This document shows, one piece after another, positions 1-48,323 of a stretch of 48,323 nt of DNA. This stretch comes from a virus, in IMG/VR virus record IMGVR_UViG_3300030388_001859, positions 1 through 48,323 of that record; one strand, written 5' to 3'. A program made the translations under genes and the position numbers. How positions within the stretch are numbered: the stretch's first letter is position 1; each line of letters opens with the position of its first letter. The notes beneath the pieces are model-generated. The model did no database searches. It was given only the letters and a program-made list of their open reading frames with translations, and was not told the DNA's origin.

Positions 1-32
1 CAATTTCTTATTTTTCTGAATAATTTAAACAT
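1..32 (-). CDS. 5' end of a truncated gene (10 residues visible)
   Basis: An ATG at the low edge opens a frame reading MFKLFRKIRN with no stop before the window ends. It is accepted as a gene start because a perfect copy of the recurrent upstream motif (TATATAATAATAAA) sits 13 bases before it, and the motif-to-ATG stretch is nearly the same as that before the nuclease gene starting at 16998. The basic N-terminus says nothing about function. It lies downstream of the glycan genes on the same strand and could continue that cluster or start a new unit. Confidence 0.5.
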   Translation of the reverse strand, partial: MFKLFRKIRN

Positions 33-38
33 AATCTA

Positions 39-52
39 TTTATTATTATATA
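39..52 (-). promoter_or_regulatory. Promoter-like motif TATATAATAATAAA
   Basis: Exact copy of the recurrent motif. The TATATAA core ends 13 bases before the ATG at position 32. It is probably a -10-like element with an A-rich translation leader; function is inferred from recurrence only. Confidence 0.5.
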
Positions 53-74
53 CATTTACATGAAATAGTTTCAA

Positions 75-674
75 TTATTCTTTGCTTTTTTGACCAAGAT
101 ATCCACTATGATGCCTTTGTGAATATGCTTTTTTGGTAAATTTAATTTTCTTTATTAATTCTACAATTAAAATATCTCCTATTACTTTCATTAATGTTGT
201 GGATGTAGTTGGTGTTAAACCTAATGGGCATACTTCTTTTGTATTTCCAGTATGAATAGTTATATCAGATTTATTTGCCAAAATACTATCTTTATCACCT
301 GTGATGCAAATAATAGCTATATGAGGATACATGTTTTTTGATAATTCAATTAATTCTAATATTTCTCTAGTTTTACCAGAATTAGATAAAAGAATAAGAA
401 TATCATTTTGTTGAAGTATACCTAAATCTCCATGTTGAGCTTCACTAGGATGTAAATAGACAGAAGGTGTTCCTGTTGAATTAAGAGTAGATGAAATGTT
501 TAATGCTATTTGACCAGCCTTTCCCATTCCTGATAATATAACTTTACCCTTAGATCCTACACCATGAACCTTTTGTTTTATTCTATTAACTGCTAATTCA
601 AAAGAAAAGTTTACAGGAATATTTTTTATTTGTGTTGCTTCATATTCTAGTAATTCCTTAATTGATTCTTCCAT
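75..674 (-). CDS. SIS-domain sugar-phosphate isomerase (KdsD/GutQ-like, no CBS domains)
   Basis: A single SIS domain fills this 199-residue protein. The G-rich start of the fold is at about residues 43-60, the HGDLG segment typical of arabinose-5-phosphate isomerases at about 81-85, and the phosphosugar-binding SNSGKTRE at 97-105. Bacterial KdsD/KpsF is about 320 residues with a C-terminal CBS pair; this one stops after SIS, as in the short unregulated forms. The family interconverts ribulose-5-phosphate and arabinose-5-phosphate (Kdo precursor); related SIS proteins isomerise heptose or hexose phosphates. It overlaps the dehydratase gene by one base and is the last complete gene of the glycan cluster. 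The exact substrate is uncertain. Confidence 0.8.
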   Translation of the reverse strand: MEESIKELLEYEATQIKNIPVNFSFELAVNRIKQKVHGVGSKGKVILSGMGKAGQIALNISSTLNSTGTPSVYLHPSEAQHGDLGILQQNDILILLSNSGKTREILELIELSKNMYPHIAIICITGDKDSILANKSDITIHTGNTKEVCPLGLTPTTSTTLMKVIGDILIVELIKKIKFTKKAYSQRHHSGYLGQKSKE

Positions 675-1666
675 TATCTCAATGATACCTTACCTTGTAA
701 AACATCCATCCAATGATCACACATTTCATGCATCATAGATTCAAAAGTATATTCTGGTTTCCATTTTAAAGTTTCTCTAATCTTTGTTGAATCTCCTTTA
801 AGATAAGGTAATTCTTCAGGTCTCATATATTTAGGATTTTGTGAAATGTAATCCTTATAGTCTAAGTCTAAATATTTAAATACCAATTCACACATTTCTC
901 TAACTGAATGAGTTTCCATTGTTGATACTACAAAATCATCAGCCACATCATGATTTAACATTGCATGCATTGCTTTAACGTAATCTTTAGAATGACCCCA
1001 ATCTCTGTAAGAATCCATATTACCTAATTCTAATTTATCTTCTAAACCTAATTTAATTTCACATGCACGTTTAACAACTTTATTAGTTACAAAGTTACTT
1101 CCTCTTCTTGGTGATTCATGATTAAATAAAATTCCGTTTACTGCATGTAGTTTATGAGCTCTTCTATAATGTCTTACTATATTATACCCAAATACTTTTG
1201 AACAACCGTAAGGAGATACTGGATTCATAATACTACTTTCTCTCTGAAAGCCATCATCCTCAACAGTTAAACCAAACATTTCAGAAGAAGATGCTTGATA
1301 GAATTTAGCATTAGGACATGCTCTTCGGTATGCCTCTAATATATTTAATACACCTACAGCATTTGTTTGAACTGTATATTGTGGTACATCAAAACTTATT
1401 CTTACATGACTCTGTGCTGCTATGTTATAAATTTCATCTGGTTGAATTTGCTCAAGTAATCTTTCTAAACTTCCTTGATCTGATAAATCACTGTAATGAG
1501 TTGTAAGTTGACCACTTTCATATGCAGTTGTTAACCTAGCAGATTGATTTTCTGATGTAGAATTTCTTCTTACAGTTCCATGAACTTCATATCCTAGTTC
1601 TAAAAGATATTCGGCAAGATAAGATCCATCTTGTCCATTAATTCCTGTTATAAATGCTTTTTTCAT
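674..1666 (-). CDS. gmd: GDP-mannose 4,6-dehydratase
   Basis: Extended SDR enzyme of 330 residues that converts GDP-mannose to GDP-4-keto-6-deoxymannose in the cytosol. The NADP-binding GINGQDGSYLAE lies at residues 8-19, the catalytic Ser region SSSEMFG at 126-132 and the Tyr-x3-Lys pair at Y153/K157. NHESPRRG and the RDWGHSKDYV segment are also characteristic of this family. It is a little shorter than cellular enzymes (about 350-375) but appears complete. Its product feeds GDP-fucose or GDP-perosamine. The adjacent upstream aminotransferase gene suggests the perosamine branch; no GDP-fucose synthase is visible in the window although fucosyltransferase-like genes are. Confidence 0.95.
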   Translation of the reverse strand: MKKAFITGINGQDGSYLAEYLLELGYEVHGTVRRNSTSENQSARLTTAYESGQLTTHYSDLSDQGSLERLLEQIQPDEIYNIAAQSHVRISFDVPQYTVQTNAVGVLNILEAYRRACPNAKFYQASSSEMFGLTVEDDGFQRESSIMNPVSPYGCSKVFGYNIVRHYRRAHKLHAVNGILFNHESPRRGSNFVTNKVVKRACEIKLGLEDKLELGNMDSYRDWGHSKDYVKAMHAMLNHDVADDFVVSTMETHSVREMCELVFKYLDLDYKDYISQNPKYMRPEELPYLKGDSTKIRETLKWKPEYTFESMMHEMCDHWMDVLQGKVSLR

Positions 1667-1678
1667 TTTCTTAATTTG

Positions 1679-2311
1679 TTATTTAGTTTGTAAATAAGGA
1701 TCAACTCCTTCTTTTTTATTAAAGACTGCCATTTTTGTTAAATCTGGCCAATCTGCGATAGTCCATTGTCTTGGTTTTTGTTTTACTGCTTCATCAAAAT
1801 AATCTAAACCTAACTGAGCAGTTTCAGGTGTCATATAATAATGGTACCCATATGTTTCAATATCTTGATCTCGCCATGGAACATCTGGTAACCTTCCATC
1901 ATATGACATTTTCTTTAGTGCAATTGCATCTTCTTTATTATCACAAAGTATAGCTCCGCCTCTACCTAATGATAAATGCTTTTGAAATTGAAAACTCAAA
2001 CACATAAAAGATCCTGGTATATAACTATCCTTTTTCCATAAAACAGCTGCATCATAAATAGGTTTAAGATGTTCATTTACTTTATAATAATCTTGCCACT
2101 CTTCATCTCTCCACTTTAGATTAATGTTTAATTTATTTGCAAGAAAAGGTACTGATATGTAAGTTCTTTTAGGAACAGTAATTGTAGTTATATTTTGATG
2201 TCTTAAACATAATTCTATACCATGAGTACATGCATCTAAACATACTACATAAGGTGCTCCAAAAAATTCAGCAAGTTGTTTTTCTAATTGTGTTACAGTC
2301 TCAAAGCTCAT
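1679..2311 (-). CDS. Miniature DegT/DnrJ/EryC1 sugar aminotransferase
   Basis: PLP-dependent sugar aminotransferase family, but only 210 residues against the usual 360-400. Still present are the substrate-binding start (FGAPYVVCLDACTHGIEL), the Asp that contacts the PLP ring (YDAA, about D87), the Schiff-base Lys (SFQFQKHLSLGRGGA, K111) and the GYHYYMTPETAQLGL segment. Missing are part of the middle and nearly all of the C-terminal small domain. With GDP-mannose dehydratase next to it, a GDP-perosamine synthase-like role is the natural inference. The intact key residues argue against a decayed gene, though activity without the small domain is uncertain. A promoter-like motif precedes it by 16 bases. 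Confidence 0.75.
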   Translation of the reverse strand: MSFETVTQLEKQLAEFFGAPYVVCLDACTHGIELCLRHQNITTITVPKRTYISVPFLANKLNINLKWRDEEWQDYYKVNEHLKPIYDAAVLWKKDSYIPGSFMCLSFQFQKHLSLGRGGAILCDNKEDAIALKKMSYDGRLPDVPWRDQDIETYGYHYYMTPETAQLGLDYFDEAVKQKPRQWTIADWPDLTKMAVFNKKEGVDPYLQTK

Positions 2312-2320
2312 GTTATAATT

Positions 2321-2334
2321 TGTTTTATTATATA
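2321..2334 (-). promoter_or_regulatory. Promoter-like motif TATATAATAAAACA
   Basis: Variant of the recurrent motif. The TATATAA core ends 16 bases before the ATG of the aminotransferase gene, which suggests an internal promoter for the last three genes of the glycan cluster. Confidence 0.4.
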
Positions 2335-2361
2335 TTATATAAGATAAATGATGATTGTTTA

Positions 2362-3171
2362 TTATAAATTATACAGTGTGTTAATTTTAGTAGATAATAA
2401 AGTAGCAACATTTGAAATTGCAGATATATCGGCTCTTAATAAAAAGTTACACATACTTAAAGTATAAATTTCTTTAATACATTCTTTACTTAAATTATAT
2501 TTATGAAATTCTCTATTATTTCGCATCCTATCATTTTCATCAGTCTGAGGATCATCATCACTAGCCCTAAAAGCTTCATGATATATTATTGGTATACTTA
2601 TATGTTTACTTACTTCCTCTATTGCTCTATGATCATCAGTTGCTATAAATAATTGTTCTATGTTTGGATTTTTATTTAAAATTTCCTGTATCCTAATTAA
2701 GTATTTAGATAAAGGAGATACCTTATGATGGTGTAACATATCGGTTAATCTTATCTGTACACCTAAAGTTATTTTATCTCTAAGGTTATTATTATAATAA
2801 GAATCTAATTCGTTCTGAAGATAATCTTTTAATTTAAAGTTGTTATTAAATCTATATTGCAAATCACTGTAATCAACTAAAGGAACCTTATTATAATTTA
2901 AGAATGCCTTCTCCGATTTATTAGTTACAATGTTATCTGTGTTAGGCTTTGCCATTTGATCATAATAATATTCCCAACAATTATGAGTATTAAATTTATT
3001 AAAATTGTCTTCAGTACATACACAAGAATTAGTTTCCATATCCACATATAAGTTATCATCTTTATTAGAAGATAACAAAGAATTGAGAGTTATAAAGATA
3101 TTACCACCCATACCTACACCAGCAAATTTGTGAGCCGATGATACTTTGTGGAATTGTAAAATTTTATCCAT
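2362..3171 (-). CDS. GT23/O-fucosyltransferase-superfamily-like glycosyltransferase
   Basis: 269 residues with the donor-binding signature GVQIRLTDM at about 137-145, resembling the HxRRTDK-type motif of alpha-1,6-fucosyltransferases (GT23/NodZ). It is followed by the alternating beta/alpha pattern QLFIATDD...PIIYHEAF and a C-terminal LSMCNFLLRADISAISNVATLL that resembles the family's nucleotide-binding end. GDP-fucose is the usual donor in this superfamily, so another GDP-sugar made by the neighbouring genes is possible. It is distantly similar to the protein at 5507-6370, which has the same HIRLTDM and SNVAxA/TL landmarks. The start overlaps the end of the GT10-like gene by 8 bases, indicating translational coupling. 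Confidence 0.6.
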   Translation of the reverse strand: MDKILQFHKVSSAHKFAGVGMGGNIFITLNSLLSSNKDDNLYVDMETNSCVCTEDNFNKFNTHNCWEYYYDQMAKPNTDNIVTNKSEKAFLNYNKVPLVDYSDLQYRFNNNFKLKDYLQNELDSYYNNNLRDKITLGVQIRLTDMLHHHKVSPLSKYLIRIQEILNKNPNIEQLFIATDDHRAIEEVSKHISIPIIYHEAFRASDDDPQTDENDRMRNNREFHKYNLSKECIKEIYTLSMCNFLLRADISAISNVATLLSTKINTLYNL

Positions 3172-4054
3172 TTATAGCAGGTTCTATGAATTGTTTAAAA
3201 ATATAATCTTCAGCGCACAAAAGATCTTGTGCTCTATTATAATTATCTAAAATAGCAGCTTTCTTACTATTATATAAATCTACAGTTAAATCCTTAATAT
3301 CAAAATCATCATCCATTATTATAATCCCATCAGTATTAAAAAAATCTCCAATGTTATCTATACCATAATAAACAGGAATAGTACCAGTCATAAAGCAATC
3401 AGTTAGCTTTTCAGTAAACATATTTGAATATGTTGCATTTTCCATTGCAATAGAAAAACAATAATCTTTTAAACCATCAGCTTTATCTTTTATAAAATTA
3501 AAACCGCTACCAAAATGATCAACTCCTAGTTTAGAATATTTTTCAATCATTTTTTGTCTATACTCATGTTCTTCACACATTACCTTATCAGATGCAATCA
3601 TAGACACTAATTTACTTTTAGGATATATTTTACCTTCTGTTAAAAATGATTTACCAGAACATAATGTTAATTGAAAAATATCATCCATTTGGGCCAGCTC
3701 AGCATCATGTGTAAATACTTTAATAAATTTTTCTTTTAATTCTGGTATATTGTTTTTACACCACTCATAAAGAGAATGCTTTTCATCTTCGTATGATGGA
3801 GTACCATCTTCGAGAGTTATGTATTTTCGTTTATAATAATGCGACACTGTTTTAGATTCACAAAGCCATGCATATTCTTTAGTTTTTCTATAAATACTAG
3901 CAGTACGACCGATCATATATTTATCAATATGTATAGTTATATTAGCGCTTGCATAACCCTTTACCCATTCAACATATTTAGTAGGTAAACCTGTTGATGA
4001 TATTGTATGCGTAAAGCCACCACCACCCATATTAATCTTTGTCTTTTTAATCAT
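3164..4054 (-). CDS. GT10-like alpha-1,3-fucosyltransferase
   Basis: 296 residues. The diagnostic region is at about 198-231 (YCFSIAMENATYSNMFTEKL then TDCFMTGTIPVYYG), matching the GT10 donor-site pattern F-S-(I/L)-x-x-E-N-(S/A) ... TEK(L/I) ... G-(T/V)-(I/V)-P-(I/V)-Y-(W/Y)-G. GT10 enzymes transfer fucose from GDP-fucose to GlcNAc-type acceptors. The N-terminal acceptor domain is divergent, as is usual. There is no signal peptide or membrane segment, so it is a cytosolic enzyme. It overlaps both neighbours by 8 bases. The exact sugar and acceptor are not deducible. Confidence 0.75.
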   Translation of the reverse strand: MIKKTKINMGGGGFTHTISSTGLPTKYVEWVKGYASANITIHIDKYMIGRTASIYRKTKEYAWLCESKTVSHYYKRKYITLEDGTPSYEDEKHSLYEWCKNNIPELKEKFIKVFTHDAELAQMDDIFQLTLCSGKSFLTEGKIYPKSKLVSMIASDKVMCEEHEYRQKMIEKYSKLGVDHFGSGFNFIKDKADGLKDYCFSIAMENATYSNMFTEKLTDCFMTGTIPVYYGIDNIGDFFNTDGIIIMDDDFDIKDLTVDLYNSKKAAILDNYNRAQDLLCAEDYIFKQFIEPAING

Positions 4055-4565
4055 TACCTATTTCTAATCTTTTTGCATTTTCTTTAATTTTACTTCCGTC
4101 AATTACTTTTATTAACTTAGCAGGATTTCCTTTATATACACCCCAAGGAATAGTATCACCTATTAATAAACTACCAGCAGACAGTAAAACGCCTTCTCTT
4201 AAAATAGATCCTGGTAAAACCATTGCATTACTTCCAACATTAGAAAATCTTTCCATTATTACTGGTTCAATGATTTGTCTTCCTTTAAATTCTTTAGGTA
4301 TCATAGCTCCGAATAAACCACTACCATCAAACCTATCAGAACCGCAAACAATTCTTGCACCAGCCATTATGTTATTAAAACCATCACATTTAAATACACC
4401 AGTCTTTCCTCCAATTATTGTAACGTATGGTGCAATATGTACATAATCACCTATCGTTGCATTTACTGTACAATAAACACCTTTATCAATAGCAACATGA
4501 TTACCTATCTTTGGTTTTATTCTAAACTCTGCATCCTTATGTATAAAAATATCTTTATTATTCAT
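4047..4565 (-). CDS. Hexapeptide-repeat (left-handed beta helix) acyltransferase, copy 1
   Basis: 172 residues built of imperfect hexapeptide turns (IGNHVAIDKGVYCTVNATIGDYVHIAPYV), the left-handed beta-helix of WbbJ/maltose O-acetyltransferase-type enzymes. The C-terminal WGVYKGNPAKLIK is the classic closing motif of the family. Such enzymes move an acetyl group from acetyl-CoA to a sugar hydroxyl or amino group. The strictly expected catalytic His of the family is best represented by the H in DYVHIAPYV. It is a paralogue of the next gene, of identical length and with the same landmarks, overlapping it by 8 bases. It probably acylates a sugar nucleotide or glycan made by this cluster. Confidence 0.8.
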   Translation of the reverse strand: MNNKDIFIHKDAEFRIKPKIGNHVAIDKGVYCTVNATIGDYVHIAPYVTIIGGKTGVFKCDGFNNIMAGARIVCGSDRFDGSGLFGAMIPKEFKGRQIIEPVIMERFSNVGSNAMVLPGSILREGVLLSAGSLLIGDTIPWGVYKGNPAKLIKVIDGSKIKENAKRLEIGND

Positions 4566-5076
4566 ATCCTAATTCTTTAGCGTGTTTTAAAATTATTTCT
4601 TTATCTCGTTTCTTAATTGGTTTTGCAGGACTACCAACATAAATAGTCCAAGGTTCCAAGTCTTTGGTTGCTAATGAATTCGCGCCTAAGACAGCACCTT
4701 CACCAAAGGTTACACCAGGCATAATACAGCAATTAACTCCACAACCAGAATATTTTTCAAATGTAATATCAGCAAAAACAACCTTTCGATATTTAGCAGG
4801 AATAGTTGGTCCTACTAAACCTTCACCAGTATAATCTTCACTACCTGCTACGATCTTTGTACCTGCTGCACAAAATGAAAAATCTTTAAATGTAACAGTT
4901 GTATTCTTCCCTCCTACACTTACTACATAAGGTGCAATATGAACATAATCACCTATATCTATTTTAGTAGAAAACTGAACTCCTTTATCTATAGCAACAT
5001 GATTACCTATTTTGCTACCTTCTTTTTGTTTTATCCATACATCTTCATGAATGTAAACATCTTCTCCTATTTTCAT
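4558..5076 (-). CDS. Hexapeptide-repeat acyltransferase, copy 2
   Basis: 172 residues, same fold as its downstream neighbour. IGNHVAIDKGVQFSTKIDIG is followed by DYVHIAPYV and then by the closing motif WTIYVGSPAKPIKKR. The two proteins share the IGNHVAIDKGV segment exactly, so they arose by tandem duplication and then diverged over the rest of the helix, which probably gives different acceptor specificity. An acetyltransferase acting on a sugar in this pathway is the likely role; with an aminotransferase in the cluster, N-acylation of an amino sugar is possible. It overlaps the cupin gene by 4 bases. Confidence 0.8.
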   Translation of the reverse strand: MKIGEDVYIHEDVWIKQKEGSKIGNHVAIDKGVQFSTKIDIGDYVHIAPYVVSVGGKNTTVTFKDFSFCAAGTKIVAGSEDYTGEGLVGPTIPAKYRKVVFADITFEKYSGCGVNCCIMPGVTFGEGAVLGANSLATKDLEPWTIYVGSPAKPIKKRDKEIILKHAKELGYE

Positions 5077-5483
5077 AAAAATGTTTTGTCTAATTTTTGC
5101 CCTTCATAAGGTCCTGTTTTATATTCATAGACCAAAGTGTCATCTTCCATTATTTCATAGTTATGACCACCTTCTAATGTAAATGATGCATCGCCTGGGT
5201 TTAATATTGGTGTTGCAATAATCTGATCATCTATATCATAAAAGATACACTTAACACTACCTCTTATAACTATCCATGATTCTTGTGCAATTACATCTCT
5301 AGTTCGGTTTTTCCAAATATGCTTATGTGGTTTAAATGTTTTACCCTTTTCCATTTTTAATGTAGAGCATTGAATAAATTGTTCTTCAGGTATTAAATCA
5401 ACTCTAGGTTCTGTTATTTCATCTACTCTTTGTATTAAATGTAATAGCTTAGTAGGATCAACTTTTGAATATATTTTTTCCAT
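5073..5483 (-). CDS. Cupin-fold protein, WbuC-like
   Basis: 136 residues with a single cupin barrel. Motif 1 is FKPHKHIWKNRTRDVIAQES plus WIVIRGSV (about 50-80) and motif 2 is PGDASFTLEGGHNYEIMEDD (about 94-113). The ending VYEYKTGPYEGQKLDKTFL closely fits WbuC-type cupins found in O-antigen clusters and in sugar-nucleotide operons. Family function is not well established; cupins of this sort are candidates for sugar epimerisation or isomerisation, and the paired histidines suggest metal binding. Position between acyltransferase and glycosyltransferase genes fits sugar tailoring. A strong upstream promoter-like motif lies 9 bases from the ATG, so a second transcript may start here. Confidence 0.7.
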   Translation of the reverse strand: MEKIYSKVDPTKLLHLIQRVDEITEPRVDLIPEEQFIQCSTLKMEKGKTFKPHKHIWKNRTRDVIAQESWIVIRGSVKCIFYDIDDQIIATPILNPGDASFTLEGGHNYEIMEDDTLVYEYKTGPYEGQKLDKTFL

Positions 5484-5485
5484 AA

Positions 5486-5499
5486 TTTATTATTATATG
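5486..5499 (-). promoter_or_regulatory. Promoter-like motif CATATAATAATAAA
   Basis: Copy of the recurrent motif. The core ends 9 bases before the cupin ATG. It suggests that the downstream half of the glycan cluster has its own promoter. Confidence 0.45.
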
Positions 5500-5506
5500 T
5501 TTGTTT

Positions 5507-6370
5507 TTATTGTTTGTTTAATGTGGATATGTTATAACTTTTTATAATTGTATCAGAAAAAACTAAAGATGCATTAGCTACATTGCTAGTTCTATGTAAA
5601 AGGTATTTACATTTACTTAACATCATCATATCTAAAAATCCATGTTCCCAAAATTCTTTACTTTCATGATTTATTAATTGTAGCTTATATGAATTTTCAG
5701 ATTCTTTTTCACATCTATTTAAATAATCAATAAATTTAATTCTATTACTATATTTATCTACTAGTTTTTTTATTGATTCATTATTGTCAGATGCTACAAA
5801 TATTGTCTTAATCTCTTTATGTTCTTTTAATATTAAATCAATCCTTTTTTCAAACTCCTTAAAATTAAGAATACCATACTCTGGGTGAATTTTATCCATG
5901 TCTGTTAATCTAATATGAACACCTAATGCATTATTGAAATCTATTTTATCTTCTTCATTTTTAATAAGCATTTTCATTCTCTTATTAAATTTTAATTTTT
6001 TAGCCAATTTTCTTAAAAATAAAATATCAGGTTGATCTGCTTTTACTTCTACATTAAGTTTGGAATTTTCATTGGAGCCTGGTCCTGTAAAACCTTCTAT
6101 GCGTTTATAATCTTCAGTTCTCTTAGGTTGATCAAAAATAAAATCAATCATATTTAAATCTTCAGGATTATAAGAGGATTCCATTTTATCAATCTTTACA
6201 TATTCTTTTAATCCATTATCAAAAGTCCATGCTAAGTTTTGTTGAAAAAATATATTTTTAATATTTTCTCCATCGGTTTTAATTGCATCTTCTAACCATT
6301 TCATATTGTAAATCATTCCCATGACTAAAGAAAATATACCACCGGCTGCTACATAGATATGTTTTTTCAT
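5507..6370 (-). CDS. GT23-like glycosyltransferase, second copy
   Basis: 287 residues with GVHIRLTDMD at about 150-159, the GDP-sugar-binding H-x-R motif of GT23/O-fucosyltransferase-superfamily enzymes. It continues with KTIFVASDNNESIKKL and a C-terminal MMMLSKCKYLLHRTSNVANA segment equivalent to that in the protein at 2362-3171. The opening residues MKKHIYVAAGGIFSLVMGM are hydrophobic, but the protein is predicted cytosolic because the stretch forms the first strand and helix of the fold. Acceptor and donor are unknown; GDP-deoxyhexose is the best guess. It overlaps the GT25 gene by 4 bases, so the two are probably co-translated. Confidence 0.6.
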   Translation of the reverse strand: MKKHIYVAAGGIFSLVMGMIYNMKWLEDAIKTDGENIKNIFFQQNLAWTFDNGLKEYVKIDKMESSYNPEDLNMIDFIFDQPKRTEDYKRIEGFTGPGSNENSKLNVEVKADQPDILFLRKLAKKLKFNKRMKMLIKNEEDKIDFNNALGVHIRLTDMDKIHPEYGILNFKEFEKRIDLILKEHKEIKTIFVASDNNESIKKLVDKYSNRIKFIDYLNRCEKESENSYKLQLINHESKEFWEHGFLDMMMLSKCKYLLHRTSNVANASLVFSDTIIKSYNISTLNKQ

Positions 6371-7035
6371 TTTAAATGTTTTGTATTATTTTCAAATTTT
6401 GTTATCATCCAACTATAATCAATAACTTGGTTATGTATATCACTAAAGCTATTTTCTTGTATAGCAGTTATAGGATATGTGCAATATGCATTTCCATTTT
6501 CTTGGCCATTTTCTGCTAACCATACATCTATTATTTCAATTACCTTTTTATCATATCCTTCTATAAGCTTATCATAAAATCTTTCATGATATGCAATAGC
6601 GTGAGTTGCAAAACCTTCTTTTAATTTTAAAAGATTAGAATTTACTTTTACTAAAGGAGTATGAGTATTGGTACCTAAGTAAAACAAATCCCATTCATGT
6701 TCTTTTAATTGTTCGATTGAATGATTAAAGTATTTATGATTAACAAACTTAACATCGTCCTCAAGTACTAACACGGATTTCCATCCATTGGCTTTTGCCA
6801 TTTTTATTATACTTATATGAGAAGCAATACAACCATATTCACCTATTTTTATTTTTTTACCGTCACTTATATACCATTCGTACTCAGCCTGTGGTCTTTG
6901 TACTGCAGGAAATCTTTCGACTAAATCTAATATATTAAGTTCTTTAAAAATATCATTACATTTTTGTAACCTATCAGCACGCTTTTCTAAATTTATTAAA
7001 AATACTTTATCAAAATATTCAAATCCTTTTCTCAT
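6367..7035 (-). CDS. Glycosyltransferase family 25
   Basis: 222 residues with the complete GT25 (LPS glycosyltransferase) pattern: FDKVFLINLEKRADRLQ at the N-terminus, GEYGCIASHISIIKMAKANG in the middle and LVLEDDVKF, whose EDD is the DxD-like metal site, at about 93-101. Family members such as LgtB/LpsA transfer galactose or glucose from UDP-sugars to lipooligosaccharide; phage members are usually assigned to glycan decoration. It is a paralogue of the gene at 8694-9383, which shares the same landmarks (NLKHRADRW, AGCMASHINVWKLAKANNW, LIIEDDCDF). It sits 2 bases from the next upstream gene. Confidence 0.85.
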   Translation of the reverse strand: MRKGFEYFDKVFLINLEKRADRLQKCNDIFKELNILDLVERFPAVQRPQAEYEWYISDGKKIKIGEYGCIASHISIIKMAKANGWKSVLVLEDDVKFVNHKYFNHSIEQLKEHEWDLFYLGTNTHTPLVKVNSNLLKLKEGFATHAIAYHERFYDKLIEGYDKKVIEIIDVWLAENGQENGNAYCTYPITAIQENSFSDIHNQVIDYSWMITKFENNTKHLK

Positions 7036-7037
7036 GT

Positions 7038-7919
7038 TTATAATTTTTTAAATTCTGCTGCTATATGATTAATAAATTCTAGCTTATTACTAGATTGCAT
7101 GTTTCTAAACTCGCTCCAAATTTCTTCCATTTTAGGTTTTTCTGGATTAGACCCTCCCATATAAGCATGATACATATGATAAGCTTCTATAACTGGATCA
7201 TTACAGCCTTCAATACCTGTTACTAATTGTAGCTTATGAAAAAAGAATGCATCTTCTGGTGAGTAGCTATGAAAGAATTCAGCATCATAACCACCAACGG
7301 CTTTAAAACTATTAGCATTTATAAAAATAGAACCACCAGGTGCACCTGGATTAGAATGAGGAGGATTAATACCAGGTGTAAGTGAATCTATTAATACTAC
7401 ACCATTAATTATTTGATCACTCATTGTTTGATCCATTACTAATATTCTTCGATATGCAAATGTTTGCAATGCGCACCCATCATGAACTCTATTAAGATTT
7501 TTAAAAATATCAATAAAATAAGATGGTGTCATTAATAAATCTATATCATGAAAAAGATAATACTTAGATGAATTACTGTAGAGTGAACCAACATTCATTG
7601 CCAAACATTTATTAAAAGGTTCTGTTGTAGATTTCTTTATCCAAATATAATTAGTATTACTTTCTTCACATAATAATTTATGCTTAGGGGTATCACTATG
7701 CTCAACAAATGTAATAGAATAACTTTTTTCTGAATGTTTTATAATTGCATCCTTTAAATGTTTAACTAATGGTGCATGAAAAGATTCCCTGTTCATAACA
7801 GGTATAATGATAGAAACATCTACAGGATTAATATCCTTTAAATAAAATTCACAATTTTTCTTTACCTGTGAATAATCTATTCTTTTTTGTGTATAGAGAT
7901 TAATTAAATGGTTATCCAT
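7038..7919 (-). CDS. GT-A fold glycosyltransferase (GT2/GT7-like)
   Basis: 293 residues. DVSIIIPVMNRESFHAPLV (about 34-52) is the nucleotide-binding start of a GT-A domain. FNKCLAMNVG at about 102-111 and the DxD metal site FHDIDLLM (D125, D127) follow. The segment GGSIFINANSFKAVGGYDAE then PEDAFFF resembles the acceptor and catalytic end of beta-1,4-galactosyltransferase-like GT7/GT2 proteins. It is cytosolic, with no membrane segment. Its 3' neighbour is a GT25, and its start region overlaps the end of the GT11 gene by 16 bases. Donor sugar is not determinable; UDP-Gal or UDP-GlcNAc is typical. Confidence 0.75.
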   Translation of the reverse strand: MDNHLINLYTQKRIDYSQVKKNCEFYLKDINPVDVSIIIPVMNRESFHAPLVKHLKDAIIKHSEKSYSITFVEHSDTPKHKLLCEESNTNYIWIKKSTTEPFNKCLAMNVGSLYSNSSKYYLFHDIDLLMTPSYFIDIFKNLNRVHDGCALQTFAYRRILVMDQTMSDQIINGVVLIDSLTPGINPPHSNPGAPGGSIFINANSFKAVGGYDAEFFHSYSPEDAFFFHKLQLVTGIEGCNDPVIEAYHMYHAYMGGSNPEKPKMEEIWSEFRNMQSSNKLEFINHIAAEFKKL

Positions 7920-8686
7920 GAATCTGGTATAATGTTATTAGTTGGTTCATTTTTACTAAACCATTGATTAGGTCCAACTATTTTTCTATTTGGTTTATTA
8001 TTTAAATAAGCACCCCACCATGAAAATGAAGAGCTTGAAATTATATTATGTGTACATTTAGATTGTAGGTAAAGTTCTACATAATCCTTTTCATTTTCTA
8101 TAAAAATAAATTTATCTCCAATAAAGTTTTTCTTACACCATTCTATATCATCACTAAATATTAAATATTTATTTACATCACCAATAGCAGCTATGCCTTT
8201 ATTAAAATAATCCATTTCCCTAGCTACATGCAAATCATATTTTAAATAATCACCTCGCCTTACATGAATTGAACATGTTGTATTATTAAATAAGTTATCA
8301 TACCTTTTGAGTTTATCTTTTACAAAATCAGATGGCTGAAACAAATCTAAAATAAAATCTCTATTAGGAAAGTATTTTTCTGACTGAAAAAAACCATCAT
8401 ATAAAACATTATCCTTAACTACAAAACCTTCAAAGTGAAAAGGTACATCTATTTTATTATTAGGAGGATTATTTATTCTATTCCAATTAAATTTTTTAAA
8501 TATCTTTTGATACTCAAATGCATGCTGTAAATCAGGATTATGATGAATATTTCCATTTAAATGATTAAAGTTTTGCTCTACATTCCAATATCCAGTTTGA
8601 AAATTATTTGCCTTACCTTCATATTCAACAAAAGCAATCTGAAACATCATATTCCCAATGCCTCCTTTTAATCTACATGTTATCAT
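7904..8686 (-). CDS. GT11 alpha-1,2-fucosyltransferase-like protein
   Basis: 260 residues with the three GT11 landmarks: the start MITCRLKGGIGNMMFQIA, the GDP-fucose-binding HVRRGDYL at about 141-148, and the C-terminal SSSSFSWWGAYLN followed by KIVGPNQWF. These match bacterial alpha-1,2-fucosyltransferases such as WbsJ/FutC, which use GDP-fucose. It is the most confidently assigned fucosyltransferase of the cluster. The required GDP-fucose could come from the host, or from the cluster's Gmd plus a synthase outside the window. No regulatory site is evident; it sits 7 bases after a GT25 gene in the same reading direction. Confidence 0.88.
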   Translation of the reverse strand: MITCRLKGGIGNMMFQIAFVEYEGKANNFQTGYWNVEQNFNHLNGNIHHNPDLQHAFEYQKIFKKFNWNRINNPPNNKIDVPFHFEGFVVKDNVLYDGFFQSEKYFPNRDFILDLFQPSDFVKDKLKRYDNLFNNTTCSIHVRRGDYLKYDLHVAREMDYFNKGIAAIGDVNKYLIFSDDIEWCKKNFIGDKFIFIENEKDYVELYLQSKCTHNIISSSSFSWWGAYLNNKPNRKIVGPNQWFSKNEPTNNIIPDSWITI

Positions 8687-8693
8687 TATTCTT

Positions 8694-9383
8694 TTATTTT
8701 TTAATATTATCTTCTCTCATCATAATGGAATAATCTCTATTGCCATTTTGTACATTACTAAAACTTCTTCTTTGCCATGCCATTGGTGGATGAAATGCAT
8801 ATGAATTAATTAATGGCTGGACCCTTGAAGCTAAATATGTATCTACTGCCGTATAAAAGTTAGGTTCATTTTCTAAAATTGTATTAATAGCTAAATCATA
8901 ACAAGTATCTTTTATAGCATAACATGTTGTGGTTATTAATCTTTTACAACCTAATACATTTGCTGCTACTTTATCAGGAATATATTGACCACCTCTTGTT
9001 TCATGTATTCCTCCTAAATATAAAAGATCCCAATCATTAGGTACTTGTTTAACTTGTTGACTAAATATACTTTGTAAGTTATCAACAAAATCACAATCAT
9101 CTTCAATTATTAAAACATTTTTCCAATTATTAGCTTTTGCTAGTTTCCATACATTAATATGACTCGCCATACAACCAGCAGCACCTGGCCATGATTCTGG
9201 TTTAATATGATTCATTTTATCTTTACCAGGGGTATGGACCCAACCCATAGGATTGTTTGCTATCGCATCATATCTTTCTACTGCTATACCTGCCCTTTGG
9301 CATTGGTGAGATACTTCTTTCCACCTATCAGCTCTATGCTTTAAATTTATACATATAATTTTATCAAAATAACTATTAATCAT
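8694..9383 (-). CDS. Glycosyltransferase family 25, second copy
   Basis: 229 residues. FDKIICINLKHRADRWKEV opens the protein, AGCMASHINVWKLAKANNW marks the conserved helix, LIIEDDCDF provides the EDD metal-binding site and DWDLLYLGG follows. All are GT25 hallmarks and match the protein at 6367-7035 in order and spacing. Likely transfer of a hexose to a growing oligosaccharide from a UDP-sugar. The pair probably adds the same or similar sugar at different positions. One base separates it from the upstream 510-residue fusion protein gene. Confidence 0.85.
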   Translation of the reverse strand: MINSYFDKIICINLKHRADRWKEVSHQCQRAGIAVERYDAIANNPMGWVHTPGKDKMNHIKPESWPGAAGCMASHINVWKLAKANNWKNVLIIEDDCDFVDNLQSIFSQQVKQVPNDWDLLYLGGIHETRGGQYIPDKVAANVLGCKRLITTTCYAIKDTCYDLAINTILENEPNFYTAVDTYLASRVQPLINSYAFHPPMAWQRRSFSNVQNGNRDYSIMMREDNIKK

Positions 9384-9384
9384 A

Positions 9385-10917
9385 TTATTGGTTTAATGTA
9401 TTAACATCGTTTTTAAATCTCCTGCTTGCCTGGAAATGTTCTATTATAGGATCAGCTGTTGGATATATATGTTTCATACTATCAAATATAAAAGTATATT
9501 CTGGTGGAAGATTCTTTACTGCAAAGGTAGGATCTTCTCCTTTTATTGTATTAATCACAGTATCTAAATTCCACTGCTCCATCCTAGTTGATGCATTGCC
9601 TTCATTTATATTAATGTCTCTCCATAATCTACATAATCGTTGTGTCTTGTGATTATTCTCCATATAAATAGTACCACTTAAACATTCATTTTTTCTCCAT
9701 TTAAAATCTTGCCATCTTACTGCAATATCACAATTATAATTATTAAATAGAATAGGCATCTTGTGAAGTACTGCATCGCAGTCAACATATAATAATCTGT
9801 GGTTTGGATATTTAATAAGCATATCTAACATAAAGCTAGCTTTAAATCTAGTATTGGCTTGCCAATTACCTAAAGTATTTACACCTATTATATCTTTTTC
9901 TAATCCTAACCTATTTAAGGATTGAATTAAATTCTGAGCCTCTTGTTCATATGGAGTGTTAACTGTATAATAACCTACCACCATTAAATCTTTTGGTGCA
10001 TTAACTGGTATTTTACTATTAGGTATTACATTTATTGTTTTATTGTTAGCATGATCTTGGCTAATTATATCATAAAAAGATTCTGTTTTAATAAAAGGAG
10101 ATTCAGCTAAAGTACTTTGTGAAGATAAGTTTATAATTTCTTGAGATCCTTTATGAGATTCTAATGCAGAAAAAAGAATTCTTTTATAATTACCAACACT
10201 TTTTCTAAATTGTATTTTATCAAATTCTGTGTATGCTTGGTGGAAATGTGTATGTGCACCATCTGATAAATCAAATCCTAATAAGTATATTTTTTTATAA
10301 CCTAAGAGTAATGCTAATTGAATACCACAATGTCCACTATTGGATCCACTAGCAAAACCAACTACATCATTACTAAAACCTTCTATATTATTTGATTCTA
10401 TAATGCCATTACATTTATGGAGATCTTCATACTCAAGCCCTCTTGTATCTGTAATCATACCATCTTTTAATTCCATATAAGGATGAGTCATATTAGCTAC
10501 AAAATATACATGCTGTGTTTTTTGTCTAATCGATTCAATTGGTAATGTTCCTTTTGCAAAGTATGAATAATCTGTGGTTATAAAATATTTTGGGTTTTGG
10601 ATGTATTCAACAGTTTTATTAATTGCAATAGTATCAAAGCCTGATAATAAATTAAAATCAAATCCACTCAACGAAGGACCTCCACCTACAACAAAACATA
10701 TGTCATTAGTTATTGCTGGTAACTGATGAGCTTGTAAAAAAGAAATTGGAACTGGTAATGGAACTAATAAAGGATCCCTCCTAATTCTTTGTGAATGATT
10801 TGTAACTTTACTATGAGTCCCATCAGCTCTAACAGTTACTCTAGGAAATTGTTTCTTTTGATCACCATAAGATTGTGGTTCATGAACAATTCTTTTTATA
10901 CTTCTTCTACTTATCAT
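9385..10917 (-). CDS. DUF115/MptE-like domain fused to a GT-A-type glycosyltransferase
   Basis: A 510-residue two-domain protein. Residues about 70-280 are a DUF115/6-hydroxymethylpterin pyrophosphokinase-like domain (CFVVGGGPSLSGFDFNLL, TIAINKT, later IYLLGFDLS). This domain occurs in flagellin-modifying Maf proteins and in sugar-transfer clusters. Residues about 305-510 look like a nucleotide-sugar transferase: LMVVGYYTVNTPYEQEA, then RLLYVDCDAVLH with a DxD-like DCD at about 395, then SGTIYMENN. The basic N-terminus (RRSIKRIVHEPQ) closely matches that of the separate DUF115 protein encoded on the other strand at 47021. It probably initiates or transfers a nonulosonic or hexose residue; the combination is unusual and the substrate unknown. 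Confidence 0.65.
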   Translation of the reverse strand: MISRRSIKRIVHEPQSYGDQKKQFPRVTVRADGTHSKVTNHSQRIRRDPLLVPLPVPISFLQAHQLPAITNDICFVVGGGPSLSGFDFNLLSGFDTIAINKTVEYIQNPKYFITTDYSYFAKGTLPIESIRQKTQHVYFVANMTHPYMELKDGMITDTRGLEYEDLHKCNGIIESNNIEGFSNDVVGFASGSNSGHCGIQLALLLGYKKIYLLGFDLSDGAHTHFHQAYTEFDKIQFRKSVGNYKRILFSALESHKGSQEIINLSSQSTLAESPFIKTESFYDIISQDHANNKTINVIPNSKIPVNAPKDLMVVGYYTVNTPYEQEAQNLIQSLNRLGLEKDIIGVNTLGNWQANTRFKASFMLDMLIKYPNHRLLYVDCDAVLHKMPILFNNYNCDIAVRWQDFKWRKNECLSGTIYMENNHKTQRLCRLWRDININEGNASTRMEQWNLDTVINTIKGEDPTFAVKNLPPEYTFIFDSMKHIYPTADPIIEHFQASRRFKNDVNTLNQ

Positions 10918-10918
10918 T

Positions 10919-11512
10919 TTAAAATGTTATTTTATTATTATACAACGTAGAATATAAACTTGTCTTTTCAGGATTACGATATCGTTTAAAAAATAAATTC
11001 TCCTTAGGTCCATCATGATCAGTAACATGTAAATGCCCTAATGGATTTCTACTTTTTGTTGAGCTTTGGAAAAAGTCAAAACCTATTAAATCTAATTGTA
11101 AAAAATCACATTGAGTATTAAAGAAATTAAAAGTACTAATTCCAGTAGAAGGTTTAGTAGAACCTAAATTAGATTTAAGAGTATGGTATATTGATGGATC
11201 TATATTATAGGAATTAAAATAAGATAATTTATCACTCCATATAATTGGACTTAAAATGTAATCTACTTTATTATCTTTAACAATATTACCTACTCTATCT
11301 GCAGACTTAATACCCATAGAAAGTATATTTGTTTTACTTCCTATAGAATCTTTATAATCTTGTGTTTGTAAATAACCGCTATTAATTCTTACTACAATAT
11401 CATAAGCATCTATTAATTCTCCATGATTACTTTGGAGTAAACCAGATGAATTACCTACTATAATAATTTTCTTTCCTTTGCAATATTGTTTTATGCTTTC
11501 TAAGGATACCAT
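10919..11512 (-). CDS. GT29 (sialyltransferase)-like protein
   Basis: 197 residues. The opening KKIIIVGNSSGLLQSNHGEL continues into DAYDIVVRINSG, recalling the L sialylmotif of GT29 (hydrophobic strand, VGNSG, then D-x-(Y/H)-D-x-(V/I)-x-R-x-N). GSTKPSTGISTFNF fits the S motif, and HVTDHDGPKENLFFKR the H-x4-E VS motif. GT29 enzymes use CMP-sialic acid or related CMP-sugars. In phages and marine bacteria such proteins are usually only annotated as glycosyltransferases. No CMP-sialic acid synthetase is visible here, so the donor may be host-made or different. This is the first gene of the glycan cluster and follows a terminator and promoter-like motif. Confidence 0.65.
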   Translation of the reverse strand: MVSLESIKQYCKGKKIIIVGNSSGLLQSNHGELIDAYDIVVRINSGYLQTQDYKDSIGSKTNILSMGIKSADRVGNIVKDNKVDYILSPIIWSDKLSYFNSYNIDPSIYHTLKSNLGSTKPSTGISTFNFFNTQCDFLQLDLIGFDFFQSSTKSRNPLGHLHVTDHDGPKENLFFKRYRNPEKTSLYSTLYNNKITF

Positions 11513-11521
11513 TTTAATACG

Positions 11522-11535
11522 ATTTGTATTATATA
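11522..11535 (-). promoter_or_regulatory. Promoter-like motif at head of the glycan cluster
   Basis: TATATAATACAAAT with the TATATAA core 16 bases before the ATG of the first glycan gene, the same spacing as before the tail-tube gene. It sits just downstream of the terminator at 11543-11570, so the cluster looks like an insulated transcription unit. Confidence 0.5.
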
Positions 11536-11542
11536 TTAAACT

Positions 11543-11570
11543 AAAAAAGACCCCATAAATGGGGCCTTTT
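11543..11570 (-). terminator. Rho-independent terminator between the 88-residue gene and the glycan cluster
   Basis: Hairpin with a CCCCA/TGGGG stem and a four-base TAAA loop. It is flanked by A and T runs that extend the stem and give a T-rich tail on the minus strand (TCTTTTTT). It is placed 20 bases after the stop of the gene at 11590 and just before the cluster promoter motif. Confidence 0.85.
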
Positions 11571-11589
11571 AATTACTTGTGTAAATTAA

Positions 11590-11856
11590 TTACTCTCCAA
11601 CTTTAGTCATTACTGGTTCTGCTGGTGTATCTCCATTTACAATAGGATCAGACTCAGTTCCTTCTTCTCCTTCTGGAGTTGGTGGAACGAATATTTTAAT
11701 AGCTTTTGAAATAATCTCAGCATCTTCTAATGTATACGCGCCTTTTCCTTGTGCTATCCTAACAGCTTGAATTAAAACATTTAATGCTTGCTGACCAGTA
11801 AAATCACCTGTTGGGTTTACTTCTTCTGGGTTTTGGTTTTCTTGATTGTTATCCAT
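11590..11856 (-). CDS. Small acidic protein of unknown function
   Basis: 88 residues with a hydrophilic N-terminus (MDNNQENQNPEEVNPTG), a short helical core (QQALNVLIQAVRIAQGKGAY then TLEDAEIISKAIKIF) and an acidic Pro-rich tail ending KVGE. No catalytic motif is visible. The helical core resembles oligomerisation segments seen in small phage head or accessory proteins, but no family is recognised. It is monocistronic by layout: the recurrent promoter-like motif lies 37 bases upstream and a strong terminator follows, which suggests a well-expressed gene. It is a real gene by composition and by its regulatory surroundings. Confidence 0.7.
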   Translation of the reverse strand: MDNNQENQNPEEVNPTGDFTGQQALNVLIQAVRIAQGKGAYTLEDAEIISKAIKIFVPPTPEGEEGTESDPIVNGDTPAEPVMTKVGE

Positions 11857-11886
11857 GTTAACGTGTTTTGATTTTATTTTAAAATA

Positions 11887-11900
11887 TTTATTATTATATA
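11887..11900 (-). promoter_or_regulatory. Promoter-like motif TATATAATAATAAA
   Basis: Perfect copy of the recurrent motif, 37 bases upstream of the 88-residue gene, a longer leader than usual. The transcript would end at the 11543-11570 terminator. Confidence 0.5.
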
Positions 11901-11919
11901 TCGTAATTTCTATTTAGTT

Positions 11920-12318
11920 TCACTTTACATCTATAAAACTTTCAGTATCTTCTTTAATAGGTAATGTTAATGTTAACACACCATTTTCAACCTTTGCTTT
12001 AATCTTTTTTGTATTAACATCCTTTGGTAAAGTAAAGAGTTTATCAAATGAACCTAACCATATATTATCTTCGTTAGTAGAAATAATGCTTAATTCACCT
12101 TTTACCATTTTAACCTTTAGGTCTTCTTTAGTAAATCCTGGAACTGCCATTTCTAATGTCCAATCTTTTTCGTTTTTAATACAATGATATCCTTTAGATG
12201 GTTTAGTAAAGAAATTTTCAAAATCATCCCAAAAAGGATCTTTTAATAAATTATCAATATTATCATTAATTCTTCTTGCTTGTGCAACGGGTTTAAATCC
12301 GTTTAAAAATGTGTACAT
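11920..12318 (-). CDS. Small heat-shock protein, Hsp20/alpha-crystallin family
   Basis: 132 residues with an alpha-crystallin domain over about 45-130: WTLEMAVPGFTKEDLKVKM, GELSII, and the hallmark KVENGVLTLTLP. Cellular Hsp20s are about 140-160 residues, so this is near full length with a short tail lacking a clear IxI motif. These ATP-independent chaperones hold unfolding proteins. Hsp20 genes are recurrent in T4-like phages of marine bacteria, where they are suspected to help virion folding. With GroES-like and cyclophilin genes elsewhere in the window, it forms part of a proteostasis set. The gene stands alone between short gaps, both on the same strand. Confidence 0.9.
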   Translation of the reverse strand: MYTFLNGFKPVAQARRINDNIDNLLKDPFWDDFENFFTKPSKGYHCIKNEKDWTLEMAVPGFTKEDLKVKMVKGELSIISTNEDNIWLGSFDKLFTLPKDVNTKKIKAKVENGVLTLTLPIKEDTESFIDVK

Positions 12319-12434
12319 ATTATTTAGTTTTTTATTAAAATAAAGATTCGTTTCCTTATTTAATATATTATACTGAAAAAACCGTGCAACAATGAGATTT
12401 CTGACATATTGTCTACTTTTTTACTTTTGCTATG

Positions 12435-12818
12435 TCAAGATGACCTTTTTTTACCACCATGATATTCATAACCATGACCTTCTGTTATTAATGTTTGATT
12501 AACATCCCACTGAACACCATCAGCATCCATAACATAAATCTGACCTAATATTCTACCATATTTACCTACACCCTCAGACTTAATTCTAAACATTCCTGGT
12601 TTACTACTGACTTCATTTAATAAGACCTTTAATCTCTCTTTAGCAGCTAGTCCTTTTTTCTTTTCATCTAAATCTCTAGTTCTGCTTTCCCATGTATCTA
12701 TACCAGAAAACCTAATTCTTTTAAAAATCCAAATGTCAAAACCAACATCTATCATTGCATCAATAGTGTCACCATCTATAACCCTATCAAGTTTTCCTCT
12801 GTAAATATATTTGTTCAT
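12435..12818 (-). CDS. Thermonuclease-like (SNase domain) nuclease
   Basis: 127 residues forming one staphylococcal-nuclease OB-fold domain. KLDRVIDGDTIDAMIDVGF is the first strand pair with the DGDT calcium site. RIRFSGIDTWESR carries the catalytic Arg and Glu region, GLAAKERLKVLL is the helix, and GRILGQIYV is the end of the barrel. SNase enzymes cut DNA and RNA nonspecifically with calcium. There is no signal peptide, so it would act inside the host cell, for example in host DNA breakdown, although it could be packaged. The 116 bases between it and the Hsp20 gene hold no gene or clear hairpin. Confidence 0.88.
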   Translation of the reverse strand: MNKYIYRGKLDRVIDGDTIDAMIDVGFDIWIFKRIRFSGIDTWESRTRDLDEKKKGLAAKERLKVLLNEVSSKPGMFRIKSEGVGKYGRILGQIYVMDADGVQWDVNQTLITEGHGYEYHGGKKRSS

Positions 12819-12835
12819 GTTTTCTTTTATTTTTA

Positions 12836-13300
12836 TTAGCTAAAGTCTATGTATTCAACCTTAACTTCTTTACCTTCTTCAATAGCCTTAGCTATTTGTG
12901 GATATACTCTTTTATAAGCTGTTGTAGATGATCCAATAAATCCTTCCTTAGTTATATTTTGTTGAGAAGTATCTCCTAACAGAAGACAACCTGATGTATG
13001 TTCATCAGTGTTACCAGTATGCCAAAGAATATATTTAAATCCAGGTACATCTTGTACATGAATCATTCCTTTATGCATTGACCCATATCTTTTATCGTAT
13101 TTTGAATTAAATCCTCCTTCGGTTCTTAACTTTAAAGTATACGTTCCTTTTGGTATTCTGGTTTCATGCATTACTTTTACTTCCCTATACTCATCCTCAA
13201 GGGTAAAACATAAAAACTTTCTACAATTATCTGTTACATCAAATAACATACCTAATGTAGAATCACTATGTGAGCTAAATCTTAATACTTCTAATTTCAT
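12836..13300 (-). CDS. DUF5675-like protein
   Basis: 154 residues fitting the DUF5675 pattern. It opens KLEVLRFSSHSDSTLGMLF, then FLCFTLEDEYREVKV, a G-T-Y strand (RIPKGTYTLKLR) and the conserved block FKYILWHTGNTDEHTSGCLLLG. The His and Cys in the last block recall the active-site layout of L,D-transpeptidase/YkuD folds, so a cell-wall role has been thought possible, but this is inference and no function is established for the family. Such proteins are common near phage lysis or structural genes. It lies directly between a thioredoxin and an SNase gene, all on the same strand with gaps under 20 bases. Confidence 0.75.
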   Translation of the reverse strand: MKLEVLRFSSHSDSTLGMLFDVTDNCRKFLCFTLEDEYREVKVMHETRIPKGTYTLKLRTEGGFNSKYDKRYGSMHKGMIHVQDVPGFKYILWHTGNTDEHTSGCLLLGDTSQQNITKEGFIGSSTTAYKRVYPQIAKAIEEGKEVKVEYIDFS

Positions 13301-13309
13301 TTTAATTTT

Positions 13310-13576
13310 TTATTTTACTAATTCTAATAGTTGAGCTAAAGTTTGTGTACCTAATTTTCTCTCTATTTGCTCGCCATCCTTTAAAACAATAAAGCATGGG
13401 ATACTACGTACCCCATACTTTTGTGCTATATCAGATTCAGAATCAACATTTACCTTTTGAACAGTAACAGAAGACTTTTCTTTAAATTCTTCTACTATTG
13501 ATTTCATTGCTTTACAAGGACCACACCAATCAGCTGAAAATTGAATAAGTACTGTTCCTTTTTTTTGAATCTCCAT
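13310..13576 (-). CDS. Thioredoxin-like protein
   Basis: 88 residues, a short thioredoxin fold (bacterial Trx is about 105-110). The redox motif WCGPCK is at about 17-22 (FSADWCGPCKAMKSIVEEF). The cis-proline region RSIPCFIVLKDGEQIERK and the C-terminal helix follow. It lacks the first strand and helix of classical Trx. It should act in the cytosol as a dithiol donor, for example for ribonucleotide reductase or for phage proteins. Many T4-like phages carry thioredoxin or glutaredoxin (NrdC). It ends 10 bases before the DUF5675 gene and follows PhoH by 13 bases, so the row is probably one operon. Confidence 0.92.
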   Translation of the reverse strand: MEIQKKGTVLIQFSADWCGPCKAMKSIVEEFKEKSSVTVQKVNVDSESDIAQKYGVRSIPCFIVLKDGEQIERKLGTQTLAQLLELVK

Positions 13577-13589
13577 AATTTTAATTTAG

Positions 13590-14300
13590 TTATTTATTCT
13601 TAGATTTTGTTCTTTTATAATTTTCTTCTTCATAGACTTCAATTAAATCATCTACAATTGGATCTCTGTGATTATGTAATAATGTAAGAGAAGATAGATT
13701 TTTTATTTTAGATGATTGGTTGTACAAAAATCTAAAACCTGATTCGCTCTTACCTTTTAAATCAACTTGACCATCATCACCACATATAATCATCTTAGAT
13801 CTTAAACCAACCCTGGTTACAATCATTTCCATTTGATCATTAGTTACGTTTTGAGCCTCGTCAACTATAACACAACTATCAACAAAGGTTCGGCCTCTCA
13901 TAAATGAAACTGGTACAATTTCTATTTGTCCACTTTCTATATAAGGTTGTACTCTATCTTTTCCATATAAACTATACATGTTTTGATAAATTGGTTGTAC
14001 CCATGGATCCATCTTGGCATGTAAATCACCAGGTAAAAATCCAATTTCTTCTTTTGAAACTGTTGGTCTTGTTATAATTATCTTTTCATAATTTCTTCTA
14101 AATAATCCATCTAAAGCAACTTGGCATGCTAATAGTGTTTTTCCAGATCCAGCCTTACCTGCTAATAATGTAATTGTGTTTGTTAATATTACATCCTTTG
14201 CTAGTTTCTGTTCTTCATTTAGTTTTAATTTAAATGTTATTGGATTTTTAGGTTTTCTCTTTTCACGGAAAACTTCATCATCGTAAGTATGTGCAGGCAT
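13590..14300 (-). CDS. phoH: PhoH-like P-loop ATPase
   Basis: 236 residues of the PhoH family, related to superfamily 1 helicases. Walker A is GKAGSGKTLLA at about 48-58, Walker B with DEAQ is SCVIVDEAQNV at about 140-150, motif III is IICGDDGQVDL and a sensor-type NHR lies near the C-terminus. KIIITRPTV and GFLPGD are also typical. PhoH-like genes are frequent in marine phages; the molecular role, possibly RNA or phosphate-stress related, is not settled. It is the first gene of a same-strand row with thioredoxin, DUF5675 and SNase. No recurrent promoter motif lies immediately upstream. Confidence 0.93.
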   Translation of the reverse strand: MPAHTYDDEVFREKRKPKNPITFKLKLNEEQKLAKDVILTNTITLLAGKAGSGKTLLACQVALDGLFRRNYEKIIITRPTVSKEEIGFLPGDLHAKMDPWVQPIYQNMYSLYGKDRVQPYIESGQIEIVPVSFMRGRTFVDSCVIVDEAQNVTNDQMEMIVTRVGLRSKMIICGDDGQVDLKGKSESGFRFLYNQSSKIKNLSSLTLLHNHRDPIVDDLIEVYEEENYKRTKSKNK

Positions 14301-14352
14301 ATTCTTATTTTATTTTTAACCTTTCAACAGGTTATGCTAAAAGATTATGATT

Positions 14353-15108
14353 TTATCCCCTTACAAAAGGTCTTGAAGTCAATGCTGGCTTCACTACTTT
14401 ATTAGAAGGTGATACATTGCTTGTTGGTATCACTATAGGATCTCCAACGGGGGTAATATGCGCTGCTTGAATTGGCTCTTCTACAATATCGGCAACTGCA
14501 TTATCAGTATTAACTGTCTCAGGTGCGATTTGTACTTCTCCAATTGTTGCAGGAAAGTGTTTTTCTGAATTTTTTAGAATATCAATATCTGCTGACGGTT
14601 CAGTTATGGTTTCTTTAATTAAAACTTCATCACTAACATATGCAGTTGGTTGATTAGCATCAGTATCTTCAGGTCTAATATAATCAACTAATGATTTAAT
14701 AAATCCTAATGCAATCAGAGGTAGTATAGCACCACTCACTATTGCTAAAATTCTTTTTTGGTATATTGGTTCTGCCTCTTCTAATCCAAATAATTCAATC
14801 CATCCCATATAGTTTTCTAAATTAATAAAAGCATGAAATGAATTTGCCATCATTTGAAATGAAGTTAATAATAAAAATAAACCCCAAACCATTGTTTTGT
14901 TTGTTTTATCTAAAATAATAATAGCAGCAAGAGAAGCGGCTGCTCCTATTTCAAATCCGATTGCTAATGACCATGACATTAAACCATCATGGCTTAAGTC
15001 AAAAAATGCAACGGAGTTTATCATTGATATTGTAGCTACTAAGAAGTAAAGGCTACAGAATATACTGATAATTGAAATGTGTAATAATCTTTCTTTTAAT
15101 GTATTCAT
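14353..15108 (-). CDS. Four-helix integral membrane protein, unknown
   Basis: 251 residues. Four hydrophobic segments are at about 9-34, 44-66, 72-94 and 120-143, followed by a hydrophilic 100-residue tail rich in Val, Pro, Thr and Glu ending TSRPFVRG. There is no cleavable signal, and the N-terminus is short and charged. The second segment has the small-residue pattern SLAIGFEIGAAASLAAII, suited to helix packing. No known family is recognised. The layout (bundle of four helices plus a long soluble tail) could suit inner-membrane superinfection exclusion or a lysis regulator, but nothing specific supports either. The 52-base gap downstream has a weak hairpin only. Confidence 0.75.
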   Translation of the reverse strand: MNTLKERLLHISIISIFCSLYFLVATISMINSVAFFDLSHDGLMSWSLAIGFEIGAAASLAAIIILDKTNKTMVWGLFLLLTSFQMMANSFHAFINLENYMGWIELFGLEEAEPIYQKRILAIVSGAILPLIALGFIKSLVDYIRPEDTDANQPTAYVSDEVLIKETITEPSADIDILKNSEKHFPATIGEVQIAPETVNTDNAVADIVEEPIQAAHITPVGDPIVIPTSNVSPSNKVVKPALTSRPFVRG

Positions 15109-15122
15109 AATGTTAAAGCTTT

Positions 15123-15641
15123 TTAAGAACAGCCATCAGCACAACCATTTGTGTGAATTCGTGATGGTGTTATTCTAGCAACCTGTAAACAAGGTATACC
15201 AGATGTTTCCGATGTACCAGCGGTTGTTAATTCGGTTAATAAAATTTCGGCAAATATACCACTTGGGCTTGTTTTGGTACAGGCAGGATCTAAACATAAT
15301 CTAACCAGACCTTTATTAACAATTTTTTGTGCTGAGTTTGTATATTGTAAGATGGTCATTAATAATCCTTTACACCCAGTAGGAATAGCTGGCCACCAAA
15401 AATTAGCTACTGTACAATCAAATTCATTATACAACATAATTTGAATTTCAGTATAAGTAGTTAAGTCGAGAGGTAATCCTGCTTTATCAAAAAACTGTAT
15501 ATCAATACAGCCATTAGTTCCTTGCATTATTACAAGAACACAATCAACTTGAGCGATAATTCTACCACATAAAGTTAATGCACATTTTGGATCTCCGTTT
15601 GCTGGTGTTGGTACTCCAGGTATTATAGGTGTATTAGCCAC
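15123..15641 (-). CDS. Cysteine-rich probable virion-associated protein
   Basis: 172 residues with about eleven cysteines, unusual for a cytosolic phage protein. The start is GTG, because the only nearby ATG is out of frame. The core, VLVIMQGTNGCIDIQFFDKA followed by DLTTYTEIQIML, looks like a beta-sandwich fold similar to the immunoglobulin-like domains of baseplate or fibre proteins (GxxIDLTxxTxIxI). Cys pairs near both ends (NGCADGCS) could bind metal or form disulphides in the released virion. The big structural protein at 41124 also has a Cys-rich N-terminus. Assignment as structural is an inference. It is followed directly by the membrane-protein gene and preceded by two small genes. 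Confidence 0.55.
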   Translation of the reverse strand: MANTPIIPGVPTPANGDPKCALTLCGRIIAQVDCVLVIMQGTNGCIDIQFFDKAGLPLDLTTYTEIQIMLYNEFDCTVANFWWPAIPTGCKGLLMTILQYTNSAQKIVNKGLVRLCLDPACTKTSPSGIFAEILLTELTTAGTSETSGIPCLQVARITPSRIHTNGCADGCS

Positions 15642-15643
15642 AT

Positions 15644-15931
15644 TTAGTTATCTTTTTCTTCTAGTGCATTGATAGAAATTCTTTCTTTATCAGAAATTTC
15701 TTCAATTCTTAGAGTTTTCCAAGCCGGTACTTCTTTAATAAGTTTAATCATTTCGGCTTCATTAATTAATTGTGAAGCTAATGTATCAATCTCAGCATTC
15801 ATTATTCGTTGTTCTTTTTTAATTAATCCTACCTCAGAATCAATACTGCATGATTTAAAATAAGATAATAGTAATAATACGATAATTACCTTAATACCAT
15901 GATCTGCAAAAAATTTGTTAAATGTATTCAT
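15644..15931 (-). CDS. Small membrane-anchored protein with coiled-coil tail
   Basis: 95 residues from the preferred start at 15931: a single hydrophobic segment HGIKVIIVLLLLSYF at about 10-24, then CSID and a hydrophilic helical tail. A longer version starting at 16093 would overlap the upstream gene by 155 bases and has a compositionally odd Gln/Asn-rich N-terminus. The shorter start lies 8 bases after the upstream stop and is preceded by AATAATAAACAA, as in other genes here. The single helix and following coiled coil are compatible with an i-spanin or holin accessory, but no sequence motif proves that. It sits 2 bases before the Cys-rich protein gene. Confidence 0.55.
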   Translation of the reverse strand: MNTFNKFFADHGIKVIIVLLLLSYFKSCSIDSEVGLIKKEQRIMNAEIDTLASQLINEAEMIKLIKEVPAWKTLRIEEISDKERISINALEEKDN

Positions 15932-15938
15932 TTGTTTA

Positions 15939-16232
15939 TTATTTAAATTGTTGTTTTGGTTTTGCTGTGAGTTTCTCCCCTGCTGGAGCTCTGTGATAAA
16001 CTTGAGTTGACCAGGGGTCCTTATCGGCACATTGGCAAGATGAGATATGCTCCCCGCACCTGGCGCAATCTTCTGAAACATCCTTGAGTTCATCTTCTAT
16101 TTCTTTTTCTAATTTCTTATCTATTCCGCTATGATCACCTTCTTTATGATCTTTTTCTATTTTATCTCCAGCCTTCTCATGAGATTTATCTCTAACTTCT
16201 AAAAGAAAATCTGCGTACGTTCTTATAAACAT
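15939..16232 (-). CDS. Charged protein with zinc-ribbon-like cysteines
   Basis: 97 residues (MFIRTYADFLLEVRDKSHEK onward): a highly charged helical middle (KIEKDHKEGDHSGIDKKLE) and a Cys cluster C-x2-C ... C-x-C (CARCGEHISSCQC) near residues 70-85. Four cysteines could hold one zinc. An alternative start at 16265 exists, but the 16232 ATG is preferred because the promoter-like motif at 16242-16255 lies across the earlier one. The upstream gene's stop (TAA) is also inside that motif. No homologous family is recognised; small zinc-ribbon phage proteins often bind host machinery, but this is speculative. Confidence 0.6.
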   Translation of the reverse strand: MFIRTYADFLLEVRDKSHEKAGDKIEKDHKEGDHSGIDKKLEKEIEDELKDVSEDCARCGEHISSCQCADKDPWSTQVYHRAPAGEKLTAKPKQQFK

Positions 16233-16241
16233 TGAAATTTG

Positions 16242-16255
16242 ATTTTTTTTATATA
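16242..16255 (-). promoter_or_regulatory. Promoter-like motif overlapping the stop codon of the upstream gene
   Basis: TATATAAAAAAAAT; its TATATAA doubles as the Ile-stop end (ATA TAA) of the nuclease gene at 16249. The core ends 16 bases before the ATG at 16232. Confidence 0.5.
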
Positions 16256-16998
16256 TTCGGTTCAAGTATGTACTTCTTATGAAATTCTTTTACCAACCCT
16301 AAAAACATTTTGCCATATTTAGTTATATCATCAAATGTCATTTCAAAAACTTGTGGAAAACCATCAGCTTCATTACTTATCCAAATTTCGCCACCTTGTG
16401 GTTTTCTGTTATGCATTTCCCAATATGCTAATGAGTATGCTGCAATTTGCATTTTATAATTTTCTATCCAATCTTCTCTTTTTGCTTTTTTAGATGATTT
16501 AAAATCTAAGATCACTAGATGCCCTTTTTCATTTTCATAAATAATATCTACCCTACCTGCATAACCTCCCATCTGAGGTGAGAATAAGGTATCCTCAATA
16601 GACACTACATTGGCAATGCGATCAAAACATTTACCATTATAAAAATTAAAGAATAATTTTCTTCCTATATTTGTTTCTTCTTCAGTAAAACCATTTTCTT
16701 TTACAAATGGACCAATAAGAGTTTGTGCATCGATTAATCTTTCTCTAATAGTTTCCTTTGTAGATCCTAAAAAGTATTCACAAAATTGATGCATTACAGT
16801 TCCACGATTTGATGAGAACTTAGATATGGCATCAGCCTTTTCATTACCTACTCTTTTTCTCCATGCATCAATACCAGACTTATCAGTCATTGCACCTAAA
16901 ATTGTTGTTACTGATGGATATTTTTTACCTAATCCAATATTATAGTATCTTTTACCATTTATTGTTTCAGTTGTTGCTAATGATTGTTCTGTAGACAT
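16249..16998 (-). CDS. PD-(D/E)XK exonuclease, MGME1/RecB-like
   Basis: 249 residues of the PD-(D/E)XK superfamily. YPSVTTILGAMTDK and RGTVMHQFCEYFL (about 64-76) are the N-terminal landmarks of MGME1/RecB-type exonucleases. GGYAGRVDIIYENEKGHLVI is followed by the catalytic D-F-K-S-S-K (about 155-175), and YKMQIAAYSLAYWE is the Q-x3-Y motif. Such enzymes degrade single-stranded DNA ends; in T4-like phages close relatives act in replication or host DNA breakdown. The nuclease core is complete with both acidic residues and the Lys. The gene has its own promoter-like motif 13 bases upstream. Confidence 0.9.
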   Translation of the reverse strand: MSTEQSLATTETINGKRYYNIGLGKKYPSVTTILGAMTDKSGIDAWRKRVGNEKADAISKFSSNRGTVMHQFCEYFLGSTKETIRERLIDAQTLIGPFVKENGFTEEETNIGRKLFFNFYNGKCFDRIANVVSIEDTLFSPQMGGYAGRVDIIYENEKGHLVILDFKSSKKAKREDWIENYKMQIAAYSLAYWEMHNRKPQGGEIWISNEADGFPQVFEMTFDDITKYGKMFLGLVKEFHKKYILEPNI

Positions 16999-17004
16999 AA
17001 TCTG

Positions 17005-17018
17005 TTTATTATTATATG
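17005..17018 (-). promoter_or_regulatory. Promoter-like motif CATATAATAATAAA
   Basis: Recurrent motif 13 bases before the exonuclease ATG. The stretch from motif to ATG closely matches that before the truncated gene at position 32. Confidence 0.5.
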
Positions 17019-17045
17019 TAAAAATGTAATAAAGTTTAAGACAAA

Positions 17046-17075
17046 AAAACCGGTAACAATTAAGCTACCGGTTTT
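17046..17075 (-). terminator. Rho-independent terminator after the outer-membrane protein gene
   Basis: Perfect 10-base-pair stem AAAACCGGTA/TACCGGTTTT with a 10-base loop; on the minus strand the run of T continues past the stem. It lies 17 bases after the stop of the gene at 17092. Confidence 0.85.
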
Positions 17076-17091
17076 AATAAGTAATATGTTA

Positions 17092-17517
17092 TTAGAATTT
17101 CATTCCGAAACCTAACATCATGTTTGTTGTTTTTTCACCTGAGTGATAAACAAGTTTTGGTTCTACAAATATTCCTTTATGAACTGTGAACATTTTACCT
17201 AAACCTAATGAAAGGTTATCAGTATCAAATTCTGGCATAGCTGCATACAAGAAAATATCTTGTCCTGCTACTGTCATAAAATATCTAGCATGTATATCAA
17301 TTGCTAAATCTTGAGAAGAGTCAGCTTGTGATACAGCTAATCCAACCATTACTTTATTAGATACTGCGTATCCTAAAGTTGGTTCTACTGACAAATCAGT
17401 CCAAGCAACGTTTGCAACGTCTCCTGTACCTACATACCAGTCTCCTTTTACATTTTGAGCTGTTGTGGATAATACCATTCCAACTACTAATGCTAAACTT
17501 AAAATTAATTTATTCAT
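17092..17517 (-). CDS. Secreted outer-membrane beta-barrel-like protein
   Basis: 141 residues with a clear Sec signal peptide (MNKLILSLALVVGMVLSTTA, cleavage probably after TAQ), then alternating polar and hydrophobic strands (EPTLGYAVSNKVMVGLAV, IDIHARYFMTV, LSLGLGKMF, FVEPKLVYHSGE) and a terminal strand ending in Phe (MMLGFGMKF), the recognition signal for outer-membrane insertion. About 120 mature residues would fit an eight-strand barrel. This is a cell-envelope protein in a lytic phage genome, analogous to lambda Lom-type morons. A plausible role is receptor masking, superinfection exclusion or host surface remodelling. It is followed by a strong terminator, so it is probably an independently expressed gene. 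Confidence 0.8.
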   Translation of the reverse strand: MNKLILSLALVVGMVLSTTAQNVKGDWYVGTGDVANVAWTDLSVEPTLGYAVSNKVMVGLAVSQADSSQDLAIDIHARYFMTVAGQDIFLYAAMPEFDTDNLSLGLGKMFTVHKGIFVEPKLVYHSGEKTTNMMLGFGMKF

Positions 17518-17551
17518 CTTTTAAAATTTTTTTTATTATTATTTAATATTC

Positions 17552-17610
17552 GGGAATTATTCCCTAACATAGAAAACTATTTCCTATGTATGTTGTTAGC
17601 CTTTCGGCTC
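17552..17610 (-). other. Three consecutive hairpins between two genes
   Basis: On the minus strand the end of the upstream gene forms AGCC-GAAA-GGCT, a GNRA tetraloop hairpin over its stop codon. It is followed by an imperfect ACATAG/CTATGT hairpin (17567-17589) and a GGGAA-TTA-TTCCC hairpin (17552-17564). No T-run follows. They may stabilise mRNA ends or weakly terminate before the outer-membrane protein gene. Confidence 0.45.
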
Positions 17611-17829
17611 TAAAAAATCCTGTTCTTCTTCTTTCGTTGCATAACCTAAATCTCTCTTGCATACTGAACAATATCTTTTAATAGATTTGTCTCCATTAAA
17701 GTTTATGATCACTCCTTCTTTATGACCACAGCTTGTTTGAATAATTTCTTTTTCTTTTTCTAATTCTTTTAATTTATTTTCAATTTTGTTAACATTATTT
17801 AAAATACTAGGGTTATCATCTCGTTCCAT
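17596..17829 (-). CDS. Small zinc-ribbon-like protein
   Basis: 77 residues. The N-terminal half is a charged helix (NNVNKIENKLKELEKEKEII), the second half a zinc-binding pattern CGHKEG ... YCSVCKRDLGY with C-x2-C and an upstream C-x-H pair. It overlaps the upstream gene by 31 bases and no later ATG exists. No known family is recognised; DNA-, RNA- or protein-binding adaptor roles are all open. Confidence 0.6.
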   Translation of the reverse strand: MERDDNPSILNNVNKIENKLKELEKEKEIIQTSCGHKEGVIINFNGDKSIKRYCSVCKRDLGYATKEEEQDFLEPKG

Positions 17830-18251
17830 ATTTCTGATATTTTTTCACTGTAAGATTCTACAAATACATAGGCAATTCTTAAAAGAAATACCAGTATTAA
17901 TGTCTTTGTTAAAGATATAATTAATGGCCATGTTTTAAAATATTCTCTGTCAGGAGATAATACTAAAAGAAATGAATCTGAATCTGGTATAGGTTCAAAT
18001 TCTGGTGATACATAATCAGCTATTCCTAATTCTAAGAATAATTTATCATGTTCTCTTAATTGCATTAACACGTATCCTTCTTGAGAGACTGGAGTATTTG
18101 CTACTTCTTCTGGTAAATTAATAACAGTATAGATTCTACCTACCCAATCAACTCGGAACCCTTTTTCTAAAAGTTTTACCTGGGCTCCTTTAGCAATCTT
18201 TTTAATTTTATTCCAGATTACTAATTCTTTATATAATTTTAATATGTACAT
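17799..18251 (-). CDS. Single-pass membrane protein, unknown
   Basis: 150 residues. Residues about 1-45 are basic and hydrophilic (KKIAKGAQVKLLEKGFRVDW), the middle is acidic (EFEPIPDSDSF) and one strong hydrophobic segment (WPLIISLTKTLILVFLLRIAYVFV, about 108-131) lies near the C-terminus. This gives a tail-anchored or C-terminal membrane topology. No family is recognised. It is the gene directly after the sigma factor and precedes the small zinc-ribbon gene, with which it overlaps by 31 bases. Confidence 0.6.
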   Translation of the reverse strand: MYILKLYKELVIWNKIKKIAKGAQVKLLEKGFRVDWVGRIYTVINLPEEVANTPVSQEGYVLMQLREHDKLFLELGIADYVSPEFEPIPDSDSFLLVLSPDREYFKTWPLIISLTKTLILVFLLRIAYVFVESYSEKISEIWNEMITLVF

Positions 18252-18274
18252 GGTTTTGTTTGTTAGTTATGTAT

Positions 18275-18916
18275 TTATGCTTCTGAAAATACTTTCATAC
18301 TTTCTAGTTGTTTTCTGACTATTTTCCTTCCTCTAAAAATCCTGTTCTTAACAGTTTGTAAGTTTATGCCTTTTTCGCTATCAGACATAATGTCTAAAAT
18401 ATCATTATAAGATTTTTTATTTAAGAATCTTTCTTCCATAAATCTTTTATACATTGGAGGTAAAGCCTTTATTGCTTCTGTTGTTAATCTTACCTTTTCA
18501 ACTAAAAGATGTTCAGCTGCCCAGTAATCATCTTCAGTAGACCACGGCATTCCATTATTAGGTTCTGCGTTAGGTAATAAAAATGTTGGTGGATCAATAC
18601 CTTTATCAGTAAATGCATTCATACTTACTTTTCTATTTCTATATCTAATCCAACCTATGCATTCATTATAAGCAATACGATATGCCCACGTTGTAATTTG
18701 ATAATCTTCATTATATTGATCAATTTTTAAATACACTGTAGTTAAAGTTGTAGATACAATATCTTCAGTAACATTAGGATCTTTTACAATATTATTTACA
18801 TATGATCTTAAGCCTGGTCTCATCTTAGCATATAGTTCATTATAAACACTTTCTTTTCTTGTCTTTTTAAACTCTAATGCAAGTTCTTTGTACGTCTTTT
18901 TTGTTTTTTTAGCCAT
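18275..18916 (-). CDS. ECF-type sigma factor
   Basis: 213 residues with sigma-70 family architecture. Region 2 is at about 30-95 (YVNNIVKDPNVTEDIVSTT ... YQITTWAYRIAYNECIGWIR, with TWAYRIA as the core-binding and -10-recognition helix) and region 4 at about 150-205 (IKALPPMYKRFMEERFLN ... SYNDILDIM ... TVKNRIFRGRKIVRKQL, the helix-turn-helix). Regions 1 and 3 are absent, as in extracytoplasmic-function sigma factors and T4 gp55. It probably redirects host RNA polymerase to phage promoters, so the recurrent YATATAAWAATAAA motif is a candidate target. Its start overlaps the upstream phosphoesterase gene by 8 bases. Confidence 0.88.
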   Translation of the reverse strand: MAKKTKKTYKELALEFKKTRKESVYNELYAKMRPGLRSYVNNIVKDPNVTEDIVSTTLTTVYLKIDQYNEDYQITTWAYRIAYNECIGWIRYRNRKVSMNAFTDKGIDPPTFLLPNAEPNNGMPWSTEDDYWAAEHLLVEKVRLTTEAIKALPPMYKRFMEERFLNKKSYNDILDIMSDSEKGINLQTVKNRIFRGRKIVRKQLESMKVFSEA

Positions 18917-19436
18917 TTATAAAATCTTTTAAAGTTAGGTAATTTACTGGTGAATATCCCCAAAAGTCAGTACATACGTTAAATCTACTTTCAATTGTAA
19001 GATTGGTTTTATGAGAGAATACTGTATGACCATGCATATGAATAGTTCCAGAATCTTTGCCATTCCATACCGCTAATGGATAATGACAAATAATACTATC
19101 AAAATCAATTAATTCAACAATTGATTTCTTCATAAATTCTGCCTTAGGAAATTCATCTATGATTTCTTCCAATGCTTCATCTTGGCTACCTTTTAAAAAA
19201 TAGATTCTACCATTTAATTTTTTAAGTACCTTACGAGCAGTTGTTGGATCCCATGCAAAATTTCCTAAATGAAATACCACATCTTTTTTCTTTACTTTTT
19301 TATTCCAATTTTTAATTAAAGCAGAATTCATATCTTCTACATTATCAAACGGTCTGTTTGCAATCTGAAGAATCTGTGGTCTACCAAACCATGTATCGGA
19401 TGTAATATAAAAATCTTTTGGTATTTCTTTATTCAT
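18909..19436 (-). CDS. Metallophosphoesterase-fold protein with degraded metal site
   Basis: 175 residues that align along their length with calcineurin-like phosphoesterases (FYITSDTWFGRPQILQIANR, then LIKNWN, VVFHLGNFAW, IYFLKGSQDE, SIICHYPLAVWNG, IHMHGHTV). Family members read SDTHFGH, LGDF, GNHD, SH-x-P and GHxH. Here the first His is Trp, the bridging Asp is Asn, GNHD is GSQD and the last His is Val. At least four metal or catalytic positions are lost while the overall fold signature is kept. Metal-dependent catalysis is therefore unlikely, and a binding or decoy role is inferred. It is co-transcribed with the sigma factor gene. Confidence 0.75.
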   Translation of the reverse strand: MNKEIPKDFYITSDTWFGRPQILQIANRPFDNVEDMNSALIKNWNKKVKKKDVVFHLGNFAWDPTTARKVLKKLNGRIYFLKGSQDEALEEIIDEFPKAEFMKKSIVELIDFDSIICHYPLAVWNGKDSGTIHMHGHTVFSHKTNLTIESRFNVCTDFWGYSPVNYLTLKDFING

Positions 19437-19531
19437 ATAATTAGTTTACAGTGTATTGTTTCATATAATACAGTATAAATATAAACAATTTAATTGGGAT
19501 CTGAAAACTTTTTAAGAACTTTTTTCAAATA

Positions 19532-20734
19532 TTATGAAAATCTTTTCTTATCTTTAGCTAAAGTCTTAGCAATTAGCTCTTTTGAATAATTATTTAATTC
19601 TTTCATTGACTGAGAATCAATAGGTTTTTTATAAAAGTCTTCATAAATACCTTTGTACATTTCTACTGTACTATCAAAAGGAACGCCTGGTTGAGCATTT
19701 GATTCAATAACATAAACTTTTCCATCTTTACTTTTCATTACATCAAAACATATAAAAGGAAACTTTTCATATATCTTGGAAAATCTTTCTAATACTTTAG
19801 CATAATCCTTAGGTAAATCTTTTATATCTCTTCTTTCATATTGAAATGACATTTCTTCATTAGCTCCACCTTTACCAGTTTTAGCCTTTTCATTATCTGG
19901 TGTTCTTGCCATCCAAAAGATAGGCTTACCATTAAAATTCATAAAACGATGTTCTTCGGCTTTATCAACAAACTCTGAATATGTATCAAAGATCTTTTCA
20001 TCAGCATCTTCCAATAATTCTGGTTTATCAAATATTTGAATACCCATTCCTGAATGACCTTCTGATGGTTTAGCAATAATAGGAAACTTTAAATTGCTTA
20101 ATGCTTCATTTTTACTAAATACTGTTTTAGGTATTGCATCATCACCTTCAACTAATTTATGAAATTCCTTTTTAGAACCAGATAATTTAATATCTTTAGG
20201 ATGATTATAAATATTTTCTTCTTTAATCCTACCTTCTTTTAATAATTGATTAACAATATCACTTTGGTAATTTAATATAGGATAATCAGGATTAATATCA
20301 AGCTTATCTATATTATTCTCTGTAATTTGAGTAAAGTATTTATCACCAGCAAAACCTTTATAACTCCACCATCTTTGTCCACTGCTTCTTTTAGTTGCAA
20401 GATAAACTTTTTTTAATGCCGAATCATTTGCTGCTGATTCCTTTAGTAAATCTTCTCTACCTAATTGTCTATATACTGCTTTTCTGGTTTTTTCCATCTT
20501 TTCAGCATACTTAGGATCACTCTTCTTATTAAAAACTACCTGTTGATTTAAAGATCCAGTTATTTTTCTTAAATCTTTATTTCTAGTTTTAATTAACCAT
20601 GCGGCCAAATCCTTAATAGAAAGATCTTTAAATCTACCTTCAGCATCTGGTGCATCAGAGTCATGCCACTCTGGTGCTCCTTTAGGTTTTTTCTCTAATA
20701 AGAATTGTTCAAAAAGTTTTAGATATTTCAACAC
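19532..20734 (-). CDS. ATP-grasp protein with extra N-terminal domain
   Basis: 400 residues. An unassigned N-terminal region (about 1-100, basic and helical) starts KYLKLFEQFLLEKK. An ATP-grasp ligase core follows from about 195 to 375: FPIIAKPSEGHSGMGIQIF (glycine-rich loop with the ATP-binding Lys) and the metal-binding end FICFDVMKSKDGKVYVIESN, with Asp, Glu and Asn. RimK/glutathione synthetase-type enzymes join carboxyl groups to amines using ATP. The start is GTG (or the next codon, TTG) since no ATG is in phase; both follow a recurrent motif. It could add a peptide or amino acid to a phage or host molecule; the substrate is unknown. Confidence 0.75.
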   Translation of the reverse strand: MLKYLKLFEQFLLEKKPKGAPEWHDSDAPDAEGRFKDLSIKDLAAWLIKTRNKDLRKITGSLNQQVVFNKKSDPKYAEKMEKTRKAVYRQLGREDLLKESAANDSALKKVYLATKRSSGQRWWSYKGFAGDKYFTQITENNIDKLDINPDYPILNYQSDIVNQLLKEGRIKEENIYNHPKDIKLSGSKKEFHKLVEGDDAIPKTVFSKNEALSNLKFPIIAKPSEGHSGMGIQIFDKPELLEDADEKIFDTYSEFVDKAEEHRFMNFNGKPIFWMARTPDNEKAKTGKGGANEEMSFQYERRDIKDLPKDYAKVLERFSKIYEKFPFICFDVMKSKDGKVYVIESNAQPGVPFDSTVEMYKGIYEDFYKKPIDSQSMKELNNYSKELIAKTLAKDKKRFS

Positions 20735-20741
20735 GAAGATT

Positions 20742-20755
20742 TATTTTATTATATA
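20742..20755 (-). promoter_or_regulatory. Promoter-like motif overlapping the stop codon of the thyA-like gene
   Basis: TATATAATAAAATA whose first part is the ATA TAA end of the upstream gene. The core ends 14 bases before the GTG start at 20734. Confidence 0.45.
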
Positions 20756-21639
20756 TCGTTGCCTCTACTGTTAAGTGCTAACCATTTAAATAATGAATCA
20801 TCTATTGCATCTGCATTAACATTATGGGAACCTAAATTAATATCTAATTCTAAAAGATTTAAATTATCAGTAGGATGGCCTTTTATGGTAATTAGATTTT
20901 TATTTAAAGGTGGATAAGACATATGAGAAAAAGGTGTAGTTAACATTTCTTTTACTAAATTAAAATGTCTTTCATAAATATGTAAAGAATGAACGATATG
21001 AGTATAAGAACCCATTTTTAAATCAGGATAAGTTAATCTTAAATGTTTTAACATTTGCTGTTGTAATAAACAAAAGAATGCTACATCAGTTGCTGTACCT
21101 AATACTAAATCATTAGATCTCATATCAACTGTAAAGTTTAATCTATTATCTCTGATTTGAAATATACCATTAAGAGTACATACAAAATCTTTATTACCTT
21201 TCCATTGGTGTGATGGTTTATTAAAATGAATAATTGATTGCCTTGAGTCTTTATCTTCAATCAAAGAATCTAATGCCCATTGGTATTGATTTCTACCATC
21301 AGAAAGAGGTTCGTTAAATATAAGATTACCATAAGCAGAATTTACAGTACCATCACCATTATCTAATTGTTTCCAGAATTTAGAATACTTACTTATAAAA
21401 TCAATATCCTTTCTTCCTGTAAAATACCATATAGTTTCACCAGCAATATATTTAAATTGGCTACTTCTTTTTTCATTTTCATAAAGTGGAAAATAAGGAT
21501 CATCAATAACTAAAGCTGCATTACAAATTTCTTTAATTTCCATACCTCTTGGTTTAGAAGTATAATCAGGATTCTCTAAAGTATCTATTAATGCTTTTTC
21601 ATAAACTTCTGCAAACGTATCTCCTCTATATGTTCTCAT
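20749..21639 (-). CDS. Thymidylate synthase family; probable dCMP-specific (hydroxymethylase-like)
   Basis: 296 residues of the ThyA fold. The nucleophilic Cys is in DFVCTLNGIFQ (usual PCHxxxQ, so the His is Thr here), the phosphate-binding Arg in SRQS and the RS in MRSNDLVLG are kept, and H-x-Y is present in SLHIYERH. The key difference is LGTATDVAFF where cellular enzymes have LGxPFNIAS: the Asn that reads dUMP is Asp. In T4 gp42 and engineered thymidylate synthases this Asn-to-Asp change selects dCMP. It therefore probably makes a 5-modified dCMP, for example hydroxymethyl-dCMP. It sits with two nucleotide kinase genes. Confidence 0.85.
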   Translation of the reverse strand: MRTYRGDTFAEVYEKALIDTLENPDYTSKPRGMEIKEICNAALVIDDPYFPLYENEKRSSQFKYIAGETIWYFTGRKDIDFISKYSKFWKQLDNGDGTVNSAYGNLIFNEPLSDGRNQYQWALDSLIEDKDSRQSIIHFNKPSHQWKGNKDFVCTLNGIFQIRDNRLNFTVDMRSNDLVLGTATDVAFFCLLQQQMLKHLRLTYPDLKMGSYTHIVHSLHIYERHFNLVKEMLTTPFSHMSYPPLNKNLITIKGHPTDNLNLLELDINLGSHNVNADAIDDSLFKWLALNSRGNDI

Positions 21640-21811
21640 TCTTTTTATTTTTACGAGCCTTGACTCTTTTATACGCTTCTTCTATACAATCGCCATATTC
21701 TGTATATTTCCATTGTGGTTCTAGTGCTCTCATTTTTTTAGATTCCTCAAAGACATCATTATTAAGTCCTTCATAGTGAGCATCATACATTATATCTTCA
21801 GCTTTTGACAT
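21626..21811 (-). CDS. Small charged protein, unknown
   Basis: 61 residues, hydrophilic, starting MSKAEDIMYDAHYEGLNND and ending in a lysine-rich segment (KRVKARKNKKNENI). It begins in the stop codon of the kinase gene and overlaps the next gene by 14 bases, a tightly coupled layout that supports it being real. No family is recognised. The Tyr/Trp-containing middle (PQWKYTEYGDCIEEAYKRV) suggests a small folded domain. Confidence 0.55.
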   Translation of the reverse strand: MSKAEDIMYDAHYEGLNNDVFEESKKMRALEPQWKYTEYGDCIEEAYKRVKARKNKKNENI

Positions 21812-22422
21812 TACTTAAACATGTTTAATTGTTTACTTTCTCCTGTTATTGTATTTTTATGTTTTAGAAATTCTGTTATAATATGAGAAACTTCTATTGC
21901 ACTCATTGTACCAACATTAATATGTAACTTATTTTTAATAGTACTTAATCGATGAGCTCTTGTAAATCCATCAACCTCAGCTTTAACTTCTTCTTCATTA
22001 CCATAAAAGGATTTACCATCATCTCTTTTTAATATAGTATGTGGATCATTAGTTAATGTAATTAAATAAAGATCTTCTCTTAATGCCCTTGTATATTTTT
22101 TTTCTATATCAAAAACAAAATCACCAGAGTAACCTCGATATAATGGTGAATAAACACTCTCACCTAAATGAGATCTATTAAAAATAAGATTAATATCTAA
22201 ATCATCTTTTAAATTTCCAACTTTTGATTTCATCATTAATTGAAACATCGTTTCATATAACTTATTTGAATAAGTTGCATGTTTTTCTTTGTCATCTTTA
22301 AAAGGTAATGATGAATAATGAAGCTTATGAAAAACATGATCACTCATATTTTTAATAATTAAATCTTGTTGTGTATCTTTGCCAACATTATCAGTACCTT
22401 CTATTATAATAAATTTACTCAT
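21811..22422 (-). CDS. Deoxynucleoside monophosphate kinase, thymidylate-kinase-like
   Basis: 203 residues. P-loop IIIEGTDNVGKDTQQDL at about 5-21 (thymidylate kinases have EGxDGxGKST); FNRSHLGESVYSPLYRGYSG at about 85-105 is the DRxxxS-like nucleotide-binding helix; LYLITLTNDP fits the core strand. LID Arg residues are less clear (LKRDDGKSFYGNEEE). It should phosphorylate dTMP or modified dCMP to the diphosphate before DNA synthesis. T4 gp1 does the same for dTMP, dGMP and hydroxymethyl-dCMP. It is the first gene after a perfect promoter-like motif, 10 bases upstream, and precedes the thyA-like gene in the same operon. Confidence 0.8.
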   Translation of the reverse strand: MSKFIIIEGTDNVGKDTQQDLIIKNMSDHVFHKLHYSSLPFKDDKEKHATYSNKLYETMFQLMMKSKVGNLKDDLDINLIFNRSHLGESVYSPLYRGYSGDFVFDIEKKYTRALREDLYLITLTNDPHTILKRDDGKSFYGNEEEVKAEVDGFTRAHRLSTIKNKLHINVGTMSAIEVSHIITEFLKHKNTITGESKQLNMFK

Positions 22423-22425
22423 TGT

Positions 22426-22439
22426 TTTATTTTTATATA
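22426..22439 (-). promoter_or_regulatory. Promoter-like motif TATATAAAAATAAA
   Basis: Recurrent motif in its A-rich form, 10 bases before the kinase ATG; identical to the copy before the topoisomerase large-subunit gene, including spacing. Confidence 0.55.
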
Positions 22440-22440
22440 G

Positions 22441-22920
22441 TTAAAAGTTAGAATTGTTTATTACAATATCATAATCAGTAAAATTATCAAAATCCAATTC
22501 ATCAGCAGTAATTCTTCTTTCTATCTTATCATTAAGATCACCTCTTAATTGTAATCTTTTCTTTCGGATTGCTAAAGGTATATCTAAATAAATGATAGTA
22601 CAATCTTTTCTATCAATAGGATTAATTTCTGCAACTCCTTTAGGTGTCATTACAAATAGATTACATGTGGTTTTGAATTGCTCATAGCTTGTACCATAAA
22701 ACCATCCATTAAATTCAACATATTCATACCAATAATTATTATCAGCAAAAGCTTTAAAATCTTTTTCAGATATAAAATAATAATCTTGGCCATCAATTTC
22801 CCCTTCTCTAGGAGGTCTAGTTGTATATGATGTACCGTATGTAAAACCTCTACCTTCTAAAACCTTTCTCATATGATCTTTTCCAGCAGCGGCCTTTCCT
22901 ATTAATATAATTTTATTCAT
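22441..22920 (-). CDS. Guanylate-kinase-like nucleotide kinase
   Basis: 159 residues with P-loop IILIGKAAAGKDHMRKVL at about 3-20 and the guanylate-kinase signature TSYTTRPPREGEIDGQDYYF at about 30-49. EYVEFNGWFYGTS is the nucleotide-binding region and RKKRLQLRGD the lid. It is shorter than cellular Gmk (about 205) but all binding motifs are visible. It converts (d)GMP to (d)GDP, supplying DNA precursors. It overlaps the upstream small gene by 8 bases, and the promoter motif at 22426 lies between it and the next kinase gene. Confidence 0.88.
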   Translation of the reverse strand: MNKIILIGKAAAGKDHMRKVLEGRGFTYGTSYTTRPPREGEIDGQDYYFISEKDFKAFADNNYWYEYVEFNGWFYGTSYEQFKTTCNLFVMTPKGVAEINPIDRKDCTIIYLDIPLAIRKKRLQLRGDLNDKIERRITADELDFDNFTDYDIVINNSNF

Positions 22921-23140
22921 CCGCTCCTACTTCTGCTATTTCAAAATTTCTTTTTAATGTTTCTAAACAATCATCAGCCTCTGCTAACGATCTAGTTAAC
23001 TTTTCCATTTCTTCTATATGTTGAGGATGTTCTCCTATACCTACAGGATTAGTCATATAGATTGTTAATGTTGCTAATGCAAGTTGTCTTTGTGCTTCAA
23101 ATTGTGCCTTAAGCGCGTCGTAAATTATATTTTTATTCAT
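22913..23140 (-). CDS. Small helical protein, unknown
   Basis: 75 residues, almost entirely helical (DALKAQFEAQRQLALATLTI, then HPQHIEEMEKLTRSLAEADD and CLETLKRNFEIAE), consistent with a helical hairpin or a short coiled coil. No known family. Its stop overlaps the start of the guanylate-kinase-like gene by 8 bases and it follows the KTSC gene by one base, so it belongs to this nucleotide operon. Confidence 0.6.
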   Translation of the reverse strand: MNKNIIYDALKAQFEAQRQLALATLTIYMTNPVGIGEHPQHIEEMEKLTRSLAEADDCLETLKRNFEIAEVGADE

Positions 23141-23141
23141 A

Positions 23142-23369
23142 TTAATCTGTTAGTAGTTGTGTATGTTCAAAATTATTTTTAATTTGTTCGTTAAAGAATT
23201 TACCAATAGAATCTGCTTTACATAAGTTATCATATAATTCAGGTTCTACATTAGCATATTCATATAAAGCTCCACCTGTAAATTCAACCTTAAGCGATTT
23301 AGTAGCAAAGTTATAAACGTATTTGTTGATCATTGATGAATCAACAGTTGATGATTGTTCTTGTATCAT
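23142..23369 (-). CDS. KTSC-domain protein
   Basis: 75 residues. From about residue 14 it follows the KTSC pattern: MINKYVYNFATKSLKVEFTG, GALYEYANVEPELYDNL, ADSIGKFFNEQIKNNF. KTSC is a small domain found alone in phages and fused to lysyl-tRNA-synthetase-like or RNA-related proteins in bacteria; its role is not established. It starts by ATGA overlap with the preceding 50-residue gene and is followed by three more operon genes toward the kinases. Confidence 0.85.
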   Translation of the reverse strand: MIQEQSSTVDSSMINKYVYNFATKSLKVEFTGGALYEYANVEPELYDNLCKADSIGKFFNEQIKNNFEHTQLLTD

Positions 23370-23518
23370 TTTTTATTTAATTTAATTTTATAAAGTTTTT
23401 TTACTTGTTCTATTGTAAGGTTCTTAGTCTTTGCTAACCATTTCCATGCAGCTTCTTCAGACTCAGCCTCCAATGATAGTCTCTTATCTTTATTAATAGA
23501 AAAGTTATAAGTGTTCAT
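23366..23518 (-). CDS. Small basic protein of 50 residues
   Basis: A 50-residue frame (MNTYNFSINKDKRLSLEAES, EEAAWKWLAKTKNLTIEQVK, ending KIKLNKK). It is supported by an ATGA overlap with the KTSC gene and by a promoter-like motif 17 bases upstream. The sequence resembles a short helical domain with a Trp-x-Trp-like centre. No family is recognised. It would be the first gene of the KTSC - kinase - thyA operon. Confidence 0.6.
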   Translation of the reverse strand: MNTYNFSINKDKRLSLEAESEEAAWKWLAKTKNLTIEQVKKLYKIKLNKK

Positions 23519-23528
23519 AAGTATTGGA

Positions 23529-23542
23529 TTTATTTTTATATG
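23529..23542 (-). promoter_or_regulatory. Promoter-like motif CATATAAAAATAAA
   Basis: Recurrent motif with the core 17 bases before the 50-residue gene at 23518; probably the head of the nucleotide-metabolism operon. Confidence 0.5.
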
Positions 23543-23559
23543 TCTTTTTTTAAAAAAGT

Positions 23560-24906
23560 TTACTTAATTGATGCTTTTAATTTCTTAAGATCAGTTAAGT
23601 ACATTTCTTTAGGATCAGTACCCTTTAAAGTTTTTAATTCAATAATACAATTTGCCTTTTCTAATAACAGCTTTTCATATCTCTCTTTTGTTAATGAATG
23701 AATTGCCATTGATAAAAGATAATCATAAGATCCGTTAACAGTATCATACTTATTTGTTTTAAGATAAGTAACGATGGTTTCTTTAGGTACATTATTTACT
23801 TTTAATTTACCTTTTATTATATCATTAATAAATCTAGCTTTATTTGTAACTAAGGCTAATTGCTTTTCTGTCTTATCTATTAGGTAATCCTTTCTGGTTT
23901 GGTACCAAGCTAATCTTACAATTACAAAATGCTGTACAATATCTTCAGCTTTATTAAATATCTTAAGTTCGCCATTTTCATCTATCGTTGTTAAATTTTC
24001 AGTTTCTTGTGTATTTAACCTAAGTGCATTATTTAACTTACCTTTTGAAACTAAGTCATTTAATATTGACCTTTTAAATTTTAATATGTACTCAATTGTT
24101 TCAGAAGAATTATCATCATAGCTTGTAATTACACCTTTTTCCATTAAAAGATTTAAAATCTCTTCATATCTTTCATAAGTATAATTTGGAGGTATTGCAG
24201 TTATCTTTACTGTTGTTGTATTAATAATTTTATACTCTCCTTTTATTTTCCAGGTTTTAGGATTTTCCAAATCTCTAGTAAAAGTACCTTTAAATTCCTG
24301 TATCCAAGGTGCTAATACTTTCATTCTTTTATTATTAAGAGTAGCAATACATGCATCTACTACATCTTTAGGATTTCTATTTAAAATATTAGTAGCAAAA
24401 CCAACAGCAATACCAGATGTTCCATTTAATATAACAGTTGGTACAATTGGTAAAAAGAATGCAGGTTCTATTTTTTCACCTTCTTCTATTTTATTTTCTA
24501 ATAAATCAAAATCCTGATACAATAATCTAAAATTAGGATGTAATTTTGCACTTATGTAACGAGGTGCACCTGCAGCTGGACTTCTTAAAGAACCAAATTG
24601 ACCTACACCTTCTAATAATGGTAATGAGTTTTTAAACTTTTGTGCCATTCCAACCATTGAAGATTCTAATGAAGTATTACCATGATGATAAAATGCCTCA
24701 GCTGCTACCCTACCTGCAAGTTGAAAAAGCTTCATTGGTTTTTCATTACCTGTTTTCCATATCTTATTTGCAATATAAACAACCTTTCTCTGTGTAGGTT
24801 TAAGACCGTCTATACAACTCGGTATAGCTCTGTTCTCTACAACGTATCTTGCATACTCTAAATATTCTTTATCAAAAAAGGATGTTACTGTTCTATTGCT
24901 CTTCAT
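23560..24906 (-). CDS. 52: Type II DNA topoisomerase, GyrA-like medium subunit (T4 gp52 type)
   Basis: 448 residues corresponding to the DNA-cleaving subunit of T4 topoisomerase. IPSCIDGLKPTQRKVVYIAN (about 28-47) is the conserved opening. The catalytic Tyr that joins DNA is Y117 in AGAPRYISAKL, FGSLRSPAAG precedes it, and ILNGTSGIAVGFATNI is the hinge region. It is as short as T4 gp52 (442) and lacks the GyrA C-terminal beta-pinwheel. It acts with the ATPase subunit encoded immediately upstream (one base apart) to relax DNA during replication. Both are probably expressed together from the promoter-like motif at 26785. Confidence 0.95.
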   Translation of the reverse strand: MKSNRTVTSFFDKEYLEYARYVVENRAIPSCIDGLKPTQRKVVYIANKIWKTGNEKPMKLFQLAGRVAAEAFYHHGNTSLESSMVGMAQKFKNSLPLLEGVGQFGSLRSPAAGAPRYISAKLHPNFRLLYQDFDLLENKIEEGEKIEPAFFLPIVPTVILNGTSGIAVGFATNILNRNPKDVVDACIATLNNKRMKVLAPWIQEFKGTFTRDLENPKTWKIKGEYKIINTTTVKITAIPPNYTYERYEEILNLLMEKGVITSYDDNSSETIEYILKFKRSILNDLVSKGKLNNALRLNTQETENLTTIDENGELKIFNKAEDIVQHFVIVRLAWYQTRKDYLIDKTEKQLALVTNKARFINDIIKGKLKVNNVPKETIVTYLKTNKYDTVNGSYDYLLSMAIHSLTKERYEKLLLEKANCIIELKTLKGTDPKEMYLTDLKKLKASIK

Positions 24907-26781
24907 CTAAAATAATGATTTATTGTTTTTAATTATTATCTCTTCACCTAATATCTTGCCTTTACGAGGAGTAGAATCTTTCGAGAACCATATATCTAAA
25001 GTATTGTTAAATCCGTTATCCTTTGTAAGTGTGAATGTTCTCGGGCTTCTAATGATCTCCTTATACTCTGCATCTTCCAATGCGGCCAAACCTTTTTTGT
25101 ATTCTATTGACCAGCTATTAAGATTTCTTTGTTTGGATTCCCATACCTTATAATCATCATCAGAATAAAAGTTTAATGATTCTTTACCTTTCTTTGCAAC
25201 CATAAGAGGTGTTTCTACTTTAAGGATCCTACCTTCACTAAATAATTCTGGCCAATACTTACCTAAGAAATTAATTAATAATGCTGCAATAGAGTTACCG
25301 TCTACATCAGCATCGGTATACAAAAGTATTTTACCATACCTTAAATCTTTAGGTTCATGACCGATCTTTAAACCCATAGCAGCCATCATTGATTGTACCT
25401 CTTTATTCTGTACAACCTTAGATGCAGGCAATTCTCTAACATTAATAAATTTACCTCTTAGTGGGAATGCTCCTTGATATTGTGGTTCTCTGTATCTTCT
25501 AAATGCAGATGATGCAGAATCACCTTCAAATATTGCAAGTGTACATTTTTCTCTATCACCTCGTTTCTTTGCATCTATTAATTTAAGAACTTTAGTTTTA
25601 TCTAAACCTTTATTTAATTTTCTAAGCTTTGCTCTTTCATCAGCTTCCTGTTTTCGATTAATCCAATCTAAAACAGATTCTATAATTTCAGAATTTAAAA
25701 CTTGTCTTAAAACCTTTTCACTTAATACATGACTTGTGCCAAAATCTTTTGGTGGAGTTATTAACTTTTCTTTAGTTTGAGAAGAGAATGATGGATTAAT
25801 AACAGTACAATTAATAAACAAATATAAATGCTGTCTTAATTCAGAAGGTTTTACATCTACACGATATTTTCTTTTAATTTTGTCTCTAAGATAAGATGTA
25901 ATTTGCCAGTCTATATTATTAACATGAGTACCACCATCTTTAGTTTCAACAGAATTAACAAATGATATTGCCTTAAAGCCAGTTTTTGAATGACCTATTC
26001 CAATTTTCCAATGTTCTGATTGATCATAAAATACTGGAGTTACATAACGACTTGCATAATCTTTAAAAGTTTTAAAGGCAATCGGTTTATCATTTAAAAA
26101 TATTTTAAGAGTTGGATTACATGCAGCAATATCAATAAGTCTTTTAGTTATCATTAAATAATGATTCTTATTAATACCTTTTAAACCAAATCTTTCAAAA
26201 TCAGTAAGATATGTTATTTTAGTATATGCAGTTTTCTTATTGGTGATTTTTGCCTTAGTCCTTTCAGACATATTATTTTTAAAGGTTTGTGCAAAATGTT
26301 TTTGCCCATCACAAGTTTCAATTATAAATTCTTTACTGAATATATTTGTTAATGTACTACCTACACCGTTTGTTCCAACAACAACTCTATCTTCAGTATC
26401 ATCAAAATTACTACCTGCCTTTAAATTAGAAAATATCATTTCTGGTACCCACTCATCATACTCTTTATGAATCTTTACAGGTATACCTCCATTATCCCAT
26501 ATAGAAATTAAACCAGTAGACATATCTATATCTACTTTAACTTTGTTAAGCTTAGTATTTCTTTTATGTTCATCAACAGAGTTAGAAACTATTTCATCAA
26601 ACAGTTTAAGGAATCCAGGATTATAAGTTACTTCAGTAAGTTGAAATTGATCTTTACCTTTCATAGGTAAAAATACTTCTTCGGTATGTGGCTTAATAGA
26701 ACCTACATACATACCTGGTCTTAACAATACATGTTCTGTATCTGTTAACTTTTGGTATTTCTTTTCAATACTTACTGCCAT
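24907..26781 (-). CDS. 39: Type II DNA topoisomerase, GyrB-like large subunit (T4 gp39+gp60 in one chain)
   Basis: 624 residues. GHKL ATPase N-terminal domain (FDEIVSNSVDEH N-box, VVVGTNGVGSTLTNIF glycine loop) is followed by the transducer and the TOPRIM domain (LAIFEGDSASSAF, then LYTDADVDGNSIA with the DxDxD metal site). T4 splits this enzyme into gp39 and gp60; here both parts lie in one uninterrupted chain. It hydrolyses ATP to drive strand passage by the medium subunit. The first residues MAVSIEKKYQKLTDTEHVLL fit the family start. A perfect promoter-like motif lies 10 bases upstream. Confidence 0.95.
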   Translation of the reverse strand: MAVSIEKKYQKLTDTEHVLLRPGMYVGSIKPHTEEVFLPMKGKDQFQLTEVTYNPGFLKLFDEIVSNSVDEHKRNTKLNKVKVDIDMSTGLISIWDNGGIPVKIHKEYDEWVPEMIFSNLKAGSNFDDTEDRVVVGTNGVGSTLTNIFSKEFIIETCDGQKHFAQTFKNNMSERTKAKITNKKTAYTKITYLTDFERFGLKGINKNHYLMITKRLIDIAACNPTLKIFLNDKPIAFKTFKDYASRYVTPVFYDQSEHWKIGIGHSKTGFKAISFVNSVETKDGGTHVNNIDWQITSYLRDKIKRKYRVDVKPSELRQHLYLFINCTVINPSFSSQTKEKLITPPKDFGTSHVLSEKVLRQVLNSEIIESVLDWINRKQEADERAKLRKLNKGLDKTKVLKLIDAKKRGDREKCTLAIFEGDSASSAFRRYREPQYQGAFPLRGKFINVRELPASKVVQNKEVQSMMAAMGLKIGHEPKDLRYGKILLYTDADVDGNSIAALLINFLGKYWPELFSEGRILKVETPLMVAKKGKESLNFYSDDDYKVWESKQRNLNSWSIEYKKGLAALEDAEYKEIIRSPRTFTLTKDNGFNNTLDIWFSKDSTPRKGKILGEEIIIKNNKSLF

Positions 26782-26784
26782 ATT

Positions 26785-26798
26785 TTTATTTTTATATA
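26785..26798 (-). promoter_or_regulatory. Promoter-like motif TATATAAAAATAAA
   Basis: Recurrent motif, 10 bases before the topoisomerase large-subunit ATG; identical in sequence and spacing to the copy before the kinase gene at 22422. Confidence 0.55.
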
Positions 26799-26816
26799 GT
26801 CAATTTTACTATTTGT

Positions 26817-27002
26817 TTACCTGACGGATCTTTTAAGATTAACATTAAGAGAATGCAAATAAACATCTAGCCTATTTTTATTTCTTGTTAAACTCCACTT
26901 GGTTTTAAAAATAGATATAAGATTTTTTAGTGAAGGGTAATGAATAAGCTTATTATCTTTATTCCTTACTGCCTTTATTACATAATCGTAATCTTCTTTC
27001 AT
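26817..27002 (-). CDS. Small basic protein, unknown
   Basis: 61 residues from the preferred ATG at 27002 (MKEDYDYVIKAVRNKDNKLI onward), basic, with an NLISIFKTKWSLTRNKNRLD segment. An upstream start at 27032 would overlap the preceding gene by 29 bases; the chosen one directly follows that gene's stop (TGATATG), which favours it. Possibly nucleic-acid binding by charge. No family is recognised. It is part of a row of four very small genes between tRNA-Ala and the topoisomerase genes. Confidence 0.55.
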   Translation of the reverse strand: MKEDYDYVIKAVRNKDNKLIHYPSLKNLISIFKTKWSLTRNKNRLDVYLHSLNVNLKRSVR

Positions 27003-27003
27003 A

Positions 27004-27156
27004 TCAGATTGCACGGTGTCTTCTTTTAGCATCCCACTGTACCTTTTTTGTTTTACCTAACATAGCTAACTTATCAACCTTTTGATTAAAGTTATTTCTA
27101 GCGTCGTTTACCTGACTGTTTTGGCCATTGCTAGGGTTTTGATCATTCGTACTCAT
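27004..27156 (-). CDS. Small Asn/Gln-rich then basic protein
   Basis: 50 residues (MSTNDQNPSNGQNSQVNDAR, then NNFNQKVDKLAMLGKTKKVQ, ending WDAKRRHRAI). A disordered N-terminus is followed by a basic helical end. It has an ATG with an AT-rich leader, runs to a TGA that directly precedes the next start, and shows the phage's codon bias. No family is recognised; small basic phage proteins like this often bind host proteins or nucleic acid. Confidence 0.45.
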   Translation of the reverse strand: MSTNDQNPSNGQNSQVNDARNNFNQKVDKLAMLGKTKKVQWDAKRRHRAI

Positions 27157-27166
27157 AATTACTTAT

Positions 27167-27322
27167 TTATTTTAATTCGTCTTGTTCAGGTTGGTTATGC
27201 CTGGAATAATAACCATAATTTTCTTCTTTACTTTTTTTAGCGCTGTAACCTATGTTCCACACTAAACCTACAATGTAGCTAGTAAATATTACTGCTCCTA
27301 CTATAAACATTACAATATTCAT
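27167..27322 (-). CDS. Small single-pass membrane protein
   Basis: 51 residues: an N-terminal hydrophobic segment (MNIVMFIVGAVIFTSYIVGL) followed by a short hydrophilic Lys/Glu/Tyr/Gln tail ending QDELK. It overlaps the next upstream gene by ATGA. The topology, one N-terminal helix and a cytoplasmic tail, is typical of small phage membrane regulators. No family is recognised. Confidence 0.5.
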   Translation of the reverse strand: MNIVMFIVGAVIFTSYIVGLVWNIGYSAKKSKEENYGYYSRHNQPEQDELK

Positions 27323-27489
27323 GATGCGCGTCTTTGTCTAATTGCAATTGCAAATAATAATATTGTTCCTGACCAATGAGCAGAATATTGCGCTTCGGCA
27401 GTATAACCAAATAATCCTAATCCTATTGAATATAGCATTGCTATAAATCCTATAATAATTGGATACCATGTACTTAAAAACTTCTTCAT
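27319..27489 (-). CDS. Small two-helix membrane protein
   Basis: 56 residues with two hydrophobic segments (YPIIIGFIAMLYSIGLGLFG and SGTILLFAIAI) and a basic C-terminus (RQRRAS), consistent with an integral hairpin. It is overlapped ATGA-style by the next gene. It could be a pinholin or antiholin-like peptide by size and topology, but no motif proves it. An AT-rich TATATATAG segment lies just upstream of its ATG. Confidence 0.5.
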   Translation of the reverse strand: MKKFLSTWYPIIIGFIAMLYSIGLGLFGYTAEAQYSAHWSGTILLFAIAIRQRRAS

Positions 27490-27518
27490 AATCTATATAT
27501 ATTTAATTTTAATTGTTG

Positions 27519-27592
27519 TGGAGAATAACGGAGTCGAACCGTTGACCTCCTGCGTGCAAGGCAGGCGCTCTAGCCAGCTGAGCTAATCCCCC
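27519..27592 (-). tRNA. tRNA-Ala (anticodon TGC)
   Basis: A 74-base cloverleaf on the minus strand. The acceptor stem is GGGGGAT/ATTCTCC with discriminator A. The D arm is AGCTCAGCTGGCTAGAGC, the anticodon arm CCTGC-CTTGCAC-GCAGG places TGC at positions 34-36, and the T arm is AACGG-TTCGACT-CCGTT. The terminal CCA is not encoded. The sequence strongly resembles bacterial tRNA-Ala. Confidence 0.95.
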
Positions 27593-27607
27593 TTTTTAAT
27601 AATATTG

Positions 27608-27680
27608 AGCGAAAGACGGGATTCGAACCCGCGACCCTCAGCTTGGTAAACTGATGCTCTACCGACTGAGCTACTTTCGC
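27608..27680 (-). tRNA. tRNA-Gly with unusual anticodon ACC
   Basis: A 73-base cloverleaf. The acceptor stem GCGAAAG/CTTTCGC is perfect. The D arm is GCTCAGTCGGTAGAGC, the anticodon arm TCAGT-TTACCAA-GCTGA (with one T-G closing pair) puts ACC at 34-36, and the T arm is GCGGG-TTCGAAT-CCCGT. The G1-C72, C2-G71, G3-C70 pairs and the U73 discriminator fit tRNA-Gly. The bacterial equivalent normally has GCC there. CCA is not encoded. Confidence 0.8.
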
Positions 27681-27684
27681 ATTG

Positions 27685-28028
27685 TGGAGGTGGTGGGATT
27701 CGAACCCACGTCCAATAAGTATCCTTAAAAACATTTCTTACAGCTTAGGATAAGTTTCTTTAAACTTCCAAAATCAGATTTTGATGTTCCATGGCCACAA
27801 AATCATAAAGGCTCTATTGGTTGTAATGTTTAACGGGTACATTACTAAACCACATCTTGCTTCCTTTTACATCTCGATTATTTACAAGCATACTAATAAT
27901 ATGATGAGCACTGCTTACCTACTTAGGCAGCCATTGCTAACTCAGCGTTGTCGGCTAAGATTGATGTAGGTCATCACCCAGTACTGTAGTTTTTATCTCA
28001 ATCTAATTGTCAAAAACCGGTCACCCCC
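27685..28028 (-). ncRNA. ssrA: Transfer-messenger RNA (tmRNA)
   Basis: A 344-base tmRNA. The 5' end GGGGGTGACCGGTTTTTGAC pairs with the 3' end CACCTCC, and the tRNA-like T arm is GTGGG-TTCGAAT-CCCAC. The tag reading frame at about 27926-27955 encodes (A)DNAELAMAA followed by TAA. The resume codon is GCC or GAC, after the TTAG context typical of tmRNA. The pseudoknot-rich middle occupies the rest. tmRNA with SmpB rescues stalled ribosomes; the LAMAA ending should be recognised by host ClpXP. Phage-encoded tmRNA is rare. It lies directly upstream of tRNA-Gly and tRNA-Ala. Confidence 0.92.
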
Positions 28029-28056
28029 AATAAATCAAAGAACGTAATTATAATCT

Positions 28057-28386
28057 TTATATATTATACTCAATTTTTGGATGTAAATGAAATCCTCTTT
28101 TTAATTCCTCATAACCTTTCTTTGAACCAAATCTATTACCTGATGCTATATGCCATCTAATCTTTTCAGTTTTATCATATTCACGATATTCTTTATAGTC
28201 GTAGATAGTAAATGGAGTTCCATCCTCTGTCATCATCTCCCATTCATTTTGAGTCTTTTCATCAACATCTGGATCTGTGTACATTACTGGGCCACATACT
28301 TTTTCTATATCTTCCATTGCTGCTTTAAAATCATGGTTATGAAAAGTAAGGTTCTCAGCCAAACTCGAATTTTCTAATCTATTCAT
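28057..28386 (-). CDS. Conserved-looking small phage protein, unknown
   Basis: 109 residues, acidic N-terminal half, then FTIYDYKEYREYDKTEKIRW followed by HIASGNRFGSKKGYEELKRG. The latter resembles a motif (FTIYDWKEYR ... WHIG) that I recall in uncharacterised T4-like phage proteins, though I cannot confirm this by search. No catalytic pattern is visible. It lies between the exonuclease gene and the RNA genes, with gaps of about 30-60 bases. Confidence 0.6.
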   Translation of the reverse strand: MNRLENSSLAENLTFHNHDFKAAMEDIEKVCGPVMYTDPDVDEKTQNEWEMMTEDGTPFTIYDYKEYREYDKTEKIRWHIASGNRFGSKKGYEELKRGFHLHPKIEYNI

Positions 28387-28443
28387 CTTATCTTTATGTT
28401 TAGTATATTATAATAATAACAAATCTTTTCTATTTCTGAAAGA

Positions 28444-29247
28444 TTAATATGGCATTTCTATATTTTTATTTTCTTCAGCTTTAAACTTAGCAATTAATTT
28501 AGTTAATATAATCTTAAGCTCTTTAGAAAATTCGCCTTTTTCAATTATCCATGTAAGATAGTTAAAATCATTTTCAAATATTTCTCTAAAAGGTTTTCCT
28601 TTATGTTTACCAAAATTAAATACAATAGTTCTTTTACCGTCTACATCAGCAAATTTTAATTTACCACCTAAATCAACCTGATCAGCTCTACGAGTATTTA
28701 CTTCCTTATCTATTTCTTCTGCAGTATCAGCCATTTGGTATACTTCTCTTTGTTTTTGAAATATTTCCATTGTAGCTCTAACATCAGCCTCAGCTCTATG
28801 CGCACCTTCTAAATCTTTACCAGTATACTTTTTGTAAGTACTAGTTAAATCTCTCTTTTCATAATTGCTATAAATAAGGAAAGGATCCATTACTGCTCGA
28901 CCTCTATGATTAAATGCTATACCACATCTCATAAATTCCTCACATAAGAATGGTACATCAAAGAATAAGGCATTATACCCTCCTAAGTCGCAATCACCAA
29001 TAAAATCGTTTATTTCAGATGCTATCATTTCAAAGGTAGGTTTATCCTTTAACATCTCTAAAGATATGCCATGCTTTTCTTCAGCTTCGGCTCTCATCTC
29101 TACATTACCTGGGTTTACTAATTGATTATAAGTCTCAATCTCATTACCGTCAAAATCGGTTTTAATCATGCATATCTCTATGATACGATCTGATGATGTA
29201 CTTATTCCTGTGGTTTCTAAATCAAACCAAACTATATTTTTCTTCAT
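28444..29247 (-). CDS. DnaQ-like 3'-5' exonuclease with C-terminal exonuclease-X-like domain
   Basis: 267 residues. The DEDDh exonuclease domain spans about 1-175: FDLETTGIS (D and E of motif I), GGYNALFFDVPFL (motif II) and GAHRAEADVRATMEIF (motif III with the H and D). A second short domain at about 210-250 (FNFGKHKGKPFREIFENDFN then YLTWIIEKGEF) matches the module found at the C-terminus of exodeoxyribonuclease X-like and some ParE-type proteins. T4-like phages use the DNA polymerase's own proofreading, so this separate enzyme may trim ends in replication, repair or RNA. The gene stands alone with AT-rich promoter-like sequences 45 or more bases upstream. Confidence 0.9.
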   Translation of the reverse strand: MKKNIVWFDLETTGISTSSDRIIEICMIKTDFDGNEIETYNQLVNPGNVEMRAEAEEKHGISLEMLKDKPTFEMIASEINDFIGDCDLGGYNALFFDVPFLCEEFMRCGIAFNHRGRAVMDPFLIYSNYEKRDLTSTYKKYTGKDLEGAHRAEADVRATMEIFQKQREVYQMADTAEEIDKEVNTRRADQVDLGGKLKFADVDGKRTIVFNFGKHKGKPFREIFENDFNYLTWIIEKGEFSKELKIILTKLIAKFKAEENKNIEMPY

Positions 29248-29316
29248 ACTATACTTTTTTACCTTAACTGTTATATAATTTATATAGCTAAAGTTAAAGT
29301 TAGTTTTAAGAAATTG

Positions 29317-29784
29317 TTAAGTAAGTGAAATAATTATATTATTAACAGTATCGCCTTCTGCAATCTGCTCAATTAATTCCATTCCATCAATGACATGACC
29401 AAATGTTGTATGACCTGGGTCTAAATGTTGAGTTCCTCTTCGGCTTAAACAAATAAAGAATGCACCCATTGCAGTATGCGGTGATCCAGTATTAGCAGCA
29501 CTTAAAACACCATAAGCATGAAAGTTATTATTCTTTTTTCTTCTAGGCATTTCTAATTCATCATATAAGTATGGATAATCACCATTGGGGAGATCACCTT
29601 CTTTGTTCTTTGGGCCTAGCTGTACCATGAAGCCTGGTATAACTCTATCAAAACTTTGGCCATTATATTTACCATCCTCTGCTTTAGCAATAAAATTTCC
29701 AGTGTTTATTGGAGTTTCATCATAAAGACGGAATGTAATATCTCCTTTATCCATTTTAAAGGTAGCGGTGTATTTAGTATTCAT
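29317..29784 (-). CDS. Cyclophilin-type peptidyl-prolyl isomerase
   Basis: 155 residues with a complete cyclophilin fold. FDRVIPGFMVQLG at about 48-60 (catalytic Arg, Phe, Gln), AMGAFFICLSR (Phe) and HLDPGHTTFGHVIDGMELIE (His) align with CypA residues R55, F60, Q63, F113 and H126. The protein lacks a signal peptide and works in the cytosol, catalysing Xaa-Pro rotation to speed folding. A phage cyclophilin is uncommon; with Hsp20 and a GroES-like gene it forms a chaperone set. It follows the tape-measure gene with only 17 bases between, so it may assist virion protein folding. Confidence 0.93.
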   Translation of the reverse strand: MNTKYTATFKMDKGDITFRLYDETPINTGNFIAKAEDGKYNGQSFDRVIPGFMVQLGPKNKEGDLPNGDYPYLYDELEMPRRKKNNNFHAYGVLSAANTGSPHTAMGAFFICLSRRGTQHLDPGHTTFGHVIDGMELIEQIAEGDTVNNIIISLT

Positions 29785-29801
29785 GTTTATTTATTTAGTG
29801 A

Positions 29802-32726
29802 TTAAGAATATACAGAACCGTTTTGTCCAGTATCTAAGTTTGAAATACCAGTAGTTATACTTACAGGTAATTGTTTCAGTGTAGAATTCAATGCTATTAA
29901 TGTAGTATTTAATTTTTTAAAGTCAGCACTACCAGAATCACTAGATGGTGATTTTGAAGTATTACCTGTTAATGAATCTATTCCTCGACCTATTGCTCCT
30001 TTAAGGCCACCTCCAGTGTTAGGAGATTCAGCCATTATATCTCTAATTTCTTCAACTGCTCTTGCTAAAGCTACATAACCATCTCTTCTTCTAGGTAACT
30101 CGGAACCAGATTTAAATAAATCACCAAAGGCAACTGTCTTTTCAATATCTATTTTATTAATTGCATCTGCAATTTTAGTAATACCATCTGCCGCCTTATC
30201 TAATAATCCTTTTTCTGCTACATCTCCTAATGTTACTATGAATGATTTAAAGTCACTTAACTGCGTAGAGATAAATGGATTTGATGCATATAACGTTGCA
30301 AACGAAGTTCCAATAGAAGTTAATAATCTTCCAATTGATTTTGAAACCTTTTCAGGTTTTAATCCATCTTGTGAAAATGCTTTAAGTCCACCGGCTATAT
30401 CTGTTAATGCAGCACCTGCACCATCAACGGCATCAATACCTTTTTCAACTAAATTTTCATCCCAGCTAATTAAACCAAAGAAACCAGAATCTTTTTGTTC
30501 CATTCCACCAACAGCAGCAAATGCGTTACCTACCATACCTATTACGGCTTTAATCTTTCCAGCAACTGCTTTTGGATTTTCAATACCTGCAAAGGTACTT
30601 AAACCTCCTGCTATTTTACTTAATTCATCGCCTGCACCTTGGACTGATTGTATACCTTCTTGTACTTTATTCTTTTTAATTCCAAACAAAGATCCAAAGA
30701 AACCACCAGCTTCTACATTACCTTCTGTTGCAATAGCTGAAAACGCTTCTTGTACAAAACCAATTGATTTAGATATAGCAGCACCAACTACATCAAAATC
30801 TACTTCAGAGTCAACTAATTTTTGAAATTCAGTTAAACCAATTGCAATATCCTTTAAAGCCGAGCCTGCGCCTTGCACCGAAGCTAAACCTTCAGCTACT
30901 TTATTCTTTTTAATTCCAAATAAAGATCCAAAGAATCCACCTGCATCAACATTACCTTCTTCAGCAACGGCAGCAAATGCTCTTTGTATAAATCCAACTG
31001 TTTTAGCTATAGCATCTCCTAATACGACAAAGTCTACTTTACTATCTACTAATTTTTGAAATTCAGTTAAACCTCCTGCTATATTAGTTAATGCTTTACC
31101 TGCATCCATTACAGAACTAATACCTTTTTTAGTGGCATTAGGACTAAATGCATTTCCAAATACTGAACCAAATATACCTGTTGGTGTTGCAGCTTCACCA
31201 CCTGCTTGCGCAAATGCTGTACTGATTCCTGATAATACTGTTGCTAATTGTAAACTTTCATCAGAAGTCCAACCTAATTTTTGATATGCTTTTAAACCTT
31301 TTGATAATACTATTAATGATAATCCTGCTGCACCAAATCCTGCGGCTGCTGCTATCATTTTAACAGAATCAACTGCTCCAGTTAAAGCTCCACCAATAGA
31401 ACTAAAGAATCCACCAACACCACCTCCACTAGGCGGTCCTATAAATGCTGCTTTTACACCAGCTAATGTAGTAGTTAATTTAAGAGCATCATCTTCAGTA
31501 AAGTCAACCTTTTTAATTGCTGTTAATCCTGGGGCAAGTGCCAATAGTGCAACACCTATAGCGGCAAATGCAGCTGCACCTGGTATAATAGCTACTGCAC
31601 CAAAACCGGCAGCAGCAAACAATAATCCCATTGCTGTTAATAATGCAGACTGTATACCAATATCTTCTAATGTAGTATCTTTAGTTGCCTGTGCAAATGG
31701 TATATAACCTATTCCAAATACTAATAAACCTAAACCCATAGAAGCTAATGAAGCTGCACCTTGAATAATTAAACTAAATGCAGAACCTAAAATAGCAGTT
31801 ACTATACCAATACCTACTAAGACTCCTGCTTGTAACGCAATAGCTTCAGGTGTTGGTGCTGTCTTAGCAACAGCGAATGCAAATAGAGCATAACCTAAAC
31901 CAAATATAACTAATCCTATTCCCATCATTGCTAAAGCAATAGAACCGTTTGATATCTGTTTATCAAATAATCCTAATAAAGCAACAGCACCACCTATTAA
32001 AACTAATGAAGCAACCATTCCTACTAATATAGCAGGTGCCATTAAAATAAAGAATGTAGTTAATGCAAATAAAGCTAAGCCTACTGCAAATGATTTTAAA
32101 CCATCACCTATCGTATCCAATGCTTTTGAACCTTTGGCTATTTGTTTTTCACCCATACCTAGTAAAAGGAATAGAGGAACTACTAAAGCAGTAGCTATGT
32201 ATAATAATGGAAGACCTATTGCAGCTGGTATTAATAAAAGAGCAGATAGAGCTAAGGCTTTAGAGAATTTCAGAATTGAATCACCTATAGTCATCATAGC
32301 GTTAGCACCTGCATTCATTTTCTTTGGATCTGATTTAGACCATAACTCTATTTGAGTTTTAACAAAGTCATTATACTTCTTAATAGTCTTTACAGGAACT
32401 AGCATAAAGATTAATAAACCTTTAGCCATATCGACAGTACCAGCACCTAACATTTTAAATGCATTACCACCATCAACCATTCCTTTTGAACCCTTACCGC
32501 CACTACCGCCTAATAAACCAGCAAGACCACCACCAGAGTCTTTTTTCATTAACGCGGTTTGTATTTTTAATTCTTTTAGAATTTGTGTTTGTACTGCACC
32601 ACCAGATGATTGGCCAGTAGATGCAACAGCTACAGTTAATGCGTCTAATGATTCTGCGGTAGATTCTGTCGCAGCCTGGATCTTAGTTAAAGGATCCATT
32701 AAGTCTTTTAAAGTTACAACAGCCAT
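29802..32726 (-). CDS. 29: Probable tail tape-measure protein (gp29 counterpart)
   Basis: 974 residues. The N-terminus is helical and Gln/Gly/Ser-rich (residues 1-90), then long hydrophobic helices dominate residues about 100-400 (LSALLLIPAAIGLPLLYIAT and similar), followed by four tandem units of about 75-80 residues each (GGFFGSLFGIKKNKV ... GLTEFQKLVDS ... VDF). This mix of hydrophobic and repetitive helical regions is typical of tape-measure proteins, and the position after gp26- and gp51-like genes matches T4 gp29. At about 0.15 nm per residue it would set a tail near 140-150 nm. Classification is by context and architecture. Confidence 0.75.
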   Translation of the reverse strand: MAVVTLKDLMDPLTKIQAATESTAESLDALTVAVASTGQSSGGAVQTQILKELKIQTALMKKDSGGGLAGLLGGSGGKGSKGMVDGGNAFKMLGAGTVDMAKGLLIFMLVPVKTIKKYNDFVKTQIELWSKSDPKKMNAGANAMMTIGDSILKFSKALALSALLLIPAAIGLPLLYIATALVVPLFLLLGMGEKQIAKGSKALDTIGDGLKSFAVGLALFALTTFFILMAPAILVGMVASLVLIGGAVALLGLFDKQISNGSIALAMMGIGLVIFGLGYALFAFAVAKTAPTPEAIALQAGVLVGIGIVTAILGSAFSLIIQGAASLASMGLGLLVFGIGYIPFAQATKDTTLEDIGIQSALLTAMGLLFAAAGFGAVAIIPGAAAFAAIGVALLALAPGLTAIKKVDFTEDDALKLTTTLAGVKAAFIGPPSGGGVGGFFSSIGGALTGAVDSVKMIAAAAGFGAAGLSLIVLSKGLKAYQKLGWTSDESLQLATVLSGISTAFAQAGGEAATPTGIFGSVFGNAFSPNATKKGISSVMDAGKALTNIAGGLTEFQKLVDSKVDFVVLGDAIAKTVGFIQRAFAAVAEEGNVDAGGFFGSLFGIKKNKVAEGLASVQGAGSALKDIAIGLTEFQKLVDSEVDFDVVGAAISKSIGFVQEAFSAIATEGNVEAGGFFGSLFGIKKNKVQEGIQSVQGAGDELSKIAGGLSTFAGIENPKAVAGKIKAVIGMVGNAFAAVGGMEQKDSGFFGLISWDENLVEKGIDAVDGAGAALTDIAGGLKAFSQDGLKPEKVSKSIGRLLTSIGTSFATLYASNPFISTQLSDFKSFIVTLGDVAEKGLLDKAADGITKIADAINKIDIEKTVAFGDLFKSGSELPRRRDGYVALARAVEEIRDIMAESPNTGGGLKGAIGRGIDSLTGNTSKSPSSDSGSADFKKLNTTLIALNSTLKQLPVSITTGISNLDTGQNGSVYS
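30360..31190 (-). repeat. Four tandem direct repeats within the tape-measure gene
   Basis: Units of roughly 215-245 bases encoding GFFGSLFGIKKNKV, an Ala/Gly helix, EFQKLVDS and VDF. The two central units share nearly identical 14-residue blocks and clear base-level identity; the outer units are more diverged. The layout fits expansion of the tape measure by duplication. Confidence 0.7.
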
Positions 32727-32739
32727 TTAGATTTTATTT

Positions 32740-32970
32740 TTAAAATTTAGGCATGGAGATTTTTGGCATTGTAGGGGTTTTAAATTTACTAGCCATCCCA
32801 TCCATATTGTATTTATCGTTGGTGTCTTTAGTATTTTGTTGCTCTTGCTTATTGCGCTCTTTCAACAAGTCATTATAGATTTCTAATGTGTACTCATATT
32901 CATAGAAAGGAAGCAAATCCAACTCTGAAGGTTGGAGATGCAACTTTTCTAATAATAATACTCTAACTTT
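32740..32970 (-). CDS. 51: gp51-like hub chaperone frame, probably reached by +1 frameshift
   Basis: The open frame begins after the gp26-like gene's stop region. Its only local start codon is a TTG at 32943 (67 residues), but protein-like sequence continues upstream: KVRVLLLEKLHLQPSELDLL then PFYEYEYTLEIYNDLLKERN. That stretch resembles gp51-type tail-assembly or hub proteins. The upstream gene ends CTT TAA; slipping +1 at CTT gives TTT AAA and enters this frame, the same logic as the release factor 2 gene. The frame from 32970 is therefore given here. The C-terminus is Met/Pro-rich (TPTMPKISMPKF). Order gp26 - gp51 - tape measure is as in T4. Confidence 0.6.
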   Translation of the reverse strand, partial: KVRVLLLEKLHLQPSELDLLPFYEYEYTLEIYNDLLKERNKQEQQNTKDTNDKYNMDGMASKFKTPTMPKISMPKF

Positions 32971-33964
32971 AAAGAAGTTCAGTAGAGATATCTGGAATAA
33001 GGAACAAAGCCTTGATACCGCCGGGAAACGTTAGCGGAACGGTGACCCCCTCACCGCAGCTTTTACATGGAAATACCATCTCCGGTTTAACACCGACTTT
33101 CATATCTTCAGCTAATCTGTAGACAATTGTATATTTTGTAGCATCCCATCCTTGAAAAGATGTAATCTTAGAGAATATATCTTTTTCATTCCAACCTCTC
33201 CATTCTCTCTGTAGATAAGGTAAGATAGCTAGAGTAGATTTATCCCAGCTTTGGTTTTTCTCTTCTCTATCTCTGATATAATCAGTTATCGCCCTCATTA
33301 CACCTATTGTCGGTGGAGCCATTTTAATAATACCATAATTTTTTGTTGCAACCGAATAACATTTATCAGCTTCATCATAGTATTTTTCAAATCTTTCTAC
33401 AACAGAATTAAACTGTAAATTATCTGTTCTTAATTCTACAGATTCTTGAGAATTACAACTAGAAGTCTTACATGATTTTCTACTTATTGGCATCATTAAT
33501 GTTTGCTCACCAGTTTTAAAGGTTAACTCTCTAATTGATAGTATTAAATAAATTCTATCTTCTTCAAGAATATCCTTATAAGATCCTCTTTGCGTACCAT
33601 ACGTTACTTTAGAACATGATACTACAATGTTATTTAAACCTTCGTCTACTTCCTTTAGGTTATTTTCATCAATTGTAGAAAAGGTTCTAACCTCAGCAAC
33701 CTTTGCAGGTCTAATATGAATTTCAAAATCTTCTCTATAAAATTTACCTTTTGACGGAAAGCTGTTAAGATCCAAACGAGTATAACCTACCATTGCATTT
33801 AATCTCTGAACTTCAGGATCATCATTAGTAACTTTATTCATTTGTCTAGCAACATCAACCTTTCCTAAACCTGTAACTACATCTCTAGGAGTTTCTGTAG
33901 CTTCTACTGGTATACCTTCAGCTGCTGCAAATTCCTTCTTAATATTTTCTTCGTGCTCTGACAT
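32969..33964 (-). CDS. 26: T4 gp26-like baseplate hub protein
   Basis: 331 residues. The N-terminal half has LDLNSFPSKGKFYREDFEIH then IRPAKVAEVRTFS, the pattern of the T4-type baseplate protein family (SxG-x-F-Y-P ... I-x-I-R-P). A zinc-like cysteine set is seen (SCKTSSC and PCKSCGEG). T4 gp26 is 208 residues; this protein has a longer N-terminal tail and an insert. It should act in assembly of the baseplate hub around the tape measure. The start is 3 bases after the stop of the homing-type nuclease gene, so it is read from the same transcript. The stop lies in the probable frameshift site. Confidence 0.75.
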   Translation of the reverse strand: MSEHEENIKKEFAAAEGIPVEATETPRDVVTGLGKVDVARQMNKVTNDDPEVQRLNAMVGYTRLDLNSFPSKGKFYREDFEIHIRPAKVAEVRTFSTIDENNLKEVDEGLNNIVVSCSKVTYGTQRGSYKDILEEDRIYLILSIRELTFKTGEQTLMMPISRKSCKTSSCNSQESVELRTDNLQFNSVVERFEKYYDEADKCYSVATKNYGIIKMAPPTIGVMRAITDYIRDREEKNQSWDKSTLAILPYLQREWRGWNEKDIFSKITSFQGWDATKYTIVYRLAEDMKVGVKPEMVFPCKSCGEGVTVPLTFPGGIKALFLIPDISTELL

Positions 33965-33967
33965 TAT

Positions 33968-34438
33968 TTAATTGTTTTTTATTAATTTTTTCTCTGTGGT
34001 TGTTTCTTCAACTATATGCTCTACTATTAACTGTCTAACATATCTTGAAATGGCAACAGGTTTAATTCTATTTTCCATTGATTTTTGTATAATAATTGCA
34101 TTAAGACTATCTTCATCACTAGGAGTTAATAATACTTGCAATTTTTTAGTTAATCTTTTTCTTTGTGGAATAAGCTCCTGTACAGTTTCATTAAAACCAT
34201 ATTTAGGATTATCAGATTTAAATTTATTAATCCAATGCTCTACTCTTTTTAAAACATCACTTAACGATTCATCAGCTTTAAAGACTTCCATAACTTCTCG
34301 CTTAAATGCTCTAGTTCCAAAATCCTTTACTGCTCGTTTAATGTATTTTCCTGTACCAAAGTTATTAGGGTTATCATTTACTGAATAACCTATATAAACT
34401 TTGTTTGTTTTTTCTTGTTGTAATTTATAGATAATCAT
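33968..34438 (-). CDS. GIY-YIG homing-type endonuclease with ribbon-helix-helix-like tail
   Basis: 156 residues. The GIY-YIG nuclease domain is IIYKLQQEKTNKVYIGYS at the N-terminus (IIY for GIY, YIG present). GTGKYIKRAVKDFGTRAFKR, as in phage Seg-type enzymes, supplies the Arg, and RVEHWINKF the Glu. A basic C-terminal region (KRLTKKLQVLLTPSDEDSLN then RYVRQLIVEHIVEE) looks like a ribbon-helix-helix DNA-binding module. It stands between the tail tube and gp26-like genes and has its own AT-rich promoter-like sequence (TATATAATATAAAT) 23 bases upstream. It is likely a free-standing homing endonuclease that spreads by cutting related phages; the altered catalytic tyrosine context may reduce activity. 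Confidence 0.7.
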   Translation of the reverse strand: MIIYKLQQEKTNKVYIGYSVNDNPNNFGTGKYIKRAVKDFGTRAFKREVMEVFKADESLSDVLKRVEHWINKFKSDNPKYGFNETVQELIPQRKRLTKKLQVLLTPSDEDSLNAIIIQKSMENRIKPVAISRYVRQLIVEHIVEETTTEKKLIKNN

Positions 34439-34481
34439 GTTTCTATATTATATAATTTATATTATATATTAAGGCGAAGGT

Positions 34482-34518
34482 AAAAAAACTGGGATAGCTA
34501 TAAAAACAATCCCAGTTT
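34482..34518 (-). terminator. Rho-independent terminator after the tail tube gene
   Basis: Perfect AAACTGGGAT/ATCCCAGTTT stem with a 13-base loop; the minus strand continues with a T-run. It lies 18 bases after the tail tube stop and separates it from the nuclease gene. Confidence 0.85.
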
Positions 34519-34536
34519 ATATTAAATTAATTTATA

Positions 34537-35091
34537 TTACGATCCTACGTTCTCTTCAACCCAATGATCACAACGATAAGTCATTGTTAAATCAACTGCG
34601 TCTGGAGTAGTATAGTTTAGTTCATCCACAAAATCCATTTGCAAAATTGGGAATACATCTTTAAATGTAATCTTTCTGAAAATATCTCCTGCTCTATTAT
34701 ATTGAACAATTATCATACTACCTACGTAATCTTTCTTTAATCCCATTTCACCAGTTAATGGATCATAGATTATATTACTCCAATTACGGAATGTATTATA
34801 GATATAGTTTTCATTAGCTTCATTCAAGTTAAGACTGAAGTTAAGAGCTAGATCAACAAAAGTTTGACCTGGCATACCTGCGTATGACCTATCGGCAAAT
34901 TTATATTTTTGACCTACTGGATCAATCGATGGGTTTAAGTTATTTAAACCTCCAATTGAGTTTACTTGCTCTAAGATAAGTCCTGTATCATCCCCTAATG
35001 GTGAAAATACAGTTACCTCAAAAAGGTTCGCCTGTATAGGTTCGTACCTTTGGCTACTGGCCCTTGACTGGGTATAATGTGGTAACGGCAT
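34537..35091 (-). CDS. 19: Tail tube protein (T4 gp19)
   Basis: 184 residues matching the gp19 family: LFEVTVFSPLGDDTGLILEQ near the N-terminus, the strand set LNFSLNLNEANENYIYNTF (about 82-100), and the conserved core DIFRKITFKDVFPILQMDFV then DLTMTYRCDHW at the end. Six-protomer rings of this protein stack to form the inner tube through which DNA passes. Size is close to T4 gp19 (163). It lies directly after the sheath gene as in T4, followed by a strong terminator, and has its own promoter-like motif 16 bases upstream, suited to abundant expression. Confidence 0.93.
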   Translation of the reverse strand: MPLPHYTQSRASSQRYEPIQANLFEVTVFSPLGDDTGLILEQVNSIGGLNNLNPSIDPVGQKYKFADRSYAGMPGQTFVDLALNFSLNLNEANENYIYNTFRNWSNIIYDPLTGEMGLKKDYVGSMIIVQYNRAGDIFRKITFKDVFPILQMDFVDELNYTTPDAVDLTMTYRCDHWVEENVGS

Positions 35092-35100
35092 AATTTATTT

Positions 35101-35114
35101 TGTTTTTTTATATA
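35101..35114 (-). promoter_or_regulatory. Promoter-like motif TATATAAAAAAACA
   Basis: Recurrent motif; the core ends 16 bases before the tail tube ATG, the same spacing as at the head of the glycan cluster. Confidence 0.5.
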
Positions 35115-35132
35115 TTCGTCTTAACTAACCTC

Positions 35133-38100
35133 TTATTGGAAGTTTCCTGTACTAATTGCACCGGTTCTTAGAATAGTTGTTCTTTGTACAAGAATTTCCA
35201 TTCCTCTTACTGGTTCAATATATGTATCTAGGATACCTACATTCTGATCAATAACTTCTGGTGTATTATTAGTTTCATCCATTATATTTCTATAATCAAA
35301 AACTCCATCATCATTTTGAACAGTTGATAAGAAATTATCAGCTAATGTTTTTATCTCTAATCTTGTTTGAGCTGTATTAAATTCAAATAAGTAGTTTTTA
35401 AGAATTGCATCTATACCATCTTGGATATAAATTACAACCTCTCTAACGTTAATAGAACTTAAAGCAGATTTTGGAACCTGTTGAGCAGTTTTATTTGCAA
35501 ATATAGTTGGTCCTGTTCCACTTTGGAATACAATTGGATTTAATCCGAATGGTTCCAAAAAGTTACGATCTGTTGTATCAAGATTTATTTCTAAACCTAC
35601 AACCCCATTTCCACCAATAACTCCACGTCTTACACCAGCCACGATTGACCAAGGTAATGCGTTTTCATATTTAAGTATAAAATTATTAGATACGTTTGCA
35701 GCAGGAGGTACGTTTATATTCTTACCTAAATCTCTAACTGTTACAAATGGATAATAATATCCACCATAAGAACCATCGCTTGTTGCTGATGGTAACGAAT
35801 ATCTAATCGTTGGGTTTTTACTAAGATCTCCACCTTCTGCAATAAACTTAGAAGATAGTTGGCCAGTTATTGTTGTAAACACTGGATTTGTATTAGTTCT
35901 AAAATCTTTTGCTGATGGTGCATTAACAATTGCAAATGCATTTTTCCTTGCTCCACATAATTTAGTAAATATAGATTTACAATTTGCTTCTATACCATTT
36001 CCGAATGTATCTACTAAATAACGGAAGTTAATAGTTTCTCTATCAGTTAAGGCGTTAGCTAATTGTGTACCTAACAGAATTGGACTTAATATTTCATTTT
36101 GTCTTGAATTAGTACCATTTGGTAATTTAGTTAATGGATATGCATATCCAGGTAATTCAAAGATATTTAAAAAATCTATCCATCTGTCAATTGGTCTATA
36201 TAGTTCCACGTATAATATAGAGTTTACAGTATTAATATCAATCTCTGATTGAGTTGTTACTAATACACCAGATCCAGCTGCAGGAATTGATAATGGAAAT
36301 TCAGCAGGAGTTGCTGTTCTTACAGAATTAATTCTTGTTAATCTTGATGGCGCCGTTGAACTACCTTCAGAATGTACTAAGTAATTTCCTACGATTACTT
36401 TTGCAATTTGAGGGTTTGTTGAATCTATTACAACTTGATTAGGTAAGATAGCAGTTTCTTTATTAGAATCACCTAAAATAGCTATTGTTAAATTATTTGA
36501 TCCTTTTAATGTTTGTACGTTTAAAGTATTTGCTGCTACTGCAACTGCCTTAGATGTTAGGAATAATCCTGCACCATCTAAAGTAAAATTAGCATGATCT
36601 TGTAAAGTTGTAAAATCAGCATCTTGGTAAGGTATTATTCTTACAGCAGATGGAAAATAAGCTGAATCAGATATTGCATAAGGCGTTCCTGCAGGAGTTC
36701 CTGTTGGAACAGCACTTGGAATAAAACCATACGTTGTAGAAACAAATCTTAAGAATGATGTTTGTTGAACTCCACCTACATTGTAAACTGCTTCATCTCC
36801 ATCGGTTAATGTTCCTATAGAAAATGCAGCTAATGGAGCAGAACCGTAACCACCTATAATACCGGCTGTTGCGTTTGCTAATGGAAATTCATCAGCTATA
36901 AAGTCAATTGCAGATTCATTTACAAATGTATATGTTGCTTTTAACATTATTGCTGGCGTTATACCTCCAACTGCTGAAACTTGTATACTTGTAACAGTAC
37001 CACCTGCGGCAGCTGCTGTAACTAAAGTAACTGGAACCCAAAATGTTGTAGCCCCTACTGTTCCTTGTATAAATGATCCTACTGTTGTAGCAGTATTTGC
37101 TGTCATAGTTTTCATTGCAGTAAATATTGCATCTTTAGCAGCATTTGAATTTGTTGCTACTATTTGTACGTCAGTTCCACCAGATATTATTGATGTTGTC
37201 ATAGTACTAGTCGTAACAGCCGCTACAGTTCCAGCTTCTACCGTTCTAGCATAAGCTAAATCAGAAACGATTGTTCCACTATATGATAACATATTAATAT
37301 CAGTTTGAGAACTTGCAGTTTGAGTATATTCAAGATTATGTCCTATTAGATCAATTCCACCAGCAACACCATCAATAAGTATATCTCCACTAAATAAATC
37401 TTCATTTACAGTACAGAATAAACCAGTCGATGCAGTATCAGCATTAATAACTTTTTCAACGAAAAGGTTATTACCTAATAGATCTACAAAATCAGGAATT
37501 AAACATGCAGTATAAGTTGCAACTAAGTTTACTTCCGGTTCATTAAAAAATTGTGCAATTTTTGTATCAGTAGCATCGTTATCTAATACTCTTCTTTTTA
37601 ATCCTTCTGTTGCACTAAAATATTGTTGGAATGTTGGATCTGATTCAAATCTTTTATAAGGTTCAACATCTGCAAATTTACCACCAAAGTTACCGTCTAT
37701 CACAAAGACGTCAACAAAGAAGTCAGATATTAAACTATCTTTATCCAAAAAGCCTGGTACATTAGCAGAACCATACCATTCTTCAACTGTTACTTGGTAA
37801 GGTAAAACATTTCCAGGTGCAGATTTTTTTGCAATTACAGATATAGGATTTTGTCCTAAATTAACAATATCAAAGAAATCATTTACTTTATCTGAACCTA
37901 ATACGCTAGTGTTAGCGTTCATGTTAGTTAAGAATGAATCAGTATCTGGATACCAGAATTTGTCTGTATTATAAAACTTACTGAATTCATAACCGTCTGT
38001 TCCAGAAGGATATCCTAAGTTACGTTGAACATCTGGCGTAGCCGATGTTGCAAACCTATTAGCATATACTAAATCAGTTGAAGTTAATGTAAGTAAATTT

Positions 38101-38372
38101 AGTGCAAGAATTGGTCCTCTTTCCAATGCTGTCAAGCAGCTTCTGTGGAAAAAAGAATCTTTTCTTTCTAAGGTTCTATCAATATCACCATATACTTGCT
38201 TAAAGAAAGCTGTATCTGGAATAAAGACAGGAGTATTAAACGGGCCTGTCCTAGAGAAACCGACTATAAGTCGTGTTTGATTTGCAGGAATACTTACTAC
38301 TTGACTTTTGTCAAATTCGAAACGATATGTACCTGCAGCTTTAAGAGAAGCGATTTTTGGATCTAGTGCCAT
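35133..38372 (-). CDS. 18: Tail sheath protein (T4 gp18), enlarged
   Basis: 1079 residues; T4 gp18 is 659. The N-terminal domain (FDKSQVVSIPANQTRLIVGF then SRTGPFNTPVFI and VYGDID) and the C-terminal polymerisation domain (PWSIVAGVRRGVIGGNGVVG, RNFLEPFGLNPIVF, NVREVVIYIQDGIDAIL, ETNNTPEVIDQN) match the family. About 400 extra residues lie in the middle (roughly 250-700), rich in Thr, Ala and Val and looking like extra beta-sandwich domains on the sheath exterior. The protein contracts to drive the tube into the cell. The gene follows the terminase large subunit as in T4. A recurrent motif lies 33 bases upstream. Confidence 0.93.
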   Translation of the reverse strand: MALDPKIASLKAAGTYRFEFDKSQVVSIPANQTRLIVGFSRTGPFNTPVFIPDTAFFKQVYGDIDRTLERKDSFFHRSCLTALERGPILALNLLTLTSTDLVYANRFATSATPDVQRNLGYPSGTDGYEFSKFYNTDKFWYPDTDSFLTNMNANTSVLGSDKVNDFFDIVNLGQNPISVIAKKSAPGNVLPYQVTVEEWYGSANVPGFLDKDSLISDFFVDVFVIDGNFGGKFADVEPYKRFESDPTFQQYFSATEGLKRRVLDNDATDTKIAQFFNEPEVNLVATYTACLIPDFVDLLGNNLFVEKVINADTASTGLFCTVNEDLFSGDILIDGVAGGIDLIGHNLEYTQTASSQTDINMLSYSGTIVSDLAYARTVEAGTVAAVTTSTMTTSIISGGTDVQIVATNSNAAKDAIFTAMKTMTANTATTVGSFIQGTVGATTFWVPVTLVTAAAAGGTVTSIQVSAVGGITPAIMLKATYTFVNESAIDFIADEFPLANATAGIIGGYGSAPLAAFSIGTLTDGDEAVYNVGGVQQTSFLRFVSTTYGFIPSAVPTGTPAGTPYAISDSAYFPSAVRIIPYQDADFTTLQDHANFTLDGAGLFLTSKAVAVAANTLNVQTLKGSNNLTIAILGDSNKETAILPNQVVIDSTNPQIAKVIVGNYLVHSEGSSTAPSRLTRINSVRTATPAEFPLSIPAAGSGVLVTTQSEIDINTVNSILYVELYRPIDRWIDFLNIFELPGYAYPLTKLPNGTNSRQNEILSPILLGTQLANALTDRETINFRYLVDTFGNGIEANCKSIFTKLCGARKNAFAIVNAPSAKDFRTNTNPVFTTITGQLSSKFIAEGGDLSKNPTIRYSLPSATSDGSYGGYYYPFVTVRDLGKNINVPPAANVSNNFILKYENALPWSIVAGVRRGVIGGNGVVGLEINLDTTDRNFLEPFGLNPIVFQSGTGPTIFANKTAQQVPKSALSSINVREVVIYIQDGIDAILKNYLFEFNTAQTRLEIKTLADNFLSTVQNDDGVFDYRNIMDETNNTPEVIDQNVGILDTYIEPVRGMEILVQRTTILRTGAISTGNFQ

Positions 38373-38398
38373 CTTGTATTATATTTTTTTTGTTTATT

Positions 38399-38412
38399 AG
38401 TTTTTTTATATA
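38399..38412 (-). promoter_or_regulatory. Promoter-like motif TATATAAAAAAACT
   Basis: Recurrent motif, 33 bases before the sheath ATG; a second weaker AT-rich element (TATAATAC) sits close to the start. Confidence 0.4.
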
Positions 38413-38431
38413 TCTACCAAGTATCTACTTT

Positions 38432-40246
38432 TTATACTAAGTCATAGATATCAAAATTCAGATTCCCACCCTTTGAATCTTTTTCTAAAATTTCTTCAAT
38501 TTTAATTTGTATGCTTGGATCTATTACATCATAAATCTCCTCAACAAAATCAGAGAAATCTAAGGTAGTGAAGAACTCTGAACTGTTTATACAAGTCATA
38601 ATTAAATCATCATTACCTAATTGCCCTGCATATGAACCGTTAGGTAGCTTTCCAAATGTAGAAGATTCTTTTACAGTTTCTTTATCAAATATTTGAATTT
38701 TATTTTGCGAAATGTATTTTTTAAAATTTTGACAAAAAATTGGTTTATTGTCTTTCTTTACCTTAAGGCCAAATTGTTTTATCTTAGCATCTACTCTGTG
38801 TTTAAATTTAACGATTGATTCTTCATCAAATTCATTTCTTTGAGGAAATACTGTTTCCATCCTTTTTATTAATTCACCACCAAACATATTCCATTCTATA
38901 ATTAGTTTTACATTTTCTGAGAAAAATAAATCAAATGATAAAATATACAATGATTTTGCAAATTCTTCAATAGTATGAGAATTACTTCTAAATCTACCTA
39001 CTTGGCTTATTCCAAAAAAGTCAACAAAACTTCCTGGCGTTGTTACACCACTCCAATCTTTAAAATCTAGCATTTTTACTTGAAAGATATTAATAACAGA
39101 ATAATCACCACCTACACCTTCTGCAATATCTACAGAGAATACCCAATAATTATAATCTTCTTCAATTTCATCTAAATTAAAACCTGGCTTCCATAATAAA
39201 CCAGAGTAATCAATTTCAGCATCATCAAATTCTGGTATTTCTTTATGTTCAAATTCTATTTGATTTTCAGTAAGCTTTTTTAAACTAGCGGCCCCTAATA
39301 ATAAAGAAGAGCCTGCTATAAATTGATTTCCGTATTGTCTGTTAAAAGCTTCATCACTACCTAAATTAGCAATTTCTTGTTGTGCCCATTTATCATCCCT
39401 ACCTGGAACATCCCACCAATCAACTCGGAATGGTGTATACTCACTTAACCCTTTATCAGCGGCAGTATAAATATCATAAAATTTATTAAAGCCATTAGGT
39501 GTACTGGTAATTATTACTTTAGAATTAGTTGATGCTGAAACTGTAGGATATACATTTTCATAAAAAGTATCTACAAAATTTGCAGGTATATGGGCAAACT
39601 CATCCATAAATAATAAATGAATAGTAAAACCAATTGCTGCTTTCTTAGTTGTAGTTTGACCTATGATCCTACAACCATTATCAAACTTGGAGTTAAACAC
39701 ATCCCATTTAAGAGTACCGGGCTTTATAAAGAAGGGTAAATGTTCTAATATAGTTTTACCTTTATCAATAATTTCTCTTGTTGTAGCACCCTTATTTGAA
39801 AGTATTAGCGAATTTTTATCAAAGTTAAATACTGAATACCATGCAATAAAAATAGATGAACATATAGTTTTACCAACTTGCCTACTTGCAAGACAAACAT
39901 TAAATCGCTCTGCTTGAAATTGCCTTAGCATTTCTTCTTGGTAAGGTCTTAGATTAATTGTCTGTAAACCATGATCTGTCATTACAGTACAATAGGTATT
40001 AGCAAAGTATACAATATCTTTTGCGCACCTTTTGATTTCTCTTAATTCATCTGGTGTATAATTAAATACAATGTTTCCTTTTCTTAGATTAGGATTACCT
40101 TCATAGAATGGCGTGGACTTAGGCTTATAACCTTCATCAATAGCTAGCATTAATTGTTCCACTTTCTTTGAAGTCCATGAAAATTGTTCTTGGCCTTTAG
40201 ATATCTTTAGTTCAAATCCTGCTGATTCTGCTTGTGGTTTAGCCAT
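38432..40246 (-). CDS. 17: Terminase large subunit (T4 gp17)
   Basis: 604 residues. The ATPase domain has Walker A ASRQVGKTICSS at about 120-131 and Walker B LLFMDEFAH at about 211-219 (with the catalytic Glu), coupling motif SNKGATTREI nearby. The nuclease domain (from about 360) has FSVDIAEGVGGDYSVINIF, the RNase H-like first Asp, and later LIIEWNMFGGEL and the C-terminal Asp region NDDLIMTCIN. The protein packages DNA into the prohead and cuts it. Size matches T4 gp17 (610). It overlaps the co-chaperonin gene by 8 bases and is followed by the sheath gene, the T4 order. Confidence 0.97.
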   Translation of the reverse strand: MAKPQAESAGFELKISKGQEQFSWTSKKVEQLMLAIDEGYKPKSTPFYEGNPNLRKGNIVFNYTPDELREIKRCAKDIVYFANTYCTVMTDHGLQTINLRPYQEEMLRQFQAERFNVCLASRQVGKTICSSIFIAWYSVFNFDKNSLILSNKGATTREIIDKGKTILEHLPFFIKPGTLKWDVFNSKFDNGCRIIGQTTTKKAAIGFTIHLLFMDEFAHIPANFVDTFYENVYPTVSASTNSKVIITSTPNGFNKFYDIYTAADKGLSEYTPFRVDWWDVPGRDDKWAQQEIANLGSDEAFNRQYGNQFIAGSSLLLGAASLKKLTENQIEFEHKEIPEFDDAEIDYSGLLWKPGFNLDEIEEDYNYWVFSVDIAEGVGGDYSVINIFQVKMLDFKDWSGVTTPGSFVDFFGISQVGRFRSNSHTIEEFAKSLYILSFDLFFSENVKLIIEWNMFGGELIKRMETVFPQRNEFDEESIVKFKHRVDAKIKQFGLKVKKDNKPIFCQNFKKYISQNKIQIFDKETVKESSTFGKLPNGSYAGQLGNDDLIMTCINSSEFFTTLDFSDFVEEIYDVIDPSIQIKIEEILEKDSKGGNLNFDIYDLV

Positions 40247-40505
40247 CGTTTTCCTCTAGTATAGCAATAATTTCATTAATGTGGATTATCTCGTACTCAA
40301 TATCATCCAATGTTGTTATTGTACCATTGCCTATATTTTTTAAAATAACATCGCCTTCTTTTAAATGCTCAGCTTCACCGGCATTAATAACCCTAGCCTT
40401 TCGGTTATGTTTTTCCTTAGGTATAATAATACCTGATGATGTTTTTTGTTCTTGCTGCTCAATTTCTTGAATTAGCAAATAATTATTCTTCATTTTCATT
40501 TCCAT
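40239..40505 (-). CDS. GroES-like co-chaperonin
   Basis: 88 residues with a Cpn10 fold. NNYLLIQEIEQQEQKTSSGI is followed by IIPKEKHNRKARVINAGE (the mobile-loop and barrel pattern TxxGIxxP), then EGDVILKNIGNGTITTLDDI and HINEIIAIL. GroES is 95-97 residues; this one is slightly shorter but contains the mobile loop. In T4 the corresponding function is gp31, which replaces host GroES for capsid folding. Here the gene lies between the terminase subunit genes rather than elsewhere, an unusual location. Possible start codons are three in-frame ATGs at 40505, 40499 and 40493; it overlaps both neighbours. Confidence 0.85.
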   Translation of the reverse strand: MEMKMKNNYLLIQEIEQQEQKTSSGIIIPKEKHNRKARVINAGEAEHLKEGDVILKNIGNGTITTLDDIEYEIIHINEIIAILEENDG

Positions 40506-41094
40506 CGACGTCTTGTATATCTTCTTCGTTAATTGTATCTTGTAAAGCTCTCATTAAATCCTTTGTCCCTCGAGATTTAATACCACTTTGTTTATTGGAT
40601 GATGAGGAGCTTTCAGTATTATGGTAAATATCAACATCACGTGATATCTTTTTAGCATTTTCTTCAATTGCCACCATATACATTGTTTGACTTTTAATAA
40701 TATCCAAAAGAGTTCTTTGTAAATCACTAAGTACTTCAAACATCCTCGGTGAAACATCACCTTCATGTATAGTTTCCATTAATAAGGTAATTGCTATTTC
40801 ACTATTTTGCATCTGTCTTATTAACATAGATAATGCAGATTCATCTAATTGAGCCTTAGCTCTAATATATTCATGCTCTGCAATAATCTCTTCACTTAAA
40901 TAAAAAGTTAATAGACTATTCATTACCTTTTCAGCCTTATTCTTAGCCCTAACTAATTGAGCACCTTGTCCACTATCACTACTGACAGGTTTAAGGTCTA
41001 ATTGGTTTTCTCCTAATCCTTCTACCTCATCAGGTAAATCATTTAAGAGATCTCCTAAACTATCACGAAACTTGTCTTTCGATGTTTCTTTCAT
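40483..41094 (-). CDS. 16: Probable terminase small subunit (T4 gp16)
   Basis: 203 residues, predominantly helical. The central region (AQLVRAKNKAEKVMNSLLTF then YLSEEIIAEHEYIRAKAQLD and IAITLLMETIHEG) resembles the oligomerisation core of T4 gp16-type proteins. The C-terminus (SRGTKDLMRALQDTINEEDI) is acidic. T4 gp16 is 164 residues. The identification rests mainly on its location directly before terminase large subunit and GroES-like genes; sequence motifs of small terminases are weak. It should recognise phage DNA and regulate gp17. An AT-rich TATAAAT element lies shortly before the ATG. Confidence 0.65.
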   Translation of the reverse strand: MKETSKDKFRDSLGDLLNDLPDEVEGLGENQLDLKPVSSDSGQGAQLVRAKNKAEKVMNSLLTFYLSEEIIAEHEYIRAKAQLDESALSMLIRQMQNSEIAITLLMETIHEGDVSPRMFEVLSDLQRTLLDIIKSQTMYMVAIEENAKKISRDVDIYHNTESSSSSNKQSGIKSRGTKDLMRALQDTINEEDIQDVDGNENEE

Positions 41095-41123
41095 ATAACT
41101 AAATTTATAATATATATTCCAAG

Positions 41124-43154
41124 TTACCTTGGGTTAGTAACGGTTGGTAGTAATAATTCTGGTGAAGCATTATCTAATAATAAAGCTAAATGAGAATCTT
41201 TTACTACATATTGACTTAAAATTAATTCTTGTAATCCTTCTTCTATCGGTTGGCTCCATATTCTAATGTTAGTTAAATCAGTTTGGCAACCTAATAATTT
41301 CCATGCATAACCATCAATCATTCCTGTTTCTGGTATTGTTTTAGTCTCAGTAAAAATCCTTGTAAGATCAGAGGACTTTTCTGGATTAATTGATCCTGCT
41401 ACATCTTTAGCATTATATAAGAATAATGATAATTGTTTAGCTAAATTATTTAAATTAATAGTAGCAGCATACCATTTACCTTTATTTAATGCTACTGGAG
41501 CTAAGGTTGCTTTTGATAAATCATACTTATAATAATTGTTAACTCCTGAATCCTTTAAACTAATTATAAACCAGTTTAAAGTAAATGTAAAGCTTGCTAG
41601 TACTGTTGTAGGATTTTGGTCTGTATCATATTGTAAAAAGGTATTGCTTATTTCTTTAGCAAATTTTGCTGTTGGTGTAATTGTACTATCTATATAAGGA
41701 GTATCTAAAGTTAAAGTGTTAGTAGCTGTATCAACTGATTTAACTCTTTGTATACCATTATACGAAGTAGTACCACTTACATTAATCCAATCACCTACTT
41801 TTATTACATCGGATGCTGGTGCAGTAGGGAAAACGTTTACATTTGTATTTAAACGAAGCATAGGATAGGTTGCACTATTAGATATTGCATCGAACATTAG
41901 ATTCTTTTGTACTGCTGTAACATATTGAGGCCTAAACCAGAATGTAAAAGCTCTATTTTCAGTATTCGTCCATCCACCTTTATAACGATATTTAACAGCA
42001 ATTGATGGATCTGCATTATATGCATTAGTTAATGTTCCTAGTGAATAATGATATTTAGAAATGATTGTCCACTGATTGTAAACATTCTCTTCTTTAATAG
42101 TCATCTTTTTATTTAAAGCTCTTCTTACATAATCATTTGCTTGGCTACCTATAGTATTATACTCATTAGGTTTTCTAACATCTTTAAATTCATTTTCTCT
42201 TTCAACTCTAAACTTTTCTTCAACATTTGAAACTAAGGCTTCAGTAGAAGCTTCAGCTGCATCTCCTAATACAGTATCTTCATAACCAACATTCGTTCTT
42301 TGTTGGTACGTAACTAAACTTACTCTCCAATAAGATCCAGTATACATAAAATCATCAGCTTCTGCTATTGCATCAACTTCATACATCCTATTCATAAATT
42401 GTTTAAAATATAAATAGTCTCTCATTTGCGGTTTAGAACCTATTCCAAAGATTGCTTCGAATGCAGACTTAACAATATGAATTTCAAATTGAACAGGAAA
42501 ATCCATCATTAATGGATTAAAGGCAATATCCCTAGTAGGTAATTCATTATCAGGAATTAATATCTTAACTTCACCTTCTTTTATAACATCAAATAATGAA
42601 TACTCTTTTAAGATAACATCTCTACTTCTTTGATCTGCTTTAGTTTTGTAATAGTCAACACAAAAACCGAATAGATTAGATGCCATTGCAGACAACTGAG
42701 TATACATTTGACCAGCTCTAGATATGTCATATGGATTCCAACCACCATCACAGCAATCAAATGCTAAGTTTAATGCGCCTGAACAACCGTCAACTCCACC
42801 ACAATCAATTTGTGGTATTTTACATATTACTCCACCATCAGTAACAATCTCTAAAGCAATTGAAACAAAAGTTAATGTACAATCACCAACTTGTGTATAT
42901 CTATATTCAATCCAAAATTTATTTGCTGGGTTTAATACTAAAGATTTCAGGTTAGCATCTGTTAATGTAACCCAATCAGAATAAGTTACACCATCAATAC
43001 CCCATCTATAATCCTTGTTATAAAAACAAGAAGTATCCTCACCTGTAATAACATCAGTAAATCCTAATACTTCGGTTACATTTTCATAAGGTGTCTTAAG
43101 ACTAACTAATAGTTGATCTCCGCTAGCATCTGTTGATGATCCTGTTACTGCCAT
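41124..43154 (-). CDS. Large virion structural protein with LamG-like C-terminus
   Basis: 676 residues. The N-terminal 140 residues are Cys-rich (CKIPQIDCGGVDGCSGALN then DCCDGGWNP), the middle is a long helical or mixed segment (YFKQFMNRMYEVDAIAEADD, KFRVERENEFKD), and the C-terminal third has concanavalin/LamG-like beta strands (ENRAFTFWFRPQYV ... KWYAATINLNNLAKQLSLFL ... TDLTNIRIWSQPIEEG). LamG modules bind sugars or other ligands, so host-surface or neck/baseplate binding is likely. The position upstream of gene 16 is where T4 has neck genes. A short CCAAG-GTAA-CTTGG hairpin overlaps its stop codon. Confidence 0.6.
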   Translation of the reverse strand: MAVTGSSTDASGDQLLVSLKTPYENVTEVLGFTDVITGEDTSCFYNKDYRWGIDGVTYSDWVTLTDANLKSLVLNPANKFWIEYRYTQVGDCTLTFVSIALEIVTDGGVICKIPQIDCGGVDGCSGALNLAFDCCDGGWNPYDISRAGQMYTQLSAMASNLFGFCVDYYKTKADQRSRDVILKEYSLFDVIKEGEVKILIPDNELPTRDIAFNPLMMDFPVQFEIHIVKSAFEAIFGIGSKPQMRDYLYFKQFMNRMYEVDAIAEADDFMYTGSYWRVSLVTYQQRTNVGYEDTVLGDAAEASTEALVSNVEEKFRVERENEFKDVRKPNEYNTIGSQANDYVRRALNKKMTIKEENVYNQWTIISKYHYSLGTLTNAYNADPSIAVKYRYKGGWTNTENRAFTFWFRPQYVTAVQKNLMFDAISNSATYPMLRLNTNVNVFPTAPASDVIKVGDWINVSGTTSYNGIQRVKSVDTATNTLTLDTPYIDSTITPTAKFAKEISNTFLQYDTDQNPTTVLASFTFTLNWFIISLKDSGVNNYYKYDLSKATLAPVALNKGKWYAATINLNNLAKQLSLFLYNAKDVAGSINPEKSSDLTRIFTETKTIPETGMIDGYAWKLLGCQTDLTNIRIWSQPIEEGLQELILSQYVVKDSHLALLLDNASPELLLPTVTNPR

Positions 43155-43155
43155 G

Positions 43156-43416
43156 TTATGAGTTTATTTGTTGATCTTCTGATTTATCAATTTTCTTAGC
43201 CCATATTTTATCAGCAGAAGCTAATCCTAAACCACCAATGCATATTGCAGCTACAGCATTTATTAAAGCTGGCTCTACTGGTTGTTCAGTATAAAGGTTA
43301 ATGAAAAGTGCTGCGCATAAGGATAAGCCTGCAGTTATTCCTATAAATCTTTTTGAAGAAGGTGTACCTTTTTCATCTCTTAAAAGGCCACTAATCCAAC
43401 TTATTATCTTTTTCAT
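43156..43416 (-). CDS. Two-helix membrane protein, holin candidate
   Basis: 86 residues from the ATG at 43416 (MKKIISWISGLLRDEKGTPS onward); an earlier in-frame TTG at 43422 is less likely. Two hydrophobic segments are at about 23-40 (RFIGITAGLSLCAALFIN) and 50-66 (LINAVAAICIGGLGLAS), separated by a short polar loop. A charged C-terminus (KIDKSEDQQINS) follows. Size and topology match class II holins that let endolysin reach the wall. No endolysin was recognised adjacent, so the assignment is provisional. It is one base from the large structural gene. Confidence 0.55.
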   Translation of the reverse strand: MKKIISWISGLLRDEKGTPSSKRFIGITAGLSLCAALFINLYTEQPVEPALINAVAAICIGGLGLASADKIWAKKIDKSEDQQINS

Positions 43417-43426
43417 ATACAAACAT

Positions 43427-43440
43427 TATTTGTTTATATA
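43427..43440 (-). promoter_or_regulatory. Promoter-like motif TATATAAACAAATA
   Basis: Recurrent motif in a diverged form; the core ends 17 bases before the holin-like ATG at 43416. Confidence 0.4.
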
Positions 43441-43448
43441 TTCATGTT

Positions 43449-44117
43449 CTAATACGGTGTATAATCAGTCTTAACTAATAAAATTGGATTGTCTTCTTCT
43501 ATTTTAGGATCTACTGAAGTAATAATTTCAAATGTATCTACTTTATGAGATTCATCCATTTCAGCAAGAATGTCAAACAAGGTAACTGCGTGAATATAAA
43601 AATAAGGATTTCTTTCTAAATATTTATTGTTTATTATACCAACATCTATAAACCCTTTATTAAAAATATCTAATTGCTCTCTATCTAATATTTTAGTTAA
43701 ATCAAAAAGACCTTCTATAATATTAAAATGAAAACTTACAATTTCATGACCGCTTTCAATTTTTATTAATCTAGAAAAATCTTTTTCATCTGATATTTTA
43801 AATGTAATCTTTTCAAGGTTTGATAACCTTTTTATAATAGATTGTAAAAAGAAAATGGAATTAGGCTTAAAGTTAGGATTAGGCAATAAGTCTTGTTCTA
43901 CTGTTTTTTGTAGCTGTGCACGTAAAAATGCAGAGGTTTGTATTGCCCTTTCAAATTGATCTAATGAAACAATAAACTCTTCTAATTTATTAGATTCATT
44001 TTTACACTCCTTTTTTACTCTAGATATAATCAGATTATCAATATAATCATTCTTATATAAAGTAAATGCAATATGGGTTGGTATTTCTAATTCAAATTTA
44101 TTATCAATTAACATCAT
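43449..44117 (-). CDS. Unknown protein, 222 residues
   Basis: Begins MMLIDNKFELEIPTHIAFTL from the second of three consecutive potential starts (GTG ATG ATG); the first would extend it by one residue and overlap the upstream gene more. No membrane segment or catalytic motif is visible. The sequence alternates hydrophobic and charged helices (DNLIISRVKKECKNESNKLE, NSIFFLQSIIKRLSNLEKIT). It lies between the clamp-loader-like and holin-like genes and overlaps the former by 14 bases, so it belongs to the replication transcript. No function is assigned. Confidence 0.55.
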   Translation of the reverse strand: MMLIDNKFELEIPTHIAFTLYKNDYIDNLIISRVKKECKNESNKLEEFIVSLDQFERAIQTSAFLRAQLQKTVEQDLLPNPNFKPNSIFFLQSIIKRLSNLEKITFKISDEKDFSRLIKIESGHEIVSFHFNIIEGLFDLTKILDREQLDIFNKGFIDVGIINNKYLERNPYFYIHAVTLFDILAEMDESHKVDTFEIITSVDPKIEEDNPILLVKTDYTPY

Positions 44118-44514
44118 CACTCATCTGTTTTTCTAATACATTTATTGCATTCTTAATTTCAGATGGGTGGTGCTTCATTGCTTCTTTAAAATCGCGTTCA
44201 CCTATTTCATTAATCTTTAAATATAGATCTAATGCTTTAGGATTAGGGTCCCACGCTTTTACTTTTTTAGGTGCCTTAGTTTTAGTATAAATAAATCCAG
44301 GTACTCTATTAAATTTTGATGCAACCATTCTCCACGCTTCTGCTTGACCTACTGGATCAATCTTCAGTGCATTAAACATATTTGCTTGAATAGGAAATTT
44401 AATACTCATAAATCTATTTGTCATAAATGAATTTTTAGATTTATCATATCCTTTTAATTTTTCCCATTGCGGATCTCGACCAAACAAGACCTTTATGTAA
44501 TCAAATAACTTCAT
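44104..44514 (-). CDS. Possible clamp-loader small subunit (T4 gp62-like) or unknown
   Basis: 136 residues. The segment YDKSKNSFMTNRFMSIKFPI and the rest (ANMFNALKIDPVGQAEAWRM, then KAPKKVKAWDPNP) recall the short loader subunits of T4-like phages (NRFxSxx ... KxxKKxxW), but the match is loose and T4 gp62 is longer (187). Its place two genes downstream of gp44 supports the idea, as T4 pairs 44 with 62. Alternatively it is an unrelated small protein. Basic and hydrophilic overall, with no membrane segment. Confidence 0.35.
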   Translation of the reverse strand: MKLFDYIKVLFGRDPQWEKLKGYDKSKNSFMTNRFMSIKFPIQANMFNALKIDPVGQAEAWRMVASKFNRVPGFIYTKTKAPKKVKAWDPNPKALDLYLKINEIGERDFKEAMKHHPSEIKNAINVLEKQMSDDVN

Positions 44515-44561
44515 TACTTTTATTATTTATACGACTGATTGATACAATTGTTTTCTAGTTT

Positions 44562-45800
44562 TTAGAAAATCTTTCCTTTGGATTTTTTATTAGTAATAAA
44601 TGACATATCATTGTTATCATCATCTTTATCACCTTTAAAGAAACTTGCCTTAAATGCAGAGTTATCATCACCATCATACTCTGTACCTTCTACTATTTTT
44701 TTCATAGTTGATACATTAGGTAATTTTAATTCATTAATGTTTATTTTAGATTCTACTGATTTAAACATTTCATCCAAAATACCTTCTGGTATAGTATGAG
44801 AACTAAGTACCATTAGATTAACATTGGATTTAAGATTAGTTATAATCTGTTCTCTGCTCATATGTTTAGCTTTCATATGTCTAATAGTTATATTTGCTAA
44901 ATCAGTAATATAACCTTCTTCATATAAATACATATGAGATAATGTACCATGCTTTTGTTTGAATTCATTTATAATAGCAGTTGCTTTACCTTCACTAATA
45001 CCATATCTTCTTGATTTTCCATTTTTAGGAGTAGAGATATGCCAATAAGCAGGTGGAACATTATCACCTGAATCACCAGTTAGAACTTTACGAAAACGGA
45101 ATTCCTCTGGATCTACTTCTATTACAGAAACTTTCTTTTTAGCAATTATTGATGATAATAATTTTTTAGATTGAGCTTCTGGTGTAGATGAAGATTTTAA
45201 TACATCAAATATATCTTTAGAGGTTTCTTCTTCTTTGGTAGTAAGCCATTCAGAAAAACCTTGATATGTATACATTTTTTTATGAGCCGGTGAAAATAAG
45301 ATTGTATGAGTACTGTTTGTTTTACTTCTGTTTACCAGTTGAACTAAATCTCTATCACCAGTAAACATAATAACTGATTTGTCATTTGCTAATGATTCAG
45401 TATTCCATGCATACATAAGATCATCTCCTTCTGCGCCATCTATTTTAGAATAGATAACACCTTGTTTAATAAGTAGCTGAGTAAATTCTTCTGTAACTTT
45501 AGAAAAGTTTTTCCAATTAATTGAACTATCTTGTTTACGATTACCTTTATATTCTGCATCTGGATAAAAATCCTTTCTCCATGACCTTGAATCAATAGTC
45601 CACACTACCTTATCTATAAGTCCTTCGAATAATCTAATCTGATATGCAAAGTCAGTTGCCAGCTTTCTCATAAAAACGATTGCGTCTTCATCAGTACCTA
45701 GCATTTCATCTTTTTTGGATTTTCTTGGTAAAACGTATAATGTTCTAAAAAGAAAATAATTACCGTCTATTACGAATGTATGCCTTCCTGTTTTTCTCAT
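44562..45800 (-). CDS. rnh: FEN-type 5'-3' exonuclease (T4 RNase H family)
   Basis: 412 residues of the flap endonuclease family. Metal-ligand Asp in TFVIDGNYFLFRTLYVL; KVVWTIDSRSWRKDFYPDAE, then YKGNRK; GAEGDDLMYAW with two acidic residues; VIMFTGDRDLVQLV with GDxD. The H2TH-like region follows (GISEGKATAII). T4 RNase H is 305 residues, so this protein has a longer C-terminal region of unknown role. It should remove RNA primers and flaps from lagging strand fragments. It is located between the clamp loader and the gp62-like gene, inside the replication block. Confidence 0.9.
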   Translation of the reverse strand: MRKTGRHTFVIDGNYFLFRTLYVLPRKSKKDEMLGTDEDAIVFMRKLATDFAYQIRLFEGLIDKVVWTIDSRSWRKDFYPDAEYKGNRKQDSSINWKNFSKVTEEFTQLLIKQGVIYSKIDGAEGDDLMYAWNTESLANDKSVIMFTGDRDLVQLVNRSKTNSTHTILFSPAHKKMYTYQGFSEWLTTKEEETSKDIFDVLKSSSTPEAQSKKLLSSIIAKKKVSVIEVDPEEFRFRKVLTGDSGDNVPPAYWHISTPKNGKSRRYGISEGKATAIINEFKQKHGTLSHMYLYEEGYITDLANITIRHMKAKHMSREQIITNLKSNVNLMVLSSHTIPEGILDEMFKSVESKININELKLPNVSTMKKIVEGTEYDGDDNSAFKASFFKGDKDDDNNDMSFITNKKSKGKIF

Positions 45801-45832
45801 TGTATTAGTATTTAATATAATAATAACAAATT

Positions 45833-45988
45833 TTAGTTATTACTGAAAGTAGATTTTAATGTTTTTTCTTCGCATTCTTCTTTTGTTAGTTTATTCTTTC
45901 TTAAGTAATAATAGTTACTAACAGCTTGTCCTAATTGATAATGATTAGGAAACTTTTTTATTAATGCTTCTAGGAATTGTGATCTCAT
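45833..45988 (-). CDS. Small helical protein coupled to the clamp loader gene
   Basis: 51 residues (MRSQFLEALIKKFPNHYQLG, then QAVSNYYYLRKNKLTKEECE, ending KTLKSTFSNN), positively charged, with one amphipathic helix. It starts in the stop region of the clamp loader gene by ATGA overlap, so it is probably co-translated, which supports it as a real gene. No family is recognised; a small DNA-replication accessory is possible. Confidence 0.5.
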   Translation of the reverse strand: MRSQFLEALIKKFPNHYQLGQAVSNYYYLRKNKLTKEECEEKTLKSTFSNN

Positions 45989-46947
45989 GCTCCATTTAAT
46001 ATTGATTGCAGTTCATAAATACATGCAAGCATTGATACCGCAGGATCTATTACTTGTTGTCTTTGTGATTGGTACTTAGCTACTGTTATAATTATTTGTG
46101 GAATAAACTGAATGTATGATTGTCTTTCTTGTTGAACAAATTCTATAAACTCTGCACCTAGAGAAGATAAAACATCATCAGATCTATTTGCATAATTTGA
46201 TAACATATATTGATAATTTTTTACTGGATCTGTCCCATCTATAACTAAATCATAAATATCTCTATAAACCGAACTAAATTGTTTTATATCATCAACAGTT
46301 ATTGTATCTTTACCTTGTGATTGAAAACCTTGTAACTGATTAAGCATATTTCTTAAATCAGGAAATTTTCTTTTTACTAACTCAACAGCTGCATGTTTGT
46401 CTATACCAATTTCTTCATCCTTACAGATTTTCAGAATCCTCATAATGTAACTTTTCATTATTTCAGTTTCTTCTTCTTTAGAAAAATCAAAATCAATCAT
46501 TTCAAATCTTGATTGAATTGGATCTGGTACTTTATTAATATAATTACATGTTGCCACGAATCTTGCATTTGTTGCAAATTGATCCATAGTAGCTCTTAAT
46601 GCTTTAAAGAATTGATCAGATACACCGTCAATCTCATCTAATATAATTACTTTTAGTTTTCCTGGCTCATCCATTATAGAACGATTAGCACAGAAGTCAG
46701 TTATTCTATTTCTTACAACATCTACAGAAGTATCGGTTGATGCATTAATATAAAGATATGGATGTTTAAAATGTTTTACTAAAACTTTAGCAGCAGATGT
46801 CTTACCTGTACCTGGACTACCGTGTAATAATAAATGTTGATAAACGCCCTTACTCAATTTCTCACCTACTCTTTTAGGTGTTATTAAATCTTCTAATGCC
46901 TTTGGGCGATATTTTTCTGTAAGTAAAATGTTTTGTATATTCCGCAT
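45985..46947 (-). CDS. 44: Sliding-clamp loader ATPase (T4 gp44)
   Basis: 320 residues of the RFC/AAA+ type. Opening YRPKALEDLITPKRVGEKL is the family start (EKYRPK). Walker A is HGSPGTGKTSAAK at about 42-54, Walker B with DExx is KVIILDEIDGV at about 99-109, sensor 1 is ARFVATCNYIN and the RFC box is SRFEMIDF (Cys replaced by Phe). It loads the phage sliding clamp onto DNA using ATP. T4 gp44 has 319 residues. The gene is immediately next to a divergent plus-strand gene, with a promoter-like motif 14 bases upstream of its ATG. Confidence 0.95.
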   Translation of the reverse strand: MRNIQNILLTEKYRPKALEDLITPKRVGEKLSKGVYQHLLLHGSPGTGKTSAAKVLVKHFKHPYLYINASTDTSVDVVRNRITDFCANRSIMDEPGKLKVIILDEIDGVSDQFFKALRATMDQFATNARFVATCNYINKVPDPIQSRFEMIDFDFSKEEETEIMKSYIMRILKICKDEEIGIDKHAAVELVKRKFPDLRNMLNQLQGFQSQGKDTITVDDIKQFSSVYRDIYDLVIDGTDPVKNYQYMLSNYANRSDDVLSSLGAEFIEFVQQERQSYIQFIPQIIITVAKYQSQRQQVIDPAVSMLACIYELQSILNGA

Positions 46948-46954
46948 GAATTGA

Positions 46955-46968
46955 TTTATTTTTATATG
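46955..46968 (-). promoter_or_regulatory. Promoter-like motif CATATAAAAATAAA
   Basis: Recurrent motif 14 bases before the gp44 ATG. The region 46948-47020 also holds the divergent motif for the plus-strand gene. Confidence 0.5.
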
Positions 46969-47001
46969 GTAAAGATAGTGAGTTGTTTACACTGAAATAA
47001 A

Positions 47002-47011
47002 TATAAAAATA
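47002..47011 (+). promoter_or_regulatory. Plus-strand promoter-like motif TATAAAAATA
   Basis: Lies within AAATATAAAAATAGC; the TATAAAA part ends 12 bases before the ATG at 47021. This shows the motif follows gene orientation. Confidence 0.4.
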
Positions 47012-47020
47012 GCAAACTCA

Positions 47021-47845
47021 ATGCAAAGGAATAGAAGGTCTATTAAAAAGATTATACAAGAGCCAAGAGCTATACAGCATAATAGCAATGTTCATCGTAG
47101 GGAAATTATAAATAATCCTACTAAACCTGTATCTATACCACCTACTCATATAAACAACCCTAGGCATGTAATACCGGTACAAAATTCATCTAGTAACAAA
47201 ATAACATATAATAGTATTCCTAGGAAATTTGAAGGAGAAACTATTTATTTAATTGGAGGTGGGCCATCTTTAAGAGATTTTAATTTTAATTTATTAAAAG
47301 GATCAAAAACTATTGCAATTAATAAAGCAATTCTTTTTTATCCAAATGCTGATGTTTTATTTTGGACAGATACAAGATTTTATAATTGGCATAAAAATGA
47401 AGTAGATAATTATAAAGGTTTAAAGTTTACACTTAGACCTAGTAGTCAATATACTGAAGATATTAATTTATTAAAGAAAGGCAAGCCTCATGGTTTGGAA
47501 TTAGATGATCAAACACTAGCTCATGGTAATAATAGTGGATATGCTGCAATTAATCTGGCTTTTCACTTAGGAGCAAGACGTATAATTTTATTAGGATTTG
47601 ATATGGGTAATCATATGGAGAATAATAAATTAATTACTCACTTCCACGATGGCTATCCTTCAAAGGCTGCACCTGATCATGTTTATAAAGATAAGTTCTT
47701 GCCTGGGTTTTCAGAATTAAAATCAGAACTTAATGATTTTAGTAATTTAAAAGGTTTAGGAATAACTGTATTAAATGCATCTCCTTATAGTAAATTAAAT
47801 GTATTTCCTAAAATTACAATAGAGCAAGCTTTAAGCTTTAGATGA
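47021..47845 (+). CDS. DUF115/MptE-like protein, separate version
   Basis: 274 residues and the only plus-strand gene in the window. A basic, Pro/Asn-rich N-terminus (RRSIKKIIQEPR) is followed by the DUF115-like domain from about residue 65: TIYLIGGGPSLRDFNFNLLK, TIAINKAILFYPNADVLFW, AHGNNSGYAAINLAFHLGAR, RIILLGFDMG. It closely resembles the first domain of the fusion protein at 9385, including the RRSIK(R/K)I(V/I)xEP segment. It lacks the second transferase domain. The domain recurs in flagellin and O-antigen modification loci. It may be a second component of the glycan system despite being 36 kb away. It overlaps convergently with the next gene by 15 bases. Confidence 0.7.
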   Translation: MQRNRRSIKKIIQEPRAIQHNSNVHRREIINNPTKPVSIPPTHINNPRHVIPVQNSSSNKITYNSIPRKFEGETIYLIGGGPSLRDFNFNLLKGSKTIAINKAILFYPNADVLFWTDTRFYNWHKNEVDNYKGLKFTLRPSSQYTEDINLLKKGKPHGLELDDQTLAHGNNSGYAAINLAFHLGARRIILLGFDMGNHMENNKLITHFHDGYPSKAAPDHVYKDKFLPGFSELKSELNDFSNLKGLGITVLNASPYSKLNVFPKITIEQALSFR

Positions 47846-48322
47846 TTTCTTTGCATAAGTCATAAACTCTCTCTGTTCTTTCTTAAGGAGGTGTTTACAG
47901 TGTTTAGTAAATTTGATAGATGTATCTATAATTCTACCGTCAACACTTCTGTTCCGTGAGTTATGGGCTTTAGTACATTTGCTGCAAACAAAATTTTCTA
48001 CCTTTTTAGAATCCATTCTTGATTTAATAGGAGCTTTACAAATTCCGCAATTCCATTTAATTAAATCAGCATCTTTTTCTATTTCCTTAAGAGTAGTAAA
48101 AGTTTCTCTAAAAGGATTCCATATAGCTTTATTAACATTCTTTTCATGGCCATTCATATCCTCTACTTTAAATATAACTTCAAAAGCTTGAGTATCAGAA
48201 TCTAACCATTTCATGTGGCGGTTATTTAAAAGCAATTTTTGCTTCAAAGGCGGAAGGTTTTCTAGAAGAATACCATACCGCCTTTTATACCATCCAAAGT
48301 TTATTTTACGAACTTTATACAT
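47831..48322 (-). CDS. Zinc-binding protein, unknown (start at window edge)
   Basis: 163 residues visible. A central zinc-ribbon pattern NCGICKAPI ... CSKCTKAH (C-x2-C, C-x2-C, about 92-120) sits between basic helical regions (KINFGWYKRRYGILLENLPP; KHCKHLLKKEQREFMTYAKK). The ATG is the last bases of the window, so the true start may be further upstream. It could bind nucleic acid. No family is recognised. It converges on the plus-strand DUF115-like gene. Confidence 0.55.
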   Translation of the reverse strand: MYKVRKINFGWYKRRYGILLENLPPLKQKLLLNNRHMKWLDSDTQAFEVIFKVEDMNGHEKNVNKAIWNPFRETFTTLKEIEKDADLIKWNCGICKAPIKSRMDSKKVENFVCSKCTKAHNSRNRSVDGRIIDTSIKFTKHCKHLLKKEQREFMTYAKKSSKA

Positions 48323-48323
48323 A

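Follow-up and report, generated by a model that had tools for sequence, protein, structure and literature searches.

The thymidylate synthase-family gene and its surroundings

The window analysed here is an entire virus record of 48,323 bases, probably a genome fragment, and carries a thymidylate synthase-family ORF, two kinase-like genes and an island of nucleotide-sugar and glycosyltransferase genes (Table 1). The ORF starts with ATG, encodes 296 amino acids and has exactly the boundaries given in an earlier note made from the sequence. That note had placed the product in the thymidylate synthase (TS) family, an assignment confirmed by matches to PF00303 (E=4.8e-23) and PHROG_160 (5.6e-46) and by a TS fold. 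Many related loci are automatically annotated as thymidylate synthase; the NCBIfam TS models score the window protein far below their cut-offs. The phage lineage is uncultured and without a cultured member. Cultured phages matched the window at the nucleotide level only along a tRNA stretch, and a search for bacterial genomes that hold a relative, as a clue to the host, found none.

Table 1 Features of the locus (positions in the window)
Feature	Position	Strand	Evidence
Nucleotide-sugar and glycosyltransferase island, judged not to be part of cytosine modification	75..11512	-	Family matches; variable among relatives
Predicted dCMP 5-hydroxymethylase, 296 aa	20749..21639	-	PF00303; T4 dCMP hydroxymethylase and MilA as top PDB matches by sequence; MilA fold match
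Asp185 codon, cytosine-recognition residue (T4 Asp179, E. coli ThyA Asn177)	21085..21087	-	Alignment; invariant in relatives
Catalytic Cys154 and Thr155 codons	21175..21180	-	Alignment; invariant in relatives
Asp151 codon (T4 Asp145), hydroxymethylase water-activating residue	21187..21189	-	Alignment; role from PMC6400193
Ser101-Ala102-Tyr103 codons (T4 Ser94-x-Tyr96)	21331..21339	-	Alignment; role from PMC6400193
TMP-kinase-like protein, candidate hm-dCMP kinase (putative substrate)	21811..22422	-	PHROG_761 3.3e-12; neighbour conserved in relatives
Guanylate-kinase-like protein, candidate dNMP kinase	22441..22920	-	PF00625 1.6e-20; conserved neighbour

Directly downstream of the ORF lies a gene for an ATP-grasp-like protein (19532-20734, minus strand), the N-terminus of which (LKYLKLFEQFLLE) we take to resemble a T4-type capsid-targeting peptide. 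Runs of adjacent genes in two related genomes, labelled G002 and G004, encode N-termini that presumably share this resemblance.

Residue signature of the enzyme

The alignment of the window protein included 23 related loci, E. coli ThyA, the T-even gp42 enzymes and further phage enzymes, among them those of SPO1 type. Within the motif RSNDLVLGTATD, Asp185 aligned with the base-recognition Asn177 of ThyA, and the residue following the catalytic Cys154 was Thr155 rather than the His147 of ThyA, so that both substitutions described in the earlier note were recovered. Neither chance nor a sequencing slip accounts for these residues: 23/23 tabulated relatives (51-100% identity) have the Asp and the Thr, and comparison with five relatives gave dN/dS values of 0.16-0.32 (dS up to 1.5), the mark of purifying selection. 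In MetaGPA (PMC8670742), the two strongest associations with modified-cytosine contigs were independently found at positions 147 and 177.

Based on the T4 structure, the hydroxymethylase signature comprises an Asp at position -3 from the Cys and a Ser-x-Tyr (PMC6400193), present in the window protein as Asp151 and Ser101-Ala102-Tyr103 (T4 Asp145, Ser94 and Tyr96). The full dCMP-hydroxymethylase signature (Asp at Cys-3, Ser-x-Tyr, Cys-Thr and Asp) occurs in the window protein and in all 23 relatives. Work on MilA linked the use of deoxy substrates to a Ser and an Arg at another two positions (PMC5175136); MilA itself prefers the ribose substrate CMP via Ala176 and Lys133, whereas the window protein has Ser175 and Arg133, the pair preferring dCMP over CMP.

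The true TS in the alignment combine Cys-His with Asn177, Leu at -3 and Pro at the Ser94 position, and the dUMP hydroxymethylases combine Cys-Asn with Asn, Asp at -3 and Ala or Gly. The XP12-family pattern is Cys-Pro, Asp177, Asn at -3 and Ala, and that of the dCMP hydroxymethylases is Cys-Thr, Asp177, Asp at -3 and Ser; the window protein and its 23 relatives all belong to the last group. With Cys-Thr and Asp, the window protein has neither the Cys-His and Asn177 of canonical TS nor the Cys-Asn and Asn177 of SPO1 gp29-type dUMP hydroxymethylases, and with Cys-Thr and Asp151 it also departs from the Cys-Pro and Asn at Cys-3 of XP12-type dCMP methylases, a type represented by one reference sequence. 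The signature residues and the contrast with TS and dUMP hydroxymethylases support the earlier proposal that the predicted substrate is dCMP and not dUMP. Asp151, Ser101 and Tyr103, together with the contrast to the XP12-family enzyme, narrow the predicted reaction to hydroxymethylation as opposed to methylation, and the protein would form 5-hydroxymethyl-dCMP and THF from dCMP and methylene-THF.

Structural and phylogenetic affiliation

The best PDB sequence matches of the window protein were T4 dCMP hydroxymethylase (9e-25) and MilA (3e-24), with the best true TS at 6e-12. A structural search with an AlphaFold model (mean pLDDT 89.8, pTM 0.91) returned MilA chains as all of the top seven matches (TM up to 0.83) and aligned T4 dCMP hydroxymethylase at 30-31% identity. 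A maximum-likelihood tree joined the window clade to T2 gp42 and the enzymes of Microbacterium, Xp15 and Acinetobacter phages (81/98) and placed the TS apart in their own group (99/96), although long branches restrict deeper inference.

Compared with T4 gp42 (PDB 1b5e, 6a9a; about 31% identity), the window protein has the same fold, Cys-Thr, Asp at Cys-3, Ser-x-Tyr and cytosine Asp, but is 50 aa longer, mostly at the C-terminus, and has Gln in place of the second phosphate Arg (124). Phe174 and Arg177 of the T4 folate gate are also not conserved, which counts against a T4-like enzyme. The CMP hydroxymethylase MilA (PDB 5jnh), the closest fold match, likewise shares the Cys-Thr and cytosine Asp. 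A hydroxymethylase with the same signature and 51% identity is encoded by the huge phage LR756500.1.

Neighbouring kinases and pathway genes in relatives

Both of the nearby deoxynucleotide kinases claimed in the earlier note exist. The TMP-kinase-like assignment of the first comes with a Pfam match under the cut-off (2.9e-5), and a sequence search found no PDB relative of this protein; the second is guanylate-kinase-like. The order hydroxymethylase, TMP-kinase-like, GMP-kinase-like and topoisomerase is the same in G001, G002, G004, G005 and G009, and is present with insertions in LR756500. T4 gp1 is annotated with the substrates dTMP, dGMP and hm-dCMP, and the two kinase-like proteins could divide its work between them; searches with T4 gp1 and the T4 alpha-GT gave no matches in the relatives.

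In six larger relatives a canonical TS (E 5.8e-88 or better) is encoded in addition to the hydroxymethylase, as T4 has td in addition to gene 42. Unlike the T4 gene, the window gene has no beta-glucosyltransferase beside it, and LR756500 differs from the window in having, 1.4 kb downstream of the hydroxymethylase gene, a T4-type beta-glucosyltransferase (PF09198, 1.5e-24), where the window has the ATP-grasp-like gene immediately downstream. A gp56-like dCTPase (35% identity to T4 gp56 over 111 aa) is encoded beside the DNA polymerase in G005, the only lineage to show one; none was found in G001 or the fragmentary window record. In G010 and G011, a match to dCMP deaminase follows the hydroxymethylase gene, ~0.4 kb downstream. 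A serine hydroxymethyltransferase (1.8e-150), seen in G002 only, would regenerate methylene-THF from the THF released by a hydroxymethylase; a GT4-type glycosyltransferase adjoins this gene (L098:10670-12924).

Escherichia phage SF encodes a second, very diverged TS-like protein (L038:2983-3699) with Cys-Thr and Asp177 and with Asn at the ThyA Asp169 position, its gene lying two genes away from a thymidylate kinase gene.

The glycosyltransferase island

The island comprises GDP-mannose dehydratase-like, aminotransferase-like, hexapeptide-repeat, GT10, GT11, GT25, GT29 and FUT8-like genes, a set typical of surface glycans, and looks like a locus for variable surface-glycan synthesis. At the window edge it includes a KdsD-like arabinose-5-phosphate isomerase gene (75-674, minus strand), the single sugar gene with a wide distribution, shared by G002, G004, G005 and LR756500. 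A KdsB-like cytidylyltransferase gene follows the orthologue in G004, and KdsB-like homologues occur in G005 and LR756500. The KdsD-like and KdsB-like genes (recorded at 75-674 (-) of the window and L085:9710-10417) are a possible phage Kdo pathway.

Proposed pathway and alternatives

We consider it very probable that the ORF product is a dCMP 5-hydroxymethylase working like T4 gp42, in a pathway that would lead to phage DNA protected by 5-hydroxymethylcytosine (hmC). The family, the residues, their conservation, the predicted fold and the gene order are observed, and the activity, the kinase substrate, the incorporation and the protection are inferred. In the proposed mechanism, Cys154 would attack C6 of dCMP, with Asp185 recognising and protonating the cytosine N3, and methylene-THF would supply C5 with a one-carbon unit. 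Asp151, with Ser101 and Tyr103, would then activate a water molecule that adds to the exocyclic methylene, yielding 5-hydroxymethyl-dCMP and THF. The second phosphate would be added to hm-dCMP by the adjacent TMP-kinase-like, and perhaps the GMP-kinase-like, enzyme and the third by the host, and hm-dCTP would enter the DNA through the phage polymerase, so that hmC could protect the phage DNA from nucleases. Since all the available tests of sequence and structure class the enzyme with that of T4, hmC in the phage DNA is probable, and a phage carrying such a relative of the T4 enzyme probably incorporates hmC as a way to evade the nucleases of its host. This means of escape is a known trick, here in a lineage without a cultured member. 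Palindrome avoidance, a proxy for protected DNA, was uninformative (median observed/expected 0.87-1.05 in four sequences).

Two other activities were weighed for the enzyme. It is very unlikely to be a dCMP 5-methyltransferase of the XP12 type, in which the methylene would be reduced by hydride from THF to give 5-methyl-dCMP. Asp at 177 alone suffices for dCMP methylation in engineered synthases, as cited in PMC8670742, and is shared with the XP12-family dCMP methylase candidate of Xanthomonas phage DoCa5; in the DoCa5 enzyme, however, the Cys is followed by Pro, Cys-3 is Asn and the Ser94 position is Ala, and at all three the window protein has the hydroxymethylase residue. Moreover, the DoCa5 gene adjoins a DHFR, and none was identified in the vicinity of the window gene, while the position of EcTS Trp83 is Leu92 in the window protein. 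That the protein acts on dUMP after all, as a diverged TS or a dUMP hydroxymethylase, is in line with the name of the family and with what automatic annotation calls many relatives, but is most improbable given Asp at 177, Cys-Thr in place of Cys-His or Cys-Asn, the separate TS of the six relatives and the low NCBIfam scores. A dCMP 5-hydroxymethylase is the reading retained, and it provides residue-level grounds for that name where automatic annotation gives thymidylate synthase, extending the T4-type enzyme to a large uncultured phage lineage.

Alternatives also concern the fate of the product. The suggestion in the earlier note that glycosyltransferases of the island attach sugars to the modified cytosine was unsupported by the family matches, and decoration of hmC by these enzymes, for example as arabinosyl-hmC made via the KdsD-like isomerase, is highly doubtful. 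The shared isomerase gene would fit such a route, as RB69 uses a SIS-domain isomerase (PMC6024577). The RB69 system pairs an isomerase with an ORF53_52c-type protein and the arabinosyltransferase ORF003c, but no homologue of RB69 ORF53_52c was found, and the KdsB-like gene beside the KdsD-like gene in a relative suggests Kdo rather than arabinosyl-hmC. Neither AGT nor BGT (PF11440, PF09198) was detected in the window or the 12 IMG/VR relatives searched, which are fragments; LR756500 has a match. The island varies among relatives and the hydroxymethylase is core: G004, G005, G009 and LR756500 keep the enzyme and lack most of the island genes. Both the island glycosyltransferases as DNA-modifying enzymes and arabinosyl-hmC were put aside on these grounds. 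It is possible, although on balance unlikely, that hm-dCMP is made and cytosine replacement is only partial, because dCTP escapes destruction and cytosines are also modified by a C5-cytosine methylase of the phage. The single dCTPase lineage and a C5-cytosine DNA methylase (PF00145), carried by G001 and another six IMG/VR relatives, agree with this, but a missing dCTPase means little among contigs that are mostly fragments, the methylase might act on host DNA, and phage G also encodes both enzyme types.

The methylase nevertheless calls for caution over complete replacement of cytosine by hmC, since G001 belongs to the same viral population as the window (overlapping proteins are 99-100% identical) and its methylase would then have no substrate in phage DNA; the enzyme may be explained by incomplete replacement, by a target in host DNA or by an altered activity. 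Co-occurrence of the two enzymes raises a testable question, namely whether cytosine replacement in these phages is complete. An improbable extension is that the lineage makes hmC and that the methyltransferase-like enzyme acts on or edits hmC-DNA, any further decoration being by a transferase other than AGT or BGT; if true, this would be a cytosine modification scheme not yet described.

Other phage genes

The PF00145 methyltransferase gene of G001 (L095:945-2216, minus strand) lies near sliding clamp and polymerase genes, and the genomes with this gene, which include G004, G005, G006, G007, G008 and G009, also encode the dCMP hydroxymethylase. The window further encodes a HSP20 chaperone, a staphylococcal nuclease-like protein and a cyclophilin (11920-12318, 12435-12818 and 29317-29784, minus strand). 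A phage tmRNA (27684-28028, minus strand) with the tag DNAELAMAA is situated beside tRNA-Gly and tRNA-Ala; the tag is identical in G002 and G004 and a variant in G009, and the tmRNA of G005 has a different, long tag and is accompanied by 22 tRNAs.
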